NCBI GenBank assembly: GCA_002694685.1
Contig: NZMW01000017.1
Span: forward strand, 62,001-126,000
Length of the DNA stretch: 64,000 nt
Origin: Balneola sp.
Lineage (GTDB): Bacteria; Bacteroidota; Rhodothermia; Balneolales; Balneolaceae
Direction of reading: 5' to 3'
Shown: piece after piece, positions 1 through 64,000 of the stretch
Numbering within the stretch: position 1 is the first letter of the stretch
Layout of the letters: each line of letters opens with the position of its first letter
Translations under genes and position numbers: made by a program
Notes under the pieces: generated by a model
The model's input: only the letters and a program-made list of their open reading frames with translations
Database searches by the model: none
Told to the model about the DNA's origin: nothing

Positions 1-559
1 CGTTGCGGGTACACTAATTACAGCATGCAGTTCAAGCAAGCAAACCTCTAACAAAACAACATCTGAACAACAAGCTAACTGTTCGTTGTCTGATTATGCA
101 GAGTATTATAACAAGATCTCTCAAAATGCAGTTTGCGGAGAGAAGTATGAGGAAGGTTCCAACCTGTACGGATTAGGAGATATGAATGGCCCTGAAAGAC
201 AATCGGAAAGACTAGAAAGAATTGCACAATCAAATGCAAGAATGGAGCTTGGTCAAAAGGCTGCTGCATTTCAGAATAAAATTAAGGGCAGTATTACTGA
301 AGTTCAGAACGCTGATGGTACAACTTCTTCAATTTTTAGTATGGAAATTGATGTACAGCTTAATAAAGTGTCAGAAGTGGCAAGTGCTTGTGAAGAAGGA
401 TCCAGAGGATTTGCATGCTACTCTCTTATGGAGATGCCAAAATCTGTACTTTTGGAATCCACAGCGACAGCACTTCAGGAAGAAAATGAAGAGCTTTATC
501 AGAAATGGATGGCTTCTGAACAATACCAATCTCTATTGGCCGAGTCGACCGGTAAGTAA
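1..559 (+). CDS. Lipoprotein of unknown function, 5' end outside the window
   Basis: The frame is open from base 2 and begins inside a signal peptide. The visible residues VAGTLITAC form a lipobox (ITAC), followed by a polar Ser/Lys/Thr-rich linker, so the gene starts upstream of the window and its product is probably a lipid-anchored envelope protein. An internal TTG at 86 could serve as a start but would discard the lipobox, so I reject it. About 185 residues are visible. The mature part is hydrophilic and mostly helical-looking, with several Cys (for example in the EVASACEEGSRGFACYS stretch). I do not recognise a family. The stop abuts the convergent serine hydrolase stop with no gap. Confidence 0.75.
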   Translation, partial: VAGTLITACSSSKQTSNKTTSEQQANCSLSDYAEYYNKISQNAVCGEKYEEGSNLYGLGDMNGPERQSERLERIAQSNARMELGQKAAAFQNKIKGSITEVQNADGTTSSIFSMEIDVQLNKVSEVASACEEGSRGFACYSLMEMPKSVLLESTATALQEENEELYQKWMASEQYQSLLAESTGK

Positions 560-1582
560 TCAGGAAGCTTCCTGATTCAGGTATGGGATGATATAACTTC
601 CCAGTAAATCAAAAATGGGCTCTTTATACGACCGGCGCTGAGTAGCTGTAGTTAATGAATTTGTGATGACTACCACGCTGTTTAGTTCCGGGATCATAAA
701 AATGTATTGCCCGCCGTATCCCCAGGCGAAGAATACTTCTACTCCGTTAACGGGGCGATTCCACCACATATAACCATAATCATAGGGGTTGTAGTTACTG
801 CGGGTGTAGCTTTTAAAAGAATCGGCTACCCATTGTTTAGACACAATACGTTGACCGTCGTAGGTGCCTCCGTTTAACATCATCTGACCAATTCTGAGTA
901 AACCAGTGGGAGTGAGAGCTAAATTATTTCCTCCCATATAATAACCCTGAGGATCACGATCCCAGCCTCCAACTCTGACATCCAAAGGATCAAAAAGATT
1001 GGCCTCGGCAAAAGCTTTCGTACTCATCCCCGTAGCTTTTGTGAGGATAACGGAAAGCAGATGAGAGACTCCGGTGCTATATACCATAGTTCCACCCGGT
1101 TCTTCTTGAAAAGGCTGGTCTAACTGAAATTCTGCCCAATTATCACTAATAACCCAGGCGCCATAGTTATAAAAACTTGTGGTTTCTAAACCCGCCTGCA
1201 TAGAGAGTAACTGCCGAACGGTAATTTCTTCTTTTTTGGGATTTGGGTTCTTTTCAAAATACTCCGGGAAATAATCACCGAGCGTTTCATCAGTAGAAAT
1301 TTTGTTCTGATCTACTGCTATCCCAACCAACAGGGAGGTGACACTTTTTGAAGCCGACTTGATGTTATAAGGATGACTGGCGGAAGCATTTCTGAAATAT
1401 TCACCACCCAGTAATTCTCCATCTTGTTGAATCAATACACTCCGGAGAGAAGAAATAGATTCAGCTTGTTTAAATACCTCGTCTAAGCTTAATGATTTTG
1501 CCGGAGCCTGAGCTTTGAGCGGTAAAGTCTGGATGATAAAAAGGCTAAGAAGCAGAAGTACCTGTTTTAAAAAAGGATTCAT
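560..1582 (-). CDS. Secreted serine hydrolase, beta-lactamase (class C-like) family
   Basis: The protein has 340 residues with a Sec signal peptide ending near residue 26 (LPLKAQA). The family catalytic motif SxxK is visible as SASK at residues 76-79. A Tyr-containing motif follows (MVYSTG), and a C-terminal WGYGGQ takes the place of the KTG/HxG box. This matches the beta-lactamase/6-aminohexanoate-dimer-hydrolase-like esterase and peptidase family (Pfam Beta-lactamase); the substrate cannot be read from sequence. Its start overlaps the stop of the upstream 87-residue gene by 4 nt, so the two are translationally coupled. The operon carries a sigma-54-like promoter with paired enhancer-like sites upstream, which links it to the permease regulon at 10-27 kb. 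Confidence 0.88.
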   Translation of the reverse strand: MNPFLKQVLLLLSLFIIQTLPLKAQAPAKSLSLDEVFKQAESISSLRSVLIQQDGELLGGEYFRNASASHPYNIKSASKSVTSLLVGIAVDQNKISTDETLGDYFPEYFEKNPNPKKEEITVRQLLSMQAGLETTSFYNYGAWVISDNWAEFQLDQPFQEEPGGTMVYSTGVSHLLSVILTKATGMSTKAFAEANLFDPLDVRVGGWDRDPQGYYMGGNNLALTPTGLLRIGQMMLNGGTYDGQRIVSKQWVADSFKSYTRSNYNPYDYGYMWWNRPVNGVEVFFAWGYGGQYIFMIPELNSVVVITNSLTTATQRRSYKEPIFDLLGSYIIPYLNQEAS

Positions 1583-1842
1583 TCGTTAGTTTTATATCGA
1601 AAAGTTACCGGGATTCTATCATCAAACGGAGAGCCGATGTGATAGAGTTCCCATTCCGAATCGTAATTCATAATTCGTTCTCTGAGAATGGTGATGAGAT
1701 CTTCGGAGCTGCCATTTTCGGAATGCCACTCAAAAGTCTCTACACGAAACTTCATATTTCGCTTTTCACCGTTTACGTGTACATCCAGATTGACAACGCT
1801 TTCTACATTTGGGACCGTAAATTGAACTCGTACATTATGCAT
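1579..1842 (-). CDS. Small cytoplasmic protein of unknown function, first gene of the serine hydrolase operon
   Basis: The protein has 87 residues, with no signal peptide or membrane segment and an alternating beta-like pattern (VRVQFTVPNVESVVNLDVHV). I do not recognise the family. It is judged real because its stop codon overlaps the start of the serine hydrolase gene by 4 nt and because a promoter-like -24/-12 element lies about 50 nt upstream with paired palindromes behind it. Confidence 0.6.
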   Translation of the reverse strand: MHNVRVQFTVPNVESVVNLDVHVNGEKRNMKFRVETFEWHSENGSSEDLITILRERIMNYDSEWELYHIGSPFDDRIPVTFRYKTNE

Positions 1843-1891
1843 AGCTTTTAGTCTTAAAGTTAGCTTTCCAGTGAGGCACCTCTACTCATAG

Positions 1892-1907
1892 CTCAAGAAT
1901 AGTGCCA
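1892..1907 (-). promoter_or_regulatory. Candidate sigma-54 (-24/-12) promoter of the 87-aa/serine hydrolase operon
   Basis: Read on the minus strand the site is TGGCACT-ATTC-TTGAG, against the sigma-54 consensus TGGCACG-N4-TTGCW. The -24 half is almost perfect and the spacing is exact; the -12 GC is GA, as in two of the three other sites of this set. The gene start lies 50 nt downstream. The 69-nt offset to the paired upstream sites equals that at 13080, 15778 and 27201. Confidence 0.65.
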
Positions 1908-1960
1908 TATTCACCTTTTAAAGCCCAAACGCCTTTCAGAACATATCCTGCAAGTGGATA

Positions 1961-1998
1961 TGTCCGAAAGTGATACAGCAAGTGTGCATTTACGAACA
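1961..1998. promoter_or_regulatory. Paired enhancer-like sites (UAS) for an NtrC-type activator
   Basis: Two imperfect palindromes of the TGTTCG-N4-CGAACA type stand side by side: one starting at 1961 (TGTCCG ... GATACA, one base longer) and one at 1983-1998 (TGTGCA-TTTA-CGAACA). The tandem arrangement, the spacer GCAAG and the 69-nt distance to the promoter element match the other three promoters of the set. Confidence 0.6.
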
Positions 1999-2006
1999 GA
2001 AGCCGA

Positions 2007-4763
2007 TTAATCTTGAGCTTTGTTATACTGCTTGTCCAGATACGGAATTCCCTCGGTAATCCAGTCAGCCGGTGGTACTTCTTTTACATAGTGATCAAAC
2101 CATTCTTTCATTCGAATCTGGAAATCAATTTGGTTGGCTTCTCTTCCAAGGTGATGTCCTTCACCCGGATAAGAAAGCAGAACCACTTCTTTATCTAATC
2201 GACGGGCTGCATTATAAAACTCAAGTCCTTGCATCCAGTCAACAGCTCCATCGTCGGTACCGTGCAGGATCATAAACGGGGTTTCAATTTGAGGGACATA
2301 AAACATGGGATTTTCACGCTGATAAACATCCCGATGACTCCAGGGAGTAACACCTCGTCCCATTCGTACCTGACCGATTTCCATAATTCCGTGGTGATTC
2401 GTTCCGGTTCGGCCATAGATGTTGTTATAAAAACTAGTCAGATTTGTTGGAGGGGCACCCGTTACCACCGTCGCAAACATATCGGTTTGGGTGAGGATAA
2501 AAGAAGACTGATAACCTCCCCAGCTATGTCCCTGAAGACCAATTCTTTCCGGATCCGCATAGCCTAAATCAATCACTTTTTGGGTAGCTGAAGTGATACA
2601 ATCAAGCGAGCTGGTTCCCGGGCGGCCTTCCTGAAAAACATTGTCCGGCATTAAAACCATGTAGCCATTGCTGGCATAAGTTGACATATGAGGACGATCA
2701 TCATAAACAGGCATAGAATACTGGTTATGGCGATCCGACATCTTCTCGTAGAAATAGACAATCATCGGATATTGCTTGCCCGGTTCGTAATTGGCGGGAA
2801 GCGTTAACGTGCCCTGAAGCTTGATTCCACGGCTATTTTCATAGTCAACCAGTACGCGTTCTCCCCAAGCGTATTCCGCTTGTTGAGGGTTGGCATCGGT
2901 AACTTGCTTCAGGTTTTTAAAGCTGGAATTTGTTGCGTAATAATCTGGGAAGTCAACAAATGTTTCTTTTGTGAGGATGACGCGATCGGAGTCACGGGCT
3001 TTTTCCCAATCATCAAAAAGTGCATCTTCATAGATCAATGATTTGGGTGAATTGCCAATTTTGAGCTCATAGAACCCATTCATTTTAGTCCGTTCTCCAA
3101 AAGCGGTGAGCATTAAATTTTTAGATGCATCGATGTATTCTTCATCTTGATCAAGGGTTTCGTAGCGGAACCGTATTTTTTGATCTTCGCCTACTCCACG
3201 AGTGATGTTGGTAGCTTTGGAGCCATCGAGGGCAAGCATCCATAAGTCATATTTATGGTTTACGATGACGTTCTTTCCGTCTTTAGTCCATCCCGCTACA
3301 CCGTAGGTTGGGTTTTCATGGGGGTAAGGGTGATCCATATCCATAAACTGTACCGGCGCCGAAGCAGAAAGATTAGTGTTTTTATTTTGCTGAAGGTCAT
3401 ACACAAAAAGCACCGTATCTCCGGCGGTAATATTTTGATACAGGTAATAACGGCCATCCGGTGAATACCCCAGCGTACGTTTTACTTCCTGTGCAAAGCG
3501 TGTTCGTTCTCCATTCTGAACATTCACCCGGTATAGGTCAGCCGGTGAAACTCCCCAGTTTACATCATCTATGTATGGGGTTTCATCCCGCCCAACCATA
3601 AACTGATTGTGGTTGGAAGTATTTAGCTCCTTCATCTCCTCATCGGTAAGACGGGTAAAAGCAGAGTTGTCCGGGTTGAAGGTTGCCACATATGTGAATC
3701 GGCGGTCGCGACCTGCTTGTTGCTCCTGAACGGTTTGAATACGATCGTCTTTCCAGTGAAATACATCAACGTTTGCAACGGTGTCTTTGGCCATTTTCAA
3801 CTTAGGCTCTTGCATGCGGATTCCTAAAAACACGAGCTTTCCATCTGTACTCCATGACAGCCCACCGTTTTCACTGATAACCATTTCATCCGGGAAGTTC
3901 TGCTTGGATTCAGGGTCCAGAGTTGTTTTTGTGACTCTTGAATTCAATCCTCTGAATACCATTACCTTATTTTCGGAATGTAGCAGAGTATCTACCTTAA
4001 TGCCTTTCAGTACAGCGAGTGCGGTTCCTTTTTTGTTCCAATCTTTGCGATGAGCGTCATCATCATCCCAGCTTAAAGTTGAATAGGTTGTGGAATCTGT
4101 ATCAAGAGTTGTGAGGTTGCCCGAGGATAAATTTTTGAGATAGACTCCATTTCCGGTTTTATCGCTGGCATCAACCAGGTAAGCAAGGTGGGAGCTCTTT
4201 TTGTTGAATGCGAATTCTGAGACGTTACCAATATTGACAACACTTCCATCCTGCAGATTTCGGACAATCAGGTCACTGCCTTTATGCTTACTTTTGTCAT
4301 CTTCCGGTTTCTGACGATGAACGGCCCAATAGTTTCCATCTTCAGAAAAAGCCATGGAAGCTGCTCGCTCAATAGTGTGCTTTTCTCCGGTTTGGAGGTT
4401 TAGCAGCTGAGCCTGATTATAAATTTTATCTCCTTTTTTACTCATCTTTCTTCGAGTTTCTTCATCAACGGTAAGGATGTAGGCAACCCAGCTATTGTCA
4501 CTAGAAAAAGTGGCATTTTCGCCTAACGGTATTTCATAATGAGTTCGGTCGTTATTGAGAGAGATCACATGAAGGGTGTCATCGCCACCATTTGGCTGAA
4601 GTCCATAGGCCATCCAATTTCCATTATTTGAGATTTCAGCTCCCCTGATATGCGACCAGCGGTCGTAATCATCAACATTCAGGACTTTATTTTGAGCCCA
4701 AGCTGATGAGCTTAAAATCAAAGTAATCAGGAACAAACTAGAAATAGATAGTGCTTTTTTCAT
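2007..4763 (-). CDS. Secreted S9 family (prolyl oligopeptidase-type) serine peptidase
   Basis: I start the gene at the internal ATG at 4763, because MKKALSISSLFLITLILSSS then begins a clean signal peptide; an upstream in-frame ATG at 4814 would add 17 residues in front of it. The 918-residue protein has a long WD40/TolB-like beta-propeller and then an alpha/beta hydrolase domain. The nucleophile lies in GHSWGG (Ser about residue 747), the acid in GTDDGAVDW (about 837/838) and the His in GEGHHLG (about 870). It probably cleaves peptides in the periplasm or outside the cell. It follows a small gene at 4862 on the same strand but with a separate reading unit. Confidence 0.92.
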   Translation of the reverse strand: MKKALSISSLFLITLILSSSAWAQNKVLNVDDYDRWSHIRGAEISNNGNWMAYGLQPNGGDDTLHVISLNNDRTHYEIPLGENATFSSDNSWVAYILTVDEETRRKMSKKGDKIYNQAQLLNLQTGEKHTIERAASMAFSEDGNYWAVHRQKPEDDKSKHKGSDLIVRNLQDGSVVNIGNVSEFAFNKKSSHLAYLVDASDKTGNGVYLKNLSSGNLTTLDTDSTTYSTLSWDDDDAHRKDWNKKGTALAVLKGIKVDTLLHSENKVMVFRGLNSRVTKTTLDPESKQNFPDEMVISENGGLSWSTDGKLVFLGIRMQEPKLKMAKDTVANVDVFHWKDDRIQTVQEQQAGRDRRFTYVATFNPDNSAFTRLTDEEMKELNTSNHNQFMVGRDETPYIDDVNWGVSPADLYRVNVQNGERTRFAQEVKRTLGYSPDGRYYLYQNITAGDTVLFVYDLQQNKNTNLSASAPVQFMDMDHPYPHENPTYGVAGWTKDGKNVIVNHKYDLWMLALDGSKATNITRGVGEDQKIRFRYETLDQDEEYIDASKNLMLTAFGERTKMNGFYELKIGNSPKSLIYEDALFDDWEKARDSDRVILTKETFVDFPDYYATNSSFKNLKQVTDANPQQAEYAWGERVLVDYENSRGIKLQGTLTLPANYEPGKQYPMIVYFYEKMSDRHNQYSMPVYDDRPHMSTYASNGYMVLMPDNVFQEGRPGTSSLDCITSATQKVIDLGYADPERIGLQGHSWGGYQSSFILTQTDMFATVVTGAPPTNLTSFYNNIYGRTGTNHHGIMEIGQVRMGRGVTPWSHRDVYQRENPMFYVPQIETPFMILHGTDDGAVDWMQGLEFYNAARRLDKEVVLLSYPGEGHHLGREANQIDFQIRMKEWFDHYVKEVPPADWITEGIPYLDKQYNKAQD

Positions 4764-4861
4764 GATGGATGGAAGTTTAGGAATGGTTGAAAGCGATATA
4801 ACTCTAAAGGACATTCATTATCAAGGAATCCAATGTTAAAACTTGTGAGCAAAGGGAGCAA

Positions 4862-5242
4862 CTAATGGCCGTAGAAGAATCCCTTTAAAAGATCAGTTTT
4901 AGGAAGGGAGGATATTTTTTGGTCACCTTTCAGGAAGTCATTGATTTCAGAATAAGCTCTTTCCAGCTTGTCATATTCACCTTGTTTAGCAAAAACGGTA
5001 AAACTGTAAAGGCGTTCTTTGCCTTGCCAAACTGTAACCCGGTAATGTCCGGTTATATCGCGGTCGGTTCTAATTTCAAGCAGATCATAGTGGAAGGAGT
5101 GAATTTTACGACCGGGTTCTATTACGTTGGTGGCTTCTTTATCGCTTATTCGATCAAGAATACCAGAGAGATTAAAATCTGGGGGAGGAGATTCTTCTTT
5201 TGAAGATCCAAAGCCACCAAACAGTTTTTTAAAGATGCTCAT
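4862..5242 (-). CDS. Small protein of unknown function
   Basis: This is a 126-residue cytoplasmic protein. The N-terminus is amphipathic and Gly-rich (MSIFKKLFGGFGSSKEE), followed by a Pro-rich stretch and a mixed alpha/beta part containing HYRVTVWQGKERLYSF. No family is recognised. It sits between the S9 peptidase and a secreted beta-rich protein, all on the minus strand, with short gaps that would allow co-transcription. Confidence 0.6.
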   Translation of the reverse strand: MSIFKKLFGGFGSSKEESPPPDFNLSGILDRISDKEATNVIEPGRKIHSFHYDLLEIRTDRDITGHYRVTVWQGKERLYSFTVFAKQGEYDKLERAYSEINDFLKGDQKISSLPKTDLLKGFFYGH

Positions 5243-5297
5243 ATTATAAGTATCTGGACTGGAGGCTTTGGATTAGTTTGGAAAAATATAGATCGTT

Positions 5298-5717
5298 TTA
5301 TCTAATAATTATTACAGGGGGTGAGCTACCTTCCGCATAAGTGCCATCCTTTTTAACGAGAATAGAATATACGAACCTTCCCACAGGAGCGTCTTGTTTA
5401 ACTTTAAGCTTAAGCTTTTTACCGTCCTTCACTTCTATGTAATAACTATCACCTACCGTACTTCCGTCTTCTTTTGTGAAGAAAACGCTCAGTTTATCCG
5501 GGAACTGAAATAGAAGATCGGATCCTTCAGCCGACCATTCGATATCGTCTTTTCTATTTGCTTCAATTGGAAGCGGCCTGTTCCTTTCATCTACAACAAA
5601 CCATGTACTGTCCATTTTTTTTACTGAGTACTTGATCTTTTTCATTTGTGAAACAGATGCTGTACTGACCACTGCTACTGCAATAAGTGCTACCCATGTT
5701 ATTATTTTACTCTTCAT
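5298..5717 (-). CDS. Exported beta-rich protein of unknown function
   Basis: The protein has 139 residues with an N-terminal signal sequence (MKSKIITWVALIAVAVVSTA). The mature part has short alternating hydrophobic strands, with a segment rich in Asp/Phe (SDLLFQFPDKLSVFF) and an ending PPVIIIR, as in small periplasmic beta-sandwiches (cupredoxin-like folds look similar). No metal-ligand set is evident. The function is not known. It lies directly downstream of the Ser/Thr kinase gene on the same strand. Confidence 0.6.
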   Translation of the reverse strand: MKSKIITWVALIAVAVVSTASVSQMKKIKYSVKKMDSTWFVVDERNRPLPIEANRKDDIEWSAEGSDLLFQFPDKLSVFFTKEDGSTVGDSYYIEVKDGKKLKLKVKQDAPVGRFVYSILVKKDGTYAEGSSPPVIIIR

Positions 5718-5779
5718 TTGTACCTCTTTTTTTTAAACTCCGAATTGTGGAATAATGTACTTTATTGCCGAAATGAATC

Positions 5780-8320
5780 CTAATCACTGGGAGGAAAGTT
5801 ATTTATTAACTCTTGAAATCGTTGATCAGATACCAACTCAGATAGTTCAGGCTGATTTAGAATATTCTCAAGAGGGTAGTCTTGTTCTACCGCTTTAATC
5901 ATCAAATCGATAGCTCTTTCTCTGTTGCCCAAGTTTTCGTAAGCACTTGCTGCTCTGAATGTGATGCTCGGGACTTGAGGGGCCAACCTTAGTGTTTTTT
6001 CAATATAAAAAACGGACTTAACGGAGTCTCCGATATCGGCATAATAGGATCCTAAGACAGCATTAATGTTTACGTCATTAGGGTTGACCTTAAGCTGGTT
6101 CTCAGCAACTTCAATTGCTTTTTCGTAGTTAGCTCGTTCCTCTTCCTCTTTCCCTAAAAGACCTTGTACGGAAGCTAAATTACCCCAGATGGCATAATTA
6201 TTGGGGTTATTTTCTAAAGCTAAAGCGTAATACTTCGCTGCTTCTGAATAGTTTGATTCCAAATAATTAACAGTACCTAAATTCGAAGCAGCCGATTCCG
6301 TTGGTTCAATTTCGTATGACTGTGCAAAATACTGTTTTGCCATTTCCCAGTTCGACTGATAGTAGTAAGCTACTCCAATATTTGAATATCCATCAAAATT
6401 GTCTGGGGTAAGTTGAACAACTCTATATAAAGGATCTATGGCTTTTTGGTAATCTCCATTTCGAAGGTAAAAATTTCCAAGAAGCTTATAACTGAGCCAA
6501 TAATCCGGCTTCAAAGAGATCGCCTTTTTGTAAGTTTGTTCCGCTTCTTCATACATACCAAGATTATCGTAAGCTTCTGCTAAACCGCCATATGCTATTT
6601 CATTACCCGGTTCCTGTTCCAGAATGGAAGTAAATATTGCAACAGCTTCATCATAATCACCTGTACCGAGGTCAAGTAAGCCCATGGTTTGTTGGACCGG
6701 TATCAATTCACTGTTGATATCCATGGCTCTGTTCAGGTACAACTTTGCGGAGTCGACATAAGTTACACCACCCGATATTTCATATCTACGCCAATAAGAT
6801 TCTCCAAGAGCAGCAAATGCTAATGCGTAATTTGGGTCCTCTTCTACCGCTTTTTTGAACAGTATAATCGCATTTTCCAAGTTGTCGCTTTGCGAGTATT
6901 TGTACAGATAACCAACTCCATTCAGGTAATAAGATGAGGCTGCCGGGATTTCGGTAGTCCCCTGAGCTAGCGTGGCCTTGATTCTATCATTTGTTGTTAT
7001 GTCCAGCATTTCTATCAGCTTCAAGACCGTCTCAGTCTGAAGGTTCACTACATTATCTCCCGAGATATCGATTACACTTGACTTCAGCTGCCTTAAATTT
7101 TTAGCATCGATTAAATTGATGGTCAATCGTTTTCTATCGTTTAAATCCTGAAAACTACCGGTAACCGCTAAATTGACTCCGAAAAGTTTATATGCTTCTT
7201 GAGGAGATTGCACATTATTACTTAAAACTTCACTAGACGGTATAACCCATAAAGCATCTTTATAATTATCAATTTGGGAGAGCTTGCTGGTCATAGTTTC
7301 CAGGACGCCATCCAATAAAATACGGCTAGCATCATCATTACTTACATTCTTAAAGGGAATGATGGCTAATTTTTGAGTATCAGGTTCAGATGAAGCAATC
7401 TGCATTCCACCATAAATAAAAACGCCTATCAGTGAAATACTGATGATTATTGTTAGGGCTATTTTTAACGGTGTGAAATTGCCCTTTGAAGAAGAGTCAC
7501 TTCTTGCAGAACTTCGAGCATGATTTTCAAATACCGATAAAATTTCGTCAAAGCTTTGATACCGTTCTTCTGGCTTTTTTTGTAAACATTTGTTGATGAT
7601 TTCTTCTACGTATGACGGGATGTTTTCTGCACGTTCTTTTACCGGTGTCGGTTCTTCATCTAGAATCGAATAGGTGATTGCCTGCTCATAAGCGCCATCA
7701 AAGGGGAGTTCACCCGTGAATAATTGATATAGAACCACACCGTAAGCCCATACTTCAGAACGAATATCAGCATCTTTTCCTACTACCAACTCCGGAGCCA
7801 TGTAGGTTGCAGTACCCGAATACTCTCCCGAACTTGTTTCTTTTGTTGATGATGAAAGCTCGGCTATCCCAAAGTCTAGAACTTTAACCTCACCTTCAGG
7901 GGTAACCATTATGTTACCGGCTTTAATATCTTTATGTATAATATCTTTTTTATGGGCTGCTCCTATTCCGCGAGCTACCTTTAATGCGATATCTTCTTTT
8001 TGTTTAATCGAAGCGTTTTGTTCAGATATATATGTGCCGAGTTCGACCCCATCGACATACTGCATGGCTATGAAGCTCCCATGCTCTGAATCCTCTATAG
8101 CATAAACTTGAGCAATGTTAGGATGACTCAAAGAGGCTGTTATGCGTGCTTCGTTTCTAAAGCGCTCAACTTCTGAGTCATTAGAACTTATTCTAGAGGA
8201 AATGAATTTTAAAGCTACTTTTCTTTTTAGCTTTGTATCCTCCGCAAGATAAACCATCCCCATGCCGCCTTCCCCAAGTTTTTGCAAAACCTGGTAATGA
8301 AGAATTTGCTTTCCAATCAT
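5780..8320 (-). CDS. Membrane Ser/Thr protein kinase with TPR repeats
   Basis: The 846 residues form three parts. An N-terminal PknB-type kinase domain (about 8-265) has the glycine loop LGEGGMGMVYLAED, the ATP-binding Lys at 38, the catalytic loop IIHKDIKAGN (Asp131), DFG at 149-151 and APE near 175. One membrane span lies at about 284-306. The extracytoplasmic part has a FlgO/TolB-N-like domain (IIPFKNVSNDDASRILLDG, about 317-440) and then about ten TPR units to the C-terminus. The catalytic loop reads HKD instead of HRD, an uncommon change next to the catalytic Asp. The gene diverges from a SpoIIE-type phosphatase, suggesting opposing phosphorylation and dephosphorylation; that is inference. 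Confidence 0.92.
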   Translation of the reverse strand: MIGKQILHYQVLQKLGEGGMGMVYLAEDTKLKRKVALKFISSRISSNDSEVERFRNEARITASLSHPNIAQVYAIEDSEHGSFIAMQYVDGVELGTYISEQNASIKQKEDIALKVARGIGAAHKKDIIHKDIKAGNIMVTPEGEVKVLDFGIAELSSSTKETSSGEYSGTATYMAPELVVGKDADIRSEVWAYGVVLYQLFTGELPFDGAYEQAITYSILDEEPTPVKERAENIPSYVEEIINKCLQKKPEERYQSFDEILSVFENHARSSARSDSSSKGNFTPLKIALTIIISISLIGVFIYGGMQIASSEPDTQKLAIIPFKNVSNDDASRILLDGVLETMTSKLSQIDNYKDALWVIPSSEVLSNNVQSPQEAYKLFGVNLAVTGSFQDLNDRKRLTINLIDAKNLRQLKSSVIDISGDNVVNLQTETVLKLIEMLDITTNDRIKATLAQGTTEIPAASSYYLNGVGYLYKYSQSDNLENAIILFKKAVEEDPNYALAFAALGESYWRRYEISGGVTYVDSAKLYLNRAMDINSELIPVQQTMGLLDLGTGDYDEAVAIFTSILEQEPGNEIAYGGLAEAYDNLGMYEEAEQTYKKAISLKPDYWLSYKLLGNFYLRNGDYQKAIDPLYRVVQLTPDNFDGYSNIGVAYYYQSNWEMAKQYFAQSYEIEPTESAASNLGTVNYLESNYSEAAKYYALALENNPNNYAIWGNLASVQGLLGKEEEERANYEKAIEVAENQLKVNPNDVNINAVLGSYYADIGDSVKSVFYIEKTLRLAPQVPSITFRAASAYENLGNRERAIDLMIKAVEQDYPLENILNQPELSELVSDQRFQELINNFPPSD

Positions 8321-8374
8321 TGCCTTTTAAATATTTTGAACAAATATGCTGTAACAGATACTGCGTAACTCTAT

Positions 8375-8390
8375 TTTAATGTACATTAAA
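8375..8390. promoter_or_regulatory. 16-bp perfect palindrome between divergent kinase and phosphatase genes
   Basis: TTTAATGTACATTAAA is a perfect palindrome in the 131-nt divergent gap, 55 nt from the kinase start and 62 nt from the phosphatase start. It is a candidate operator for a dimeric regulator acting on both genes. The region is AT-rich, so chance must be considered. Confidence 0.4.
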
Positions 8391-8451
8391 TAATGTATTA
8401 ATGGTTTATTTTTACTTGCTTGATCTAAAAAATACTTTCTAGCCCGTTATT

Positions 8452-9738
8452 ATGGATGAGTTTCAAAAGCTTACTGACGAGAATCAGAAATTAAAATTAG
8501 CTGTAAACGAGCTGTCAATATTGAACAATATTGCTTCATCGATAAGCTCAACACAGTCTGTTGAAGAAATCATTGATATGATTGTATTGAAATGTGTAAA
8601 GCATTTACACGTTGAAGAAGGTACAGTCAGTTTATTGGTGAAAGAGGAAGAGGGAGAGATTTTTCACACCATGATCCGGAAGCAGGATCTTACACAAAAA
8701 CAGGTTCCATTTCATCTAGATAATCAGATCACGGGATGGATGCTTTTGAAACAAGAACCGCTATTAAGTAATGATGTAATTAATGATTCCCGTTTTACAC
8801 TTCCGGATAATAATGACAGGTCTATACGAAATATGTTGTGTGTACCTCTAATTGCAAAAGGGAAGCTGATTGGGTACCTAGCCGTTTTTAATAAAAAAAA
8901 TGAAAAAGATTTTGAGGACAAAGATCGCCGGCTTTTGACAATCATCGCATCTCAATCTGCACAGATTATCGAGAATTCTCGACTGTATGAGGAAGAAAAA
9001 GAATATCTGCTTTTAAAAGAGGAAATGAAGGTTGCTACAAGAATTCAAAACAACCTTCTGCCTGATAGTAATCCTGAGATTTCGGGGTACGAAATAGCAG
9101 GGATGAATATTCCAGCGAAAGAAGTGGGCGGTGATTACTACGACTTTATAACTCTGAGTAATAGCAATCTAGGATTCTGCGTGGGTGATGTTACCGGAAA
9201 AGGAATGCCGGCAGCTTTGCTAATGGCTAATTTACAAGCTTCTCTGAGAAGTCAGGCTTTAATAAATTTAGGATCGAGAGAGTGTGTGTCCAACATCAAT
9301 AAGTTGCTTCATCGCAATACAGACCCAAGTAAATTCGCGACATTGTTTTACGGAGTGCTGGATCCCGCCAATCACGAGATACACTATTGCAATGCAGGCC
9401 ATGATCAACCCCTTATATTTAGAGGGAAGAAGCTATTTTCGAGTTTAGAAGCTACCGGTATGCTCTTAGGCGTATTAGGTGAGGCGGAATATGAAAGTGA
9501 AAAATTATCTCTGTTGCCTAATGATACTGTAGTTATCTATACAGATGGAATTACAGAGGCAATGAATAAGGATTACGAACAATTTGGTCTTGAGAGAACG
9601 ATAAATGTTGTCGAAAAAAATTACTCTGAATCGGCTTCCTTTATACTCAAGGAAATTTATGACCAGGTTAAGTTACATTCAGATGGCTTTAAGCAAAGTG
9701 ATGATATTACCATTATGGTAATCAAGAGGGTGGAATAA
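8452..9738 (+). CDS. GAF domain and SpoIIE/RsbU-type PP2C phosphatase
   Basis: The 428-residue protein has a short coiled coil (1-25), a GAF sensor domain (about 25-180) and a helical linker, followed by a PPM phosphatase domain of the SpoIIE/RsbU type (about 215-425). Metal-binding motifs are visible as KEVGGDYYDFI, GDVTGKGMPAALLMA and YTDGITEA. Such proteins dephosphorylate anti-sigma-factor antagonists or kinase substrates in signalling pathways. No membrane segment is present. It is divergent from the Ser/Thr kinase; a shared pathway is likely but unproven. Confidence 0.92.
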   Translation: MDEFQKLTDENQKLKLAVNELSILNNIASSISSTQSVEEIIDMIVLKCVKHLHVEEGTVSLLVKEEEGEIFHTMIRKQDLTQKQVPFHLDNQITGWMLLKQEPLLSNDVINDSRFTLPDNNDRSIRNMLCVPLIAKGKLIGYLAVFNKKNEKDFEDKDRRLLTIIASQSAQIIENSRLYEEEKEYLLLKEEMKVATRIQNNLLPDSNPEISGYEIAGMNIPAKEVGGDYYDFITLSNSNLGFCVGDVTGKGMPAALLMANLQASLRSQALINLGSRECVSNINKLLHRNTDPSKFATLFYGVLDPANHEIHYCNAGHDQPLIFRGKKLFSSLEATGMLLGVLGEAEYESEKLSLLPNDTVVIYTDGITEAMNKDYEQFGLERTINVVEKNYSESASFILKEIYDQVKLHSDGFKQSDDITIMVIKRVE

Positions 9739-9799
9739 AGCCTATACTATTGGCGCTCAGTGAACATTTTATTATCTCTACCTTTAAGTTATAAATAGA

Positions 9800-10495
9800 T
9801 TATGCTATTTCCTTGGTTTCTTCATAGGGATCATCTTTCAAAAGCACCCCATCTTTAAGGTTGATTATTCGATTGCCGTAGGAAGCCATTTTTTCCGAAT
9901 GGGTTACCTGTATGATGGTCACCCCTTCATCATTAAGCTTCTTAAACATCTCCATGATTTGCTCGCTTTGTTCGGAATGGAGGTTTCCGGTGGGTTCATC
10001 GGCAAGAAGAAGCTTGGGGCTTCCGATGATAGCTCGGGCAACACCAACCACCTGTTGCTGACCACCTGATAGCTGGGGAGGGAATAAGTCTTTTTTAGCC
10101 ACGATATTAAATCGATCCAAAATATCCGCGACCATGGCTTTGCGCTGTTTTCCTTTTACTTTTCTGTAGAGAAGGGGCATCTCAATATTTTCATAAACGG
10201 TGAGCTCATCGATCAGATGGTAGGCTTGAAATACGAAACCAATGTGGGATTTATGATAATCTGATTTTTTCCTTTCACTAAGGTTATGAACCGGCTCTCC
10301 GAGGAATTGGTATTCACCTTCTGAGGCATCATCAAGAAATCCGAGAATATTCAGCAGCGTTGATTTACCCGCACCACTTGGTCCCATAATAGTAACAAAG
10401 TCGCCTTCAACAATATCCAGATTAATGTCTTTTAGGATAAAAGTGCGCTGAAACCGCTTATCGATATACTTGTCGATGTTTCTTAGTTGGATCAT
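9800..10495 (-). CDS. MacB/LolD-type ABC transporter ATPase with an altered D-loop
   Basis: The 231-residue nucleotide-binding subunit has Walker A GPSGAGKST (38-46), a Q-loop (FVFQAYHLIDELT), signature LSGGQ (142-146), Walker B LLLADEPTG and an H-loop VTHS. Two positions depart from the family: the signature continues QQQVVGVARA instead of the usual [10 protein letters not shown], and the D-loop reads GNLHSE instead of GNLDS (His173 for Asp). The paralogue at 25081 keeps the standard residues. The gene lies downstream of the 821-residue permease on the same strand and probably works with these permeases, or is a divergent partner. Confidence 0.9.
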   Translation of the reverse strand: MIQLRNIDKYIDKRFQRTFILKDINLDIVEGDFVTIMGPSGAGKSTLLNILGFLDDASEGEYQFLGEPVHNLSERKKSDYHKSHIGFVFQAYHLIDELTVYENIEMPLLYRKVKGKQRKAMVADILDRFNIVAKKDLFPPQLSGGQQQVVGVARAIIGSPKLLLADEPTGNLHSEQSEQIMEMFKKLNDEGVTIIQVTHSEKMASYGNRIINLKDGVLLKDDPYEETKEIA

Positions 10496-10519
10496 GAGAT
10501 AATGTGTGAAAGTGTTTCT

Positions 10520-10555
10520 GTGTTTACGTGTACTCTAACGTTAACACGTAAACAC
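10520..10555. repeat. Perfect 12-bp inverted repeat between permease and ATPase genes
   Basis: GTGTTTACGTGT and its exact complement ACACGTAAACAC flank a 12-nt loop. Similar palindromes with GTGTTTA cores occur at 15903-15933 and 24996-25062, each just after a permease gene on the minus strand. There is no T-tract, so it is an mRNA processing or attenuation hairpin, or a repeat, more than a classical terminator. Confidence 0.6.
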
Positions 10556-10578
10556 CTTCAAAATGTTAGTACGTAAAA

Positions 10579-13044
10579 TTATTCACTTCTTAAACTTTCA
10601 GTTGGATTAATTAATGTAGCTTTGATGGACTGATAACTCACTGTGAGCCAGGCCACGGCAAGCGTTACCATCCCAGCCAAAAGAAAAATGCCGATGCCGA
10701 GTTCAATGCGGTAAGCAAAATCCTGAAGCCAGGTTTTCATTCCATACCAGGCAACGGGAGCTGCAATTACGAAAGCAATAGCGACCAGTTTTGTGAATTC
10801 TTTATTGACCAATAGTACGATATTACCTGAAGAGGCTCCAAGTACCTTTCGAACTCCGATCTCTTTGGTTTTCCGGATGACCATCAGCGATGCTAAGCCA
10901 AATAATCCAAGGCAGGCAATGATAATTGCGATGATGGAACCCGTAGCTACAATTCTACTCAACCTTTGCTCTTGTCGATATTGCGCATCCAAAGCCTGAT
11001 CTACAAAGGTATAATTAAAGGGAGTTCCAGGGGCAACAGTAGCAAATACTTCCCGGATATTCCCTACAGTCTGTTGGATATCAGATGTTGTGAGGTTTAC
11101 AGAAATTCTGGGATCAAATGAATTGCTAATACCCAGATTCTGGATTCCTGAAAAAAGAGTTTCAAATGACATAGACATAGCTAGCGGATCTACTGAGGTA
11201 TGCAGAGATTCATAATGGAAGTTTTCAACCACGCCAATTACTTCATGATCAACAAACTCCGGTCCGGGTAAGCTCTCGCCTAAAGGGTTTTCCCAACCGA
11301 AATAATCAACCATCGCCTGATTTACAATGATAGCCCGGCGCTGATCGCTGGTGTTTTCTTCTGAGAAATTTCTTCCTTCTAAAACTTGAATACCAAGTGA
11401 TGGAATAAAGTCCGCATCAACCACATTACCGTGGAAGTTACGGACTTGTTGTTCGTTATCTGTAAAGCCAAGCTGAAACCAACCACCGGTTTGAACCGGA
11501 GTGAAAGAAGAAACTGTAATGGAGCTTATTTCGGGTGAAGCCCCAAGCTGATTTTCAAGCAATTGCTTAATACGAGCAGCATTTTCAAATACATCATCAG
11601 GATCGTTTTGTGGAGTATTAGTGATACCTGTATCAAATACCAAAACCTGATCCTTTTGAAAGCCGAGATTTTTGTTTTGAACATAGTTTAACTGCTGTTG
11701 AATGGTGATGGTGCCAATGATCAGGGAAATAGAAAGAGCAAACTGCAATACCACCATAAACTGTTGGAAGCGCCCTTTTCCAGATGACATCCTAATTCGT
11801 CCCTTAAGTACTTCAATCGGCCGGAACCCGGATAAAACCAATGCCGGATATATGCCTGCAAATAAACTCACAATGATAGCAGTTACAGTAAGGCTACCTA
11901 TCATACCGAGAGAGTAACTGAGGTTCAGCTCTGTTCCTGATAATTCATTAAAGAGAGGAAGTAAAAACTCAGCAAAGGTAAGACCAAAAACAAAAGCAAT
12001 GACCGTCATCAAGAGAGCTTCACCCCAAAATTGATACATCAAATGTTGACGAATCGCACCGATAGTTTTTCGTATTCCTACTTCTTTAGCTCTGGATGTA
12101 GAACGGCTGATGGAAAGTGTCATAAAATTGACACAGGCAATGAGCAAAATGAGGAAGGCGATTACACTGAGTATATAAGAGTAAACAGGATCGCTTACAG
12201 AGGCGAGTCCGCCGGCAAGTTCCGTGTTAAGGTGAATATCTGTCAAAGGCTGAAGGTTAATTGTGTATTGGGTTTCTTCATACACATCGGGGCCTAAAGT
12301 GCTTTCCATCATAGCAGCAAACTTCTCGTCCAGTGTTGAGGGATCCACACCTTCGCTTAAAGTGAGATAAGTACTTCCATAAATATTAAACCAACTCTGC
12401 CGGCCCTGCTCAGAAATGAGGTTCTTAAGGTTTTCGTAGGGCATCAGAATATTGTAGGGAAGGCTCGAATTAGTTGGAGTGTCTTCAATGACGCCACTTA
12501 TTGAAAATTCCTGATATTCATCTCCGATTCGAATGGATAACCCCTGTTGAACCGGATTCTGATTTCCAAAAAGTCGCTTTGCTACAGACTCAGACAACAC
12601 TACCGATGAGGGGTTGTTGAAAATAGTTGATTTATCTCCCTGCAATAGCTCAAAATCAAACATCTGAAAGAAATCATCATTAACAACCAAGACTCCTTCA
12701 CTTTGCGCTTCCGGTTTTTGAACAGTTTTGACCAGGTTATTGAAGTTAAATAGGTAGGTGATGTGTTCAACCTCTGGGATGTTATCCTGAATTGTTGGAC
12801 TTAGGATCACCGGCGTTGCCGTGTTAGCAAGTACTCGTTGATCGGGGGTAGTCTCTTCGTACCATACACGGTACGTACGATCCGCCTTAGAATGAAATGA
12901 GTCGTAGCTCCATTCATTATGTACATATAATGCTATGAGGATACAGCAAGCAATTCCAGCTGCCAGTCCAAAAATATTGATAGACGAATAAACCTTGTTT
13001 TTAAAAAGGTTCCGAAAGGCGATTTTGAAGTAGTTTTTCAGCAT
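10579..13044 (-). CDS. MacB/FtsX-type ABC transporter permease (821 aa)
   Basis: The protein begins with a short basic cytoplasmic segment, then TM1 (IFGLAAGIACCILIALYVH), a large periplasmic MacB_PCD domain, three TMs ending before residue 420, a second periplasmic domain and a final three-TM FtsX block. This duplicated arrangement (about 800 residues) is common in Bacteroidota and differs from the 4-TM E. coli MacB; the ATPase is a separate protein. Family members act as mechanotransmission pumps for lipoproteins, peptides or macrolides; the substrate here is unknown. It is preceded by a sigma-54-like promoter with paired sites and followed by an ATPase gene. Confidence 0.9.
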   Translation of the reverse strand: MLKNYFKIAFRNLFKNKVYSSINIFGLAAGIACCILIALYVHNEWSYDSFHSKADRTYRVWYEETTPDQRVLANTATPVILSPTIQDNIPEVEHITYLFNFNNLVKTVQKPEAQSEGVLVVNDDFFQMFDFELLQGDKSTIFNNPSSVVLSESVAKRLFGNQNPVQQGLSIRIGDEYQEFSISGVIEDTPTNSSLPYNILMPYENLKNLISEQGRQSWFNIYGSTYLTLSEGVDPSTLDEKFAAMMESTLGPDVYEETQYTINLQPLTDIHLNTELAGGLASVSDPVYSYILSVIAFLILLIACVNFMTLSISRSTSRAKEVGIRKTIGAIRQHLMYQFWGEALLMTVIAFVFGLTFAEFLLPLFNELSGTELNLSYSLGMIGSLTVTAIIVSLFAGIYPALVLSGFRPIEVLKGRIRMSSGKGRFQQFMVVLQFALSISLIIGTITIQQQLNYVQNKNLGFQKDQVLVFDTGITNTPQNDPDDVFENAARIKQLLENQLGASPEISSITVSSFTPVQTGGWFQLGFTDNEQQVRNFHGNVVDADFIPSLGIQVLEGRNFSEENTSDQRRAIIVNQAMVDYFGWENPLGESLPGPEFVDHEVIGVVENFHYESLHTSVDPLAMSMSFETLFSGIQNLGISNSFDPRISVNLTTSDIQQTVGNIREVFATVAPGTPFNYTFVDQALDAQYRQEQRLSRIVATGSIIAIIIACLGLFGLASLMVIRKTKEIGVRKVLGASSGNIVLLVNKEFTKLVAIAFVIAAPVAWYGMKTWLQDFAYRIELGIGIFLLAGMVTLAVAWLTVSYQSIKATLINPTESLRSE

Positions 13045-13079
13045 AGAAATATCCTGTTAATTTTATCTATACCTAACTA

Positions 13080-13095
13080 TTCAACTATCATACCA
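13080..13095 (-). promoter_or_regulatory. Candidate sigma-54 promoter of the 821-aa permease
   Basis: The minus strand reads TGGTATG-ATAG-TTGAA, with exact -24/-12 spacing. The flanking bases are nearly the same as at 15778 (CTATTCAACTATC and CTATCCAACTATC on the plus strand). The gene starts 36 nt downstream. Confidence 0.65.
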
Positions 13096-13148
13096 AACCG
13101 GGAAATAGTTATGAAAAGGGCTTTAAAGCCTAAAGAGAGCTACGAGCC

Positions 13149-13185
13149 TGTTCGCTATTAAACAGCAGGTGTACATTATCGAACA
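13149..13185. promoter_or_regulatory. Paired enhancer-like sites upstream of the 821-aa permease
   Basis: Two 16-mers, TGTTCGCTATTAAACA (13149-13164) and TGTACATTATCGAACA (13170-13185), are separated by GCAGG, giving a 21-bp centre-to-centre distance (two helical turns). The first lies 69 nt from the promoter element, as in the other three promoters. Confidence 0.65.
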
Positions 13186-13305
13186 GTTTTGGTTTTTCCG
13201 TATTCAATACATAATTGAAAGGTATTAAACCAGCTAACAGGAATTTCCATCACGGGATAGGGTTGCGATAGGTGAATTCCTGCAGCCGGTTATTGTATTT
13301 TTAGT

Positions 13306-15723
13306 TTATTCACTCCGAAGTGTTTTAACGGGGTTTGCTGTGGCTGATTTAATGGCCTGAACTCCAATGGTAAACCAAGAAACAATCAGTACTGCTAATG
13401 AGCAAAGAACAAAAACCCATAATGAGACGGTGGTTTGTTCACTGAAGTTGTTTAGCCAGCGGTTCATAAAAACATAGACTAGTGGGAGAGCAAGAACCTG
13501 AGCTAAAATCACAAGCAAGGTAAAGTCTTTTCCAAGTAGCATCACGATATCGGAGACCGTTGCCCCCATCACTTTTCTGATGCCAATTTCTTTAACCCGC
13601 TGTTGAATACTATAGGAAGCCAATCCAAGTAGCCCAAGGCTTGCAATTAGGATAGCAATGAAGGCAAAAGCTTTAAATATATTACTAAGCTTTGCCTCAG
13701 AGCGGTACATACTGTCGAAGGTGGTGTCTAGAAAGAAATATTCAAACGGACGCTCTGGGTTAAAGGCACTCCACTTTTCCTCAATGCTGGCAGCAACATC
13801 TCTGATTTCATTTGAAGTAAGTTTGACTGATAAATAGTCGTGATAAAAAGTGCGTTTAAAAACATGAATAATGACAGGGTCTATTTTGTTGTGCAGAGAA
13901 TTGTACTGGAAGTCTTCTACCACACCAATCACTTTTCCTTTCTTGCGAACTAAGTCTGTAACATAAAAGCTAAGAGTAAGCTCTTTATCTAACGGATTGT
14001 CTGTCCATCCCAGGCGTTTAGCTGCTGTTTCGTTTATGATAAATGCTTCTTCCTCATCGGTGGAGAATTCTTCAGAGAAATCTCTTCCTGAAATCAGATT
14101 TAGTCCAAGTGTTTCCAGATAACCAAAATCAACGGTAAGGGTTTGCATCCCAACCGAGTCGCCGGGGTTATCTTCAGGAGTCACCATAAAACCGTGAATG
14201 CCAGATTTTATACCTGGTAAACCAGAGGCGGCGGAGGCGGATTGAACTCCCGGAATTCGTTCAATCTCTTCTTTAAGCGTAGAAATGTTAAACTGATTAG
14301 CCGTTTCACGGATGGGCATGATCAAAACTTGCTCCTTTTCAAATCCCAGCTTTTTATTTTGAATATAGTCTAGCTGTTGGGTTATGATAATGGTAGCGAA
14401 GATGAGTGCAGTAGAAACACAAAACTGAAATACAACCAGCCCTTTTCGGAAAGAAGTAATCGATGACTTTTCGGTTATACTTTTTCCTTTTAGTGTTTGA
14501 ATGGGCTTAAATGAAGACAAGTAAAAAGCAGGATAGCTTCCTGCTAAAATACCTATCCCAACTACAGCCAGAATAACGGGTACGATAATATTCCAATCAG
14601 CAAAATAAGACAGAGAAAGTTTGTAGCCGGTTAATTCATTGAAGTAAGGGAAAATAGCTTCAACAAAAATCAGAGCAAACCCAAAACCCAGTACAGTCAT
14701 GATAATAGCTTCGCCTAAAAATTGGCCTATAAGCTGACCCCGAACTGCCCCCATTGTTTTCCTCATTCCAACCTCAAGGCCTCTTTTCGCAGATCTGGCG
14801 GTAGCCAGGTTCATAAAATTGGTGCAAGCGATGATGAGTATGAAAAGTCCTATTCCGGAAAAGATGTAGATGTAGGTAATGTCAAAATTAGCAGATATTT
14901 CATTCTGAAGGTTTGAGTGGAGATGAATATCAGAGATAGGTTGAAGGCCAAAACTGCTGGCCTCAGCGTACTCATTCCCATAATATTTTTCCTCAAATGC
15001 AGGAAATTGAAATATAAGGCCCTGTACATCCTCAGGCTTGTTTAACTGAACATAGGTATACATTGGGGGATGATATTTCACGTTATATTCCCAAGGTCTG
15101 AGGCGGCTCAAACTTTCATATGAGATAACATAATCAAACTGAATATGAGAGTTGCTTGGTGGGTTTAACGCAACTCCTGTAATTTCAAAATCAAAAGTAT
15201 TTCTTGAGTCCTTAAGTCTTAAAGACTTTCCCATAGGATCTTCATCGCCAAAAAACTTTGTGGCTACTTGTTCTGTGATGACCAAAGTAAATGGTTTATC
15301 TAAAGCGGTAGCTGGGTTTCCTTTTTTTAAGGGAAAGGAAAACATTTCAAAGAATGAAGAGTCTGCCAAGACAATCCCATCTTCTTGGTAACTAGTGTTA
15401 TCAGGTCCGGTGATTAACCCTGAACTTGGATATAAATGTGTAACCCTTTTTATGGTTGGAAACTCCATTTCCAAAGCGGGAGCCAGTGCTGAATAGGTAG
15501 TTGCATAGGTATCGGTATTGCCATCAGCTTTATAGCTCTCGGTTACTCTGTATAACTCAGTATAATTTTCATGAAATTTGTCATAAGAAAGTTCATGCAT
15601 TACATATACAGTAATTAACATAACGCAGCCTAACCCAACAGATAAACCAAGAATATTAATAACAGAGTAAAGTCTATTTTTGAAAAGATTCCTGAGGGCA
15701 ATTTTAAAATAGTTCTTAAACAT
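13306..15723 (-). CDS. MacB/FtsX-type ABC transporter permease (805 aa)
   Basis: It has the same architecture as its neighbours: an N-terminal FKNYFKIALRNLFKN segment, TM1, a periplasmic MacB_PCD domain, an internal FtsX block with NLATARSAKRGLEVGMRKT before the next TM, a second periplasmic domain and a C-terminal FtsX block with VKEIGIRKVMGA. The ending NPVKTLRSE is shared by all four permeases. It has its own promoter-like element and enhancer pair, so it is probably transcribed separately. The substrate is unknown. Confidence 0.9.
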   Translation of the reverse strand: MFKNYFKIALRNLFKNRLYSVINILGLSVGLGCVMLITVYVMHELSYDKFHENYTELYRVTESYKADGNTDTYATTYSALAPALEMEFPTIKRVTHLYPSSGLITGPDNTSYQEDGIVLADSSFFEMFSFPLKKGNPATALDKPFTLVITEQVATKFFGDEDPMGKSLRLKDSRNTFDFEITGVALNPPSNSHIQFDYVISYESLSRLRPWEYNVKYHPPMYTYVQLNKPEDVQGLIFQFPAFEEKYYGNEYAEASSFGLQPISDIHLHSNLQNEISANFDITYIYIFSGIGLFILIIACTNFMNLATARSAKRGLEVGMRKTMGAVRGQLIGQFLGEAIIMTVLGFGFALIFVEAIFPYFNELTGYKLSLSYFADWNIIVPVILAVVGIGILAGSYPAFYLSSFKPIQTLKGKSITEKSSITSFRKGLVVFQFCVSTALIFATIIITQQLDYIQNKKLGFEKEQVLIMPIRETANQFNISTLKEEIERIPGVQSASAASGLPGIKSGIHGFMVTPEDNPGDSVGMQTLTVDFGYLETLGLNLISGRDFSEEFSTDEEEAFIINETAAKRLGWTDNPLDKELTLSFYVTDLVRKKGKVIGVVEDFQYNSLHNKIDPVIIHVFKRTFYHDYLSVKLTSNEIRDVAASIEEKWSAFNPERPFEYFFLDTTFDSMYRSEAKLSNIFKAFAFIAILIASLGLLGLASYSIQQRVKEIGIRKVMGATVSDIVMLLGKDFTLLVILAQVLALPLVYVFMNRWLNNFSEQTTVSLWVFVLCSLAVLIVSWFTIGVQAIKSATANPVKTLRSE

Positions 15724-15777
15724 AGCTAGCTCCGTTTTGTGGATACGTTGTTAATCAAATAGAAACAAGATTAGCTA

Positions 15778-15793
15778 TCCAACTATCGTACCA
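15778..15793 (-). promoter_or_regulatory. Candidate sigma-54 promoter of the 805-aa permease
   Basis: The minus strand reads TGGTACG-ATAG-TTGGA. Spacing is exact and the sequence is nearly identical to the site at 13080. The gene start is 55 nt downstream. Confidence 0.65.
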
Positions 15794-15846
15794 AAGTTTA
15801 GAGAACCCCTTCAAAGCTCTCTAAATAAACTTTTGCTATGTAAGCC

Positions 15847-15883
15847 TGTTCGCTTTTAAACACCGGGTGTGCGCTTGTGGACA
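15847..15883. promoter_or_regulatory. Paired enhancer-like sites upstream of the 805-aa permease
   Basis: TGTTCGCTTTTAAACA (15847-15862) and TGTGCGCTTGTGGACA (15868-15883) are separated by CCGGG, with 21 bp between centres. The first site is 69 nt from the promoter element, as in the other members of the set. Confidence 0.65.
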
Positions 15884-15902
15884 GTAAGGTTTAACGTATT
15901 TG

Positions 15903-15933
15903 AGTGTTTAAGTGCCTCAAACACTTAAACACT
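15903..15933. repeat. Perfect 12-bp inverted repeat after the 783-aa permease gene
   Basis: AGTGTTTAAGTG and CACTTAAACACT enclose a 7-nt loop, 16 nt beyond the permease stop codon. It may act as a 3'-end hairpin for that transcript. No T-tract follows on the minus strand. It is related in sequence to the hairpins at 10520 and 24996. Confidence 0.6.
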
Positions 15934-15948
15934 TTAGCACGTAACAAA

Positions 15949-18300
15949 TCACTCACTCTTCAAACTCTGAACCGGATTCATGAGTGCAGCTTTAATGGAC
16001 TGCCAGCTTACTGTTAGCCAGGCTATTACTACTGCAAGAAATCCGGAACCGGCAAAAATCCACCAGCTTAGCCCGGCGTTGTATGCAAAATCAGAGAGCC
16101 AGGTATCCATCATCCACCAAGAAACAGGAATAGCTATAAGGATGGCAATAAGAACCAGTTTGGTGAAATCTTTGGTAAGGTGAATAACCAAACTTTGAAC
16201 GGTTGCTCCCAATACCTTTCGAACCCCAATTTCTTTAGCTCGCTGTTCTGCAGTAAAGGCTGATAAGCCAAATAATCCAAGACAGGAAATGATGACAGCA
16301 AAAATGGAAAAGTATTTTGCTAAATCTCCTATGCGCTGTTCACTCCGGTATAATGCGGCGTATTGGTCATCCATGAACTCATAGGCAAATGGATAGGTGG
16401 GGTTGAATTCTTTGTATTTATCTTCGACTTGAGCCAGCGTTTCCCGGATATTATCCGATTCTATTCGAACATAGGCAGAGCCTCCAAATTCACTTAAGCG
16501 AAAGAATAAAGGTTCAATATCATTACGTAGATTTTCATAATTGAAGTCTCTTACCAAGCCAATGATTTCTGTTTCTTCACCCCAAAGGGTAATGAATTGG
16601 CCAACAGGGTTATCGAGTCCCATGACGTTAGCAGCTACTTCATTAATAAGGATTCGGGAAGTATCGGCTCCAAATTCTTCGGAGTGCGTGCGCCCTGAAA
16701 TTACCTCAAAGCCCATAGTCTCGACAAGGCCATAATCGGCTGATACATTTTCAAACAATATTTGTGTATCGGGCAGTTTGCCAGGCCAGTCTAATCCGGA
16801 TGTATTTGAATTCCGCCCAAGGAATGAAGAATTAGACCTGGAAGCATTTACAACACCTGGAATGGTTTTAATCTGTTCTTTAAAGGTGTCCCAGTTATTG
16901 CGAACATCGCCCTCAACTGTGAATGTAATCAGGTTTTCTTTTTTATAACCCAGGCTTTTATTCTGTGTGTATTGAATTTGTTGGTACACCACGATGGTAG
17001 AGATAATCAGGATGACCGAAAGGGTGAATTGAAATACAACCAATCCTTTTCGGGCAAATGCCTCACTCCCCGAAATTTTAAGATTTCCTTTGAGTGTTTT
17101 AACAGCCTCAAAAGAAGAAAGATAGAAAGCGGGATAACTTCCGGCTATAAACCCGGTAAAGAGAGCGGTTCCCAAGAAGATCAATAGAAGTGTTGGGTCT
17201 CCATATTGTACATCAATGGCTTTACTGGTGAGGTCATTAAATACCGGGAGGCTCAATTCAACAAAAAACACAGAAACAATCAGCGAGAAAAAAGTGATCA
17301 TCATAGACTCACCGAGAAATTGACCAATCAATGAACCCTGACTGGCACCGATTGACTTTCGGATTCCAACTTCTTTTGCCCGCTTAGTTGCTTTAGCCGT
17401 GCTTAAATTCATAAAGTTGATACAGGCAATTAACAAGATGAAAATAGCAACTACAGTAAATAGGCGAACATAATCGATGCGGCCACCGGTTTGTACTCGA
17501 TTCTCAAACTGACCATAGAGATATAAATCAGCAGAAGGATACACGAAAAGTTCGACATTGGAGTCATCTTCATCCTTCTGCTGTACAAAATCAGCAATCT
17601 TTCTGTTGAGGGCATCCACATCAACACCGGGGTAAAGCTTAGTGATGGTTCGGGGACCGTTATTTCCCCAGGAAGTTGCCCAATCATTATTGGCTAACCA
17701 GTCTTCAAAGGGGAGTACGTAATCAAATTGGAAGCTGGAATTTTCAGGCAGTTTTTCAAAAACACCAGTTACAGTATGGACAGCATTTGAATTCAGGGTA
17801 ATAGATTCACCTACGGCATTTTCGGTTCCAAAGTATTTTACCGCAATCTCTTTTGATACAACGACCGTTTTTGGACTATTGATAAGTTCATCCCGATTGC
17901 CATGAAGTAAGTTGATGTCAAGAATGTGGAAGATATCGGGCCGTGCATAAAACCCGGTTTCCTTTAAAGATTTACTCTCTTTTGTGAATAGATACTCCAC
18001 AGGCCAAGTGTAAGTTGAGGTGTACTGGAATTCAGGTACTTCCTCTTTAAGTGCGGGCGCAAGAATACCGGGTGTCGAAAGGGTAGTCATGACATCCGCA
18101 GAGTAGGACTGATGCTCCATAACCTGATATATCTGGTCAACATCAGCATGGAAGCGATCATACTCAAGTTCATCGAGTACCCAAAGCAGAATCAAGATAC
18201 TGCAAGCCATCCCAATGGAGAGCCCGATAACATTAATTAGAAAAGAACTTTTGTGACGTTTGAAACTCCGAAAAGCAGTTTTAAGATAATTTTTAAACAT
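15949..18300 (-). CDS. MacB/FtsX-type ABC transporter permease (783 aa)
   Basis: This is a third paralogue of the family, with TM1 in NVIGLSIGMACSILILLWVL, a MacB_PCD periplasmic domain, two FtsX blocks (AKEVGIRKSIGAS and AKEIGVRKVLGAT before membrane spans) and the ending NPVQSLKSE. Unlike the two downstream permeases I cannot find a -24/-12 site in its 144-nt upstream gap, only weak traces of the enhancer pair near 18384-18420. It may be transcribed with the fucosidase gene upstream. Confidence 0.9.
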   Translation of the reverse strand: MFKNYLKTAFRSFKRHKSSFLINVIGLSIGMACSILILLWVLDELEYDRFHADVDQIYQVMEHQSYSADVMTTLSTPGILAPALKEEVPEFQYTSTYTWPVEYLFTKESKSLKETGFYARPDIFHILDINLLHGNRDELINSPKTVVVSKEIAVKYFGTENAVGESITLNSNAVHTVTGVFEKLPENSSFQFDYVLPFEDWLANNDWATSWGNNGPRTITKLYPGVDVDALNRKIADFVQQKDEDDSNVELFVYPSADLYLYGQFENRVQTGGRIDYVRLFTVVAIFILLIACINFMNLSTAKATKRAKEVGIRKSIGASQGSLIGQFLGESMMITFFSLIVSVFFVELSLPVFNDLTSKAIDVQYGDPTLLLIFLGTALFTGFIAGSYPAFYLSSFEAVKTLKGNLKISGSEAFARKGLVVFQFTLSVILIISTIVVYQQIQYTQNKSLGYKKENLITFTVEGDVRNNWDTFKEQIKTIPGVVNASRSNSSFLGRNSNTSGLDWPGKLPDTQILFENVSADYGLVETMGFEVISGRTHSEEFGADTSRILINEVAANVMGLDNPVGQFITLWGEETEIIGLVRDFNYENLRNDIEPLFFRLSEFGGSAYVRIESDNIRETLAQVEDKYKEFNPTYPFAYEFMDDQYAALYRSEQRIGDLAKYFSIFAVIISCLGLFGLSAFTAEQRAKEIGVRKVLGATVQSLVIHLTKDFTKLVLIAILIAIPVSWWMMDTWLSDFAYNAGLSWWIFAGSGFLAVVIAWLTVSWQSIKAALMNPVQSLKSE

Positions 18301-18444
18301 GGTCTAACCCGATTAAGTGTTGCGGGGATTACACGTCTAAAATCTTAAATCGTTACAGAGAAAATTGTTTTTCCTTAGAGAATAGTTCTTTTACGTCCAT
18401 AAAGTATCCACTTTTAAAAGGGGAAACTTGTTTGTGGAGCGTTA

Positions 18445-19908
18445 TTAATAGACTTCGATATTGGAAATGACAGGAGCCGCTTTAGAGTCAATAATCTTAA
18501 CCCTGATCTTTTCAGTCATGACAGGACCAATTTCCAGAATTCTCTTATACCCTATGGTGGTTTCATCTGCAGCTTTGCTCCAGCTTTTTCCATCCCAGAG
18601 TTCTATTTCAAAAGCTTTAACGCGCTGTCCAAGCTGGATGTATTCCTGCAACACGATGTATTTAACTTCTTGGGATGATCCAAGGTCTAATTCTAAAGTT
18701 CCGGTATGAATTTCATCATCCGTAGCCCAATACGTTTCCGGGTCGTTATCGATGACGTTACCCGGACTAAACCGACGGTCAGATCCTCTGAAAGTATTAG
18801 TGGTGACTTGAGCATTCATAGCCAGATTCTTGCCAAACTCACGGTCAAGTAAGGCTCTCCATTCTTTTAAAGCCTGCACGTCATTTTCATGGAAAAGCCC
18901 TCGTTGATCGGGTGGGATATTGAGTAATAACGTAGAGCCGCGACCGACAGAAGTTAAGTAGGTATCGAGCAATTCGTTCGGTGTTTTAACGAGCGAATCT
19001 TCTTTTTCATGATAAAACCAACCCGGGCGGATAGAAGTATTTACTTCGGCCGGAATCCAATCAGTCCCGTCGATAGAACCGGTATTCAATAAGCCACCAA
19101 TTCCGGGTTTCCCGGCATAGATTGTGTCTGGGGTGATGGTATTCCAGTTGGTCTTTCCGCCTACACCATTTTCATTTCCAGCCCATCTTAAATCGGGTCC
19201 GGCATCACTGAAGAACAATACATCCGGCTGCATATCCGAAACATGGGCAAGGGTAGCAGGCCAATCATAGTAATTCTGTTTGTCGATGGTTCGGGTTTCA
19301 TTTGCGCCACCGTAATAGCCGTCACCACCATTGGCTCCATCAAACCACATTTCAAATACATCACCATAATTTGTGAACAATTCAGTAAGCTGATTTCGAT
19401 AGTAGGTTATGTATTCGGGTTGCCCATACTTGGGATGATTGCGATCCCATGGAGAAAGATATATACCGAACTTTAACCCATATTTTTTGCAGGCATCAGA
19501 GAGCTCCTTGACGATGTCTCCCTCGCCATTTTTGTAAGGACTGTTTTCGATGGAATGATCTGAATATTCGGTGGGCCAAAGCGAGAAGCCATCATGGTGT
19601 TTTACGGTAAGTATTACTCCCTTAAAGCCCGTTTCCTTCAAAACCTGAGTCCATTGCTCGGTATCAAGTTGAGCAGGGTTGAAAAGCTCCGGAGACTCAT
19701 CCCCAAACCCCCATTCTTTATCGGTGAATGTATTGATGCTAAAGTGAATAAAAGCGTTCATTTCCATCTGATGCCACATCATCTGATGTTCATCAGACAC
19801 GGGGCCGATTGGAGAGGGCGCTGCTACTTGAGAAACTGCTGAGAAACTACCGAACAGTAAAGCGAGCAAAGAAAGTGTGAGTTTCGGAAGGCTGAGTGGG
19901 TTTTTCAT
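18445..19908 (-). CDS. Secreted alpha-L-fucosidase, GH29, with C-terminal F5/8-type C domain
   Basis: The 487 residues have a signal peptide (cleavage near residue 27), a GH29 barrel (about 35-365) and a discoidin-like carbohydrate-binding domain (about 370-487). The GH29 nucleophile motif is visible as EMWFDGANGG (Asp near 190), along with typical segments HHDGFSLWPTEYS and YLSPWDRNHPKYG. It would release fucose from glycans in the periplasm or outside the cell. It lies inside the permease cluster, with no other glycan-uptake gene (no SusC/SusD) visible. Confidence 0.92.
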   Translation of the reverse strand: MKNPLSLPKLTLSLLALLFGSFSAVSQVAAPSPIGPVSDEHQMMWHQMEMNAFIHFSINTFTDKEWGFGDESPELFNPAQLDTEQWTQVLKETGFKGVILTVKHHDGFSLWPTEYSDHSIENSPYKNGEGDIVKELSDACKKYGLKFGIYLSPWDRNHPKYGQPEYITYYRNQLTELFTNYGDVFEMWFDGANGGDGYYGGANETRTIDKQNYYDWPATLAHVSDMQPDVLFFSDAGPDLRWAGNENGVGGKTNWNTITPDTIYAGKPGIGGLLNTGSIDGTDWIPAEVNTSIRPGWFYHEKEDSLVKTPNELLDTYLTSVGRGSTLLLNIPPDQRGLFHENDVQALKEWRALLDREFGKNLAMNAQVTTNTFRGSDRRFSPGNVIDNDPETYWATDDEIHTGTLELDLGSSQEVKYIVLQEYIQLGQRVKAFEIELWDGKSWSKAADETTIGYKRILEIGPVMTEKIRVKIIDSKAAPVISNIEVY

Positions 19909-20062
19909 AAGAGTAGGCTTGAAGCTAAAAAATAGAAAACCATCAATCGGTCATTGATTTTTTCAGAATTGTAAAAAATTTCTACGAATATATTTTTACG
20001 ATGATAATGAATAATTCCTATTTAATTTCGTTTTCATTAAGCACTAAAAATTCATCAATACA

Positions 20063-21685
20063 TTGGGTCTAAAAAGCTTTTTTGTTTTCATAATTCTCAT
20101 AGTCATCTTTACAGTGACGATACAAAATGAGACCTTAGCGTGGCAGAATTCGCCATCTTCGGAAAAGAAGAAATTTAACGTGGCTGAGCTCACCATTAAA
20201 GAAGTTCATGCTGCTTTCAAGAAAGGGAATCTCACGGCTGAAGAACTGGTAACTATTTACCTGGATCGAATTCAAAAATTTGATCAGCCTACAAAAATTA
20301 ACGCTATTACCGCGATTAATAAACAGGCCCTGGAATCGGCCCGCCTGCTAGATGAGGAATTTAAAACCACTGGCAAACTTCGTCCTCTCCATGGAATTCC
20401 TGTAATTGTGAAGGAAAATATCAATGTGGCAGGCATGGAGACTACGGCAGGTTCATTGGCACTCAAAGGCTATATGCCAAAAGAAGATGCTTCCATCGTG
20501 GTTCGGTTAAAAGAAGCGGGTGCTATAATCCTTGCAAAATCGAACATGGCTGAATGGGGAATTAACTCAAACGTAACCATCAGCTCTTTGACGGGAGAGA
20601 CTCTGAATCCGTATAACACGGCCTATGCTACAGCTGGTTCAAGCGGAGGTACGGCTGCGGCTATAACATCAAATTTTGGAATGGTTGGAATAGGAACGGA
20701 TACAGGCGGTTCAATTCGTGGGCCTTCATCACACAATGCATTGGTTGGAGTTCGGCCCTCCATGGGTTTGACAAGTAGGAAAGGAATTGTTCCTCTTAAC
20801 CTCCGAAATGATGTTCCCGGTCCCATGACGAGAACAGTTGAAGATGCAGCCAGAGTCGTGGAAGTAATAAATGGCTACGATCACAAGGATCCTATTACTG
20901 AGTTTGGTAAAGAAAAAAAGCCGGATAGCTACACAAAATATTTAAAGCGGGGTTCCCTATCCGGGGTGAGGGTTGGGGTATTTAGAAAGCTCAGTGATTA
21001 TGCAAGCCCAGCGATGAATGATTTATTTGATCAGGCTATTGAGGGTTTAAGAGAAATGGGAGCCATCATCATAGATCCTTTTGAGGTTCCAGGATTCGAT
21101 GCACTTCGCCACAATCAATGGTGTGCTGTTTTTCAGGATGATTTGAATGCCTTTTTAGAAGAAATTGGTGAAGATGCTCCCTTTTCAGACTTAAAAGAAT
21201 TAGTGGCTTCCGGTAAGTACTCCAAGTATATCGAAAGCGATCTTATCAACTATCAGCAATATATGAACCAACAGGGCGAAACAGTTTGTGGCGGTCCTTT
21301 TTCCGATACAAAAAGAATTGCTTTTCGAGAGGCTATAGAAAGCAGCATGAACAGGAATAGAGTAGATGTAATTATTTACCCGTCCTGGAATAAACCACCT
21401 GTGAAAGCAAGTACCTATCACACGCTGGGAGATAATAATCATATCATAGCTCCGCATACTGGGCAACCGGCAGTCACCGTTCCCATGGGGTTTTTAGATG
21501 AAAATCTGCCGGCTGGAATTCAGTTTTTAGGCCGAATTTTTGAGGATCATAAAGTGCTGAGTTATGCTTACGCTTATGAAGTGGGCACGAAGCATAGAAA
21601 GTCTCCAAATTTACCGCATGCCGTCAATACAGCTCAGAGAAAACAGGGTTTGAAAAAATCGACCGGATCTGCTAGCGGTTATTAG
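20063..21685 (+). CDS. Exported amidase-signature family enzyme
   Basis: The 540-residue amidase has a complete Ser-cisSer-Lys triad: Lys117 in VIVKENI, Ser193 in AGSSGG and Ser217 in GTDTGGSIR. The start is TTG at 20063; the frame is closed by a stop at 20045 and no ATG precedes the catalytic domain. The N-terminus FFVFIILIVIFTVTI is a signal peptide or anchor, so it acts outside the cytoplasm and is not GatA. It hydrolyses an amide bond of unknown substrate. Its 3' end overlaps the convergent deacetylase gene by 14 nt. Confidence 0.88.
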   Translation: MGLKSFFVFIILIVIFTVTIQNETLAWQNSPSSEKKKFNVAELTIKEVHAAFKKGNLTAEELVTIYLDRIQKFDQPTKINAITAINKQALESARLLDEEFKTTGKLRPLHGIPVIVKENINVAGMETTAGSLALKGYMPKEDASIVVRLKEAGAIILAKSNMAEWGINSNVTISSLTGETLNPYNTAYATAGSSGGTAAAITSNFGMVGIGTDTGGSIRGPSSHNALVGVRPSMGLTSRKGIVPLNLRNDVPGPMTRTVEDAARVVEVINGYDHKDPITEFGKEKKPDSYTKYLKRGSLSGVRVGVFRKLSDYASPAMNDLFDQAIEGLREMGAIIIDPFEVPGFDALRHNQWCAVFQDDLNAFLEEIGEDAPFSDLKELVASGKYSKYIESDLINYQQYMNQQGETVCGGPFSDTKRIAFREAIESSMNRNRVDVIIYPSWNKPPVKASTYHTLGDNNHIIAPHTGQPAVTVPMGFLDENLPAGIQFLGRIFEDHKVLSYAYAYEVGTKHRKSPNLPHAVNTAQRKQGLKKSTGSASGY

Positions 21686-22610
21686 ACAGATCTTTAATAA
21701 AATCCGGAGTAAGGGGATCATCCTCAAAAAATGTCCGATCTACTCCACGACTGATAGCCCATCGATCAATCCAGGAAATACCCCACGGTCCGTAACGGGT
21801 TACCGGTGTTTGATAAGATTCGTCTTCTAAAACTTCTTCCTGAGAAATAAAGGAATATCCATAGCTCACATACATTTCTGCTAAGTCATCCAGATAGTGA
21901 GCATTCAGAAGGTTGGCATGAATCAGAAGGGTTTGTGGGATATTTCTGCCAAATAAAGTCTCTGACGATTTTTCGTAGAACTGAAGTTTTTCTTCCATGT
22001 ATTCCACATAAGTTTCTCCAACCTTTCCCATCAGTTCACGGTCATTTCGGCTATATGCAATGTGGTAGGCTTTGGCAAAAATGTAGTCTTCATTATCAAT
22101 GGTAACGGGAGCCGGAGTGTATCCATTTTGTTGAAGAAACCTGCGAAGGGAATCGGCATGTGATTGGGAAGTGCCAATTCGCAAGTAAGGATGCCGGAAA
22201 TATCGGTAAGGGAGGTCATGTTTTTGGGAAAGAGGTTTTGTGATTTTTTCTCCTCTCAGAACATTAGCGGAGAATCTATGAAAAGGTGTTTCATGATAAT
22301 TGGGATGACTAAAGGTATGATTACCCAATTCAAAACCATTGCTTAGCCAAAGTTCTAAAAGTTGAACCTTGTTAGAATCCAGTTTGCCATCATCATAAAG
22401 TTTACCCTCATTCACATAGCCAATGGCTGGGATACTATACTCCTCAAAAGTTTTGATGAGTTGAAGAGTAAGTTCCTTTTGGAACTCAGGATCTTGAATA
22501 CCATAATGAACAACTGGAAGGTCATCTACAGTGACGGCCATTTGTTGTTGAGCAAATGCAAAGGAACTAAAAAGAGTAAGAACTAAGGCTACAAAAAATA
22601 TTCTATTCAC
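21672..22610 (-). CDS. Exported polysaccharide deacetylase (CE4/NodB-type)
   Basis: The 312-residue protein has a signal peptide (MNRIFFVALVLTLFSSFAFA). NodB homology motifs are visible: AVTVDDLPV (catalytic/metal Asp pair), HTFSHPNYH (the metal-binding HxxxH) and YRYFRHPYL (RxP motif). It probably removes N-acetyl groups from an envelope or extracellular glycan. The start overlaps the stop of the 794-residue permease gene by 8 nt, so it belongs to the macA-like/ATPase/permease operon and may modify the same envelope region. Confidence 0.88.
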   Translation of the reverse strand: MNRIFFVALVLTLFSSFAFAQQQMAVTVDDLPVVHYGIQDPEFQKELTLQLIKTFEEYSIPAIGYVNEGKLYDDGKLDSNKVQLLELWLSNGFELGNHTFSHPNYHETPFHRFSANVLRGEKITKPLSQKHDLPYRYFRHPYLRIGTSQSHADSLRRFLQQNGYTPAPVTIDNEDYIFAKAYHIAYSRNDRELMGKVGETYVEYMEEKLQFYEKSSETLFGRNIPQTLLIHANLLNAHYLDDLAEMYVSYGYSFISQEEVLEDESYQTPVTRYGPWGISWIDRWAISRGVDRTFFEDDPLTPDFIKDLSNNR

Positions 22611-24987
22611 TTTTCAAACTATCTACAGGATTTGCTAAAGCAGCTTTTATGGATTGCCAGCTTACCGTGAGGATGGCGATGAATGCTGCAATTATTCCAA
22701 CAGACAGAAAAACCATAACGCCGATATCGATGCGGTAGGCAAAGTTGGTGAGCCATTGCTCCATGAGATACCAAGCTATGGGGGCTCCAACCAGAAATCC
22801 GATTCCCACTAACTTCAGGAAGTCAGATGACAGGAGGGCAACAATTCCTGCTACAGAAGCTCCTAATACTTTTCGTATTCCAATTTCTTTAGCCCGGCGC
22901 TCTATGAGGAAGGAGGAAAGTCCGATTAAACCCAGGCAGGCTATGAATATCGCCAATCCTGAAAAGACCATTGAAAGGTCACGGGTTCGTAATTCTGATT
23001 GATATAAGGCGTTCAGTTGCTGATCCATGAATTCGAACTCAAATGGTCGGTGGGGAGCAATATTGTCCCAGGTATTTTCCAGTGACGCTATTGTTCCTCT
23101 GATGTTTTCCGGAGCAACTTTAATCAGCAGGTAATTATACATTTGTTCATGCATGAATAGTGCGAGAGGTTCCACTTCTTCTCTTAAAGACTGGTAATTG
23201 AAGTCTTTCATAACTCCTACCACTTCTCCTTCACGGTTACCTACTACGTTAAAAAATTGACCGATGGCTTCTTCCGGTTCCCAGCCGTGTGCACTTGCGA
23301 GTTTCTCATTAATCAAATACCGGTAGCCTTGCTCACGGGTGTAAGTAGGATTTTTGGGAAAGCCAGTGCCAGCAATTAGCTCGATGCCTAAAGTCTCCGT
23401 TAAGTCGGCGTCGGCCGCTCCAGCAGCTGTGCCTATAGCTTCCATGGTGGAATTGTGTACAGAACCATATCCCCCAAAAACTTTACCGGGGACGTTAGAC
23501 ATATAGGTGGCATTAACGACTCCCGGCTGTCGAAGTATCTCTTCTTTCAGTAAGTCTTGTTTGTCAGCAAGCTGATTATCCCGTGCTGGTAGTACAATCA
23601 CTTCTTCCTTGTCGAAACCCAGATCTGAAGTAAGTATGAAATTTGTTTGTTGAAATATGATGACGGTACAGAGAATGAGAAAGGTTGAGATCCCAAATTG
23701 AGAGATAACCAATCCTTTTCTGAGAATCCCTCCGGAAGCTTTTTCACCAAGAATTCCCTTCAGTACTTTTACAGGTTGATAGGAGGAAAGCAGAAAAGCC
23801 GGATAACTTCCAGCCAATGCTGCGGTAAAAAGTGTGATCACAGCCAATAAAATCAGAATAGAAGGATCCGTAAAAAGATTAAAGCTAACATCCTGCCCAA
23901 GTAGCTCGAAGAAAGGAGCTTTGAAAAACTCAACCAACAGTAGTGCAATACCTACAGAAATCATGGTTAGCAAGATTGACTCACCATAAAACTGCCGGAC
24001 GAGCTGTCCTTTTACCGCACCCAAAGCCTTCCGAATTCCCACTTCAGCTCCTCTTCTGGATGAACGTGCTGTAGCCAGATTTACGTAATTAATAATGGCA
24101 ATCAGCAAAACCATGATGGCAAGGAAAATGAAACCTATCACATTCTGCATGCTGCTCATGGGCTGAATCTCAAAATCAAAGTTTGAGTTGAGATAGAGAT
24201 CAGTGAGTGGAGTGAAATTCAGTCCCCTGATCCGTTCTTCGGGTAAGTTGTTAGCTATAAAAGTAGCCGTTGTATTCTCAATCAAAGGAATTGAGCTCTC
24301 ATTATTGAGAAGAAGGTAGGTATAGAAATTTGCGGCACGAATATTGGAATCATCAAGTTGAGACCACCTCTGAATCGTATTTAATGAGGCAAGATAATCG
24401 AAATCGAAGTGTGAGTTTGTAGGAACATCCTTGATAACTCCGGTTACCTCAAAGTCGATATCGGTATTGGAGATGCGGGCATTTACGGTCTCACCCATAG
24501 GATTTGCAGAACCAAATAGCTTTCTCGCTGTTGACTGTGGAAGAATCAAAGACCGAGGGTCGTCAAGTGCTGTTTCAGGGTTACCTGCGATAAATTCAAA
24601 ACTAAAGACCTTGAAGAAGCTGGAATCAGCATACATGAAATGGTCTTCCTGAAATTTATTTTGGCCACTAGTAATAATGGCTGGGCTGTAACGGGTAGGT
24701 TCATAAAGGCGAACCCATTCTTCTACTTCTGGCGATATCTGATTCAAGGTTGGAGCTACCATAGATGGGGTAACGGCAATGGGCCGTTGTTCCCCGGTAT
24801 CCATACTCACCCGAACGATCCTTTCAGATTTTTCGTGAAACTGATCGTAGCTAAGTTCATGCCGAACATACACCAGTATTAACAGGCAGCAAGCCATGCC
24901 AATGGCTAAACCAGAAATGTTTATCGCCGAATACCCTTTGTGTTTTTGGATATTCCGTAGTGCAATTCTAATATAATTCTTAAGCAT
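22603..24987 (-). CDS. MacB/FtsX-type ABC transporter permease (794 aa)
   Basis: This is the fourth permease paralogue: TM1 in NISGLAIGMACCLLILVYVR, a MacB_PCD periplasmic domain, two FtsX blocks (GAEVGIRKALGAV, AKEIGIRKVLGAS) and the ending NPVDSLKSE. It lies in one unit after the adaptor (25897) and ATPase (25081) genes and directly before the deacetylase gene. With that adaptor and ATPase it can form a complete MacAB-like efflux machine. The substrate is unknown. Confidence 0.92.
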   Translation of the reverse strand: MLKNYIRIALRNIQKHKGYSAINISGLAIGMACCLLILVYVRHELSYDQFHEKSERIVRVSMDTGEQRPIAVTPSMVAPTLNQISPEVEEWVRLYEPTRYSPAIITSGQNKFQEDHFMYADSSFFKVFSFEFIAGNPETALDDPRSLILPQSTARKLFGSANPMGETVNARISNTDIDFEVTGVIKDVPTNSHFDFDYLASLNTIQRWSQLDDSNIRAANFYTYLLLNNESSIPLIENTTATFIANNLPEERIRGLNFTPLTDLYLNSNFDFEIQPMSSMQNVIGFIFLAIMVLLIAIINYVNLATARSSRRGAEVGIRKALGAVKGQLVRQFYGESILLTMISVGIALLLVEFFKAPFFELLGQDVSFNLFTDPSILILLAVITLFTAALAGSYPAFLLSSYQPVKVLKGILGEKASGGILRKGLVISQFGISTFLILCTVIIFQQTNFILTSDLGFDKEEVIVLPARDNQLADKQDLLKEEILRQPGVVNATYMSNVPGKVFGGYGSVHNSTMEAIGTAAGAADADLTETLGIELIAGTGFPKNPTYTREQGYRYLINEKLASAHGWEPEEAIGQFFNVVGNREGEVVGVMKDFNYQSLREEVEPLALFMHEQMYNYLLIKVAPENIRGTIASLENTWDNIAPHRPFEFEFMDQQLNALYQSELRTRDLSMVFSGLAIFIACLGLIGLSSFLIERRAKEIGIRKVLGASVAGIVALLSSDFLKLVGIGFLVGAPIAWYLMEQWLTNFAYRIDIGVMVFLSVGIIAAFIAILTVSWQSIKAALANPVDSLKSE

Positions 24988-24995
24988 GGTACAAA

Positions 24996-25062
24996 GTGTT
25001 TATGCGTTGAATTGGTAATGTGTTGAAGTGTTCATTGTTAGCGTTGGAAAACACGTAAACAC
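24996..25062. repeat. Imperfect inverted repeat between ATPase and permease genes
   Basis: GTGTTTATGCGTT (24996-25008) pairs with AACACGTAAACAC (25050-25062), 11 of 13 positions, over a 41-nt loop. The sequence core is shared with the palindromes at 10520 and 15903. It lies inside an operon and could affect mRNA stability. Confidence 0.45.
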
Positions 25063-25080
25063 CTAAACACTCAATCATTT

Positions 25081-25770
25081 TCACACATGAAAGCCTTCCT
25101 GCATATTCTCGGTTACCACATGGCCATCAAATAGGTGAATGACACGACGTGCGTAATCAGCATCATGCGGAGAGTGAGTTACCATTACAATGGTGGTTCC
25201 GGCTTCATTGAGTTCAGCTAACAGCTTCATCACTTCGTCTCCATGATCAGAATCCAGGTTACCAGTCGGCTCATCAGCAAGGATTAGTTTGGCGTTTGCT
25301 ACTACGGCTCGGGCAATAGCTACACGCTGCTGCTGTCCACCAGATAGTTGCTGAGGAAAGTGATTGCGGCGGTGCATCATACTCATTCGTTCGAGTGCGG
25401 CTTCTACTTTTGTTTTACGCTCTGCTGAATCAACACCGAGATAGAGTAATGGTAATTCTACATTCTCGAATACCGTGAGTTCGTCAATCAGGTTAAAACT
25501 CTGAAAAATGAAGCCGATGTTCCCTTTGCGAAGCTGAGCACGTTCCCGTTCTGAGTGGGTTGATATTTCATGGTTTAGAAAGTGGTATTCACCATCAGAC
25601 GGATTGTCGAGCAGTCCCATAATGTTTAGAAGCGTCGATTTTCCACAACCGGAAGGTCCCATAATAGCGACAAATTCCCCTTCTTTAATTTCAAGGTTCA
25701 CGTTGCTTAACGCAGTCGTTTCCACATCTTCCGTGGTATATACTTTTTTAAGGTTTTTTGTTTGAATCAT
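25081..25770 (-). CDS. MacB/LolD-type ABC transporter ATPase
   Basis: The 229-residue protein has canonical motifs: Walker [11 protein letters not shown]-loop [13 protein letters not shown], signature [14 protein letters not shown], Walker [11 protein letters not shown]-loop GNLDS and H-loop VTHS. It lies between the adaptor and the 794-residue permease in the same direction, so it energises that pump and perhaps the three other permeases, which have only one further ATPase (the divergent one at 9800). Confidence 0.93.
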
Positions 25771-25799
25771 GATGTTTGGCTTTAGTTGATTTTATTGTG

Positions 25800-25884
25800 G
25801 AACGCGGATGACACTGATTCTGTGGATTATCACGGTTTTATAATATTTCTGCGGTCATCTGCTAAATCAGTGTCATCAGCGTTC
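25800..25884. repeat. Palindromic intergenic element, 20-nt arms
   Basis: GAACGCGGATGACACTGATT (25800-25819) pairs with 25865-25884, with a single mismatch. It lies in the gap between the adaptor and ATPase genes. A diverged relative with the same GAACRCRGRTRAC start is at 53316-53410. Both are hairpin elements without an ORF. Confidence 0.7.
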
Positions 25885-25896
25885 AATTCAAGTGTT

Positions 25897-27153
25897 TTAT
25901 TCAAGTACGAGTACTTCATTATCCCCAAAGGTATCATAGCTGGATGTAATGACTTTCTCGCCGGGGGAAATTCCGCCGAGGACTTCAAAATATTCCGGAT
26001 TCTGTCGGCCCAATCTCAGATCTCTCCGATACGCTTTGCCGTCATTTTCATTCACTACAAAAATCCAGTTACCGCCGGTGGTTTGATAGAACCCTCCGCG
26101 AGGAACCTGAACCGCACTCGCCGATTCACCCAATTCCAATCTGATGCGTAAGGTTTGCCCACGACGCAAGCCTTCCGGTGCATTATTCACAAATTCCATG
26201 TCCACCTCAAACTGCCCGTTGTTAATGACCGGGTAGATTTTGGTAATCAACAGTTTGTGGTCTCTTCCGTCGAAAGTAAAGGAACCCTCAAGTCCACGTA
26301 CAATACGGGAGAGGTGATATTCATCTATAGCGACCCGGACTTTGTAGCCATCCAAAATATCAACCTGACCAATTCGCTCGCCGGAAGAAATAGATTGCCC
26401 CTGATTTAATTCGATAGTGCTTAACTGCCCAGCAATTGGAGCCGTCACAGCGAGGTTATCCAGAATTTGCTGAACGGCATTCAGGTTTTGGAACATACGG
26501 TCTTCCGAGTTGTTGAGCTGCCTCAGCTGAGTGATAGTTTGAACTGAATCTTTTTTGTAAGACTCATAGGTGAGTTCATATCTCTTTCTCTGGTATTCGT
26601 AATTTTCTTTAGTTGTCTGAAACTCCTCTTCTGAAATCAGACCTCGATCAACAAGCTTTTGCTGGCGCTCAAATTGAGACTTTAGAATTTCTTTTTGAGA
26701 TTCCGCATTAGCCAGCTGCTCCTGAAGTTGTAATGTATTTTGTTCCAGATTCAGACGGGAATTTCGGACGTTATTAATTTGATCATATAAACCCGATGTT
26801 TGCTGCAGTACCTGAAGCTGAAGACTTGAGTTGGTAAGTGTCAGAATGGTATCGCCTTCCTCAACCATGGTGCCGGATTCTAGAAAGACTTCCTGCACAA
26901 CACCGCCTTCAATAGCATCAAGGAAAATAGTTTGTATGGGTTGAACGGCTCCGGTAACCTGAATGAATTCCTGAAAAGTATCTTCCTGTACCGTTGAAAT
27001 TGTAATTTTATCCCGTTCCACATTCAGTGTTGATCGCACATCCATAAACCAAAACGCATAAATACTAAGTCCGATAAAAGCGGCTCCGCCAAAAATCATC
27101 AGGATGCGTTTAAGCGTCCATGTTTTCTTTTCTATCTTTCGATCCATTCCCAT
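25897..27153 (-). CDS. MacA-like periplasmic adaptor (membrane fusion protein, HlyD/RND family)
   Basis: The 418-residue protein has a cytoplasmic basic N-terminus, one membrane span (ILMIFGGAAFIGLSIYAFWF, about 16-35), a lipoyl/barrel-sandwich half, a long alpha-helical hairpin with coiled-coil pattern (about 130-235), the second lipoyl half and beta-barrel domains, ending in an MPL domain. It links the inner-membrane permease to an outer-membrane exit; no TolC-like gene is in the window. It is the first gene of the adaptor-ATPase-permease-deacetylase operon and carries a sigma-54-like promoter. A start at Met3 is equally possible. Confidence 0.9.
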   Translation of the reverse strand: MGMDRKIEKKTWTLKRILMIFGGAAFIGLSIYAFWFMDVRSTLNVERDKITISTVQEDTFQEFIQVTGAVQPIQTIFLDAIEGGVVQEVFLESGTMVEEGDTILTLTNSSLQLQVLQQTSGLYDQINNVRNSRLNLEQNTLQLQEQLANAESQKEILKSQFERQQKLVDRGLISEEEFQTTKENYEYQRKRYELTYESYKKDSVQTITQLRQLNNSEDRMFQNLNAVQQILDNLAVTAPIAGQLSTIELNQGQSISSGERIGQVDILDGYKVRVAIDEYHLSRIVRGLEGSFTFDGRDHKLLITKIYPVINNGQFEVDMEFVNNAPEGLRRGQTLRIRLELGESASAVQVPRGGFYQTTGGNWIFVVNENDGKAYRRDLRLGRQNPEYFEVLGGISPGEKVITSSYDTFGDNEVLVLE

Positions 27154-27200
27154 CCGTAAATGTCCTGCTCTATTATTTTGAATTACTTTCTTAGCATTAG

Positions 27201-27216
27201 TTCAATATACGTGCCA
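27201..27216 (-). promoter_or_regulatory. Candidate sigma-54 promoter of the adaptor-ATPase-permease operon
   Basis: The minus strand reads TGGCACG-TATA-TTGAA. The -24 block is a perfect consensus and the spacing exact; the -12 GC is GA. The adaptor start lies 48 nt downstream. This is the best of the four sites in the set. Confidence 0.7.
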
Positions 27217-27269
27217 AACTAAGCCAACTGATCTAATAAGTGAATTAGAGGTGATTCTTTCAAGATTAA

Positions 27270-27306
27270 TGTTCACATTCCAACATTGAATGTTCGATAT
27301 CGAACA
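27270..27306. promoter_or_regulatory. Paired enhancer-like sites, including a perfect 16-bp palindrome
   Basis: TGTTCACATTCCAACA (27270-27285) and the perfect palindrome TGTTCGATATCGAACA (27291-27306) are 21 bp apart. The first is 69 nt from the promoter element. The perfect copy defines the consensus of the set: TGTTCG-N4-CGAACA. The response regulator gene begins 528 nt away on the other strand. Confidence 0.7.
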
Positions 27307-27383
27307 CTTATTTCATAAGTTTCACACATTAGACTACTTCAAAAGAACAATGTTACAAACGGTATGATATTGGCATAGCGTAT

Positions 27384-27818
27384 AGCGCAAAGTGTTTTGC
27401 GCTTAGCGTTTTTTAGGCGACTAAAATTATGGTATAGAATGGCAAAATTTAGATTTCAAGACTTAGAGATATGGCAGATGGCTATTGATATAGCAGAGGA
27501 GTTGTTTGAAATAGCTGATGAACTTGAGCAAATGAAGCTATTTAGGTTTGCAGATCAACTAAGAGGCTCCGGGCTGAGTATGTCGAATAATATTGCAGAA
27601 GGTTCTGGTTCTGGCTTTCCTAAAGTATTTAAGCGTTACCTCGATCATGCCCGAAGTTCGACATTTGAAAATGCGAATGTAATCGTGGTTTTATATAGAA
27701 GGGGTATAATCTCAACCGAGAAACACGAAAATTTGCTTGATAAACTCGACCACCTAAGTCGAAAAATCACCAATTTTAAGAAAACTTTATAAGAGCTAAG
27801 CGCAAAACGCTCTGCGCT
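27384..27818. mobile_element. Small element: four-helix-bundle gene within terminal inverted repeats (copy 1)
   Basis: A 24-nt sequence at 27384-27407 (starting AGCGCAAAGTGTTTTGCGCT) recurs inverted at 27795-27818 with two mismatches, and each arm is itself a small hairpin. The only gene inside is the four-helix-bundle ORF. The element lies between the adaptor operon's control region and the response regulator gene. No target-site duplication is obvious. Confidence 0.55.
27439..27792 (+). CDS. Four-helix-bundle protein, S23/IVS-Avd-like family (copy 1)
   Basis: The 117-residue protein starts with MAKFRFQDLEIWQMAIDIAE; the conserved F..L.+W..A..+ opening and NNIAEGSG are hallmarks of the family once called 23S rRNA intervening-sequence (S23) proteins, related in fold to the Avd protein of diversity-generating retroelements. 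I start at 27439, because the upstream ATG at 27397 lies in the inverted repeat. The function is unknown; nucleic-acid binding is plausible from its relatives. Paralogues are at 39016 and 44333. Confidence 0.85.
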   Translation: MAKFRFQDLEIWQMAIDIAEELFEIADELEQMKLFRFADQLRGSGLSMSNNIAEGSGSGFPKVFKRYLDHARSSTFENANVIVVLYRRGIISTEKHENLLDKLDHLSRKITNFKKTL

Positions 27819-27833
27819 TAGCGAGAATAGATT

Positions 27834-29207
27834 ATGAAAAAAACCGGTCGAATTTTAGTTGTTGATGATGACACGGATGTATTGAATGCAGCCCGACTGT
27901 ATTTGAAGCAGCATGTGGAAAAAGTAGATGTGGAGAGTAATCCCAAGCTCATTCCAACACTGATGAAGGAGTACGATTACGACGCTATTCTTCTGGACAT
28001 GAACTTCCACGAAGATGTAAGCAGTGGAGAAGAAGGCTTTCACTGGCTTGAGAAGATTTTGGAGATGGATCCCGCTATGGCTGTGGTGTTGATTACTGCA
28101 TATGGCGATGTGGAGAAAGCAGTTCAGGCCGTTAAAACCGGAGCATCTGATTTTGTACTGAAACCATGGCAGAACGAAAAATTATTGACTACCGTCACCT
28201 CAGCTATGAACCTCAGTCAGTCCAAGAGAGACTCGCAAAAACTCCGAACTGAAAACGCCGCGCTAAAGGCTGATATGGAGCAGCCCTATCAAAATATTAT
28301 CGGGAAAAGCCGGGCGATGGAACAGGTTTTTCAAACCATTGAGAAGGTAGCCAAGACGGATGCCAACGTTCTGATTACGGGTGAAAACGGAACCGGAAAA
28401 GAATTGGTAGCCCGGGCACTGCACCGTCGCTCCAACCGAAGTGAAAATGCATTCATCACAGTTGATATGGGAGCCTTACCGGAGACCTTATTTGAGAGCG
28501 AGCTCTTTGGTCACGAGAAAGGAGCCTTTACCGATGCCAAGGAATCCCGGGCAGGAAGATTCGAAATTGCTAACGGAGGGACTCTATTTCTGGATGAAAT
28601 TGGGAATCTGCCGGTACAGCTTCAGCCCAAATTACTGTCTGCATTGCAAACACACGAAATTCGAAGAATAGGCTCCAACAAAACCACCAAAATTGATATC
28701 CGTCTGATTTGTGCAACGAATGTTGCTTTAGGTGAAATGGTAGAGAAACAAGAGTTCCGGCAAGATTTGTTGTACCGGATTAATACCATCGAAATCAAAC
28801 TTCCACCACTCCGGGAAAGAGCGGAAGATATTCCACTGCTGGCCGAACACTTCCTCAAACAATATCGAACCAAATATAAAAAGGGGATAACCGGAATTAT
28901 GGATCAGGCTATAGATCACCTTAAAGAATATCACTGGCCGGGTAACATCCGGGAGCTGGAGCATGCGGTTGAACGCGCCGTTATTATGACGGATGAGAAG
29001 CAACTTCAAAAAGGCGATTTCTTGCTAACTTCAGTTTCAGGAAAAGACCATCAGTTGCCGGTTTCCGGTTTAAATCTGGAAGAAGTGGAAAAGACGGTTA
29101 TTCGAAAAGCGATGGAGAAACATAGCGGAAATATCTCTCACGCAGCGGATGAGCTGGGTTTAACTCGGGCATCGCTCTACCGGCGTTTGGAAAAATATGG
29201 GTTGTAG
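27834..29207 (+). CDS. NtrC-family sigma-54-dependent response regulator
   Basis: The 457 residues comprise a receiver domain (phospho-acceptor Asp55 in ILLDMNF, Lys110 in VLKPW), an AAA+ sigma-54 interaction domain (Walker A ITGENGTGKE near 181-190, Walker B LFLDE) and a C-terminal Fis-type helix-turn-helix (HAADELGLTRASLYRRLEKYG). The sigma-54 contact loop reads GAFTDA (230-235) where GAFTGA is usual; this variant occurs in other family members. With the kinase gene downstream it forms a two-component system. It is the likely activator of the four -24/-12 promoters in this window. Confidence 0.93.
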   Translation: MKKTGRILVVDDDTDVLNAARLYLKQHVEKVDVESNPKLIPTLMKEYDYDAILLDMNFHEDVSSGEEGFHWLEKILEMDPAMAVVLITAYGDVEKAVQAVKTGASDFVLKPWQNEKLLTTVTSAMNLSQSKRDSQKLRTENAALKADMEQPYQNIIGKSRAMEQVFQTIEKVAKTDANVLITGENGTGKELVARALHRRSNRSENAFITVDMGALPETLFESELFGHEKGAFTDAKESRAGRFEIANGGTLFLDEIGNLPVQLQPKLLSALQTHEIRRIGSNKTTKIDIRLICATNVALGEMVEKQEFRQDLLYRINTIEIKLPPLRERAEDIPLLAEHFLKQYRTKYKKGITGIMDQAIDHLKEYHWPGNIRELEHAVERAVIMTDEKQLQKGDFLLTSVSGKDHQLPVSGLNLEEVEKTVIRKAMEKHSGNISHAADELGLTRASLYRRLEKYGL

Positions 29208-29216
29208 ACTCTTAAC

Positions 29217-29306
29217 TTGTCATCTCGCAGCGAATGCCCGAGATCTGGATGGTGAAAAAATAACAGCATGAATTATAGAATTAGATTCCTGCCTGCGCAG
29301 GAATGA
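29217..29306. repeat. REP-like repeat pair upstream of the histidine kinase gene
   Basis: Two modules are present: 29217-29244 (starting TTGTCATCTCGC) and 29282-29306, a palindrome with core CCTGCGCAGG. Both recur in inverted orientation after the kinase gene (30769-30793 is an exact 25-nt complement of 29282-29306; 30835-30862 matches the first module with a few changes). The second module ends in the ATG at 29303. Confidence 0.7.
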
Positions 29307-30682
29307 CTTTAGAAAAAATGATCAAAAGCTTTAGACTTGGAATTATAATCCGCATTCTTATGCTGGCTGCGTCACTGTTGTTGGTGATGTATCTTGTGCT
29401 TGAGACGGAGTACTACGTCAGCATGGCTATTTTAAGCCTGGTTATTGTCGGGCAGATTATCGCTTTGATTACTTATCTGGAACGGACCAATATCTTACTC
29501 ACCCGCTTTTTAGAAGCCATTCGCTATTCCGATTTCACCGGCGCTTTTCGGAATCATGGGCTGGGAAGTAATTTTGATCAGCTTAATGCTGCTTTCAGTG
29601 ATGTGATCGATAAGTTTAAAGATGAGCGAAGCAAGAAAGAGGAAAGCATTCGGTATCTGGAAACGGTTGTGCAGCATATTGGAATCGGCTTGGTTTGTTT
29701 TAATGGTCAGGGTGAAGTTGTGCTGTTGAATACCGCGGCTAAGCGTTTGTTTAAAGTAGCAACACTCAGAACACTTGATTCCCTGAAGTCTATTTCAGAA
29801 ACACTTTATAAAACAGTAAAAAAGCAGAAGGGTGGGAACAGAAGTCTGATTCGGGTATCCATTCAAAATGAAACCCTGCAGCTTGCGATGTATGCTACGG
29901 AGTTCAGGATGAGAGATGAAGCTTTTAAGCTGGTTTCTTTTCAGAATATCCATACAGAACTTGAAGAAAAAGAGATGGAAGCCTGGCAAAACTTAACCCA
30001 GGTTCTTGCCCATGAAATCATGAATTCAATCACGCCGATTTCATCACTTTCCAGTACGGTAAAAATGCTGCTTGAAGAGAATTCGGTGACTAAAGAAAAT
30101 CATGTAGAGCTAAATACTGAAACGGTCGAAGATGTAACCGATGCGTTGACCACTATCAGTAAGAGAAGTCAGGGATTGATGCGATTTGTGAATTCCTATC
30201 GCGATTTCACCCAAATTCCTGAACCGAGTTACGAACTATTTAAGGTGAAGGAGGCTCTTGATCGTACTGCTAGTCTGATGAGAACCGAAGCGGCTAAAGA
30301 TGGAATTGAGATTATGGTCGAAGTTGATCCTGAAAGCCTGGAGCTTACCGCTGATCCTCATTTGGTGGAGCAAATACTTATTAACATCGTAAAAAATGCA
30401 ATTCGGATATTATCGGATCAGGAAAATGGAAAAATCTGGATGCGAAGTGGAATTGAGGAATCAGGGAAAGTAAGTATTCAAATTCAGGATAATGGTCCCG
30501 GCGTGAAGAAGGCGATGAAGGAGAAGATATTTATTCCGTTTTATACGGTGGGGAGTAATGGAAAGACCAAGGGTTCTGGTATTGGACTGAGCCTTTCCCG
30601 ACAAATTATGCGCCTGCATGGCGGGAGTTTAATTTTAACTACAGAATCCGGCAAAGGGTCTACGTTTACGATGAGGTTTTAA
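29303..30682 (+). CDS. Membrane sensor histidine kinase partner of the NtrC-type regulator
   Basis: The 459-residue kinase has two N-terminal membrane spans (about 12-33 and 36-57), a short HAMP-like linker, a PAS-like segment (about 115-215), an H-box VLAHEIMNSITPI, an N-box ILINIVKNAIRI, and G-boxes DNGPGV and GSGIGLSLSRQIM. The spans are connected by only a few residues, so sensing is probably intramembrane or cytoplasmic, as in NtrY-like kinases responding to envelope state. The first ATG (29303) lies in a repeat; ATG at 29318 (MIKSFRLGIII) is the more natural start. Confidence 0.92.
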   Translation: MTLEKMIKSFRLGIIIRILMLAASLLLVMYLVLETEYYVSMAILSLVIVGQIIALITYLERTNILLTRFLEAIRYSDFTGAFRNHGLGSNFDQLNAAFSDVIDKFKDERSKKEESIRYLETVVQHIGIGLVCFNGQGEVVLLNTAAKRLFKVATLRTLDSLKSISETLYKTVKKQKGGNRSLIRVSIQNETLQLAMYATEFRMRDEAFKLVSFQNIHTELEEKEMEAWQNLTQVLAHEIMNSITPISSLSSTVKMLLEENSVTKENHVELNTETVEDVTDALTTISKRSQGLMRFVNSYRDFTQIPEPSYELFKVKEALDRTASLMRTEAAKDGIEIMVEVDPESLELTADPHLVEQILINIVKNAIRILSDQENGKIWMRSGIEESGKVSIQIQDNGPGVKKAMKEKIFIPFYTVGSNGKTKGSGIGLSLSRQIMRLHGGSLILTTESGKGSTFTMRF

Positions 30683-30701
30683 GTAAGAAGATTAAGCCTT
30701 T

Positions 30702-30862
30702 TTCAGATGCTGAATCAAGTTCAGCATGACAACTTCTTTTTTGGAATGATGCTAAAAACTATCACGGGTCATTCCTGCGCAGGCAGGAATCTAATTACTG
30801 GAACAATATCAATGCAGTATTAAAAAGTACCCGGGTCTCGGTCATTCGCCGCGAGATGACAA
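30702..30862. repeat. REP-like repeat cluster downstream of the histidine kinase gene
   Basis: Three modules are present: 30702-30730 (palindromic GCTGAATCAAGTTCAGC core; its exact complement is at 49776-49804), 30769-30793 (CCTGCGCAGG core) and 30835-30862 (ending CGCGAGATGACAA). The last two mirror 29217-29306, so the kinase gene is bracketed by an inverted repeat array. Confidence 0.7.
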
Positions 30863-30872
30863 CTATCGCTCC

Positions 30873-31577
30873 TTAAACCTCCCCATGTAAATACTTCAGC
30901 CTTAGCGGCTCCTCTAACTTCTCAATAGCATAGCGAAGCATAGTCCGGGGCATGTTTTGGTAGTACTTTCTCAGGAACTCCTCTTCTGTTTCTAAGTCTC
31001 GGTTTCCAACTTCACGAAGCATCCAGCCAACGGCTTTGTGGATCAGATCATGATCATCATCTACTAATATCTCAGCAATTTTGATTGTATCTGTAAAATC
31101 TTCTTGTTTGATGAAATGGTAAGTCGTAATCATGGCGATACGCTTTTTCCAGAGGTCATCAGATTGAGCAAAGTCATATAATAAACCTCGTTCTTTATCC
31201 TCCAGAAAAGGGCCAAGAATTTTATGGCATGAGCTATCCACAATATCCCAGTTGTTCATAGCCGGTAAGTTGTTGAGGTACAATCGAGTCATTTCTTCGA
31301 GCTCATCTACCCCACCTTTTTCAACTTTGTAGGTCATCAGCATTACGGCTGTCAGTCGTACTTCATGAAATTCATTTTGTAGCAATTTCTCAATTTCATT
31401 GGCAGGCAGATCCCGATACTCCTTAGCTATTTTTCGTTGATCGGGGACTTTGATCCCCAGAAACTTGTCACCTTCCCCATATTCACCGGGGCCGGATTTA
31501 AAGAACCTAGTTGAGTGCTTTGCCTTTTCAGGGTTTGCAAGGTTTTTGAGTTGGGCTATAACTTCGGAGTGTTTCAT
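30873..31577 (-). CDS. AlkD-like DNA alkylation repair protein
   Basis: The 234-residue protein is made of HEAT-like helical repeats, with family segments FFKSGPGEYGEGDKFLGIKV, MNNWDIVDSSCHKILGPF and HKAVGWMLREVGNRD. AlkD-type glycosylases excise N3- and N7-alkylpurines without base flipping. The family motifs and length are standard. It is a single gene, separated from the upstream amidohydrolase by an intrinsic terminator. Confidence 0.9.
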   Translation of the reverse strand: MKHSEVIAQLKNLANPEKAKHSTRFFKSGPGEYGEGDKFLGIKVPDQRKIAKEYRDLPANEIEKLLQNEFHEVRLTAVMLMTYKVEKGGVDELEEMTRLYLNNLPAMNNWDIVDSSCHKILGPFLEDKERGLLYDFAQSDDLWKKRIAMITTYHFIKQEDFTDTIKIAEILVDDDHDLIHKAVGWMLREVGNRDLETEEEFLRKYYQNMPRTMLRYAIEKLEEPLRLKYLHGEV

Positions 31578-31588
31578 AAATCAGAAAT

Positions 31589-31619
31589 AAAAAGACCTCC
31601 CAATTAAGGAGGTCTTTTT
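31589..31619 (-). terminator. Intrinsic terminator after the amidohydrolase gene
   Basis: AAAAAGACCTCC and GGAGGTCTTTTT form a 12-bp stem over a 7-nt loop, with T-tracts on both strands. It would stop minus-strand transcription from the amidohydrolase gene before the AlkD-like gene starts. Confidence 0.85.
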
Positions 31620-31646
31620 AAAATTAGCAAGATCTATTTTCTGTAT

Positions 31647-31752
31647 TCTGGCTCCGACGCAGAGCGTCAGGAGCCAGATGGTAGCCAGGTTGTATTATGA
31701 GATTACTAACCTCTGCCTACAACCCTCGTGCCGATCGCTCTGCGTCGGCACG
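31647..31752. repeat. Two strong hairpins at the 3' end of the amidohydrolase gene
   Basis: 31647-31678 pairs TCTGGCTCCGACGC with its complement (one bulged A); 31727-31752 pairs CGTGCCGA with TCGGCACG. Both loops carry the same core, CGACGCAGAGCG and its complement, so they are likely two inverted copies of one repeat. They abut the stop codon at 31757. Confidence 0.55.
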
Positions 31753-31756
31753 GAAG

Positions 31757-34700
31757 TTAGTGACTGCCAAAGCAAGTACACTGTAACCCGGCTGCTTCGA
31801 GGGTTATGGCATGCCAGTCGAATTCATCGCTGTAGCCATTACGCTCCCACCAGAATGGAAGTCGCTCATTCATTTGATTTCCAACTTCATTCATAGTAGC
31901 GGCATCAAACAAGCGACCATTCATCATAGTGTGAGTCACGGAATTTGTGTTTTGAATATCTTCAAGCGGATTTTCGTCCAGAAGAATAAGATCGGCCAGT
32001 TTGCCTTCTTCAATAGAGCCAATGGCGTGATCCATTCCGAGGTAATGAGCCCCGTTGATGGTCGCTACACGTAAAGCTTCCATGTTCGACATTCCGCCCT
32101 GCTCAAACATCCAAAGCTCCCAATGAGCACCTAATCCCTGAAGCTGACCGTGAGCACCAAGGTTTACTTTAACCCCGGCATCGTTAAGCATTTTGTCAGA
32201 TTCGGCGGTCAGGATATGTCCGTTTACATATTCTTCGTCCGGAATCATTTCACGGTGACGAGATCTTGGGTCAATAACTCCACGGGGAGTAAACGTAAGG
32301 AGTCGCTCATTTTCCCAAACGTTGGTTTTTTGATACCAGTAATATTCGCCACTCTTACTTCCGTAGTTAACCACGTGGGTTGGAGTGTATCCGGTTTCGC
32401 TGGCTGCCCAAAGATTCACTACATCTTTATAAAGAGGAGCCACGGGTATGTTATGCTCAATGCCGGTATGTCCGTCTAAAATCATACTCATGTTGTGGGT
32501 GAAGGTTGAGCCACCTTCCGGCATCACCATCATCTCCAGCTCCTGAGCTGCTTTGATTACCTGCTGGCGCTGATTTCTTCTGGGCTGATTGTAACTCTTC
32601 ACAGAAAAGGCGCCCCATGCTTTTGTTCGATTCAACGCAAACAGAGCATCATCATAACTATTGATTTCTGCTTTGATGGAACCATCAGCACCGTAAAGAA
32701 TTACGCCAGTTGAGAAAACTCTTGGCCCAACCATGTTTCCGGCTTTGACTGCCTCTGAATGGGAGAAAATCATTTCGGAATTTGAAGAAGGATCGTGAAC
32801 GGTTGTCACCCCATAAGCCAGATTCGCAAAATATTCCCACTGTTGCTGTGGACTTATACCCAATCGGAAGTTTCCAACATGGGCATGTACATCAACAATA
32901 CCTGGCATAATGGTTTTGCCGGAAGCGTCGATTACTTTTGCTCCGGATGGAACTTCAACATTAGCTCCAAGAGCTACAATTTTGTTGCCTTCAACAACAA
33001 CGGTTCCACTTTCAATAACTTCATTATCATCGTTCATGGTGATGATGCGGGCATTGGTGAAAGCAATAGAGCCTTCAGGAACGTAAGATTCTAATTCCAA
33101 GCCAAGACTGATGCCTTCGGTTGGAGGTTCTGGGAGGGAATCCGGAGCTCCTTCAACAAACTCAAAGGAGTTCTTAAGATCTACCGTGAAATATTCTTCG
33201 CCAAGCGTCCAGTGCAGCTTGTCGCTATTAGCCGACCAATGCATGTGATAACCAGCCTCAGAAGAAACCTGCTTAACCGGAATAGATCGTGTATTTGGAT
33301 TCAGCTCTATGGTTTGACCTGTTTTCGGAACGGGTGCAATATATACCTTATGAAGGTTTGAGAAAGCCATCCATTCGCCGTCCGGACTTGGCACAAATTC
33401 ATGTCCATAGCTGGAAGTGAAATGCGTTTTCTCGTCTTCACCGCGAAGATTTACACTTCGGTAAGACTTGTTGATCCCTCCAAAAATATATCCACCGCTT
33501 TGATAATAAATACGGCTTCCATCGGCATTAAATCTTGGGAAGGCTCCGCCATCCGTGATCATCATTTCACTACCACCATTCGCCGGGATAGTGTAGATCC
33601 CCGGATTTAAGGTATGAACAAATCCCTGCTGACCATTTCCACTTTCTTTGCGGAATACAATCGTCTTGCCATCAGGAGAGAAAGACGGTTCGCGATAAAT
33701 GCCTTTTTCACTGGTTACTTTTTTAGGGGAGGAAGCATTTCCGCGACGGTTAAAAGTCACGACGTTAATAGCTCCCATATTCTCATCACTCCAGCTTACA
33801 TAAGCCAGTGAATTTCCATCTGGGGAGAAGTTAGGTTCGAACTCAAAATCAGAACCACTGGTAAGCCTTTTCGGGGTTCCATTAGGAAGTTCTTTTATCC
33901 ATAAAAATCCAGCAGCACCAAAAACTACCTTGTTGCCATCTGGAGAGGTTCGCAGTTGGCGTACAGCTTTTGCAGTAAACTTATCAGCTTCAATATTTTG
34001 CTTAAAACGAACGGCCTTAACAATTTCATGGGACGATTCTGCTTCAAAAGGAATAATCTCTGAGTTTCCGGTTTCGGTGTCAATCTTGTTGATTTTACCG
34101 TTGGCCCAAATCACAATATGCTGATTGTCAGGCATCCAGTTGTAGTTGGCATTAGGGCCAAAAATAGCCCAGGCTTCCTGCATGTCTTTACTCAAATTAT
34201 CATAAACAGGTTTTTCAAGACCAGACTTCAAATCTCTGATATATAAAACGGACTTAGTTCTCACACGACGGACAAAAGCCAGCTTCTCTCCATTCTGAGA
34301 AATCTGTGGCCGGATTGCACCTCCATTACCACCAGTCACGGTCTCAATATCTCCCTCTTCCCGGTCGTATCGTTTAATAGCATAAATCTGACTGTTGGGA
34401 TCTTTGTTGTATTGGAAATAGCCACCCGGATAAACGGCTTCACTGTAATACACATATTGGCCATCGGGAGAAACCCATGGCTCACCAAGATCTTGCTGGG
34501 CATTCGGTTTTTCAACGAGCTGAATTCCAGAACCACCGCTTTTGTGGTACATCCAAAGTTCACCGGCTCCTAAAGAACGGGTAGAAGAAAAGTGTTTTTT
34601 AGCGATGATGTATTCACCATCTGGAGTCCAAACGGCATTATTCAAAAGCCTGAAACTTTCATCCGTTACCTGATGGGCATTTTCGCCATCTATGTCCATA

Positions 34701-35032
34701 ACCCAAATGTTATCTCCGCCACCGGCATCGCTGGTAAAAGAAATATGTGAGCCGTCGGGACTAAATCGTGGCTGAATCTCATAAGCGTTTCCACTTCTAA
34801 GCGCAGTAGCTTCACCGCCCGAAACTGGGATGATGAAAATATCCCCTAGCAAATCAAAAACGATGTGTTGCCCATCCGGACTTACATCCAGATTCATCCA
34901 GGTACCCTCATCGGTTGTGAAGGAGACAGGGGTTGTTTCGCCTAAAGGTGGGTCAGTAACATCCCATTCATCTTGGGCTTGTACTGTTGAGAATAAAAGT
35001 AAGAGGGAAAATAGAGTGGCTAAGTGTTTCAT
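31757..35032 (-). CDS. Secreted amidohydrolase with TolB-like propeller
   Basis: I choose the ATG at 35032 (MKHLATLFSLLLLFSTVQAQ, signal peptide); an ATG 15 nt upstream is also open. The 1091-residue protein has WD40-like PD40/TolB repeats (many SPDG turns) over the first ~620 residues, then an amidohydrolase barrel with metal-binding MPGIVDVHAHVG and the closing GSIEEGKLADLILLDENP. Such fusions are common in Bacteroidota and are exported metal-dependent hydrolases, possibly peptidases; the substrate is unknown. The C-terminal tail GLQCTCFGSH ends next to palindromic repeats. Confidence 0.9.
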   Translation of the reverse strand: MKHLATLFSLLLLFSTVQAQDEWDVTDPPLGETTPVSFTTDEGTWMNLDVSPDGQHIVFDLLGDIFIIPVSGGEATALRSGNAYEIQPRFSPDGSHISFTSDAGGGDNIWVMDIDGENAHQVTDESFRLLNNAVWTPDGEYIIAKKHFSSTRSLGAGELWMYHKSGGSGIQLVEKPNAQQDLGEPWVSPDGQYVYYSEAVYPGGYFQYNKDPNSQIYAIKRYDREEGDIETVTGGNGGAIRPQISQNGEKLAFVRRVRTKSVLYIRDLKSGLEKPVYDNLSKDMQEAWAIFGPNANYNWMPDNQHIVIWANGKINKIDTETGNSEIIPFEAESSHEIVKAVRFKQNIEADKFTAKAVRQLRTSPDGNKVVFGAAGFLWIKELPNGTPKRLTSGSDFEFEPNFSPDGNSLAYVSWSDENMGAINVVTFNRRGNASSPKKVTSEKGIYREPSFSPDGKTIVFRKESGNGQQGFVHTLNPGIYTIPANGGSEMMITDGGAFPRFNADGSRIYYQSGGYIFGGINKSYRSVNLRGEDEKTHFTSSYGHEFVPSPDGEWMAFSNLHKVYIAPVPKTGQTIELNPNTRSIPVKQVSSEAGYHMHWSANSDKLHWTLGEEYFTVDLKNSFEFVEGAPDSLPEPPTEGISLGLELESYVPEGSIAFTNARIITMNDDNEVIESGTVVVEGNKIVALGANVEVPSGAKVIDASGKTIMPGIVDVHAHVGNFRLGISPQQQWEYFANLAYGVTTVHDPSSNSEMIFSHSEAVKAGNMVGPRVFSTGVILYGADGSIKAEINSYDDALFALNRTKAWGAFSVKSYNQPRRNQRQQVIKAAQELEMMVMPEGGSTFTHNMSMILDGHTGIEHNIPVAPLYKDVVNLWAASETGYTPTHVVNYGSKSGEYYWYQKTNVWENERLLTFTPRGVIDPRSRHREMIPDEEYVNGHILTAESDKMLNDAGVKVNLGAHGQLQGLGAHWELWMFEQGGMSNMEALRVATINGAHYLGMDHAIGSIEEGKLADLILLDENPLEDIQNTNSVTHTMMNGRLFDAATMNEVGNQMNERLPFWWERNGYSDEFDWHAITLEAAGLQCTCFGSH

Positions 35033-35189
35033 AAGTTTTTCAAGCATAATTTGGTTGCACCGATTATACCAAAATAATGAGTCAAATTTGAGTGAAGGTT
35101 TAAGTAGTATTTTTACTTTCTTGTAGATTCTTAATTTAGATGCTGGAATAAATTCCTCATATTTGACTGGTTTCAGCTTAATTAAACTA

Positions 35190-38186
35190 GTGAGTTTGAA
35201 AAGAATACTACTAACAGGGGTGTTAGGACTTATACTTTGCGCATCTAATGCTCAAGAATATAACATCAAGACCTATTCGGTGAATGACGGGTTGCCATCT
35301 AGCACGGTTTATGATGTTCACCTTGATGATAAAGGATTGGTATGGTTTGCTACCTCCTATGGCTTAGCAAAGTTTGATGGCTTTGAATTTGAAAATTTCG
35401 GCTTGGACCAGGGATTAAGGGATGAGCTGATCTACGATATTTTTGAAGATTCAAAGAACCAATTTTGGGTTTCTACTGAGACAGGTGGGGTTGGATTTTT
35501 ACGAGGAGATACGGTGATCTATGAGCCTGAATTTGCCCACTTAGACTCGATGCTCATCAATTTTATAACAGAATCTCCGGATGGGGAAGTATGGTTTGGT
35601 ACAAACGCTCACGGTGTTCAGATTTGGAGTGATTCTTCATTTACTGCTTTAGACACCCTAAACGGGCTCCCAAGTAATCAGATCTGGGATATCCAATTTT
35701 TACGAGACAACGAGGCTTGGATTGCTACCATGAATGGGGTAGCAGTATATGATGAAGGGGAAGGGATTCAGCAGGCCTGGACTTCTAAGGATGGATTGAG
35801 TGGCGGAGCAGCCTATCAGGTTTTTGAAGCTTCCGACAAAACCATTTGGATTCCAACAAGTGACGGAATTACACTCATCAGCCCTGATAATGAATTGAGT
35901 ACCATCAAAGAAATAAACGGGGAGCGATTAGCATATGTCTACAATGTTAATCAGGATGATGACGGTTTAATCTGGATAGGTACCGAAAGGCGAGGGCTAT
36001 ATTGGTTTGATGGGGAAAGCTACACACACATCACAAAGAAGAATGGTTTGAGTAGTAATTACATCTACCGATTAATAAAGGCGGATGATGGAGCTATTTG
36101 GGTAGCCACGGATGGGAATGGAGTCAGCATCTTTAAGGACAAGCAGTTTATGTTCTATGGAGAAAGCTCAGACGTAAATTCTGGCGGTATATATAGCATA
36201 CTTGTGGCGGATGATGGAACCATGTGGTTTGGTAAGGATGGAGGGCTGGGTAGCTATCGCAACGGAGTTTTTAACTCATATCCTATTCCTGATAAAATAG
36301 GTGGTACGGACGTGGAGGATGAAATTTGGGACATCGAGGAGCTTCCCAATGGAAATCTTTTGTTGCTAACTTATGATTATTGGCTGCTGGAATTTGATGG
36401 GGAAAGTTACAGCATGTCATCATTATTGGCCCCTCTTTACTATTACTATATAAACGATATTGATGTTGACGAAAATGGAGAGGTATGGATTGGTACAGAG
36501 AATTTACTGCTGAATTATAGCAATGGGGAAGTAAAAGAGTTTAAGCCTAGCGACGAATACTGGGAGTCGTATGTAAACCTGGTTTATAAAGACAGCAAAG
36601 GCAATATCTGGTTGGGAACAGAAGGTGGTTTGGCCAAATTTGATGGCACAGAATTTATTTATTACAACGAAGAAAATGGATTAAAAGGCCCAAGTATATA
36701 TGAGGTCAAAGAGGATGGCAGAGGCAATATCTGGGTGGGTACCAACAAAGGCTTATCCGTAATTAAGAGTTATGGGGAATCATGGGATTCTAAGAAGATT
36801 GAATTTTTTGAAGCTGATGAACTATTCCTACCGGAGACTATTTCACTGTTGTTTGATGATGATGGTGGGCTTTGGCAAGGTACCAATGCCGGGATCAATT
36901 ACTACGATGTAGAGAGTTGGTATGAAAACGGACAAATGGACAAAGTTCACTTTTCACTACAGGATTATGGAAAAGGGTTGGAGTTTAATGGAGCCGCTGC
37001 TGTAATTGGTCCGGATGAAAACCTATGGTTTGGTACAGCAAGGGAAGGGCTGTTAAAGTATGAGCCGGATGTTAAACCTACCCAAATTAGAAATAGAGCG
37101 CCCCAAACTTTTATTAGAAGGGTGATTGTAAATGGTGAAGCAGTCTATAATCAAGAAACTTCAACCAAAGAAGTATCCGAAATAAACCTCGATTACAATC
37201 AAAATAATATAGAAATCGAATATGGGGCTGTTTCGTACAAAGACCCTAACCGCATTTTCTACCGACACAGGCTTGCTGGCTTTGACGAGGATTGGGATAC
37301 AGAATTTGATAAAAGGGAGGCTGTTTACACAAACTTAAATCCTGGTGAATATACTTTTTCCGTCATGTCTAAATCGACCAGTTCGGATTGGAGTGAGATG
37401 GTATCTACAATCACCATTAATATCGCTAAACCATTTTGGTCTAGCTGGTGGTTTATTTTATTGATGATATCACTGATCGGGGGAACGGCATTTTTCTTAT
37501 TAAAGACTTATATCAATGTAAGAGAGAAAAAGAAATTGGAGGGACTGGTTGAAATCAAAACGGCAGATTTGCAATCTGCTGTTGACGAAAAAGAAGTGCT
37601 GATTAAAGAAATCCACCACCGGGTGAAAAACAATATGGCCGTAGTTTCCGGTCTGTTGGAACTGCAGTCCTGGCAAATGAAAGATGGTAAGGCAAAAGCC
37701 GCACTTGAGAACAGCCGACTTCGAATAAAGACCATGTCTTCAATTCATGAGAAATTGTATAAAAGCATGAATTTTGCGGATGTGGACATTCAGGAATTTG
37801 TTGAAGATCTGATAAAGAATGTGTCCGGATCACTTAAAGCTATTGATAAAGAAATCACGGTAAAACACTTTGTAGAGATTGAAAAACTGAATGTAAACAA
37901 AGCTATCCCATGCGGACTCGTTCTTAATGAACTAATCTCAAATGCTTTTGAGCATGCTTTCCCGAATGTAGAGGAAGGAGAGGTAGAAGTAATATTCAAA
38001 GAAAAAGATGGCCTGTATTATCTCTGTGTAGAGGATAATGGGATCGGAATGCCGAACGGGATTTTAACCAACACAAGGCCTTCACTCGGTCTCACTCTGG
38101 TTCAATCACTTTCAGAACAGATATATGGAGATCTCACTGTGAGTGAAGGCAAGGGAGCTAAAATCGAAATCACTTTTCCAAAGTAA
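35190..38186 (+). CDS. Two-component propeller sensor kinase with HisKA_2 domain
   Basis: The start is uncertain. GTG at 35190 gives MSLKRILLTGVLGLILCASN, a clean signal peptide; a TTG at 35163 is also open. About 600 residues of Reg_prop repeats (recurring VWFGT/IWIGT and DGLP motifs) form periplasmic propellers. A Y_Y_Y domain follows (about 660-745), then one membrane span near WWFILLMISLIGG and a HisKA_2 dimerisation domain with IHHRVKNNMAVVSGLLELQ, closed by an ATPase domain (NELISNAFEHAF, DNGIGMP). No receiver or DNA-binding domain is fused and no partner regulator is adjacent, so it is an orphan kinase here. It probably senses an extracellular ligand. Confidence 0.92.
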   Translation: MSLKRILLTGVLGLILCASNAQEYNIKTYSVNDGLPSSTVYDVHLDDKGLVWFATSYGLAKFDGFEFENFGLDQGLRDELIYDIFEDSKNQFWVSTETGGVGFLRGDTVIYEPEFAHLDSMLINFITESPDGEVWFGTNAHGVQIWSDSSFTALDTLNGLPSNQIWDIQFLRDNEAWIATMNGVAVYDEGEGIQQAWTSKDGLSGGAAYQVFEASDKTIWIPTSDGITLISPDNELSTIKEINGERLAYVYNVNQDDDGLIWIGTERRGLYWFDGESYTHITKKNGLSSNYIYRLIKADDGAIWVATDGNGVSIFKDKQFMFYGESSDVNSGGIYSILVADDGTMWFGKDGGLGSYRNGVFNSYPIPDKIGGTDVEDEIWDIEELPNGNLLLLTYDYWLLEFDGESYSMSSLLAPLYYYYINDIDVDENGEVWIGTENLLLNYSNGEVKEFKPSDEYWESYVNLVYKDSKGNIWLGTEGGLAKFDGTEFIYYNEENGLKGPSIYEVKEDGRGNIWVGTNKGLSVIKSYGESWDSKKIEFFEADELFLPETISLLFDDDGGLWQGTNAGINYYDVESWYENGQMDKVHFSLQDYGKGLEFNGAAAVIGPDENLWFGTAREGLLKYEPDVKPTQIRNRAPQTFIRRVIVNGEAVYNQETSTKEVSEINLDYNQNNIEIEYGAVSYKDPNRIFYRHRLAGFDEDWDTEFDKREAVYTNLNPGEYTFSVMSKSTSSDWSEMVSTITINIAKPFWSSWWFILLMISLIGGTAFFLLKTYINVREKKKLEGLVEIKTADLQSAVDEKEVLIKEIHHRVKNNMAVVSGLLELQSWQMKDGKAKAALENSRLRIKTMSSIHEKLYKSMNFADVDIQEFVEDLIKNVSGSLKAIDKEITVKHFVEIEKLNVNKAIPCGLVLNELISNAFEHAFPNVEEGEVEVIFKEKDGLYYLCVEDNGIGMPNGILTNTRPSLGLTLVQSLSEQIYGDLTVSEGKGAKIEITFPK

Positions 38187-38196
38187 CACCCGTTGA

Positions 38197-38964
38197 CTAG
38201 CTTTTTGCTTTAAACTTTCTGATGAAGTTTTTAGTGAAATCAGAAAGCACTAACCGCCCGCTTATCTCAGCACGCTGTTCCAGCAGAAGATCCCAGTCTT
38301 CAGATCCTTTCCACAAAATAGCTTTTAGATCGCGCATAGCTTCAGGACTACTATTAGCTAATTGTGTCGCTAATTCCCTGATAGCCTGATCAATGTCATA
38401 AGTGGAGTCAAAGATTTTGTTGTATAGCCCATTGTTGTAAGCCCACTCTGCGTCGTACCAGTTGGTTGCATCAATGGAAAGAGCAGCGAAGGCACTTTTT
38501 CCTACTTTACGTTCTACAGCCGGGCCGACTACAAAAGGCCCAATCCCAAGGGCAAGTTCACTTAGTTTGATGGAGGCTTTTTCTTCAGCAAAGGTGTAAT
38601 CTCCTGCTGCTGCTATACCAACTCCGCCACCTACGGTTTTACCATGCACTCGTACAATGATAAGCTTAGGGCAGGTTTTCATGGCATTCAAAACATGAGC
38701 GAAACCCATAAAGAATTTTTTGCCTTCATTGTAATCCTCAATGGATATCAATTCATCAAAAGAAGCACCAGCACAAAAAGCTCCGTCTCCGCGACTTTTG
38801 ATTACAAGTACCCGAATTTCTTCACTATTTCCTGCATTGGTGATGGTATCAGCCAACTTCCTGAGAATAGCTCCGGGCAGGGAATTCCCTTTAGGATGAT
38901 AAAACTCAATAGTCCCAATGTTATTCTTTACCGATAAATTAACAGCTCCGTTTTCTTCTGACAT
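38197..38964 (-). CDS. paaF: Enoyl-CoA hydratase/isomerase, probable PaaF
   Basis: The 255-residue crotonase-fold protein has oxyanion-hole segments GAFCAGASFDEL and KTVGGGVGIAAAGDYTFA. It is the last gene of the phenylacetate cluster, and PaaG is assigned to the other crotonase at 46910. It therefore best fits the 2,3-dehydroadipyl-CoA hydratase step (PaaF). The sequence is diverged and could instead serve another acyl-CoA, so the symbol is tentative. A four-helix-bundle element separates it from paaZ. Confidence 0.65.
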   Translation of the reverse strand: MSEENGAVNLSVKNNIGTIEFYHPKGNSLPGAILRKLADTITNAGNSEEIRVLVIKSRGDGAFCAGASFDELISIEDYNEGKKFFMGFAHVLNAMKTCPKLIIVRVHGKTVGGGVGIAAAGDYTFAEEKASIKLSELALGIGPFVVGPAVERKVGKSAFAALSIDATNWYDAEWAYNNGLYNKIFDSTYDIDQAIRELATQLANSSPEAMRDLKAILWKGSEDWDLLLEQRAEISGRLVLSDFTKNFIRKFKAKS

Positions 38965-39000
38965 GTTTGTTCGTGACTTAGCTATGATTATAATTTCTTC

Positions 39001-39430
39001 TATGGAATTCAGAATTCACGACACAGAACTCTGAATAGCTTTATAGTAACCATCAAGTAAGCGGCTTACTTCCTCAATAATGTTATTTAAATGATCTGTG
39101 TTTCCATAATTTAAATCCTTAGCAAGGATAATATAGTACCTGCATTCCTCTAAACTTCCATGTGAAATATTTAGGAACCGCAAAGTATCCCTGGTTCCGC
39201 GCTTTTTAAACCCTTCAGCAATATTGGCGGGTATAGAAACAGCTGCTCTTCTAAATTGAGAGTTCAATCCATAGAGTTCATGTTTCGGAAAATTCTTAGT
39301 GTATTTATAGGTCTCTAATACAAATTGATGTGCTTTTTGCCATACAATCAATTCTTTAAATGTTTTTGCTGGTTTTCTCATTGTTTCAAGTTTATTCTGA
39401 TTTCAGAATTCTGACTACTGAATTCTTTTA
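39001..39430. mobile_element. Small element: four-helix-bundle gene within terminal inverted repeats (copy 2)
   Basis: The ends 39001-39039 and 39391-39430 are imperfect inverted repeats about 38 nt long (shared TATTCxGAxTTC and TGAATTC blocks, roughly two thirds identical). Each arm is rich in GAATTC/CAGAATTCTG palindromes. The ORF occupies nearly all the interior and runs into the left arm. It sits between paaF and paaZ. Confidence 0.5.
39016..39381 (-). CDS. Four-helix-bundle protein, S23/IVS-Avd-like family (copy 2)
   Basis: The 121-residue protein starts MRKPAKTFKELIVWQKAHQF and contains the family motifs LNSQFRRAAVSIPANIAEG and the Y..L..A+DL pattern. It is inserted in the paa gene cluster and has no evident role in phenylacetate degradation. 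Its stop codon lies inside the inverted repeat. It is a paralogue of 27439 and 44333, but more diverged in the first helix. Confidence 0.85.
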   Translation of the reverse strand: MRKPAKTFKELIVWQKAHQFVLETYKYTKNFPKHELYGLNSQFRRAAVSIPANIAEGFKKRGTRDTLRFLNISHGSLEECRYYIILAKDLNYGNTDHLNNIIEEVSRLLDGYYKAIQSSVS

Positions 39431-39476
39431 CAGTAAGAGCCATAAAACCAGAAATCCTTACAGAATTTTTAATTAC

Positions 39477-41519
39477 TTACTCTTCATCAATATCCAGCTT
39501 GTGTTTCCGCTTCATTAAGGTCAAAATCGTGTACTCAGCCACCAGAGCATTTTCCTGGTTGGTGACTTCCACATCCCAGTAAACCACACCAAATGGGAAT
39601 GGATCGTCTTTCTTCTGCTGACGAACATTCTTTCGTTTTAAAATCAGTTTTGCCTGAATGGTATCGCCGGGAGCAACCGGAGCTACAAATCTAAGATTCT
39701 CCAATCCATAGTTTAACATCACAGGTCCTTCATCCGGGTGCACAAATAATCCAGCAGTAGCCGAAAGCACGAAATAACCATGAGCAACAATCTTCCCGAA
39801 AAGTGATCGGGATGCAGCATCAGGATCGGTATGGGCATAAAAATGATCACCGCTCAATTCGGCAAACTCTTCAACATCTTTATCAGTAACCGTTCTTTTA
39901 TCGGTTGTAAAAGCTTCCCCAATTTTCAATTCCTCAAAATATTTCTGAAAAGGATGTTTGCCCGATTCGGTAGTTTCTGCTCCTGAAATATGTTGCTTTA
40001 CAATATTCCGGAGTGTAGTAGGGGATCCCTGTAGGGCAATTCTTTGCATGTTATGAAGCACTGCGCGAGCCCCGCCTAATTCTTCACCACCTCCGGCATG
40101 TCCGGGGCCGCCATGAACCAAAGAAGCAATTGGGGATCCATGTCCGGTCGACTCTTTAGCTGAATGCCGGTTAACTACCATGAACCGACCGTGGTAAGGA
40201 GCACATCCCATCGTTATTTTGTGAGCCAGCTCATCATCTGCAGTAAAAAGGGAGCCAACCAATGATCCATCTGATTTATTTGCGAGCTCTATAGCCTCAT
40301 CGGTTGAAGAATAGGGCATGACGGTGGTCATAGGACCAAAGGCCTCAAGCCGATGCACATCATCTACCTGCATAGGTTTGTGGCAAACCAAAATGCGTGG
40401 TTCTGTAAAGGCACCAGTGGGAGTTTCATTGTTTGAAGCATACACCGTATCCGTAACATCAGCCAGCTGTTGCAACTGCTCTTCAAACCGGTCGGCTTGA
40501 TCAGCACTTGCTAATGGACCCATTCGTATATCTTCTTGAGCAGGGTCCCCAATGGTGGTTTTTTCAAGACGGGATTTCAGTGCTTCAATTACAACTTCTG
40601 CTCTTTCTTTTGGTACGATTGTTCTCCGGATAGCCGTACATTTTTGCCCGGTTTTAACGGTCATTTCCTGTGCGACTTCCTTCACAAAGAGATCAAACTC
40701 CTCCATGTCGGGAGTTACATCTTCCCCTAAAATCGAGCAGTTTAATGAATCAGCTTCCAAATTAAATGGAACATTATTGGCAATGATATTCGGATGAGCT
40801 TTTAGCTTCTTGCCTGTTATAGCCGAGCCCGTAAAAGCTACCATATCCTGACTATTTAGGTGATCCAACAAATCTCCGGGTTTATCAGCGGCTATAAACT
40901 GTATACTTCCTTCAGGAAGGATTTCTGATTCAACCATATCCTTAAAAACTTCCCAGGCTAAATAAGCTCCCGTGGGAGAGGGTTTCACAATAACGGGCAT
41001 CCCTGCAATAATAGCCGGCGCTAGCTTTTCCAACATCCCCCAAACAGGGAAATTGAACGCATTGATGTGAACAGCAACGCCTCTTCGGGGGACACAAATA
41101 TGCTGCCCCATGAAAGTCCCTTTTCGGGAAAGTCGCTCGGTATCTCCTTCAACATGCCAGGGGAGATCAGAAAGTTCGCGACGGGATTTGCTGGAAATTC
41201 CAAAAGCCGTTAAAAGTCCCCCTTCAATATCAATCCAGGAGTCTTTGCGAGTGGCACCCGTTTGTGTGGAGGTTTCATAATATTTCTCCTTTCGCTCCAT
41301 TAGGTATTTGCCTAAGAACTTAATGGCAAAAGCACGCTCGTGGATGGTCATCTCACGAAGTTTTGGTCCCCCAACTTTCCGGGCATATTCGAGCGCTGAC
41401 TTGTAATCAATATCAGCCTCAACCATTTGAGCAACCGGTTCATTAGTAACCGCGCTGAAAAGATCTTTTTCGGTTCCTTTTTCTAGCCACTTACCTTCAA
41501 TGTAACTCGTTACTTTCAT
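39477..41519 (-). CDS. paaZ: PaaZ, oxepin-CoA hydrolase / semialdehyde dehydrogenase
   Basis: The 680-residue fusion joins an aldehyde dehydrogenase (about 1-520, catalytic Cys in TGQKCTAIRR, AFTGSAITG, EADSLNC) and a C-terminal MaoC-type (R)-hydratase with the D-x4-H pair in SGDHFYAHTDPDAA. PaaZ opens the oxepin-CoA ring and oxidises the resulting semialdehyde to 3-oxo-5,6-dehydrosuberyl-CoA. Length and architecture match the E. coli enzyme. Its start overlaps the upstream small gene by 4 nt. Confidence 0.95.
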   Translation of the reverse strand: MKVTSYIEGKWLEKGTEKDLFSAVTNEPVAQMVEADIDYKSALEYARKVGGPKLREMTIHERAFAIKFLGKYLMERKEKYYETSTQTGATRKDSWIDIEGGLLTAFGISSKSRRELSDLPWHVEGDTERLSRKGTFMGQHICVPRRGVAVHINAFNFPVWGMLEKLAPAIIAGMPVIVKPSPTGAYLAWEVFKDMVESEILPEGSIQFIAADKPGDLLDHLNSQDMVAFTGSAITGKKLKAHPNIIANNVPFNLEADSLNCSILGEDVTPDMEEFDLFVKEVAQEMTVKTGQKCTAIRRTIVPKERAEVVIEALKSRLEKTTIGDPAQEDIRMGPLASADQADRFEEQLQQLADVTDTVYASNNETPTGAFTEPRILVCHKPMQVDDVHRLEAFGPMTTVMPYSSTDEAIELANKSDGSLVGSLFTADDELAHKITMGCAPYHGRFMVVNRHSAKESTGHGSPIASLVHGGPGHAGGGEELGGARAVLHNMQRIALQGSPTTLRNIVKQHISGAETTESGKHPFQKYFEELKIGEAFTTDKRTVTDKDVEEFAELSGDHFYAHTDPDAASRSLFGKIVAHGYFVLSATAGLFVHPDEGPVMLNYGLENLRFVAPVAPGDTIQAKLILKRKNVRQQKKDDPFPFGVVYWDVEVTNQENALVAEYTILTLMKRKHKLDIDEE

Positions 41520-41968
41520 TCCTTGCCTTTTGTTGGTTCGCCTAATCGTTTAGGGTGATTATCAGATTCTTGTAATTCATCAAAAGCATGCTGGAAGGTC
41601 TTCATCAATTCCATATAGTTTTCAGAATCTTTAACCTCAGATTCCAACCTTCTGCTTTTCAATGACTCATTCTCAGCGGCTTTAATAAAGCGCCAGAATT
41701 CAAACTGTACCGTTTCTCCTTCATATTCCAAATAAATAAACCCTTGTTCGTCCACCGATTTGTATGAAAAAGTTCCTTTTCCAAATCCCCCGGACATTTG
41801 TTCTACAGAACTCATGTACTTGTAAAGGTCTTTCGATTTACCTTTCAGATAACCAATAGCCTTAGCAATATTCCAGCAAAATATTTTATCTCCGGTTCTC
41901 CAGTGCAACATTTCAGGATACCAGGTATGAGGAGGCTTGCCTTTTTTATCATTTCTAAACCAACTCAT
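41516..41968 (-). CDS. Unknown protein, tandem paralogue in the paa operon
   Basis: This is a 150-residue cytoplasmic protein without membrane segments. It shares with the next gene the opening NDKKGKPPHTWYPE, the segment FCWNIAKAIG, FSYKSVDEQG and FEFWRFIKAAENESLKS, so the two are a tandem duplication (clearly over 40% identical by eye). It overlaps paaZ and its paralogue by 4 nt each, which indicates a real, translationally coupled gene. No domain is recognised; a role in regulating or scaffolding paa enzymes is only a guess. Confidence 0.8.
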   Translation of the reverse strand: MSWFRNDKKGKPPHTWYPEMLHWRTGDKIFCWNIAKAIGYLKGKSKDLYKYMSSVEQMSGGFGKGTFSYKSVDEQGFIYLEYEGETVQFEFWRFIKAAENESLKSRRLESEVKDSENYMELMKTFQHAFDELQESDNHPKRLGEPTKGKE

Positions 41969-42387
41969 GAATTATATGATTTTGAATTGTCTGATTCTGC
42001 TAATTCAGTATATGCTTTTTGAAAATTGCTGATCAGCTCCATATACTCTTTAGAACCTTTTTGCTTTTCTTCGGTCATCTTGCTTTTCAATGTCTCATTT
42101 TGGGCATACTTGATAAATCTCCAGAATTCAAAATGCTTGAGTATGCCATCCGGATCAGTTAAATAGATTTCCCCATTCTCATCCACAGACTTATATGTAA
42201 ATGTTACTTTACCTATTACTTCGTTGGGGGAGATATATTTGCTTATATCTTTGCTCTTAACTTTCGCTAATCCTATAGCTTTAGCAATATTCCAACAATA
42301 AACCTGATCTCCTTCTTGCCAGTGTAGAATTTCAGGATACCAGGTATGAGGCGGCTTGCCTTTTTTATCGTTCTTAAAAAAACCCAT
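41965..42387 (-). CDS. Unknown protein, tandem paralogue in the paa operon
   Basis: This 140-residue paralogue of the preceding gene has the same conserved blocks: NDKKGKPPHTWYPE, YCWNIAKAIG, FTYKSVDENG and FEFWRFIKYAQNETLKS. It overlaps paaY by 1 nt and its paralogue by 4 nt. The conserved aromatic residues (W, F, Y) and the acidic, Lys-rich C-terminus suggest a small globular domain with a helical tail. The function is unknown. Confidence 0.8.
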   Translation of the reverse strand: MGFFKNDKKGKPPHTWYPEILHWQEGDQVYCWNIAKAIGLAKVKSKDISKYISPNEVIGKVTFTYKSVDENGEIYLTDPDGILKHFEFWRFIKYAQNETLKSKMTEEKQKGSKEYMELISNFQKAYTELAESDNSKSYNS

Positions 42388-42989
42388 TACTCTTTGTTCT
42401 TAATTTTTGACCAGTTTTCATATCCCATTTCCTGATCTTTCCGATCCTCTGGAACTTCGCGTAGCGGTTCACATTCTTTTAAGGTCTCATGTAATTCGCC
42501 GGGAAGTTGTCTATATAATTCAGTTCCTTTTGATTTCCAAGAAGCCATTTCATCGGTAACATCCTTAATGATTTTAGCAGGATTACCCACAACTACCTTT
42601 CGTTCAGGAATTTCCATTCCTTCAGGCACAAATGCCAATGCCCCGACTATGGATTCTTTTCCAATTATCACGTTATCCATGATGACGGCATTCATTCCAA
42701 TCAGACAATTCTTCCCAAGATGCGCTCCATGAATGATAGCTCCGTGCCCCACATGCGCACTTTCTTCTAAAGTGACTGTCACTCCGGGAAACATATGGAT
42801 GGTGCAATTTTCCTGAACATTACATCCATCTTTGATCACAATTTTTCCCCAGTCTCCACGAATAGCTGCTCCAGGACCGATGTACACATCTTTCCCAATA
42901 ATCACATTTCCGGTTACCGCAGCCTGTGGATGTACAAAGGCCGACTTATGAACGACCGGTTTGTAGCTATTGAACTCATAAATTGCCAT
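42387..42989 (-). CDS. paaY: PaaY, hexapeptide-repeat thioesterase/carbonic anhydrase-like protein
   Basis: I start at 42989 (MAIYEFNSYKPVVH), because an upstream ATG at 43013 lies in a palindromic repeat. The 200-residue left-handed beta-helix protein has hexapeptide turns (VIIGKDVYIGPGAAIRGDWG) and gamma-carbonic anhydrase-type His residues (SAHVGHGAIIHGAHLG). PaaY-type proteins hydrolyse dead-end CoA adducts of the phenylacetate pathway. It is followed without a gap by the two small unknown genes. Confidence 0.85.
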   Translation of the reverse strand: MAIYEFNSYKPVVHKSAFVHPQAAVTGNVIIGKDVYIGPGAAIRGDWGKIVIKDGCNVQENCTIHMFPGVTVTLEESAHVGHGAIIHGAHLGKNCLIGMNAVIMDNVIIGKESIVGALAFVPEGMEIPERKVVVGNPAKIIKDVTDEMASWKSKGTELYRQLPGELHETLKECEPLREVPEDRKDQEMGYENWSKIKNKE

Positions 42990-43006
42990 AGAGAACCATT
43001 TTTTGA

Positions 43007-43087
43007 ACCGCAAAGAGCGCTAAGGCTCCGCAAAGTTCGCAGAGCAATTCTTAGCGAGCTCTGCGAAAACTCTGCGCTCTCTGCGGT
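43007..43087. repeat. Palindromic element between paaJ and paaY
   Basis: Nested inverted repeats: the outer ACCGCAAAGAGCGC (43007-43020) pairs with 43074-43087 with one mismatch, and an inner TTCGCAGAGC pairs perfectly with GCTCTGCGAA. It fills the whole gap. It resembles dispersed CGCAAAG/CTTTGCG-type repeats and carries no ORF. Confidence 0.7.
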
Positions 43088-43093
43088 AGATAA

Positions 43094-44299
43094 TTATGTT
43101 TTTTCGAGGATTACAGCCATTCCTTGTCCAACTCCAACACAAAGCATACAAAGCGCATATTTGTGTGATTCTTTCTCGTGAAGTTCAACAGTGGCTGTCT
43201 GTAACAATCGCTGACCGGTCATTCCAAGTGGATGTCCCAATGCAATAGCTCCGCCATTTGGGTTGAGTCGGGGATCATTATCGTCCATTTCCAGCATTCG
43301 GGTTACACCGAGCGACTGTCCGGCAAAGGCCTCATTTAACTCAATTACATCCATGTCTTCCAATTTCATGCCTGCTCTTTTTAAAACTTTTTGAGCTGCT
43401 TCCACCGGACCTAATCCCATAATTCTCGGTTCAATTCCAGAAACAGCATGAGCCACGATTCGTGCTTTTGGCTTTAGACTGAAGTCTTTGACGGCTTGAC
43501 CGGATGCGACCAATAAAGCTCCGGCACCATCATTTAAGCCCGATGCATTTCCGGCTGTTACGGAACCGTCTTTTTTGAATGCGGGTCGAAGTTTTCCTAA
43601 AACTTCAGCAGTAGTATCCGGGCGCATGAATTCGTCGTGCTCAAATAGTATCGGGTCTTGTTTTCTTTGTGGAATTTCAACAGGTACAATTTCTTTAGCG
43701 AGTCTTCCGGAATCCCGTGCAGCACCTGCTTTCTGTTGACTCCAAGCTGCAAACTTATCCTGATCTTCCCTGCTGATTTTATGCATCTCGACAACATTTT
43801 CAGCGGTAGTGCCCATTCCGTCGGTACCATACATTTCATCCATTTTTGGGTTGATGAATCGCCAGCCAAAAGTAGAATCGTGCATTTCCGTCGTTCCGGA
43901 GTAGGGTGAAGAGCCTTTACCTAAGACCATCGGTCCGCGTGTCATATGCTCCACTCCGCCCGTAATAAAAAGATCCCCTTCTCCAGCTTTGATGGCATGG
44001 TAGGCTTTCACAGTGGCACTCATTCCCGAGGCACATAATCGGTTCACCGTTTCACCCGGAACAGAAACAGGAATTCCAGCCAATAATGAAGCCATGCGTG
44101 CAACATTTCGGTTATCTTCCCCAGCCTGGTTTGCACATCCAAAAATCACATCCTCAATCGCTTCAAGGTCAATTTCCGGATTTCTTTTGATGAGTTCCTT
44201 AATGGGAATCGCAGCGAGATCATCGGCTCGAATGGAGGACAAAGCCCCTTTTAGCTTTCCAATGGGAGTTCTGATTCCGTCTATGATATATGCATCCAT
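43094..44299 (-). CDS. paaJ: PaaJ, 3-oxoadipyl-CoA/3-oxo-5,6-dehydrosuberyl-CoA thiolase
   Basis: The 401-residue thiolase has the acyl-accepting Cys89 in VNRLCASGMS, the His of GHPLG and the second Cys in CMLCVGVGQG. In this cluster it performs the thiolytic steps yielding acetyl-CoA and, finally, succinyl-CoA. Length is standard. Confidence 0.92.
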   Translation of the reverse strand: MDAYIIDGIRTPIGKLKGALSSIRADDLAAIPIKELIKRNPEIDLEAIEDVIFGCANQAGEDNRNVARMASLLAGIPVSVPGETVNRLCASGMSATVKAYHAIKAGEGDLFITGGVEHMTRGPMVLGKGSSPYSGTTEMHDSTFGWRFINPKMDEMYGTDGMGTTAENVVEMHKISREDQDKFAAWSQQKAGAARDSGRLAKEIVPVEIPQRKQDPILFEHDEFMRPDTTAEVLGKLRPAFKKDGSVTAGNASGLNDGAGALLVASGQAVKDFSLKPKARIVAHAVSGIEPRIMGLGPVEAAQKVLKRAGMKLEDMDVIELNEAFAGQSLGVTRMLEMDDNDPRLNPNGGAIALGHPLGMTGQRLLQTATVELHEKESHKYALCMLCVGVGQGMAVILEKT

Positions 44300-44300
44300 A

Positions 44301-44725
44301 GTATTTAGATAATAGTAATTAGTATTGAGTCTCTACTTTAATGAATTAGATAGAGAATAAATCATTTTTTGTATTTCAGTGATCATTTCTGATAGAGACG
44401 TATAATTTTCGTTACTCAAAAAACCTAAGTTTTTTGCTATCAATAATTGAGTTTCTAGTTCTGATCCAGATCCGTATGCAATATTCAGAAAGTGCTTGAA
44501 TTCTTTTTTGGATTTTCTACCAGCACCTTCGGCAATATTTGAGCTGATGGAAACTACGCTTCTTCTGATCTGTGAAGTAAGCCCAAATTTCTCCTCAGAA
44601 GGAAAGTTTTTAGTATGCGAATATACATCGGTAGCAAGATCTACTGCTTTTTTCCAAACTGATAATTCTTTGAATTGATGCATATCTAAAAATACTAAAT
44701 ACTAAAATCTCACTACTAAGTACTA
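44301..44725. mobile_element. Small element: four-helix-bundle gene within terminal inverted repeats (copy 3)
   Basis: 44307-44326 and 44691-44710 are inverted repeats with 17 of 20 positions matching (AATACTAAxTACTAxxATCT). The right arm reaches into the 3' end of paaI and supplies its stop codon. A 22-nt block (44698-44719) recurs exactly, inverted, at 48580-48601 in a hairpin that has no gene, linking the gene-bearing and the empty forms. Confidence 0.6.
44333..44683 (-). CDS. Four-helix-bundle protein, S23/IVS-Avd-like family (copy 3)
   Basis: The 116-residue protein starts MHQFKELSVWKKAVDLATDV and has the family motifs LTSQIRRSVVSISSNIAEGA and LNIAYGSGSELETQLLIAKN. It sits between paaI and paaJ inside inverted repeats. 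It resembles copy 2 more closely than copy 1. No link to phenylacetate metabolism is expected. Confidence 0.88.
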   Translation of the reverse strand: MHQFKELSVWKKAVDLATDVYSHTKNFPSEEKFGLTSQIRRSVVSISSNIAEGAGRKSKKEFKHFLNIAYGSGSELETQLLIAKNLGFLSNENYTSLSEMITEIQKMIYSLSNSLK

Positions 44726-45132
44726 TGACTCTTCCCGGTCCTATAAACCGTTCCCCTGAACTCAGCAACCAGCTCTTCATTCTGATTTACCACCTTCACT
44801 TTATAAACACCAATCGTCCGGCCATTTTGGAGTTCTTCGGTCTCAGCAACCAGTATATCACCAACTGATACTTTCTTGGTAAAGTTTATGTTGTTCTCTA
44901 AAGCCAGCGAAATTGAGCCTCGAGAATTAGAAGCGAAAGCAAGAGCGCTATCAGCTAATGAAAAGGTAATTCCACCATGGCAAACTCCAAATCCGTTAGT
45001 CATTTCTTCCCGGACTTCCATTGAAATTTTGCAATATCCAGGCTCGGATTCAATAACTTCAACTCCCATCCATTGTGAGAAGGGATCGTTGGATAGCATC
45101 TGGTTGGTTATAGGGTGGATTTCTTTACTCAT
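44716..45132 (-). CDS. paaI: PaaI, hotdog-fold phenylacetyl-CoA thioesterase
   Basis: The 138-residue hotdog protein has the PaaI family signature NGFGVCHGGITFSLADSALA and the catalytic Asp in that helix. PaaI releases CoA from hydroxylated phenylacetyl-CoA when ring opening stalls. The last residues and the stop lie in the right arm of the four-helix-bundle element, so the C-terminus may have been altered by its arrival. Confidence 0.9.
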   Translation of the reverse strand: MSKEIHPITNQMLSNDPFSQWMGVEVIESEPGYCKISMEVREEMTNGFGVCHGGITFSLADSALAFASNSRGSISLALENNINFTKKVSVGDILVAETEELQNGRTIGVYKVKVVNQNEELVAEFRGTVYRTGKSHST

Positions 45133-45145
45133 AGGTGTTTGGTTG

Positions 45146-45238
45146 AAGCTTTCAGTCTTCAGCTCTCAGTCTTGGTCCAAGCGGACGCTTAAACTATTCG
45201 AAAATAGAATTTAACTGAAAGCTGAAGTCTGATAGCTG
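45146..45238. repeat. Palindromic element between paaI and paaH
   Basis: The left arm (AGCTTTCAGTCTTCAGCT around 45148) and the right arm (45213-45238, ACTGAAAGCTGAAGTCTGAT) are about 85% complementary over 26 nt, with a ~40-nt loop. No ORF is inside. Confidence 0.6.
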
Positions 45239-45247
45239 ATAGTTTTT

Positions 45248-46420
45248 TCACTCATAAAAATTCTCTTGTTCAGCTACCTTCTTCTTCAGCAACGGATTTG
45301 GCCGATATCGATCTTCCCGATATGTAACCTGAAGAGCTGTCATTTGGTCGAGTACATTCTTGAGTCCAATTTCATCGCCCCATTTCAGTAACCCTTTTGG
45401 ATAATTTACGCCATTCTGCATAGCTAAATCCACATCTTCAACGGAAGCAATATTCATAAACACAGCATCACAAGCCTCGTTGATCAACATAGTAAGGATA
45501 CGGTTAAAGATGGTTTCTCCGAGCTCCTGATCTTTTTTAGGTTCTGGATTTTTTGCTCCTTCCCGATAATCATAAAACCCACGTCCTGATTTTCGACCAA
45601 GCCACCCAGCTTCCACCATTCTTTTCTGAGCAAAGGAGGGTTTAAATCTCGGATCATAATAAAAAGATTCAAAAACGGTGCTGGTCACTTCATAATTTAC
45701 ATCGTGACCTATCAAATCCATCAGTTCAAAAGGCCCCATTCGAAAGCCGCCAATTTCTTTCATGGCCCAGTCGATGGTAGCGGCATCAGCGATGCCTTCT
45801 TCGTAAATACGAAGTGCTTCTCCGTAAAACGGACGCGCAACACGATTCACAACAAAACCGGGAGTGTCTTTTCCGGAGACCGTGATTTTGTCCCAGCTTT
45901 TGATAAATGTTTTTGTTGCGTTGAAGACATCATCATCGGTAGCAATTCCCGGAATAACTTCCACCAATTTCATTAAAGGAGCAGGATTGAAAAAGTGAAC
46001 ACCTAAAAATCGGCCGGGCTTTTTAAGGGCTGCAGATATGGCTGCCACGGAAAGGGATGAGGTGTTGGAAGCGAGCACACAATCCTTGGAAACAATGCCT
46101 TCCAAACGAGCAAAGGTATCTTTTTTAACATCCAGATCTTCGATAATAGCTTCAATCACGAAACCACATTCACCAAACTTGGTAATGTTGTCGACAAAGT
46201 CGATTCGGCCTAAAATGCCATCTACTTCATCCTGAGTCATTCGCTCTTTCTCAACCTGACGGGCAAGGATACTTTCCAGTCCCGCTTTTGATTTTTCAAG
46301 TTGACCGGGATAGGCATCATACAAATAAACGTGGTGACCTTGAGTAGCCGCAACCTGCGCAATTCCGGTTCCCATTGTGCCTGCACCTACTACACCAATT
46401 TTAGCATCGTCTTTAATCAT
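45248..46420 (-). CDS. paaH: PaaH, 3-hydroxyadipyl-CoA dehydrogenase
   Basis: The 390-residue protein has an N-terminal Rossmann domain with GVVGAGTMGTGIAQVAA, the catalytic His region GVHFFNPAPLMKLVEVI, and two C-terminal 3-hydroxyacyl-CoA dehydrogenase domains. It oxidises 3-hydroxyadipyl-CoA to 3-oxoadipyl-CoA with NAD+. It is somewhat shorter than the ~475-residue E. coli PaaH but keeps the catalytic parts. Confidence 0.88.
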   Translation of the reverse strand: MIKDDAKIGVVGAGTMGTGIAQVAATQGHHVYLYDAYPGQLEKSKAGLESILARQVEKERMTQDEVDGILGRIDFVDNITKFGECGFVIEAIIEDLDVKKDTFARLEGIVSKDCVLASNTSSLSVAAISAALKKPGRFLGVHFFNPAPLMKLVEVIPGIATDDDVFNATKTFIKSWDKITVSGKDTPGFVVNRVARPFYGEALRIYEEGIADAATIDWAMKEIGGFRMGPFELMDLIGHDVNYEVTSTVFESFYYDPRFKPSFAQKRMVEAGWLGRKSGRGFYDYREGAKNPEPKKDQELGETIFNRILTMLINEACDAVFMNIASVEDVDLAMQNGVNYPKGLLKWGDEIGLKNVLDQMTALQVTYREDRYRPNPLLKKKVAEQENFYE

Positions 46421-46509
46421 AAGTAAATATCGTTGTTTATCGTCTGAAAAATCGCTTCCAAGATAAGGATTATGAAGCGGAATACAGCCCGAATTTCAGA
46501 GTTTAATAT

Positions 46510-46899
46510 CTAAGTTTTCTTAGCCTGATTTAGGTATCCGAGATGCGTGTGTTTGAAATTATCATCGAACTTTAAACCATATCCGAAAATCCGGTCAAAG
46601 CAGGAGTGTCCAAAGAATACAATTCCTATGGTTAGTAATAGCGGAAGTTGAGTGAAATATCCAAGAAGGATTAACCCAACCATTAAGCCTTTATGATGAA
46701 GCAGGTTGTAGAAAAACGCCCCGGTTTTGGTGTTGATAAGATAGGCTGCAAAGGATATATCCGGAAGGAAAAACAATAAAACATACATCCACCAAGAGTA
46801 TTCTGTGGTAAGACCGAAGAGCAAGACTGATCCTATAAACAGAAAGACTTCTTCAATTATGAGAAGTGCGTTGAGCTTGGGTGATAATTCAATATTCAT
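46510..46899 (-). CDS. DUF4260-like small membrane protein
   Basis: I start at 46899 (MNIELSPKLNALLIIEE), 10 nt downstream of the paaG stop; the longer frame to 47073 would overlap paaG entirely. The 129 residues form about four membrane spans, with conserved YLINTKTGAFFYNLLHHKG and FGHSCFDRIFGYGLK, the pattern of the DUF4260 family. Function unknown. Its place between paaG and paaH suggests it travelled with or is expressed with the catabolic genes. Confidence 0.8.
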   Translation of the reverse strand: MNIELSPKLNALLIIEEVFLFIGSVLLFGLTTEYSWWMYVLLFFLPDISFAAYLINTKTGAFFYNLLHHKGLMVGLILLGYFTQLPLLLTIGIVFFGHSCFDRIFGYGLKFDDNFKHTHLGYLNQAKKT

Positions 46900-46909
46900 T
46901 TCTGGAGAT

Positions 46910-47701
46910 TTATTTACCGTTGAATTCAGGTTTTCGTTTTTCAATGAAAGCCTGAACGCCTTCGTTATAATCATGAGTTTCTCCAGCTTCCGCCTGGAGC
47001 TTGGCTTCCAGCTGCATCTGGGATTCCAGATCGTTGGAGAAGCCGGCATTAAAACCTCGTTTTGTAAGTCCAAATCCTTTGGTAGGCATTTTGGCTAATT
47101 TTGTAGCAATGGATTTAGCTTCTTTCAGGAACTGATCAGCAGGATAAGATTTCCAGATCATCCCCATTTCAACGGCTTCTTTAGCCGATACTTTTTCACC
47201 CAGAAAGGTCAATGCAGTAGCTCGTGCCAGTCCGATCAACCTAGGTAAGATGTACGTTCCTCCGCTGTCAGGGATAAGTCCAATTTGCGAGAAGGATTGA
47301 ATGAATCTAGCATCTTCACTGGCTATTACAATATCACAAGCCAGAGCAATGTTGGCTCCGGCACCCGCCGCTGTTCCGTTTACAGCACAAACGACCGGCT
47401 TTTCCAGCTCCCGAATTCCTTTGATAATGGGAATGTAAGTGTGATGAACAATTTCACTTAAATCACGATCGGGATCATCCGAAACTTCGGTGGCTTCAGC
47501 CAAATCTTGTCCGGCACAAAAAGCACGGCCTTCTCCGGTAAGTAAAACGCACCGAACTTCATCATTGGATTCCGCTTCCATCAAGGCCTCCTTAAGCTGA
47601 TCGGCCATTTCAAAATTGAAGCTGTTGAGTTTATCGGGCCGGCTCAGCGTAATGGTAAAAACACCGTTTGCTAAATTAGAAAGGATCATAGAATCACTCA
47701 T
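46910..47701 (-). CDS. paaG: PaaG, 1,2-epoxyphenylacetyl-CoA isomerase
   Basis: This 263-residue crotonase-family protein has GEGRAFCAGQDLAEAT and NGTAAGAGANIALACDIV (oxyanion hole), plus the PaaG-typical FIQSFSQIGLIPDSGGTY with the catalytic Asp. It isomerises the ring epoxide to oxepin-CoA, the substrate of PaaZ. It lies between a small secreted protein gene and DUF4260. Confidence 0.92.
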   Translation of the reverse strand: MSDSMILSNLANGVFTITLSRPDKLNSFNFEMADQLKEALMEAESNDEVRCVLLTGEGRAFCAGQDLAEATEVSDDPDRDLSEIVHHTYIPIIKGIRELEKPVVCAVNGTAAGAGANIALACDIVIASEDARFIQSFSQIGLIPDSGGTYILPRLIGLARATALTFLGEKVSAKEAVEMGMIWKSYPADQFLKEAKSIATKLAKMPTKGFGLTKRGFNAGFSNDLESQMQLEAKLQAEAGETHDYNEGVQAFIEKRKPEFNGK

Positions 47702-47722
47702 AAATAAGCAGGAGGTTTTCGG

Positions 47723-48073
47723 TTAGTTAGAAAAAGGGTAGTTCCTGTACAAGGAATTGTACTCGGTAACAGTGTAGGTGTCAACGTTTAATCTGCTGGT
47801 GTGTGGATAGAATCCGGTACCATCAAACTTATTTCTCAGGAGTATATCTTTTAGCAGCCACCCGGTGGTTTTGAGCGCTTTACTAAACTTATAATTTTCC
47901 TGAAAACTGGTTGAAACTGTATAGTCTGGATGAAATGAAAGATAGTCATTCGGAATAAATGAAAATTCTGTTGAAAGGCTATCCGTACTCAAAGTAGATG
48001 GGGAATGCATGAGTTGGGCATGTGCAGAAGTAGTGCAAATCACTATGAGGAAGGTGACGAATAATACCCTCAT
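47723..48073 (-). CDS. Small secreted protein of unknown function in the paa operon
   Basis: I start at 48073 (MRVLFVTFLIVICTTSAHAQ, a clean signal peptide), two nt before the paaD stop region; the longer frame to 48151 would overlap paaD. The 116-residue precursor has a Ser/Thr-rich stretch then Tyr/Phe-rich sequence ending YRNYPFSN. No family is recognised. A periplasmic protein among cytoplasmic catabolic enzymes is unexpected. Confidence 0.65.
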   Translation of the reverse strand: MRVLFVTFLIVICTTSAHAQLMHSPSTLSTDSLSTEFSFIPNDYLSFHPDYTVSTSFQENYKFSKALKTTGWLLKDILLRNKFDGTGFYPHTSRLNVDTYTVTEYNSLYRNYPFSN

Positions 48074-48074
48074 T

Positions 48075-48578
48075 CTAAATACATTTGAAGTGTTCAAAAG
48101 GTTGATCGCAATTATCACAAAAATATTGAGACTTACAAGCTGTTGACCCAAATTGACTCACCAATTTTGTATCAAAAGATTCACAAAAAGGGCAGGGAAT
48201 AACTTTAGTGCTGGATAGGCTTTTCAGGAAATCGCCTTCTTCTTCTGTTTTTTCGGGAGGAGCGATACCATAATCCTTAAGTTTGGCTTTGGCTTCTTCA
48301 GTCATCCAGTCAGTCGTCCAGGTTTCGGCGAAATCCAGTTTTACTTTGAAGTCTTGGACGCCTCGTTCTTCCAGTTTTTCATTCACAAGCTTCTCAATGG
48401 CATTCATTGCCGGACAGCCGGAGTAGGTGGGGGTGATTTTAACTAAAACCTGATCGCTATCAATCTCAACTTTGCGAGCAATTCCCATCTCCACAATATT
48501 CAACACCGGAATCTCTGGATCAGTAACTTCTTTAAGGTAGTCCCAAATTTGCTCTTCGGTATGTGTTTGAAGGATCAT
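48075..48578 (-). CDS. paaD: PaaD, phenylacetyl-CoA epoxidase assembly protein
   Basis: The 167 residues comprise an N-terminal MIP18/DUF59 domain (DPEIPVLNIVEMGIARKVEI, ITPTYSGCPAM) and a C-terminal zinc-ribbon-like part with CPFC and CDNC pairs. PaaD is needed for iron-sulfur or diiron maturation of the PaaABCE epoxidase. It follows paaC in the usual order ABCD. Confidence 0.93.
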   Translation of the reverse strand: MILQTHTEEQIWDYLKEVTDPEIPVLNIVEMGIARKVEIDSDQVLVKITPTYSGCPAMNAIEKLVNEKLEERGVQDFKVKLDFAETWTTDWMTEEAKAKLKDYGIAPPEKTEEEGDFLKSLSSTKVIPCPFCESFDTKLVSQFGSTACKSQYFCDNCDQPFEHFKCI

Positions 48579-48660
48579 ATTAGTAGTGAGATTTTAGTAT
48601 TGAGTAGTGAGTTTGAGACTTGGAAAACTCAGTACTCAAATCTCACTACTCAACACTAAT
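48579..48660. repeat. Palindromic element between paaC and paaD, related to copy 3 of the four-helix element
   Basis: The gap is one long imperfect hairpin (arms 48579-48620 and 48628-48660, repeating AGTAGTGAG and CTCACTACT). Its block 48580-48601 is an exact inverted copy of 44698-44719, the right arm of the four-helix-bundle element. It looks like the same element without the gene. Confidence 0.65.
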
Positions 48661-48663
48661 AAA

Positions 48664-49449
48664 TTATTTCCACTCTGCATCGGGTTGGGAGCGTCTTAGA
48701 AACTGCATTTGGGCTAATAGATGACCAAGGTGCTCGGTGTGAATTCCCTTGCGGCTTCCGGTCATCATAAATTGATCCCAATCGGGAATATCTAATGTTG
48801 CTTCGGTCAAGGTTTCATCAATTAACTTTTTTACGTCATCTTTGAATGTCGAAGAATCAATACCGATTCCTTCTTTAATCATTAACTCGTCAACTTCATC
48901 CATATAGAAGAGTTCTCCGAGATACATCCAAAGTTCGTCAAAGGATTCCTGAATACGCTCGTGACTTTCTTCGGTTCCGTCCCCAAGTCGTAAAACCCAT
49001 TCCCGGCTATGGCGAAGATGGTATTTGATCTCTTTCAGGTGCTTGTTGATCATACCGGCAAACTGCTCATCACTAGCTTCTTTCAATTTTTCATATTGGA
49101 AATAGCTGAAAGCGCTGAATAAAAACTGTCGCGCAATTGTAAACCCGAAATCACCTTTTGGCAATTCACAAAGCTGCAGGTTGGTAAAGTCCCGGTCGTC
49201 CCTAAAGTAGGCAAAATAATCTTCGTCATGACCTTCATCCTCAATTTCTGCAGCATATTCATACAGAGCAGTGGCATGACCAATTAAATCGAGAGAGATG
49301 TTCGCCAATGCTAAATCTTCCTCAAGTTGAGGCCCATGTCCGCACCACTCGGCGTTTCGCTGTCCCAGAATTAGTCGGTCGTCAGCCAGTCTTAATAAAT
49401 AAGTTAGAAAAGCTTCTTGTTTGGTCAATTTTTCTGTCGCTGTACTCAT
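48664..49449 (-). CDS. paaC: PaaC, structural subunit of phenylacetyl-CoA 1,2-epoxidase
   Basis: The 261-residue ferritin-like helical protein has the family opening LRLADDRLILGQRNAEWCGH and EEDLALANISLDLIGHA. PaaC is the non-catalytic, degenerate diiron partner of PaaA. The start overlaps paaB by 4 nt. Confidence 0.94.
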   Translation of the reverse strand: MSTATEKLTKQEAFLTYLLRLADDRLILGQRNAEWCGHGPQLEEDLALANISLDLIGHATALYEYAAEIEDEGHDEDYFAYFRDDRDFTNLQLCELPKGDFGFTIARQFLFSAFSYFQYEKLKEASDEQFAGMINKHLKEIKYHLRHSREWVLRLGDGTEESHERIQESFDELWMYLGELFYMDEVDELMIKEGIGIDSSTFKDDVKKLIDETLTEATLDIPDWDQFMMTGSRKGIHTEHLGHLLAQMQFLRRSQPDAEWK

Positions 49450-49751
49450 GATCTTTTCTTAACGGCTCTTGGTACACTGTAAAATTGAGGATGTCGATAA
49501 GGCTTGTCATTGGCCGGATCAAAGAAAGGCCCCATATCATCCGGTGTTGAAGCCGTGATGTGCTTTGATTCAACCACCCAGATACTCACCCCTTCATTTC
49601 GGCGGGCATAAGTATCTCTGGCGTTTTGAAGAGCCATTTCTTTATCAGAAGCATGTAAACTGCCGGCATGCTCATGGGGTTTTCCCGATTTAGGTTGAGT
49701 GAAAACCTCCCACAGAGGCCAATTGTCTTTATGTTCGTTATTGTCTGACAT
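49446..49751 (-). CDS. paaB: PaaB, phenylacetyl-CoA epoxidase subunit
   Basis: The 101 residues include WPLWEVFTQPKSGKPHEHAG and DKEMALQNARDTYARRNEGV, the PaaB family signature. PaaB links PaaAC dimers into the active complex. It overlaps paaC by 4 nt; a REP-like repeat fills the gap to paaA. Confidence 0.94.
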   Translation of the reverse strand: MSDNNEHKDNWPLWEVFTQPKSGKPHEHAGSLHASDKEMALQNARDTYARRNEGVSIWVVESKHITASTPDDMGPFFDPANDKPYRHPQFYSVPRAVKKRS

Positions 49752-49775
49752 TAAAACTTGTTATGAAATTAAGTC

Positions 49776-49837
49776 GTCATGCTGAACTTGATTCAGCATC
49801 TGAATTAACCCAGATCCCGGATCAAGTCCGGGATGAC
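49776..49837. repeat. REP-like hairpins between paaA and paaB
   Basis: 49776-49804 is the exact complement of 30702-30730 (GCTGAACTTGATTCAGC core). 49816-49837 is a second hairpin, CCCGGATCAAGTCCGGG followed by ATGAC. Both end in the ATGAC/GTCAT motif typical of this repeat family. Confidence 0.7.
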
Positions 49838-49859
49838 AACGAGGAATTAATTACGTAAA

Positions 49860-50804
49860 TCAGGACGCCTTTTCCTGGCTCAGTTTCTTCTTGCGGGCAT
49901 AAGCATTCGCCGCTTCCCGAACCCATTCGCCATTTTCATGAGCAGCTCTGCGGTCTTTGATGCGCTGTCGATTCATCACACCATTACCTTTGACTACGTT
50001 CCAGAATTCATCCCATGGAATTTCGCCAAACTCCCAGTGACCACTTTCTTCATTATACTCTAAATCCGGATCGGGAAGAGTTACTCCGATTGCTTCAGCT
50101 TCCATTACCATACGGTCAACAAAATGCTGTCGAAGTTCATCATTGGTTTTCAATTTCACTTGCCACTTGATAAGCTCAGCGCTGTTTGGGGAATCAGAAT
50201 CGTGTGGACCAAACATCATAAGACTTGGCCACCACCAGCGATTTACAGAGTCCTGAGCCATTTTTTGTTGCTCAGGGATTCCATCAGCCATCTTGGCTAA
50301 CATCTCGTATCCCTGCTTCTTGTGAAAGCTTTCTTCCTTACAGATACGAACATTTGCACGGGAATAAGGTCCATAAGAAGAACGTGCCAACATAGTTTGG
50401 TTGACAATAGCAGCACCATCAACAAGCCAGCCTATGGCGCAAATATCGGCATAGGTCATAGTTGGGTAATTGAATATGCTGGAATATTTGGCACTGCCGT
50501 AAAGGTATTGATCAACAAGTTCGTCGCGTTCAATACCTAAAGTTTCGGTAGCGCTGTATAAATAAAGTCCGTGACCGGCTTCATCCTGAACTTTAGCCAG
50601 GAGCACCAGCTTTCTTTTTAAAGAAGGAGCTCGTTCAATCCAGTTGCCTTCTGGGAGCATCCCTACAATTTCGGAGTGAGCATGCTGACTCATCATCCGA
50701 ATTAACTGCTGGCGATACCGTTCCGGCATCCAGTCTTTGGGTTCAATTTTTTCTCCCGCATCGATGCGAGCTTGAAATTCGTCTAACTTTTCTTGATTCT
50801 CCAT
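49860..50804 (-). CDS. paaA: PaaA, catalytic diiron subunit of phenylacetyl-CoA 1,2-epoxidase
   Basis: The 314-residue protein has the diiron ligand motifs [11 protein letters not shown] and EESFHKKQG and family sequence [20 protein letters not shown]. It epoxidises the ring of phenylacetyl-CoA with O2. It is the first gene of the minus-strand cluster, divergent from hppD. The electron-transfer subunit PaaE is not found in the window. Confidence 0.95.
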
Positions 50805-50822
50805 GTGGAAGCGCTTTTTTAT

Positions 50823-50844
50823 TTCGTAAATTAAACATTACGAA
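50823..50844. promoter_or_regulatory. Inverted repeat in the paaA-hppD divergent region, candidate operator
   Basis: TTCGTAA and TTACGAA are a perfect 7-bp inverted repeat over 8 nt, 19 nt upstream of the paaA start, in a 126-nt divergent gap. The position suits a repressor operator for the paa genes; no regulator gene is adjacent. Confidence 0.35.
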
Positions 50845-50930
50845 TATTATAATCATTCAGAATATACCCTAAAACTCATAGAAATTCTGAGAGCAGGACT
50901 TCTGAAACGAATTTTTAAGAAAGTAAGAAA

Positions 50931-52067
50931 ATGGCTGACCAACAAGATACGCTCAAACGACCGGTTGAAGAGAAATTTGATGATCACCTGGGCCTTCAGG
51001 ACGTCGATTATGTAGAACATTATGTGAACAACGCTAAGCAGGCGGCTCACTTTTACATCACGACTTTTGGGTTTGAATTGAAAGCCTACTCCGGGTTGGA
51101 AACGGGTATCCGTGATCGGGCGTCCTATTATTTGGAACAGGGAAATATCCGGTTTGTACTTTCAGCTCCTCTCAACAGTAACTCACCCATCGCGAAATTC
51201 ACGAATAAACACGGTGATGGAATCAAAGATATAGCCATGCATGTAGAGGATGTGGACCGAGCGTTTAACGAATCGGTGAAGCGTGGAGCAGAGCCAGTAT
51301 TGGAGCCTCATGATTTGAAAGATGAGCACGGCACCATCCGAAAAGCAGCCATAAAAACGTACGGAGATGTCATTCACTCCTTTATTGATCGTTCAAACTA
51401 TAAAGGGCTTTTTATGCCGGGATTTCAACCCAAAGAAAGCTTAGTTAAAACAGAATCGGTTGGGGTGGAGTTTGTTGATCATTGCGTAGGAAATGTAGAA
51501 TTGGGTAAAATGGATGACTGGGTAGCGTTTTACAGAGACGTACTTGGCTTTACCCAATACATCAGCTTTGATGACAAAGATATTTCTACTGAATATTCTG
51601 CTTTGATGAGTCGTGTGATGGCCGGCGGACGGGGAATGATCAAATTCCCCATCAACGAGCCGGCTGATGGCAAAAAGAAATCTCAAATTGAAGAATACCT
51701 GGATTTCTTTGAAGGCCCCGGCGTGCAGCACGTGGCTTTATTAACCGGAGATATTATTGACACCGTTACCAAACTCCGAGATCGTGGTGTTGAATTCCTG
51801 AAAGTGCCTACTACTTATTATGAGGAACTGGAAGATCGGGTTGGTGAAATTGATGAGCCTACCGAAAAACTCGAAGAACTGGGCATTCTGGTTGATCGCG
51901 ATGACGAAGGCTATCTGCTTCAGATTTTCACAAAACCGGTTGTAGATCGGCCAACACTGTTTTTTGAAATTATCCAGCGAAAAGGAGCCCGAGGTTTTGG
52001 AAAAGGAAACTTCAAAGCCCTCTTCGAAGCCATCGAACGCGAACAAGACGCTCGAGGAAATCTCTGA
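50931..52067 (+). CDS. hppD: 4-Hydroxyphenylpyruvate dioxygenase
   Basis: The 378-residue two-domain VOC protein has the Fe(II) ligands visible as [18 protein letters not shown] and FFEIIQRKG, the last followed by the family C-terminal [18 protein letters not shown]. It converts 4-hydroxyphenylpyruvate to homogentisate in tyrosine degradation. hmgA follows, 77 nt downstream. Confidence 0.96.
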
Positions 52068-52070
52068 TAA

Positions 52071-52143
52071 ATTTTAAATGCCTAAATGTTGAATGTTAAA
52101 TGGACATCAAGCCATTTAACATTTAAAATTCAAAATTTAACAT
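52071..52143. repeat. Palindromic element between hppD and hmgA
   Basis: GAATGTTAAATGG and CCATTTAACATTT form the inner stem over an 8-nt loop, extended by AT-rich partly complementary arms (AATTTTAAATG and TTAAAATTCAAAATT). It fills the gap and has no ORF. Confidence 0.55.
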
Positions 52144-52144
52144 T

Positions 52145-53302
52145 ATGTATTACCACGCATTAGGAAAGATTCCGCATAAACGTCATACCATATTTCGCCG
52201 GCCGGATGGTGAGCTGTACACCGAGGAGTTATTCGGAGCAGAAGGGTTTCATGGGAATAGCTCGCTGCTTTATCATCATCACATGCCAACGCGGGTGCTG
52301 AAAATTGAGGAAGGGGCAGAAATATCCGTTAAGAAAGCAGATGAGAAAACACTGCGGCACCGGTTGCTGAAAACGAAAGATATTCCGGCAGGGGGAGATC
52401 CCATCACCGGACGGAAAGTGCTGATGTTTAATAATGATATTCAGATTGGAACGGCTCGGCCGACCGGAAATATGGATTACTTCTATCGCAATGGAGAGCA
52501 TGATGAACTGCTCTTTATTCACGAAGGTGAAGGGCATGTTCAGTCCGTATTTGGCCGTCTCGATTTTGGCTATGGCGATTATATTTTTCTCCCAAGAGGC
52601 ACAACGTATCAAATGAATTTTGAGACGGATGAAAATCGGTTTTTGTTTGCTGAATCAACCGGGCCTATCGATTTCCCTAAGAGATACCTTTCTGAAATGG
52701 GACAGTTCATGGAGAACTCTCCGTTTTGTGAACGGGATTTCAGGTTGCCTTCTGAGCAACTTTTTCATCCTGAAGAAGGTGAATTTGAAGTACGAATTAA
52801 AAAAGATGGCCGGTTCCATCACTACACTTTTGATCATCATCCTTGCGATGTGGTTGGTTGGGATGGCTACTTGTATCCGTGGATTTTCAACATCAAAGAT
52901 TTTGAACCGATTACCGGCCGCATCCATCAGCCGCCTCCAGTTCACCAAACTTTCCGTGGGCATAATTATGTGGTATGCAGTTTCTGTCCACGCAAGTTTG
53001 ATTATCATCCCGATTCCATTCCGGCGCCCTATAACCACTCTAACGTCGATTCAGACGAGATGATCTATTATGTGGAAGGCGACTTCATGAGCCGAAAAGG
53101 AATTGGTTATGCAGATATCACCCTGCATCCCGGAGGCATTCCCCACGGACCGCAACCCGGAAAAGCAGAAGCAAGCATCGGAGCCGAAGAAACCGACGAA
53201 TATGCCGTGATGATCGATACCTTCCATCCGATGTATGTGACGGAAGAAGCCATGCGGTTAGATGATCCAAGCTACCCGTATTCCTGGCTAGAGGATAAGT
53301 AA
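52145..53302 (+). CDS. hmgA: Homogentisate 1,2-dioxygenase
   Basis: The 385-residue protein has the cupin-type family blocks GHVQSVFGRLDFGYGDYIFL and HQPPPVHQTFRGHNYVVCSF, the Fe-binding region near HPGGIPHGPQPG, and the opening MYYHALGKIPHKRHT. It opens the homogentisate ring to maleylacetoacetate. The next enzymes (maleylacetoacetate isomerase, fumarylacetoacetase) are absent from the window. Confidence 0.94.
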   Translation: MYYHALGKIPHKRHTIFRRPDGELYTEELFGAEGFHGNSSLLYHHHMPTRVLKIEEGAEISVKKADEKTLRHRLLKTKDIPAGGDPITGRKVLMFNNDIQIGTARPTGNMDYFYRNGEHDELLFIHEGEGHVQSVFGRLDFGYGDYIFLPRGTTYQMNFETDENRFLFAESTGPIDFPKRYLSEMGQFMENSPFCERDFRLPSEQLFHPEEGEFEVRIKKDGRFHHYTFDHHPCDVVGWDGYLYPWIFNIKDFEPITGRIHQPPPVHQTFRGHNYVVCSFCPRKFDYHPDSIPAPYNHSNVDSDEMIYYVEGDFMSRKGIGYADITLHPGGIPHGPQPGKAEASIGAEETDEYAVMIDTFHPMYVTEEAMRLDDPSYPYSWLEDK

Positions 53303-53315
53303 TGATAATGATATG

Positions 53316-53410
53316 GAACGCGGGTGACACAGATTGAAGGATAATCACAGATATATTAAAAATGGATAAAAGATCAGTGACTATCAGTATAATCAGCGTT
53401 ATCTGTGTTC
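53316..53410. repeat. Diverged palindromic element after hmgA
   Basis: GAACGCGGGTGACACAGATT (53316) and the complement of 53391-53410 match at about 14 of 20 positions, with the differences mostly transitions (G/A), which preserve G-U pairing in RNA. It is related to the hairpin at 25800-25884. Confidence 0.5.
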
Positions 53411-53495
53411 TAATCCGTTTTCTTTATTCAGTATTGCACCTCTTTTGATTCCTCTTCATATTCCTTCCATCCAATTCTAATCTCAAAATTTCGTC

Positions 53496-55286
53496 ATGAG
53501 ACAAGTTCTGCTAACGCTCACTATATCACTCCTCACCTTATCACTTACCGCACAGACTACCACCAACTACGAGATCTCCTTCGATAACGCTGTTCATCAC
53601 GAAGCGGAAATATCTGTTACTTTTACCAATCTCGAAAACAAAGTATTGGAAGTTCGAATGAGTAGAACTTCACCCGGCAGATACGCCCTGCATGAATTTG
53701 CAAAAAATGTATACGGAGTAAAGGCGACAGATAGTGAAGGGAATGAGCTGGAAGTCACCCGACCAAATCCTCACCAATGGAATGTAAGCGGACATGATGG
53801 AACCGTGAAGTTTGAATACACCCTTTTTGCGAATCGTGGAGATGGAACCTACTCACAGGTTGATGAAACGCATGCGCACCTCAATATGCCGGCGACTTTT
53901 GCATGGGCGAGAGATTATGGTCATCGCCCGATTGAAATTACTTTTGATGTTCGGGAAGATTTAGAATGGAAGATAGCGACTCAACTCAAACCACTCAAAG
54001 GAACTACATATTACGCTCCTGATTTATACTACTTTTTAGATAGTCCGGTCGAGATTGCTGACTTTCATGAACGACAGGAGCAACTAAACGGACAAACCAT
54101 AAAAATGGCCCTCCATACTCCGGCATCAGACGAAGAAGTAGATGAATATTTCGGAAAAGTAATGGCGATTGTAAAAGCTCAGGAAGCCGTATTCGGGGAG
54201 CTTCCGGATTTCGATTATGGGGAATATGTATTTCTGAATTGCTATATGCCGAATGCCAGTGGAGACGGGATGGAGCATCGGAATTCTACGATTGTCACGA
54301 ACTCAAAAGATTTAGATGAGCCTCTCGCAAATACAAGTATAGGTACGATCTCTCACGAGTTTGTGCATGCGTGGAATGTAGAGCGAATCCGTCCAGCCAG
54401 CCTTGAGCCCTTTGATTTTGAAGAAGCGAATATGAGCGGTGAGCTTTGGTTTGCGGAAGGCTTTACCAGCTACTACACCGGACTTATTTTAGCCCGGGCG
54501 GGAATCAACGAAGATGAAGAATATATCGAGGGATTAGATCGCGGGTTGAATTACGTGATTAATAATCCGGCACGACAGTTTTCTAATCCTATTGAAATGA
54601 GTTATCAGGCTCCATTTGTTGATGCAGCTACTTCCGTCGATCCTCAAAACAAAGACAATACCTTTATTTCGTATTACACCTATGGAAGCGTGTTAGGTCT
54701 AGCGCTGGATCTTTCCTTACGAAGTTTAGATGACGGTAAGAATCTGGATGATTTCATGAAAATGATGTGGCAAAAGTTTGGTAAAACCGAAGTGCCTTAT
54801 TCGGTTCGTGATATTCAGGCTACTCTTTCAGAATATGTGAATGATAGTTTTGCGATTCAGTTCTTCGATAATTTCATTTTTGACAGCAAAGTGCCGGACT
54901 ACCAAAAGCTTCTGGCAAATGTTGGGGTGAATTTGACAAAAGCCAATCCGGGTAAGGCTTCGCTGGGAACGGATATTGAAATTGAGGAAGGAGTCGGGAG
55001 TTTGGAGTCCAATGCCATTATGGGTTCACCCATTTATGATGTGGGAATAGAGTCTGAAGACGAGATTACGGCAATTGCAGGAACTAAACTCAGCGATGTT
55101 GAAAGTGTGGATGAGATCCTTGACAACTACAAGCCGGGAGATGAAGTCACCATCACCTTTAGCCGTTGGGGAGAAGAGAAGACGGTAAACGTTACTTTGA
55201 CTGAAGACCCAAGCTTAAAGACGGAGCTAAATTCAAAAGCAGATAAAAAGAAAAAAGACCGTAGATCAGCTTGGTTAAAGAACTAA
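53496..55286 (+). CDS. Secreted M61-type metallopeptidase with PDZ-like C-terminus
   Basis: The 596-residue protein has a signal peptide (MRQVLLTLTISLLTLSLTAQ), an N-terminal beta domain, and the zinc motif HEFVHAWNVERIRP (residues about 287-300) with the third ligand in LWFAEGFTSYYTG. A PDZ-like domain at about 480-575 (GIESEDEITAIAGTKLSDV) completes the glycyl-aminopeptidase family layout. It degrades peptides in the periplasm or outside the cell. Confidence 0.92.
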   Translation: MRQVLLTLTISLLTLSLTAQTTTNYEISFDNAVHHEAEISVTFTNLENKVLEVRMSRTSPGRYALHEFAKNVYGVKATDSEGNELEVTRPNPHQWNVSGHDGTVKFEYTLFANRGDGTYSQVDETHAHLNMPATFAWARDYGHRPIEITFDVREDLEWKIATQLKPLKGTTYYAPDLYYFLDSPVEIADFHERQEQLNGQTIKMALHTPASDEEVDEYFGKVMAIVKAQEAVFGELPDFDYGEYVFLNCYMPNASGDGMEHRNSTIVTNSKDLDEPLANTSIGTISHEFVHAWNVERIRPASLEPFDFEEANMSGELWFAEGFTSYYTGLILARAGINEDEEYIEGLDRGLNYVINNPARQFSNPIEMSYQAPFVDAATSVDPQNKDNTFISYYTYGSVLGLALDLSLRSLDDGKNLDDFMKMMWQKFGKTEVPYSVRDIQATLSEYVNDSFAIQFFDNFIFDSKVPDYQKLLANVGVNLTKANPGKASLGTDIEIEEGVGSLESNAIMGSPIYDVGIESEDEITAIAGTKLSDVESVDEILDNYKPGDEVTITFSRWGEEKTVNVTLTEDPSLKTELNSKADKKKKDRRSAWLKN

Positions 55287-55420
55287 AGTTTTGTGACTAA
55301 AATGATGAGTACTTGATTAGAGCATTTACATTTGCTGATGGTTTTTCACCCTGAATGCTCTTATTATAAGCATGGTTAGTGGAGAGATGTTTAGAAAGTT
55401 AAAGGACAGAAATCAAGAAA

Positions 55421-56155
55421 ATGCATAGCAGTTTTATAAGTAAACTATTCAAAATCAGCTTCATTGTGATTGTAGTAGCTGGTTTATCGGCCTGTAAATC
55501 TACAGAGCAAGCCTCAACAGAGGAATCATCAACGAACTCAGAAACTACTTCATCAAATTCGGGTATGAGTGCCGCTGAAATGGAGGAGTTGTATTGGGCT
55601 CGTCAGGATAGCGCCAAGATGAATTTCACGGAAGCGGATGTGAAATTTATGACCGGAATGATAGCTCACCATGCCCAGGCATTAATTATGTCAAGGCTGG
55701 CTCCGGAAAATAATGCAGGCCCACAGGTGCAAACGCTTGCTTCAAGAATTATCAATGCACAAAAAGATGAAATTAAGTCCATGCAAACATGGCTGCGCGA
55801 TCGTGACCAGCCGGTTCCTGAAGTTCATATTAATGGACTGAATCTAATGATTCATGGTCTCGGTGAAGATCACATGAAAATGGATCACACCAATATGGCC
55901 GGGATGTTATCTCCGGCACAGCTCAAAGAACTTAGTGAGGCTAAAGGGCAGGAATTTGATCGGCTGTTTCTCAAATATATGATTGCTCATCATAAAGGAG
56001 CGGTAACCATGGTTACCAAACTTTTTGATACCGATGGTGCTGCTTTAGACGATGCTTCATTTAAAATAGCCTCCGAAATTCAGGTAGATCAGCGAACTGA
56101 AATTGAAAGGATGCAACTCATGCTCGACCAAATTACAGCCTCTACCCAACAATAG
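55421..56155 (+). CDS. DUF305 lipoprotein
   Basis: The 244-residue lipoprotein has lipobox GLSAC (signal to residue about 24), a Ser/Thr-rich linker, then a ferritin-like DUF305 domain with FMTGMIAHHAQALIMSRLAP and YMIAHHKGAVTMV, both HH motifs being family hallmarks; metal or copper binding has been proposed for relatives. It precedes the LVIVD gene by 33 nt in the same direction, and both products are envelope lipoproteins. Confidence 0.9.
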   Translation: MHSSFISKLFKISFIVIVVAGLSACKSTEQASTEESSTNSETTSSNSGMSAAEMEELYWARQDSAKMNFTEADVKFMTGMIAHHAQALIMSRLAPENNAGPQVQTLASRIINAQKDEIKSMQTWLRDRDQPVPEVHINGLNLMIHGLGEDHMKMDHTNMAGMLSPAQLKELSEAKGQEFDRLFLKYMIAHHKGAVTMVTKLFDTDGAALDDASFKIASEIQVDQRTEIERMQLMLDQITASTQQ

Positions 56156-56188
56156 AATATAATTAACTCTAACCCAGTACAACTACCT

Positions 56189-58192
56189 ATGACTAGATCG
56201 AAACTATTTTTAACGCTTATGCTGTCAGTGCTTATGGGCGCTGCCGCATGTACATCCTCTTCTATGATGGATGATGATGCTTCAAGCATGATGCCGTCTA
56301 TTGAACCAAAGCCCGTAACTGAGGCTTCACCGCCATCCCCTGATCCCCGTGTAGGATTGAAGGCCGGACTATTTGATGCCCAGGAAGCAACCTGGAACCT
56401 GAATATGTTATCTCAAACACCTCCTACTGATGACTTTATTGGTGTAACTAATTCTGACCTGGCTTTCCGTGACAATTATGTTTTTCAGGGAAATTATAAT
56501 GGAGTGATGATTTGGGATATTTCCAACCCTCGTTCACCTTCGTTAGTTACTGATTATCTGTGTCCGGCATCGCAAAGTGATGTTTCTGTATTCGGAAACT
56601 TGATGTTTGTTTCCGGTGAAGGACTTGGCGGCCGTATTGATTGCGGTACCGAAGGTGTTGACGAAACAGTAAGTGAAGAACGCCTGCGTGGTATTCGTAT
56701 TTTTGATATTACCAATATCGAGCAGCCAGAGTATGTAGCAAACGTTCAGACTTGCCGTGGATCTCATACACACTCCGTGTTGAAAGATCCTGAAGACGAC
56801 GAGAATGTATATGTTTATGTTTCCGGTTCTGCTCCGGTTCGTCCAGATGAAGAGCTTCCCGGATGTTCTGCCGCTTCCCCTGATGAAGATCCGAATTCAG
56901 CTTTGTTTAGGATTGAAGTTATTAAGGTACCTCTCAATAATCCTGAAGAAGCAGCTATTGTAAGCTCACCTCGAATTTTTGAAAACCTTACTGAAGCTCC
57001 TACACACGGTATGGCTCCGGCTGACCGACAAGCTTTACAGGATGCTAAAGATGCAGGTGCTTTTACAGCTGTATATTTTGGTCGCGAACGAATCGTTCCA
57101 AGTAGATTTCTGACTCCAGTTCTTCAGAATATTGCTCAGCAAAACAGAGGCGAAGGTGCAGAGCCGAATGCTGCTGACAGTACTTTCCTAAGAGAAAATC
57201 TCCAAGCCATGATGGATCAACAGTTTGGTGGAAATGACGAAGAAGAGGAAGGTGTACAGCGAGGCCCCGATCAGTGCCATGACATCACTTTATATCCTGA
57301 AATCGGTTTAGCTGGTGGTGCATGCGAGGGATACGGACTACTGCTTGATATTTCTGACCCTGCTAACCCTGTGCGAATTGACGCAGTTGCAGATTCTAAC
57401 TTCTCATACTGGCATTCAGCTACCTTCAGTAATGACGGTTCTAAAGTTCTGTTCACAGATGAGTGGGGCGGTGGCGGACAGCCAAAATGCCGTGAAACGG
57501 ATCCTTACGAATGGGGAGCAAATGCTTTGTTCACTATCAATGAGGACAACAAAATGGAGTTTGAGAGCTATTATAAATTACCGGCTCCACAAACTGAACA
57601 AGAAAATTGTGTGGCTCATAATGGATCTATGATTCCAGTCCCGGGCCGTGATATTATGGTACAGTCTTGGTATCAGGGCGGAATTTCTGTCTTTGACTGG
57701 ACTGACGTTTCCAACCCGATAGAGATTGCGTACCACGATCGAGGACCTGTTGATTCAACCCGTATGCAGATGGGCGGAAGCTGGTCAGTGTACTGGTACA
57801 ACGGAGTTATTGTGAACTCTGAAATAGCTCGTGGAATGGACATTTTTGAGTTGTCACCAAACCCACTGCTTACCCAAAATGAAATTGATGCGGCCAAATC
57901 TGTAAAGCTTGATTACCTGAACGCACAGGGTCAGCCAAAATATACCTGGCCAACAACCTATGCGCTTGCTAAAGCTTACGTAGATCAGCTTGCCCGAGAC
58001 AAAGAGCTAAGTAATGCGGAAGTAGCTTCAATGCGTGCAAGCATTTCCCAAGCAGAGAAGTCTTCAGGTTCTAAGAAATCTGAAATCCTGACCGAGCTTG
58101 CTAACAACGTAGAAAGCAAAGCAGGAAACTCAATGAACTCTACCAAGATGATGAATCTTGCAGAGACCTTGAAAGGTTTAGCTTCTATGTAG
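56189..58192 (+). CDS. LVIVD-repeat lipoprotein
   Basis: The 667-residue protein has lipobox GAAAC in the signal MTRSKLFLTLMLSVLMGAAA, followed by a polar linker. The main part carries LVIVD-type propeller repeats (VMIWDISNPRSPSLV, IRIFDITNIEQPEYV, GLLLDISDPANPVRI, ISVFDWTDVSNPIEI). A helical C-terminal ~100 residues follows, with no recognised domain. It is exposed on the envelope; function unknown. A rho-independent terminator follows. Confidence 0.9.
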   Translation: MTRSKLFLTLMLSVLMGAAACTSSSMMDDDASSMMPSIEPKPVTEASPPSPDPRVGLKAGLFDAQEATWNLNMLSQTPPTDDFIGVTNSDLAFRDNYVFQGNYNGVMIWDISNPRSPSLVTDYLCPASQSDVSVFGNLMFVSGEGLGGRIDCGTEGVDETVSEERLRGIRIFDITNIEQPEYVANVQTCRGSHTHSVLKDPEDDENVYVYVSGSAPVRPDEELPGCSAASPDEDPNSALFRIEVIKVPLNNPEEAAIVSSPRIFENLTEAPTHGMAPADRQALQDAKDAGAFTAVYFGRERIVPSRFLTPVLQNIAQQNRGEGAEPNAADSTFLRENLQAMMDQQFGGNDEEEEGVQRGPDQCHDITLYPEIGLAGGACEGYGLLLDISDPANPVRIDAVADSNFSYWHSATFSNDGSKVLFTDEWGGGGQPKCRETDPYEWGANALFTINEDNKMEFESYYKLPAPQTEQENCVAHNGSMIPVPGRDIMVQSWYQGGISVFDWTDVSNPIEIAYHDRGPVDSTRMQMGGSWSVYWYNGVIVNSEIARGMDIFELSPNPLLTQNEIDAAKSVKLDYLNAQGQPKYTWPTTYALAKAYVDQLARDKELSNAEVASMRASISQAEKSSGSKKSEILTELANNVESKAGNSMNSTKMMNLAETLKGLASM

Positions 58193-58220
58193 TTGTAAGT
58201 AGTTTTTAATAGTATTTCCA

Positions 58221-58256
58221 AACCCCATTTCAGGTTTTCTGAGATGGGGGTTTTTT
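58221..58256 (+). terminator. Intrinsic terminator after the LVIVD gene
   Basis: AACCCCATTTCAG pairs with CTGAGATGGGGGTT across a short loop, followed by a run of six T. The remaining 255 nt to the GWxTD gene hold only the gene remnant at 58396 and AT-rich sequence; I see nothing else in it. Confidence 0.85.
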
Positions 58257-58395
58257 GTTTTGAGAAGGACGTACACGCGAGGGGTTCTTCCGATCACATT
58301 TCAGATAATATCTGACCTGTACCTATAGCTTGAATTTCCTGAATCTTTCCTTGCTTAAGAAGTCTTAGTATGGCAAATAGTTAAAGTGTAGTCTA

Positions 58396-58440
58396 CTAAC
58401 AATCCGAAATAGCTGACTTTCCATTCAGCTCATCTTTCAG
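58396..58440 (-). pseudogene. 3'-end remnant of a YgjP-like metallopeptidase gene
   Basis: The 45 nt match 61411-61455, the 3' end of the metallopeptidase gene, at 42 of 45 positions. On the minus strand they encode LKDELNGKSAISDC-stop against LKDELNGKSSISDC-stop. Nothing further of that gene is present here, so this is a leftover of a duplication or recombination. Confidence 0.7.
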
Positions 58441-58517
58441 GGAAGTCTAAAAAAGTTCAACATGCAATATAAAACCCAAATACTTGCTTACTATCTATTT
58501 TTTTATAATTTGTGAGC

Positions 58518-60554
58518 ATGTACAAGCAAGCTTGCCATATTATTTTATACTTGCTGATTGCCTTTATAGCAGGTGATTTTTCAAAACAGTCTGGAGAGAA
58601 GGCTTTACTGGAAAAAGGCTATCAGCTTGAAGCTGCGGGTGAATTTGAAGAAGCTCTGGAGCTTTGGGCCTCAGCTGTTGAAGAGTTAGAGCATCCAAGC
58701 CTTGCCATTGGCCGGGAATATATTCGTTTGACTACCGATCATAACCTTCGTGATTATTATGAGACTGCTTCTTCTATGTACACTTGGGGCCTAAGTGGAA
58801 GGGATGTTGAGCCCAACCAGGAAGCATTGGCTAAAGAAATCCAGTTGTTGGAGCCTTTACTTTCAAGCCTGGCGTTTGATAATGAGCAGGTGAATCGTTG
58901 GAAGGATATGTTAGAGAAAGGCGATTCAGATTTATACGATCAAATACGGGTCTTTTGGGAACAGCTTGACCCCACTCCGGGAACCCGCTATAACGAACGG
59001 CTGATAGAACATTGGGAACGCATAGCCTACGCCCGAGAGCATTTTGACCGTAAAGACGACCCGCCTTATGCTACTGACGACCGGGGGATTGTGTATGTGC
59101 AATATGGAGAACCGGATAAGAAAGATTCCGGGATTCTTAATATCACACGAGCAGATATTTTTACGAACTGCCCGTCGGGCTGTAATCCTGAAGCAATGGC
59201 TAATGTACTGCCTGCCATTGATCCCGCTCCCTACTACGAAGTCTGGGTGTACGAGAAGCCCAATCCTGCGATGCAATTTAACTTAGTGAAAATATTTGGC
59301 GATAAAGCTATTGGTGGGTTCAGTGAAGTTGAAAAAGTAGAAGATTTTATCCCAAATGAAGCATTTAGTCAAAATGATGGACGGTATGCCTTTAAGTCTT
59401 TAACCGGTAGAAAAACAACTCCGGGAGAGAAAGTTACTCCAGGCATGGTAATGCAATACAATTATTACTTAAAGTTATCCTCGTACGATTTTTTCTTCGC
59501 AAGTAGATTTGACCAATTAAACTTCGAATGGAATAGGGCAGATCCAGGTGACCCCAGGTTGGGAAAACATCAAGGGCCTATGCAGGAGGAACGATCTAGA
59601 ACAATCACGATTAATAACCTGAAGGAAGCCCCGCCGGAACAATCTACCTATGCAAAGGCTTTTCCTTCCATCGAGCTTTCAGCCCACCACTACCGCATTC
59701 TAGATGAACAGAACCGGCCAGCTGCGTTTACCTTTTTGGAAAGTCAGCCCGGTGCGCCTTTCTTAGATGATCTAATTGCCAATCAGGATATTCTATTTCC
59801 CGGGGATTCAGTGCCGAATCAAACCGTACTCAACGAGTATAAACTCAACCATGGGGTGAAGGTAAATGGGGAAGACGGGGAACTGCTGAGTCAGTCCCGG
59901 GAGCAAGCGAATTTGGTACTAGATCTAGAAGGGAAAACCCCAAGCAGCAGTGTGTTTAAAGTTCCGTTTCTGGAAGAGAACCAAAAGCTAACCTTGTTTG
60001 CGGAGCTGCACAACGAAAACTCAGGGACCAAACCTGCCCTAGAGGATTCGCCGTTTCCGGCATCACTGCGCGGAATAGGAAAACTGGAATCAGAGCTTCC
60101 CAAACCGCTAAACTCTGACCCCGAAAAACTTCAAATGTCCGATTTAATTCTGGGCTATCAAATGAACACGGACGCCACAAATGTACTTTTTCCATTTGTA
60201 GTAGCCAATAACAAAAAGATTCCTCAGGGTGAAGAATTAGCCATTCATTTCCAGATTTACCACCTGGAAGAAGGTGACGAAGGATTGTCCAGTTTTACCA
60301 TCGATTATGAAATTACTCAAGATCGCCGCATGCAGTGGCTATTGGGGAGAGACCGTGAAGTGAGTCTATCGTTCACCCAGCAAGTGAGAGGCTCCCGATA
60401 CGTACAAAACCTTTCCATTCTTACAAGAGAATTGGAAACCGGTAGCTACACATTTTCTTTTAAAGTAACCGATGAAATCAGCGGAAAGAAAATCCAGAAG
60501 GAAATTGAATTGGAGATTGTAGCTTCGAATAAGCAGGATATCTCTTCACTTTAA
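58518..60554 (+). CDS. GWxTD domain protein with TPR-like N-terminus
   Basis: I start at ATG 58518; a GTG at 58512 is also open. The ~678-residue protein has a signal peptide (ACHIILYLLIAFIAGDF), a TPR-like segment (KALLEKGYQLEAAGEFEEALELW), the GWxTD domain (about 155-300, with RGIVYVQYGEPD and YYEVWVYEKPNP) and beta-sandwich-like C-terminal half. GWxTD proteins are exported and poorly understood. No neighbouring partner is evident. Confidence 0.85.
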   Translation: MYKQACHIILYLLIAFIAGDFSKQSGEKALLEKGYQLEAAGEFEEALELWASAVEELEHPSLAIGREYIRLTTDHNLRDYYETASSMYTWGLSGRDVEPNQEALAKEIQLLEPLLSSLAFDNEQVNRWKDMLEKGDSDLYDQIRVFWEQLDPTPGTRYNERLIEHWERIAYAREHFDRKDDPPYATDDRGIVYVQYGEPDKKDSGILNITRADIFTNCPSGCNPEAMANVLPAIDPAPYYEVWVYEKPNPAMQFNLVKIFGDKAIGGFSEVEKVEDFIPNEAFSQNDGRYAFKSLTGRKTTPGEKVTPGMVMQYNYYLKLSSYDFFFASRFDQLNFEWNRADPGDPRLGKHQGPMQEERSRTITINNLKEAPPEQSTYAKAFPSIELSAHHYRILDEQNRPAAFTFLESQPGAPFLDDLIANQDILFPGDSVPNQTVLNEYKLNHGVKVNGEDGELLSQSREQANLVLDLEGKTPSSSVFKVPFLEENQKLTLFAELHNENSGTKPALEDSPFPASLRGIGKLESELPKPLNSDPEKLQMSDLILGYQMNTDATNVLFPFVVANNKKIPQGEELAIHFQIYHLEEGDEGLSSFTIDYEITQDRRMQWLLGRDREVSLSFTQQVRGSRYVQNLSILTRELETGSYTFSFKVTDEISGKKIQKEIELEIVASNKQDISSL

Positions 60555-60558
60555 TTCT

Positions 60559-60710
60559 CGTCATTGCGAGGAGATTAGGAAAATAAATCAGGTTTGAAAA
60601 GTATAGCGACGAAGCAATCTCATTGAATAGGTATCCGAAGTAGTACGTAAAGATCGCCGCGTCGTAACAAATCAAGCTTTGAAAGAATTAGGGTGCTCCT
60701 CGCGATGACA
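60559..60710. repeat. 152-bp palindrome-ended repeat, copy A
   Basis: It starts CGTCATTGCGAGGAG and ends CTCCTCGCGATGACA, which are inverted relative to each other (one or two mismatches). Internal blocks AGTATAGCGACGAAGCAATCTC and GATCGCCGCGTCGT are common to all three copies. It lies between the GWxTD gene and the GIY-YIG gene. Confidence 0.85.
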
Positions 60711-60718
60711 GGCTTATA

Positions 60719-61045
60719 CTACATTTTGTTAGGGTCTTTAAAACCACCGGGTATAATATCATTATAAAGGTCTTTCCACGTAGGGTTCATAGAATTAACT
60801 AAATCAATTTTCTTCTGCCTGGAACCCGATTTGATTTGTTTCTCTCTTTCAATTGCGTAAATAGGATCGCCAGGCCCTTCAAAATATATTAATTGATCTA
60901 GATTATATCGTTTGGTGAAACCTTTGACTTGCCTGTTTTTATGTTGCCAGACTCGGTTTACCAGATCACTAGTGACACCAGTATATAAAACGGTATGATT
61001 CTTATTCGTGAGAATGTAAACGTAGAGGTTTTTATCTCGTGCCAT
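60719..61045 (-). CDS. Small GIY-YIG nuclease domain protein
   Basis: The 108-residue protein consists of a GIY-YIG domain alone: YVYILTNKNHTVLYTGVTSD contains both motif strands, followed by the Arg/His helix (LVNRVWQHKN) and the Glu region (YAIEREKQIKSGSRQKK). It resembles the UPF0213/YhbQ-type nucleases, whose cellular role is unclear. It is enclosed by copies A and B of a 152-bp repeat, with copy C behind. Confidence 0.88.
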   Translation of the reverse strand: MARDKNLYVYILTNKNHTVLYTGVTSDLVNRVWQHKNRQVKGFTKRYNLDQLIYFEGPGDPIYAIEREKQIKSGSRQKKIDLVNSMNPTWKDLYNDIIPGGFKDPNKM

Positions 61046-61068
61046 ATTAAATTATAGTAAATCAGAAA

Positions 61069-61220
61069 CGTCATTGCGAGGAGACTGGGAAAATAAATTA
61101 GGTTTGGTAAGTATAGCGACGAAGCAATCTCCTTGAATAAGTATTTGAAGTAGTGCATGAAGATCGCCGCGTCGTTATAGATCAAGCTCTGCAATAATTA
61201 GGGTGCTCCTCGCGATGACG
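61069..61220. repeat. 152-bp palindrome-ended repeat, copy B
   Basis: Direct-orientation copy of 60559-60710, ending CTCCTCGCGATGACG. By eye it is closest to copy C in the right half (both CTCTGCAATAATTAGGGTGC). Confidence 0.85.
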
Positions 61221-61246
61221 TGTTTTATTTTATACCCCAATTTATT

Positions 61247-61399
61247 CGTCATTGCGAGGAGTGTGGGAAGTATAAATTAGGTTTGAAAAGTATAGCGACG
61301 AAGCAATCTCCCTGAATAGGTATCAGAGGTAGTGCGAAAAGATCGCCGCGTCGTTAAAAATCGAGCTCTGCAATAATTAGGGTGCTCCTCGCGATGACG
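61247..61399. repeat. 153-bp palindrome-ended repeat, copy C
   Basis: Third direct copy, 26 nt after copy B and ending 11 nt before the metallopeptidase stop codon. The ends form the same CGTCATxGCGAGGAG palindrome. Confidence 0.85.
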
Positions 61400-61410
61400 G
61401 GCTTAAAAAA

Positions 61411-62139
61411 CTAACAATCCGAGATAGACGACTTTCCATTCAGCTCATCTTTCAGCGACTTCCATTCGGGGAGAAATTTGGACATAAATCCGTAGAAGCG
61501 TTTGCTGTGAAGGCGTTCCAGTAGGTGCACCATTTCGTGAATCACTACATATTCTAATAGCTCAGGTCTTTTCTTGGCGAGTTCTAAATTGAGCCAAATC
61601 CTGCGGGCTCTGATATTACAGGTGCCCCAGCGGGTTTTCATCTTTTTGACTCCAAATTCAGCAACCGCTACACCCATTTGTGGTTCCCAATTTTCGATCA
61701 TTTGCGGGATGACTTTTTTAAGTTCCGACCGATACCACTCCTTTAAAACAGAAGCTCGTTTGGCTTTGTCAGATCCAGGGCGAATTTGAAGGATGAGGCT
61801 ATCGTCTTCAATAAGTACCTGAGAAGCTTCCTCTTTCTCGAATACAGAAAGCTCATACTCTTTTCCCCATACAAGATGTTTTTCGCCGGAGACGTATTTT
61901 AGAGCAGGTCTTTTGGGCTTTGTTTTATAGTTAGCAAGGTGCTTTCGAATCCACGGCATTTTAGCCTCGATAAAGCGGACGACTTCATTGTCAGAGATTC
62001 GTCTGGGGACTGAAATTCGAACCTGCTTTTCTGCCGGATAAACCCGCAGATTTAGATTCTTGACGTTCTTTCGAAGCACATCAACCTGTAAGCCGGCAAC
62101 CTGATACTGCTTTTTACTGTAGGTTTTTTTACCGGCCAT
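61411..62139 (-). CDS. YgjP-like (DUF45/M48-type) metallopeptidase
   Basis: The 242-residue cytoplasmic protein has the zinc motif VIHEMVHLLERLHSKRF (HExxH plus downstream His) and the family segments WGTCNIRARRIWLNLELA and WYRSELKKVIPQM. YgjP-type proteins associate with restriction-like nucleases in some genomes, but no such gene is adjacent. The start is 11 nt from the next gene's stop. Its last 45 nt are duplicated at 58396-58440. Confidence 0.88.
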   Translation of the reverse strand: MAGKKTYSKKQYQVAGLQVDVLRKNVKNLNLRVYPAEKQVRISVPRRISDNEVVRFIEAKMPWIRKHLANYKTKPKRPALKYVSGEKHLVWGKEYELSVFEKEEASQVLIEDDSLILQIRPGSDKAKRASVLKEWYRSELKKVIPQMIENWEPQMGVAVAEFGVKKMKTRWGTCNIRARRIWLNLELAKKRPELLEYVVIHEMVHLLERLHSKRFYGFMSKFLPEWKSLKDELNGKSSISDC

Positions 62140-62150
62140 AGTGTAGAGTT

Positions 62151-62786
62151 TTATTCCTCATAATAAGCTTTTGCTGCCGTAAGAAGGACGTCACCATTAA
62201 TGCGTTCTCTGTAATTTGGGTTGATATAATTGAACTTCACCATGCCGTCGGTATTCAGAATATAAACGGCTGGAGCTGGAAGCAGGTGATGATCATACCC
62301 TGAATCTGCTTCAAGGTCAATACCAACTGACTTATATCTGTCTACTGTTTTTTGATCCACTTTAAAAGCAATGCCAAACGCCTTGGTTGCTTCCATGGGG
62401 CTGTCGGAAAGAAGCGTATAATTGAGTTCATTTTCCATTAAGGCTGTTTTTAGCTTTTCGGGTCGGTCGGGACTTATAGCCACCAACTGATATCCAATAT
62501 CATACAACTCGTCTTCAATTTTCTGCAACTCAGAAAGGTGGCGGTTGCAGTAAGGGCACCATCCACCGCGATAGAAAACCAAAATGGTTGGCTTCTGAGA
62601 CACCATGTTTCGAAGGTTTACTGTTTCTCCTTCAATAGACGTGAGTGACACATCAGGGATCTGTGAACTGATTAGCAGCGGAGTCACTTGATCAGCACTT
62701 TCAGCATAATCCTGAGCTTGTAACAGCGAAAGAGGTAACAGAAATAATAAGAATAAAAGCAGGTTTGTTTTTAAAAAGTATCTCAT
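62151..62786 (-). CDS. Exported AhpC/TSA (peroxiredoxin-like) thiol protein
   Basis: The 211-residue precursor has a signal peptide (NLLLFLLFLLPLSLLQAQ), the thioredoxin-fold motif FYRGGWCPYCNRHL with CxxC, and the family ending LPAPAVYILNTDGMVKFNY. It would act in the periplasm as a thiol peroxidase or disulfide-related oxidoreductase. The nearby metallopeptidase gene is downstream with an 11-nt gap. Confidence 0.88.
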   Translation of the reverse strand: MRYFLKTNLLLFLLFLLPLSLLQAQDYAESADQVTPLLISSQIPDVSLTSIEGETVNLRNMVSQKPTILVFYRGGWCPYCNRHLSELQKIEDELYDIGYQLVAISPDRPEKLKTALMENELNYTLLSDSPMEATKAFGIAFKVDQKTVDRYKSVGIDLEADSGYDHHLLPAPAVYILNTDGMVKFNYINPNYRERINGDVLLTAAKAYYEE

Positions 62787-62897
62787 GTGGTTAGTTAAGA
62801 AATTAGTATTTCTTTAATGACGATATGAATGGAACAATATCTTACGGAATATCCTTCATAGTAACGTAACTCAATAACAGCAAACAATTTAGACCAT

Positions 62898-63809
62898 ATG
62901 GAAATTGAAAGCATCTACAAACTAGTAACGGGGAAATTAGAAACGTGGCTTAACACCACCATCGAAATGTTGCCCAACCTTGCCGTGGCGCTCTTGGTGG
63001 TTATTGTCTTCTATGCGTTAGCCAAAGTCATAAAGAATTTTGTTGGAAAAGTTCTTTCCAAAGTGACTAAGAATAAAACCGTGACAGGACTGGCTCAAAC
63101 TATAATGGCCGTTCTGGTAATAGGTATAGGTGTTTTCTTTGCGCTAAGTATATTAAATCTCTCCGGAGTAGTTACGAGTCTTCTAGCCGGTGCTGGTATT
63201 ATAGGTTTGGCTTTAGGTTTTGCCTTTCAGGATATCGCCTCCAATTTCATTTCAGGTATCTTACTCTCAGTTCGCCATCCTTTCGGTATTGGTGATATCA
63301 TAGATACTAACGATCACTTTGGTACTGTGATGAAGCTTAATCTTAGAAACACGGTAATCCGAACACCACAGGGTCAGATTATTTATGTGCCCAATAAGGT
63401 AGTATATGAAAATCCATTCAAGAACTATACTAAGAATGGAGAAAGAAGAATCGATTTATCGTGCGGTGTTTCTTATGGTGATGATCTTGAAAAAGCCAAA
63501 AAAATAGCTATAGAGGCTGTTGAAGGGCTTGAAAGTAGAGATACATCCAAAGATGTAGAGCTTTACTATAATGAATTTGGTGACAGCTCCATCAACTTTA
63601 CACTTCGGTTCTGGATTTCATTTCAGGAACTGCCTCAATATTGGGGAGCACAAAGTGAAGCTATTATGGCGCTTAAAAAAGCTTTTGATGAGAACGATAT
63701 TATGATTCCATTCCCAATCAGAACGCTCGATTTTGGAATCAGAGGAGGAGAGCAACTGAGCGCTTCCATGATTTCAAACGGAAATAAAACTCCTAAAAAC
63801 GCGGATTAA
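62898..63809 (+). CDS. MscS-family mechanosensitive ion channel
   Basis: The 303-residue protein has three membrane spans in the first ~130 residues, the pore helix GAGIIGLALGFAFQDIASNF and the cytoplasmic beta domain with HPFGIGDIIDTND and IRTPQGQIIYVPN. It is the small, MscS-length type that relieves hypo-osmotic stress. Its 3' end overlaps the convergent barrel-protein gene by 17 nt. Confidence 0.92.
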   Translation: MEIESIYKLVTGKLETWLNTTIEMLPNLAVALLVVIVFYALAKVIKNFVGKVLSKVTKNKTVTGLAQTIMAVLVIGIGVFFALSILNLSGVVTSLLAGAGIIGLALGFAFQDIASNFISGILLSVRHPFGIGDIIDTNDHFGTVMKLNLRNTVIRTPQGQIIYVPNKVVYENPFKNYTKNGERRIDLSCGVSYGDDLEKAKKIAIEAVEGLESRDTSKDVELYYNEFGDSSINFTLRFWISFQELPQYWGAQSEAIMALKKAFDENDIMIPFPIRTLDFGIRGGEQLSASMISNGNKTPKNAD

Positions 63810-64000
63810 TAACGTTGTTGTAAACGGATCCAAAGTTAAATTCAAAGCCAATAGAGCCGCCGTAGTTATAGGAGGTGGCCTGTTGGCGGAGATTTAATAG
63901 AAGCTCTTCTTCAGTGGTTTCACCGGCAGGTAACGCAATTTGATCGTTAATCAGAGAATATCGTGCTGAGAAGAAGACAGAAAAGCCACGTACTATTCTA
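63793..64000 (-). CDS. C-terminal end of an outer-membrane beta-barrel protein (partial)
   Basis: The minus-strand frame from 63999 to the TAG at 63793 codes for 68 residues starting RIVRGFSVFFSARYSLIND and ending SIGFEFNFGSVYNNVINPRF. Alternating aromatic strands and a terminal Phe are the hallmarks of an outer-membrane barrel ending in its assembly signal. The rest of the gene lies beyond the window. Confidence 0.65.
   Translation of the reverse strand, partial: RIVRGFSVFFSARYSLINDQIALPAGETTEEELLLNLRQQATSYNYGGSIGFEFNFGSVYNNVINPRF

Follow-up and report, generated by a model that had tools for sequence, protein, structure and literature searches.

A predicted sigma-54-dependent regulon of MacB/FtsX-type permeases with closely spaced, paired activator sites in a Gracilimonas-like member of the Balneolaceae

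Results

The regulator, its kinase and the candidate target genes

The stretch of DNA analysed here (the window; 64,000 nucleotides of contig NZMW01000017.1) comes from a marine source organism that is a Gracilimonas-like member of the Balneolaceae. It encodes an NtrC-family response regulator and a sensor histidine kinase on the plus strand, and a set of exporter, permease and hydrolase genes on the minus strand, as follows.

27834-29207, plus strand: response regulator of the NtrC family (457 aa) with a GAFTDA loop and a Fis-type HTH; predicted to activate the five promoters
29303-30682, plus strand: sensor histidine kinase of 459 aa with two membrane helices and a very short outside loop
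25897-27153, minus strand: periplasmic adaptor, HlyD/MacA-like; best NCBIfam match DarC, below cut-off
25081-25770, minus strand: exporter ABC ATPase of the adaptor operon
22603-24987, minus strand: duplicated MacB/FtsX permease (ADOP-like) of the adaptor operon
13306-15723, minus strand: duplicated MacB/FtsX permease (ADOP-like)
10579-13044, minus strand: duplicated MacB/FtsX permease (ADOP-like)
9800-10495, minus strand: ABC ATPase, probably co-transcribed with permease 10579 (judged by position only)
1579-1842, minus strand: conserved 87-aa protein, first gene behind promoter 1892
560-1582, minus strand: secreted protein with a beta-lactamase fold (serine hydrolase); its gene overlaps the 87-aa ORF

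The regulator matched PF00072 (receiver), PF00158 (sigma-54-activating AAA+) and PF02954 (Fis-type HTH), all above cut-off, and its closest named match was 90% identical. It is one of four true sigma-54 activators in its genome, where sigma-54 (rpoN) is encoded once (one match to PF04552, E=5.3e-56). The loop with which the regulator contacts sigma-54 has the sequence GAFTDA, as in all Balneolaceae orthologues checked and in the Pseudoalteromonas loci described below, and the loops of the other three activators read GAFTGA, GAFTGA and GSFTGA. GAFTDA has been listed among the GAFTGA loop variants expected to stay active (PMC4641369), and it was counted here as a variant of that loop. In the kinase, hydropathy alone placed two helices at about residues 7-25 and 31-49, separated by a loop of a few residues, and the same arrangement was found in the orthologues.

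The domains of the target genes bore out the original prediction that the operons encode an envelope exporter, two further permeases and a secreted hydrolase; to these we add the 87-aa ORF and the regulator itself. The permeases scored 276-330 bits against TIGR03434 (ADOP), over most of their length and below its cut-off of 622, and are for that reason named ADOP-like only. Scores against the DarC profile (228 versus a cut-off of 450) and the DarB profile (up to 189 versus 700) were likewise low. The 87-aa protein is 67-92% identical in relatives; it had no Pfam family above cut-off, and its structure prediction was weak (mean pLDDT 67).

Four predicted minus-strand promoters, and a fifth that shares a pair of sites

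The predicted sigma-54 promoters and activator sites are given below. The R1 E-values refer to a profile from which this genome was held out (see below), and site distances are minus-strand distances that take the first T of each -24 element as the reference point (27216, 15793, 13095 and 1907).

27201-27216, minus strand: sigma-54 promoter of the adaptor operon, TGGCACGTATATTGAA, TGGCACG-TATA-TTGAA; R1 E=1.4e-19
27291-27306, unstranded: predicted activator site 1, perfect palindrome TGTTCGATATCGAACA; at -90 of the minus promoter and -69 of the plus promoter
27270-27285, unstranded: predicted activator site 2, TGTTGGAATGTGAACA (minus strand); at -69 of the minus promoter and -90 of the plus promoter
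27360-27374, plus strand: fifth promoter, toward the regulator and kinase, CGGTATGATATTGGC, GG-N10-GC; R1 E=7.3e-7
15778-15793, minus strand: sigma-54 promoter of permease 13306-15723, TGGTACGATAGTTGGA; R1 E=3.4e-17
15868-15883, unstranded: predicted activator site 1, TGTCCACAAGCGCACA
15847-15862, unstranded: predicted activator site 2, TGTTTAAAAGCGAACA
13080-13095, minus strand: sigma-54 promoter of permease 10579-13044, TGGTATGATAGTTGAA; R1 E=7.7e-16
13170-13185, unstranded: predicted activator site 1, TGTTCGATAATGTACA
13149-13164, unstranded: predicted activator site 2, TGTTTAATAGCGAACA
1892-1907, minus strand: sigma-54 promoter ahead of the 87-aa ORF and the secreted hydrolase, TGGCACTATTCTTGAG; R1 E=1.7e-7
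1983-1998, unstranded: predicted activator site 1, TGTTCGTAAATGCACA
1961-1977, unstranded: predicted activator site 2, TGTATCACTTTCGGACA, 17 bp

All four minus-strand promoters combine a TGGYAYG-N4-TTGR-like element with two TGTnCG-type (TGT-N10-ACA) palindromes about 21 nt apart. The original prediction had reported four loci with a -24/-12-like element and a pair of sites, and rereading them on the minus strand agreed with it to the base. The distance of exactly 69 nt that it gave from the first site to the promoter element is true in plus-strand coordinates, in which the near edge of the pair lies 69 nt from the element at 4 of 4 loci. It gave a spacing of 21 nt between site starts (22 in one). 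On the minus strand, the sites start at -90 and -69 at three loci and at -91 and -70 at the 1907 locus, where the second site is 17 bp long. The adaptor-operon promoter (27201-27216) was conserved in 24 Balneolaceae orthologues, and the promoter at 1892-1907 was conserved in relatives ahead of the same two genes, the 87-aa ORF and the hydrolase.

The fifth promoter, at 27360, had been overlooked. It uses the same two palindromes (27270-27306), at -69 and -90, and the pair lies exactly midway between the divergent -24 elements at 27216 and 27360; thus, a single enhancer sits between divergent promoters. Autoactivation of the regulator through promoter 27360 is predicted from this arrangement. 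A GGTAYGRTATT-like element was found at the corresponding position in 13 of the 13 orthologous loci listed. For the plus-strand element, most close relatives have a distance of -69/-70, and the others have -75 to -80. Between promoter 27360 and the regulator gene there is also a small ORF of the 23S-rRNA-IVP type (four-helix; 27397-27792), within a segment (27377-27830) bordered by similar GCGCAAA..GCGCTTAGCG repeats. Because the gap is far shorter in most orthologous loci, this region looks like an insertion.

The -12 element

The consensus of sigma-54 promoters has GC at -12, the C not being strictly invariant. Among 42 main promoters of the regulon, the base after TTG was A in 31, G in 10, T in 1 and C in none. 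This absence of the consensus C from all 42, together with the degenerate and often GG-N9-spaced -12 elements of the wider Bacteroidota, could mean that TGGYAYG-N4-TTGR is not a sigma-54 promoter at all but the site of another protein or a sigma-70-type promoter, the regulator acting in some other way. We consider this highly unlikely, given that the -24 GG and the TTG, with its G at -13, are invariant at a 10-nt spacing in 37 of 37 aligned promoters as well as in the four window promoters, that the associated regulator has a sigma-54-activating domain, that rpoN is present, and that the Gracilimonas plus-strand promoter retains GG-N10-GC. The elements are thus read here as predicted sigma-54 promoters with an unusual -12 region.

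One candidate explanation for TTGR, namely that the GAFTDA loop dictates it, was weakened by loci L183 and L185, which have GAFTDA/GSFTDA loops, fall in the same class and carry TTGC. TTGR is a feature of these promoters and no strict consequence of the loop. The same idea was also weakened by the many Bacteroidota loci that have a weak or degenerate -12 element or one at N9 spacing; at eight outside the Balneolota (L214-L217, L225, L233, L235 and L242), the promoter next to a regulator of this family has TGGCA and TTG one base closer (GG-N9-G) than in the usual sigma-54 spacing. Elsewhere in the source genome, the only two perfect TTGGYAYG-N4-TTGCW sites precede groESL and an Hsp20 gene (G000:C4:538676, locus L155, and C16:81344, locus L156). 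This suggests that these heat-shock genes may be under sigma-54 control, and, given these TTGC sites, it is probable that sigma-54 in this cell recognizes the standard form as well.

Genome-wide distribution of the composite

When the genome was scanned for the lone palindrome TGTTCG-N4-CGAACA with up to 2 mismatches, 106 places were found, compared with 188 for the backward pattern. With fewer matches than its control, the single-palindrome scan was uninformative and was discarded as evidence. The fixed-spacing composite of 104 nt behaved differently: it gave 3 exact matches in the 3.95-Mb genome, all within the window, and one more at 2 mismatches, which was the fifth promoter. At 3 mismatches it added noise only, and the backward control gave 2 matches. 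The composite of pair, spacing and promoter is not a product of chance. The original prediction had called chance agreement at four loci very unlikely, and the near confinement of the composite to the window promoters agrees, with the caveat that the four are not fully independent because the promoters at 13080 and 15778 are similar and probably arose by duplication.

We next consider the comparison set of 58 genomes (the source genome and its relatives), of which 14 carry the regulator and 44 lack it. A graded scan that covered the window together with related loci gave 64 composite matches, versus 0 in the same DNA read backwards. Downstream of them lay the adaptor, the regulator, several paralogous duplicated MacB/FtsX permeases, and the 87-aa ORF followed by the beta-lactamase-fold secreted protein. 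A profile, R1, was then built from 37 promoters of other genomes, with the source genome held out, and run over all 58. In the source genome it found only the five promoters and two partial back-readings of the same palindromes (E of about 0.001 and 0.005). This profile scan, similar in aim to the whole-genome matrix scan that had been proposed as a check, returned sites ahead of exporter and permease genes, the regulator, and the 87-aa ORF with the hydrolase, and the spaced pair with its promoter did not turn up at random positions of that genome. The regulon is local within this genome.

Every one of the 14 regulator-carrying genomes had a best R1 E-value of 4.4e-14 or lower, and all 44 genomes that lack the regulator had a best value of 6.6e-5 or higher; because 13 of the 14 supplied training promoters and owe their top scores partly to construction, weight is placed on the source genome, the 44 negatives and the additional non-training matches. 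Nearly all of the latter lay ahead of permease or ATPase genes or of the 87-aa ORF with its hydrolase; one, in genome G031 (C3:25895), preceded an unrelated ORF. Moreover, 11 of 11 further Balneolaceae orthologues outside the training set had the pair at 67-70 nt. In other Balneolaceae (loci L144, L146 and L148), this regulon promoter precedes the 87-aa ORF even though the ORF lies at a distance from the regulator.

Within the source genome, four further ADOP-like permeases had no regulon promoter when they and the profile matches were searched for it (window 15949-18300; G000:C17:59259-61703; C10:226259-228658; C10:538917-540455), so that the regulator would control some of the permeases and not the whole set.

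Assignment of the regulator

The regulator at 27834 had been proposed as the activator, and strong profile matches occurred in exactly the 14 of 58 genomes that have it. The palindromes might nonetheless be bound by another protein, either another activator or an unrelated regulator, with the regulator a mere neighbour: the genome encodes three other activators, and binding of the sites by the regulator is a prediction. Sigma-54 activators are, however, present in 58 of 58 genomes (one to nine per genome), yet the composite sites are confined to genomes with this regulator, so that the presence of some activator does not account for the pattern. In addition, no such site pair was found in the neighbourhoods of the other three activators of the source genome, and among the Pseudoalteromonas cluster genes compared the regulator is the only shared DNA-binding protein. 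Binding by some other protein is therefore highly improbable. Variation among paralogues points the same way: three with the recognition helix SRQTLYNK are associated with A/T-rich half-sites without CG, and one with an LDRLALYRR helix is associated with sites that have ACAAACA ends. A change of site with the recognition helix is expected if the regulator reads these sites, albeit the numbers are small. Assignment of the regulator as the predicted activator is strongly supported by these comparative genomic data.

Distance classes in Pseudoalteromonas and the wider Bacteroidota

At four Pseudoalteromonas loci, a 54% identical regulator has an adaptor-ATPase-permease operon and a kinase as neighbours. 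Between the regulator and adaptor genes lie TGT[AT]CGATATCGTACA and TGTTTAATTTTTTTACA, with a spacing of 21 nt, and after them TTGGCATG-N4-TTGAG. With the second site at -80, the distance exceeds that in the Balneolaceae by eleven nt, or one helical turn.

A close relative of the regulator (E<=1e-130) was present in 85 of 394 sampled Bacteroidota genomes. Under a strict pattern, the tandem pair was found at 69 of 95 Bacteroidota regulator loci and was missing from 26 of 95. In a count restricted to positions 86-104, the distance from the first site to the TGG[CT]A element was 88-92 or 100-103 nt and never a value in between. In a wider count (positions 40-219), 49 of 59 Balneolaceae elements were at 88-93; at other loci 29 were at 88-93, 2 at 94-98, 12 at 99-104 and 15 elsewhere. 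These counts come from related loci and are not independent events. Nevertheless, a DNA loop that is short and stiff would be expected to show just such a pair of distance classes, separated by one helical turn. The fixed distance of the original prediction accordingly stood as a constant within the source genome and was relaxed among relatives, to 67-70 nt and a second class one turn further. In distant Bacteroidota (loci L205, L216, L221 and L237), TGGCA elements flank one shared site pair on both sides, and autoactivation from a central enhancer may thus be general in the regulator family.

Identical spacing at four loci could also reflect recent duplication of promoter and permease together, with no functional constraint. 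The promoters of permeases 13306 and 10579 are indeed alike, and the permeases are paralogues. Against this, the spacers between sites and promoter in the aligned promoters keep their length and not their sequence; the same distance is found ahead of non-homologous genes (adaptor, regulator and 87-aa ORF); and the distance is held in other Bacteroidota, with the second class a helical turn away. Duplication as the whole explanation is very unlikely, and a functional constraint on the distance is the reading that we retain.

Discussion

In this study, comparison of genome sequences led us to propose a two-component, sigma-54-dependent regulon with positive feedback, in which the regulator at 27834 very probably acts at five promoters through paired sites. 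By analogy with the NtrC family, the kinase at 29303 would phosphorylate the regulator, whose dimers would occupy a neighbouring pair of TGTnCG-type palindromes separated by two helical turns. The bound dimers would then assemble a hexamer, bridge a short DNA segment whose helical phase is fixed and, again as in that family, activate sigma-54 RNA polymerase at the TGGYAYG-N4-TTGR promoters. The targets would be the adaptor-ATPase-permease operon, the two further duplicated permeases, and the 87-aa protein with the secreted hydrolase; from the shared enhancer, in the opposite direction, the regulator itself would be activated.

The role of the system can be proposed only tentatively. The likeliest role for the exporter would be in a response to envelope or antimicrobial-compound stress, with self-amplification. 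The two helices of the kinase, joined by a few residues, recall kinases that sense through the membrane or a partner transporter. Given that this kinase has almost no outside domain, we tentatively propose that it reads the membrane or the transporter and not a periplasmic ligand.

A broader reading, possible but doubtful at present, is that short, helically phased sigma-54 enhancers of this kind extend across the phylum. A GAFTDA activator, bound as two dimers 21-22 nt apart, would work only with its sites on one helix face, at a fixed short distance or exactly one turn more, and would act on promoters with an altered -12 element unlike the cell's other sigma-54 promoters; the kinase would sense its MacB-like transporters, making the system a sigma-54 counterpart of Bce modules. 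Duplicated MacB/FtsX permeases are an abundant group without assigned function, for which this work offers a predicted activator, motif and target set, in a phylum for which few descriptions of sigma-54 regulons exist. Dozens of enhancer-promoter pairs from nature, in two distance classes one helical turn apart, also provide material for testing the rigidity of short sigma-54 enhancers.

In the textbook view, sigma-54 enhancers tolerate almost any distance, and the geometry predicted here is stricter than that. NtrC at glnA and nifLA resembles our system in its receiver-AAA+-Fis HTH activator, paired palindromic upstream sites and -24/-12 promoter. The glnA enhancers work from about 70 bp to more than 1000 bp and tolerate large changes of distance, whereas two-site NtrC activation at nifLA depends on the face of the helix (PMC7408454). 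Unlike at glnA, the distance here is short and nearly fixed (67-70 nt to -24, or one turn more) across many genomes. Further differences from NtrC/glnA and nifLA are the exporter targets, the enhancer common to divergent promoters, the GAFTDA loop and the TTGR -12 element.

According to the accessible text of a computational, genome-wide study by Carrera-Reyna et al. 2025 (PMC12316311), sigma-54 promoters are enriched ahead of COG0577 FtsX/MacB-type permeases in gamma-Proteobacteria, Opitutia and Bacteroidia, a link termed there a previously unrecognized regulatory axis. That text names no activator or upstream sites for the permease genes and does not mention the Balneolota. The original prediction that no regulon of such a layout had been described therefore needs to be divided: it stands for the activator, motif and geometry, for which our literature search found no paper, and does not stand for the link between sigma-54 and permeases, which the accessible text of that 2025 study already reports. 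The Desulfovibrio vulgaris sigma-54 regulome is alike in having local regulons, each an activator with neighbouring operons, and differs in its activators and targets, MacB and FtsX being absent from the text (PMC4641369). Overall, the regulon and its strict geometry appear undescribed, and the type of system is known.

The transporter resembles DarBC/MacAB and ADOP systems in its adaptor, ATPase and MacB/FtsX permease, with related profiles and scores below the curated cut-offs. A Bce-type module consists of an intramembrane-sensing kinase and an FtsX-superfamily ABC transporter, with an OmpR-type regulator. As in Bce modules, the kinase described here has two helices with hardly any outside loop, and by hydropathy only no extracellular domain, and it is genetically linked to an FtsX-superfamily transporter. 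Unlike in Bce modules, the regulator is NtrC-type and predicted to be sigma-54-dependent rather than OmpR-type, and the transporter is MacA/MacB-like, with a periplasmic adaptor.

Follow-up and report, generated by a model that had tools for sequence, protein, structure and literature searches.

Three S23/IVP four-helix-bundle genes in the window (the 64,000-nt stretch of Balneola sp. DNA analysed here) each form the core of an element of about 0.45 kb, which consists of an arm, the gene, and the inverted arm and, in some copies, includes a promoter-like motif in front. The arms are arrays of heptamers, and in Xanthomonadaceae the heptamers dispersed through a genome follow both the presence of the gene and the heptamer of the gene's own arms. 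A gene placed between mirrored heptamers, together with the same heptamers scattered in the genomes that carry it, suggests one overlooked kind of mobile DNA. We consider it probable that this is a REP/RAYT-like system, in which a pentameric protein that is not a transposase partners heptamer hairpins, and that the intervening sequences (IVSs) of rRNA are copies which landed in rRNA; there is a substantial chance that the class deserves a name of its own. The features of the window are listed below, p denoting the one-copy probability of the inverted repeat (130-nt flanks, other-site null) and L numbers denoting individual loci.

10507..10560, no strand: ORF-less hairpin, GTGTTTA style; best match L046, from another genome
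15863..15975, no strand: ORF-less hairpin, GTGTTTA style; similarity to copies 0.55, exceeding the 95% point of random windows but not their maximum of 0.58
27384..27415, no strand: left arm of element 1, GCG anchor every 7 nt (GCGCAAA GTGTTTT GCGCTTA GCG); p 0.004
27439..27792, + strand: gene of element 1, PF05635 S23/IVP four-helix bundle; E 1.2e-24
27788..27818, no strand: right arm of element 1, the left-arm sequence inverted
39005..39037, no strand: 3' arm of element 2, overlapping the ORF end; p 0.078 alone; orthologue L077 has score 29
39016..39381, - strand: gene of element 2 (L004), PF05635; E 3.7e-38
39394..39426, no strand: 5' arm of element 2, AGRAN-like anchors with 2-nt spacers, period 7
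39433..39462, - strand: promoter-like motif of element 2, TGTAAGGA-N14-GCTCTTAC, beyond the arm and within the block that moves as a unit
44299..44329, no strand: 3' arm of element 3 (L001), abutting the thiolase start codon; p 0.019
44333..44683, - strand: gene of element 3, PF05635; E 6e-43; flanked by thioesterase and thiolase genes on the same strand
44693..44725, no strand: 5' arm of element 3, TAGTANT heptamers; contains the stop codon of the upstream ORF
45147..45237, no strand: ORF-less hairpin AGCTTTCAGTCTTCAGC; similarity to copies 0.46, not above the 0.49 of random windows
48573..48681, no strand: ORF-less heptamer hairpin; element 3 is its best match among 111 copies
52070..52144, no strand: ORF-less TTAAATG hairpin; L009 of the same genome is its best match among 111 copies

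All three window ORFs match the profile PF05635 (23S_rRNA_IVP), which is represented by 13 genes in the genome of origin (3.95 Mb, hereafter the own genome) and has matches in 29 of 37 related genomes. Besides PF05635, the element proteins show a weak bAvd similarity alone, which lies below the curated cut-off and concerns two of the three, and no Y1/HUH or transposase domain was detected in them. This similarity, and the homologous fold of the accessory protein Avd (excerpts of PMC10053308), could point to a relic or module of a diversity-generating retroelement with an Avd-like accessory. Such elements differ, however, by their reverse transcriptase, for which the own genome contains no match (PF00078, RVT_1; control search positive in 3 of 14 genomes), and the retroelement reading, rejected on this ground, retains hardly any probability. 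A search of Rfam gave no match within the window, and the neighbours of the elements are protein genes, not rRNA. Element 3 is located at the exact junction of the thioesterase and thiolase genes, with one arm abutting the start codon (44299) and the other holding the thioesterase stop codon (44716-44718). Five of the ORF-less hairpins in the window were compared with gene-bearing copies: the matches of 48573 with element 3 and of 52070 with L009 exceed all of 200 random windows, with copies of the own genome ranking best of the 111, and the match of 10507 with L046 also exceeds this limit, while the hairpin at 15863 is borderline and that at 45147 not above chance.

The original prediction described three paralogous S23 genes inside imperfect inverted repeats, with a common layout and arm sequences that differ between copies, and both statements were borne out by the PF05635 matches, by the inverted flanks at each of the three genes, and by the copy-specific inverted flanks that differ between copies and can be read at all 13 copies of the own genome. 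For the statistical evaluation the 5' flank was locally aligned with the reverse complement of the 3' flank and the score compared with that of mispaired flanks. The set of 111 copies from the genus, family, and order was obtained from 124 domain matches in 121 loci by merging identical copies and skipping three with short flanks; the loci comprised those returned automatically and 80 regions hand-picked among the matches listed, strong ones being favoured. In this set, the mean inverted score was 22.0 versus 13.2 for mispaired flanks and 13.8 for the direct-orientation control; with 130-nt flanks and an other-site null, it was 18.6 versus 10.8, and 70 of the 111 copies exceeded the 95% point and 47 the 99% point. 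As a set, the inverted arms are thus far beyond chance. Taken singly, 7 of the 13 own copies have p<0.05, and a significant inverted repeat is absent in some, such as L005 and L012 (other-site null). Given this fraction and the p of the 39016 copy, whose arms are individually weak, alignment alone cannot prove every copy.

The arms had been taken for plain palindromes; simple palindromic terminal inverted repeats were rejected, since the arms are in fact arrays with a period of 7 nt. This periodicity had been overlooked in the first reading, as had the motif outside the 39016 arm and the ORF-less hairpins of the same kind in the window. Flank autocorrelation at lag 7 amounts to 0.346/0.338 versus 0.268 in genes and 0.249 in far flanks, with further peaks at lags 14 and 21 where genes and far flanks are flat, and 123 of 222 flanks, versus 7 of 110 far controls, have 7 or 14 as their best period. 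Period 8 was found in 17/222 flanks of the own group and in 24/182 flanks of 96 loci from other bacteria; L193 and L233 are among the few copies with flanks of period 8 or 9. Read by eye, an arm is composed of an anchor and variable bases, e.g. GAC-NNNN, CAG-NNNN, GGG-TTNC, TAG-TANT, or GCG-NNNN. Within a copy, the 4-mer cosine between the left arm and the reverse complement of the right arm is 0.65, compared to 0.17 in direct orientation and 0.11 for other sites, and 77 of the 111 copies have a periodic arm on both sides. The 7-periodic runs are 29-34 nt long in 138 of 295 cases and 35-37 nt in 7; the mode is alike in all three sets (own group, 96 loci from other bacteria, Xanthomonadaceae). 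With an anchor every 7 nt, a run of 29-34 nt holds five anchors. Five anchors per arm is only the most frequent number: a good many runs fall short of it (22-28 nt), longer arrays also exist, and Rehm 2015 reported a preference for four repeat units (excerpts of PMC4692102).

The arms evolve in concert within copies: for pairs at orthologous sites, the two arms of one copy match each other better than the arms of the orthologue in 136 of 185 pairs, with the reverse in 37 and ties in 12. Such concerted change would also be expected if the arrays were formed by polymerase slippage and mirrored by hairpin-templated repair (quasipalindrome correction), the gene being a passenger, and slippage is an idea quoted in the excerpted text of PMC4692102. 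The peaked run length argues against this explanation, as does the fact that a dispersed heptamer is predicted by the presence of the gene and its specific heptamer (see below), and we regard it as very improbable.

A promoter-like motif, TGTAAGGA-N14-GCTCTWAC, occurs at 21 sites in the own genome (G000; L122-L142) and at none in reversed orientation, and 5 of the 13 own S23 genes are located directly downstream of it. It also precedes genes which we take to be recA, recF, recQ, comEC, and comM; domain searches downstream of the motif confirmed ChlI for the comM-like gene and an integrase SAM-like domain for an integrase. In relaxed form, the motif is present at most 250 nt upstream in 32 of the 111 copies, and in none of them in the mirrored position. 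From its sequence context, the motif is a candidate promoter of a competence/recombination regulon of this genus.

Several comparisons show that gene and arms moved together to new sites. The paralogues L077 and L078 of genome G006 occupy two sites and their homology is confined to 467-469 nt, beginning immediately ahead of the motif and stopping where the right arm ends; near-identical limits were found in the cross-genome pairs L024/L101, L004/L078, and L026/L078. Proteins at least 60% identical at different sites share their heptamer (60 pairs, some of them perhaps undetected orthologues; mean cosine 0.68). Below 50% protein identity, the heptamer is not shared at different sites, and over all identities the Spearman correlation of protein and arm similarity is 0.03, the subsampled value being reached by 25 of 300 permutations; the idea that each protein keeps a single heptamer specificity even at low identity was therefore rejected. 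The L078/L101 site is empty in L049, L066, L074, L054, L092, and L009. At the site of the 27384 element, G000 and G006 carry the element, and the ORF is missing from G001, G005, G007, and G008; by eye, G001 and G007 have an ORF-less heptamer hairpin there. The flanks of empty sites are too diverged for a target duplication to show, and no transposition event was seen. Some sites are old: clustering by flank homology groups up to 12 copies, paralogous or neighbouring sites being mixed in the largest clusters. Strict conservation of positions, which the original prediction had named as counter-evidence, therefore applies in part: some sites are occupied throughout the genus and into related genera, whereas elsewhere there are occupied and empty alleles and paralogues at new sites. 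Purifying selection acts on the S23/IVP protein: among 36 orthologous pairs with dS <2, the median dN/dS is 0.06, and no pair reaches 1.

The main rival is an element acting at the RNA level as in the rRNA IVSs, in which a stem formed by the arms in the transcript is cleaved by RNase III and the protein has RNA as its target, any spread proceeding via RNA. In Coxiella, an IVS of the same layout is cleaved by RNase III (excerpts of PMC4990558), 50 of the 104 copies with both neighbours called are co-directional with both of them, and in 16 of 27 classifiable copies the motif is located 5' of the arm, which would then be transcribed. In the other 11, however, the motif lies between arm and ORF, and a fixed position relative to the arm was accordingly rejected; moreover, 28 of the 104 copies are antisense to both neighbours, which argues against RNA as the sole mode, and the missing PF00078 match in the own genome also counts against spread via RNA. 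Strict insertion into RNA or operons was rejected because antisense and divergent sites are common, and the RNA-stem reading as a whole appears unlikely to us. A mobile family of one-gene elements, possibly with an RNA-based life, had been proposed at the outset; the elements are most likely mobile, and with antisense insertion this common a life solely as RNA is not required.

The layout recurs in very different bacteria. A set of 96 named loci comprised 80 loci from many phyla, which are the best 80 of 580 relatives, so that phyla are not sampled at random, together with 16 of 25 plasmid matches, mainly from cyanobacteria. Against mispaired flanks, for which 91 of the 96 loci had both flanks long enough, 68/96 exceeded the 95% point and 31/96 the 99% point, and the best period was 7 or 14 in 126 of 182 flanks. 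In Xanthomonadaceae, all 60 copies fetched (of 68 listed places, covering 53 of 54 genomes) had raw inverted-repeat alignment scores of 17-51 with a median of 28. The objection that other copies might have no inverted repeats was thus pursued through the 111-copy, 96-locus, and Xanthomonadaceae sets and did not hold. No match to the element was found in a phage collection, and carriage by phages was rejected. In L255, L261, and L264, the gene is located inside CRISPR-Cas operons of cyanobacterial plasmids, in a cas6/cas4 or cas10/cmr3-type interval.

The relation between gene and dispersed heptamers was surveyed in 119 Xanthomonadaceae genomes, 54 with the gene and 65 without, the gene-less set being partly inferred from absence among the listed matches; exact tandem heptamer pairs per genome were counted. 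GGGAWTC gave at least 10 pairs in 35 of the 54 genomes with the gene versus 8 of the 65 without a detected gene, and also in 12 of 27 genomes whose genes have other arms. Among genomes with the gene, the median number of dispersed pairs of a heptamer, when the gene's arms carry it versus when they carry another, was 154 versus 3 for GGGAWTC, 28 versus 0 for GTGAWTC, and 151 versus 0 for GGGACYC, and G070, which has two genes with two arm heptamers, contains 403 and 195 dispersed pairs of the two. The prediction, set beforehand, that genomes with GAGNAAC arms hold dispersed GAGDAAC pairs was met in 8/8 versus 8/111 genomes (Fisher 1.6e-8, a value which, like those of the Mann-Whitney tests, ignores phylogeny, related species sharing genes and repeats); at least 10 such pairs occur in three genomes only, all among the eight predicted, five of which have 1-4. 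GTGAWTC arms are found at three places in the protein tree, in which the heptamer type switches repeatedly.

As a further explanation, the protein could be a domesticated regulator with the dispersed heptamers as its binding sites near genes, forming a host regulatory network without present mobility. Strong purifying selection, long-lived sites, and the location of heptamers near ORFs in Beggiatoaceae and Xanthomonas (excerpts of PMC4679880 and PMC4692102) are in accord with this. The joint movement of gene and arms and the repeated switches of heptamer type are not, and no regulatory role could be identified by Rehm 2015 (excerpts of PMC4692102), so that we consider such a network rather improbable.

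The element probably works like a REP/RAYT system while sharing its protein and layout with the rRNA IVSs, and it lacks one defining feature of each family tested: location in rRNA (IVS), Y1 (RAYT), and reverse transcriptase (diversity-generating retroelements). The 23S rRNA IVSs of Coxiella and Leptospira resemble it by the PF05635 protein, the ORF within terminal inverted repeats, which the copies show as a set and not each singly, and the length of about 0.43 kb; known IVSs, however, reside inside 23S rRNA, whereas the window elements lie between protein genes. According to the excerpted text of PMC4990558, a 28-bp terminal stem encloses the S23 ORF of the Coxiella IVS, and this ORF is preceded by three tandem GACAGAT heptamers, which are not tied to dispersed repeats there; the same excerpts describe S23 proteins as being without known function and quote older ideas of IVSs as transposition remnants or mobile elements. 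REPs and REPINs with their RAYTs are similar in that a gene is flanked by hairpins and the same hairpins are dispersed in the genome without the gene (excerpts of PMC3733652), and both features were found here. They differ in that RAYT is a Y1 transposase and the S23 protein a four-helix bundle without HUH/Y1, and in that the S23 repeats are 7-nt arrays and the gene copies of one genome may carry different heptamers.

For the heptamers themselves, GGGAATC and GGGGA(C/T)T have been described in Xanthomonas and Nostoc (Rehm 2015; excerpts of PMC4692102), and GGGAATC-type arms flank the Xanthomonas copies L174-L176. The same excerpts give about 185 GGGAATC arrays per Xanthomonas genome and frequent inverted pairs (70 and 75 cases); the heptamers were treated as G-quadruplex repeats, their role being left open, and the terms "four helix", "S23", and "23S rRNA" are absent from the main text. 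TAACTGA of Beggiatoaceae (PMC4679880) is the reverse complement of the CAGTTAT-type arms of L051, L089, and L121, and the excerpted text of that paper mentions neither S23 nor four helix. Among the open-access papers searched, a scope that leaves most subscription papers and all preprints outside, none was found to connect S23 genes with dispersed heptamers.

In the proposed REP/RAYT-like mechanism, the S23/IVP protein would partner its own heptamer in trans, much as RAYT partners REP; the copy that holds the gene would serve as master element, with the hairpins dispersed elsewhere as its non-autonomous copies. Relatives of the protein crystallise as homopentameric rings (Xcc0516 is a homopentamer toroid according to excerpts of PMC4990558; the PDB entries 2gsc and 2rld have five chains each, the relation of 2gsc being clear by sequence), for which reason we propose that each pentamer ring recognises a single arm of hairpin DNA or RNA, with one anchor for each subunit. 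The S23-bearing IVSs might then have arisen when such copies inserted into rRNA helices. We know of no catalysis or nuclease activity of the S23/IVP protein, and copying would therefore depend on host enzymes of replication and recombination; several copies of this genus have the motif in common with recA-, recF-, recQ-, comM-, and comEC-like genes. The broadest form of the proposal, in which S23/IVP pentamers would act as master proteins for an unrecognised and very common class of mobile DNA, with one ring per five-anchor arm and transposase-free dispersal of heptamer hairpins, is put forward tentatively, with a slightly less than even chance of being right.

The STRR of cyanobacteria are another group of heptameric repeats. 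If the broad proposal is true, it would explain much of the bacterial heptamer excess (Xanthomonas GGGAATC, Beggiatoa TAACTGA, cyanobacterial STRR), and the rRNA IVSs, for which the link offers an origin, would be one landing site of S23 elements. Role and spread of bacterial heptameric repeats have been stated to be open (excerpts of PMC4692102 and PMC4679880); the S23-heptamer link joins this question to that of S23 function, with the gene's own arm as a testable ligand, and suggests a second, Y1-free way in which a gene and dispersed hairpins could become partners as in REP/RAYT.

As far as the sequences indicate, one putative promoter motif is common to several families of small bounded genes. 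Further one-gene loci under the motif are L126, L132, L133, L137, and L139 (by domain matches two Y1_Tnp, two GIY-YIG, and one PDDEXK_3/GxxExxY), each with inverted repeats of its own in a style different from that of the S23 arms. In the window, a GIY-YIG gene (60719-61045, - strand) is placed between two repeats of about 150 bp, GTCATTGCGAGGAG...GAAGCAATCTC...CTCCTCGCGATGAC, at 60552-61244, and a third copy of this repeat begins near 61247. The CGTC start of the GTCATTGCGAGGAG repeat recalls, as a resemblance only, the CGTC-tagged REPs, which are said to have no dedicated transposase (excerpts of PMC3733652). Intergenic hairpins that lack an ORF and resemble in style the repeats flanking GxxExxY and GIY-YIG genes are located at 25800-25884, 53300-53426, 42994-43101, and 49761-49858.
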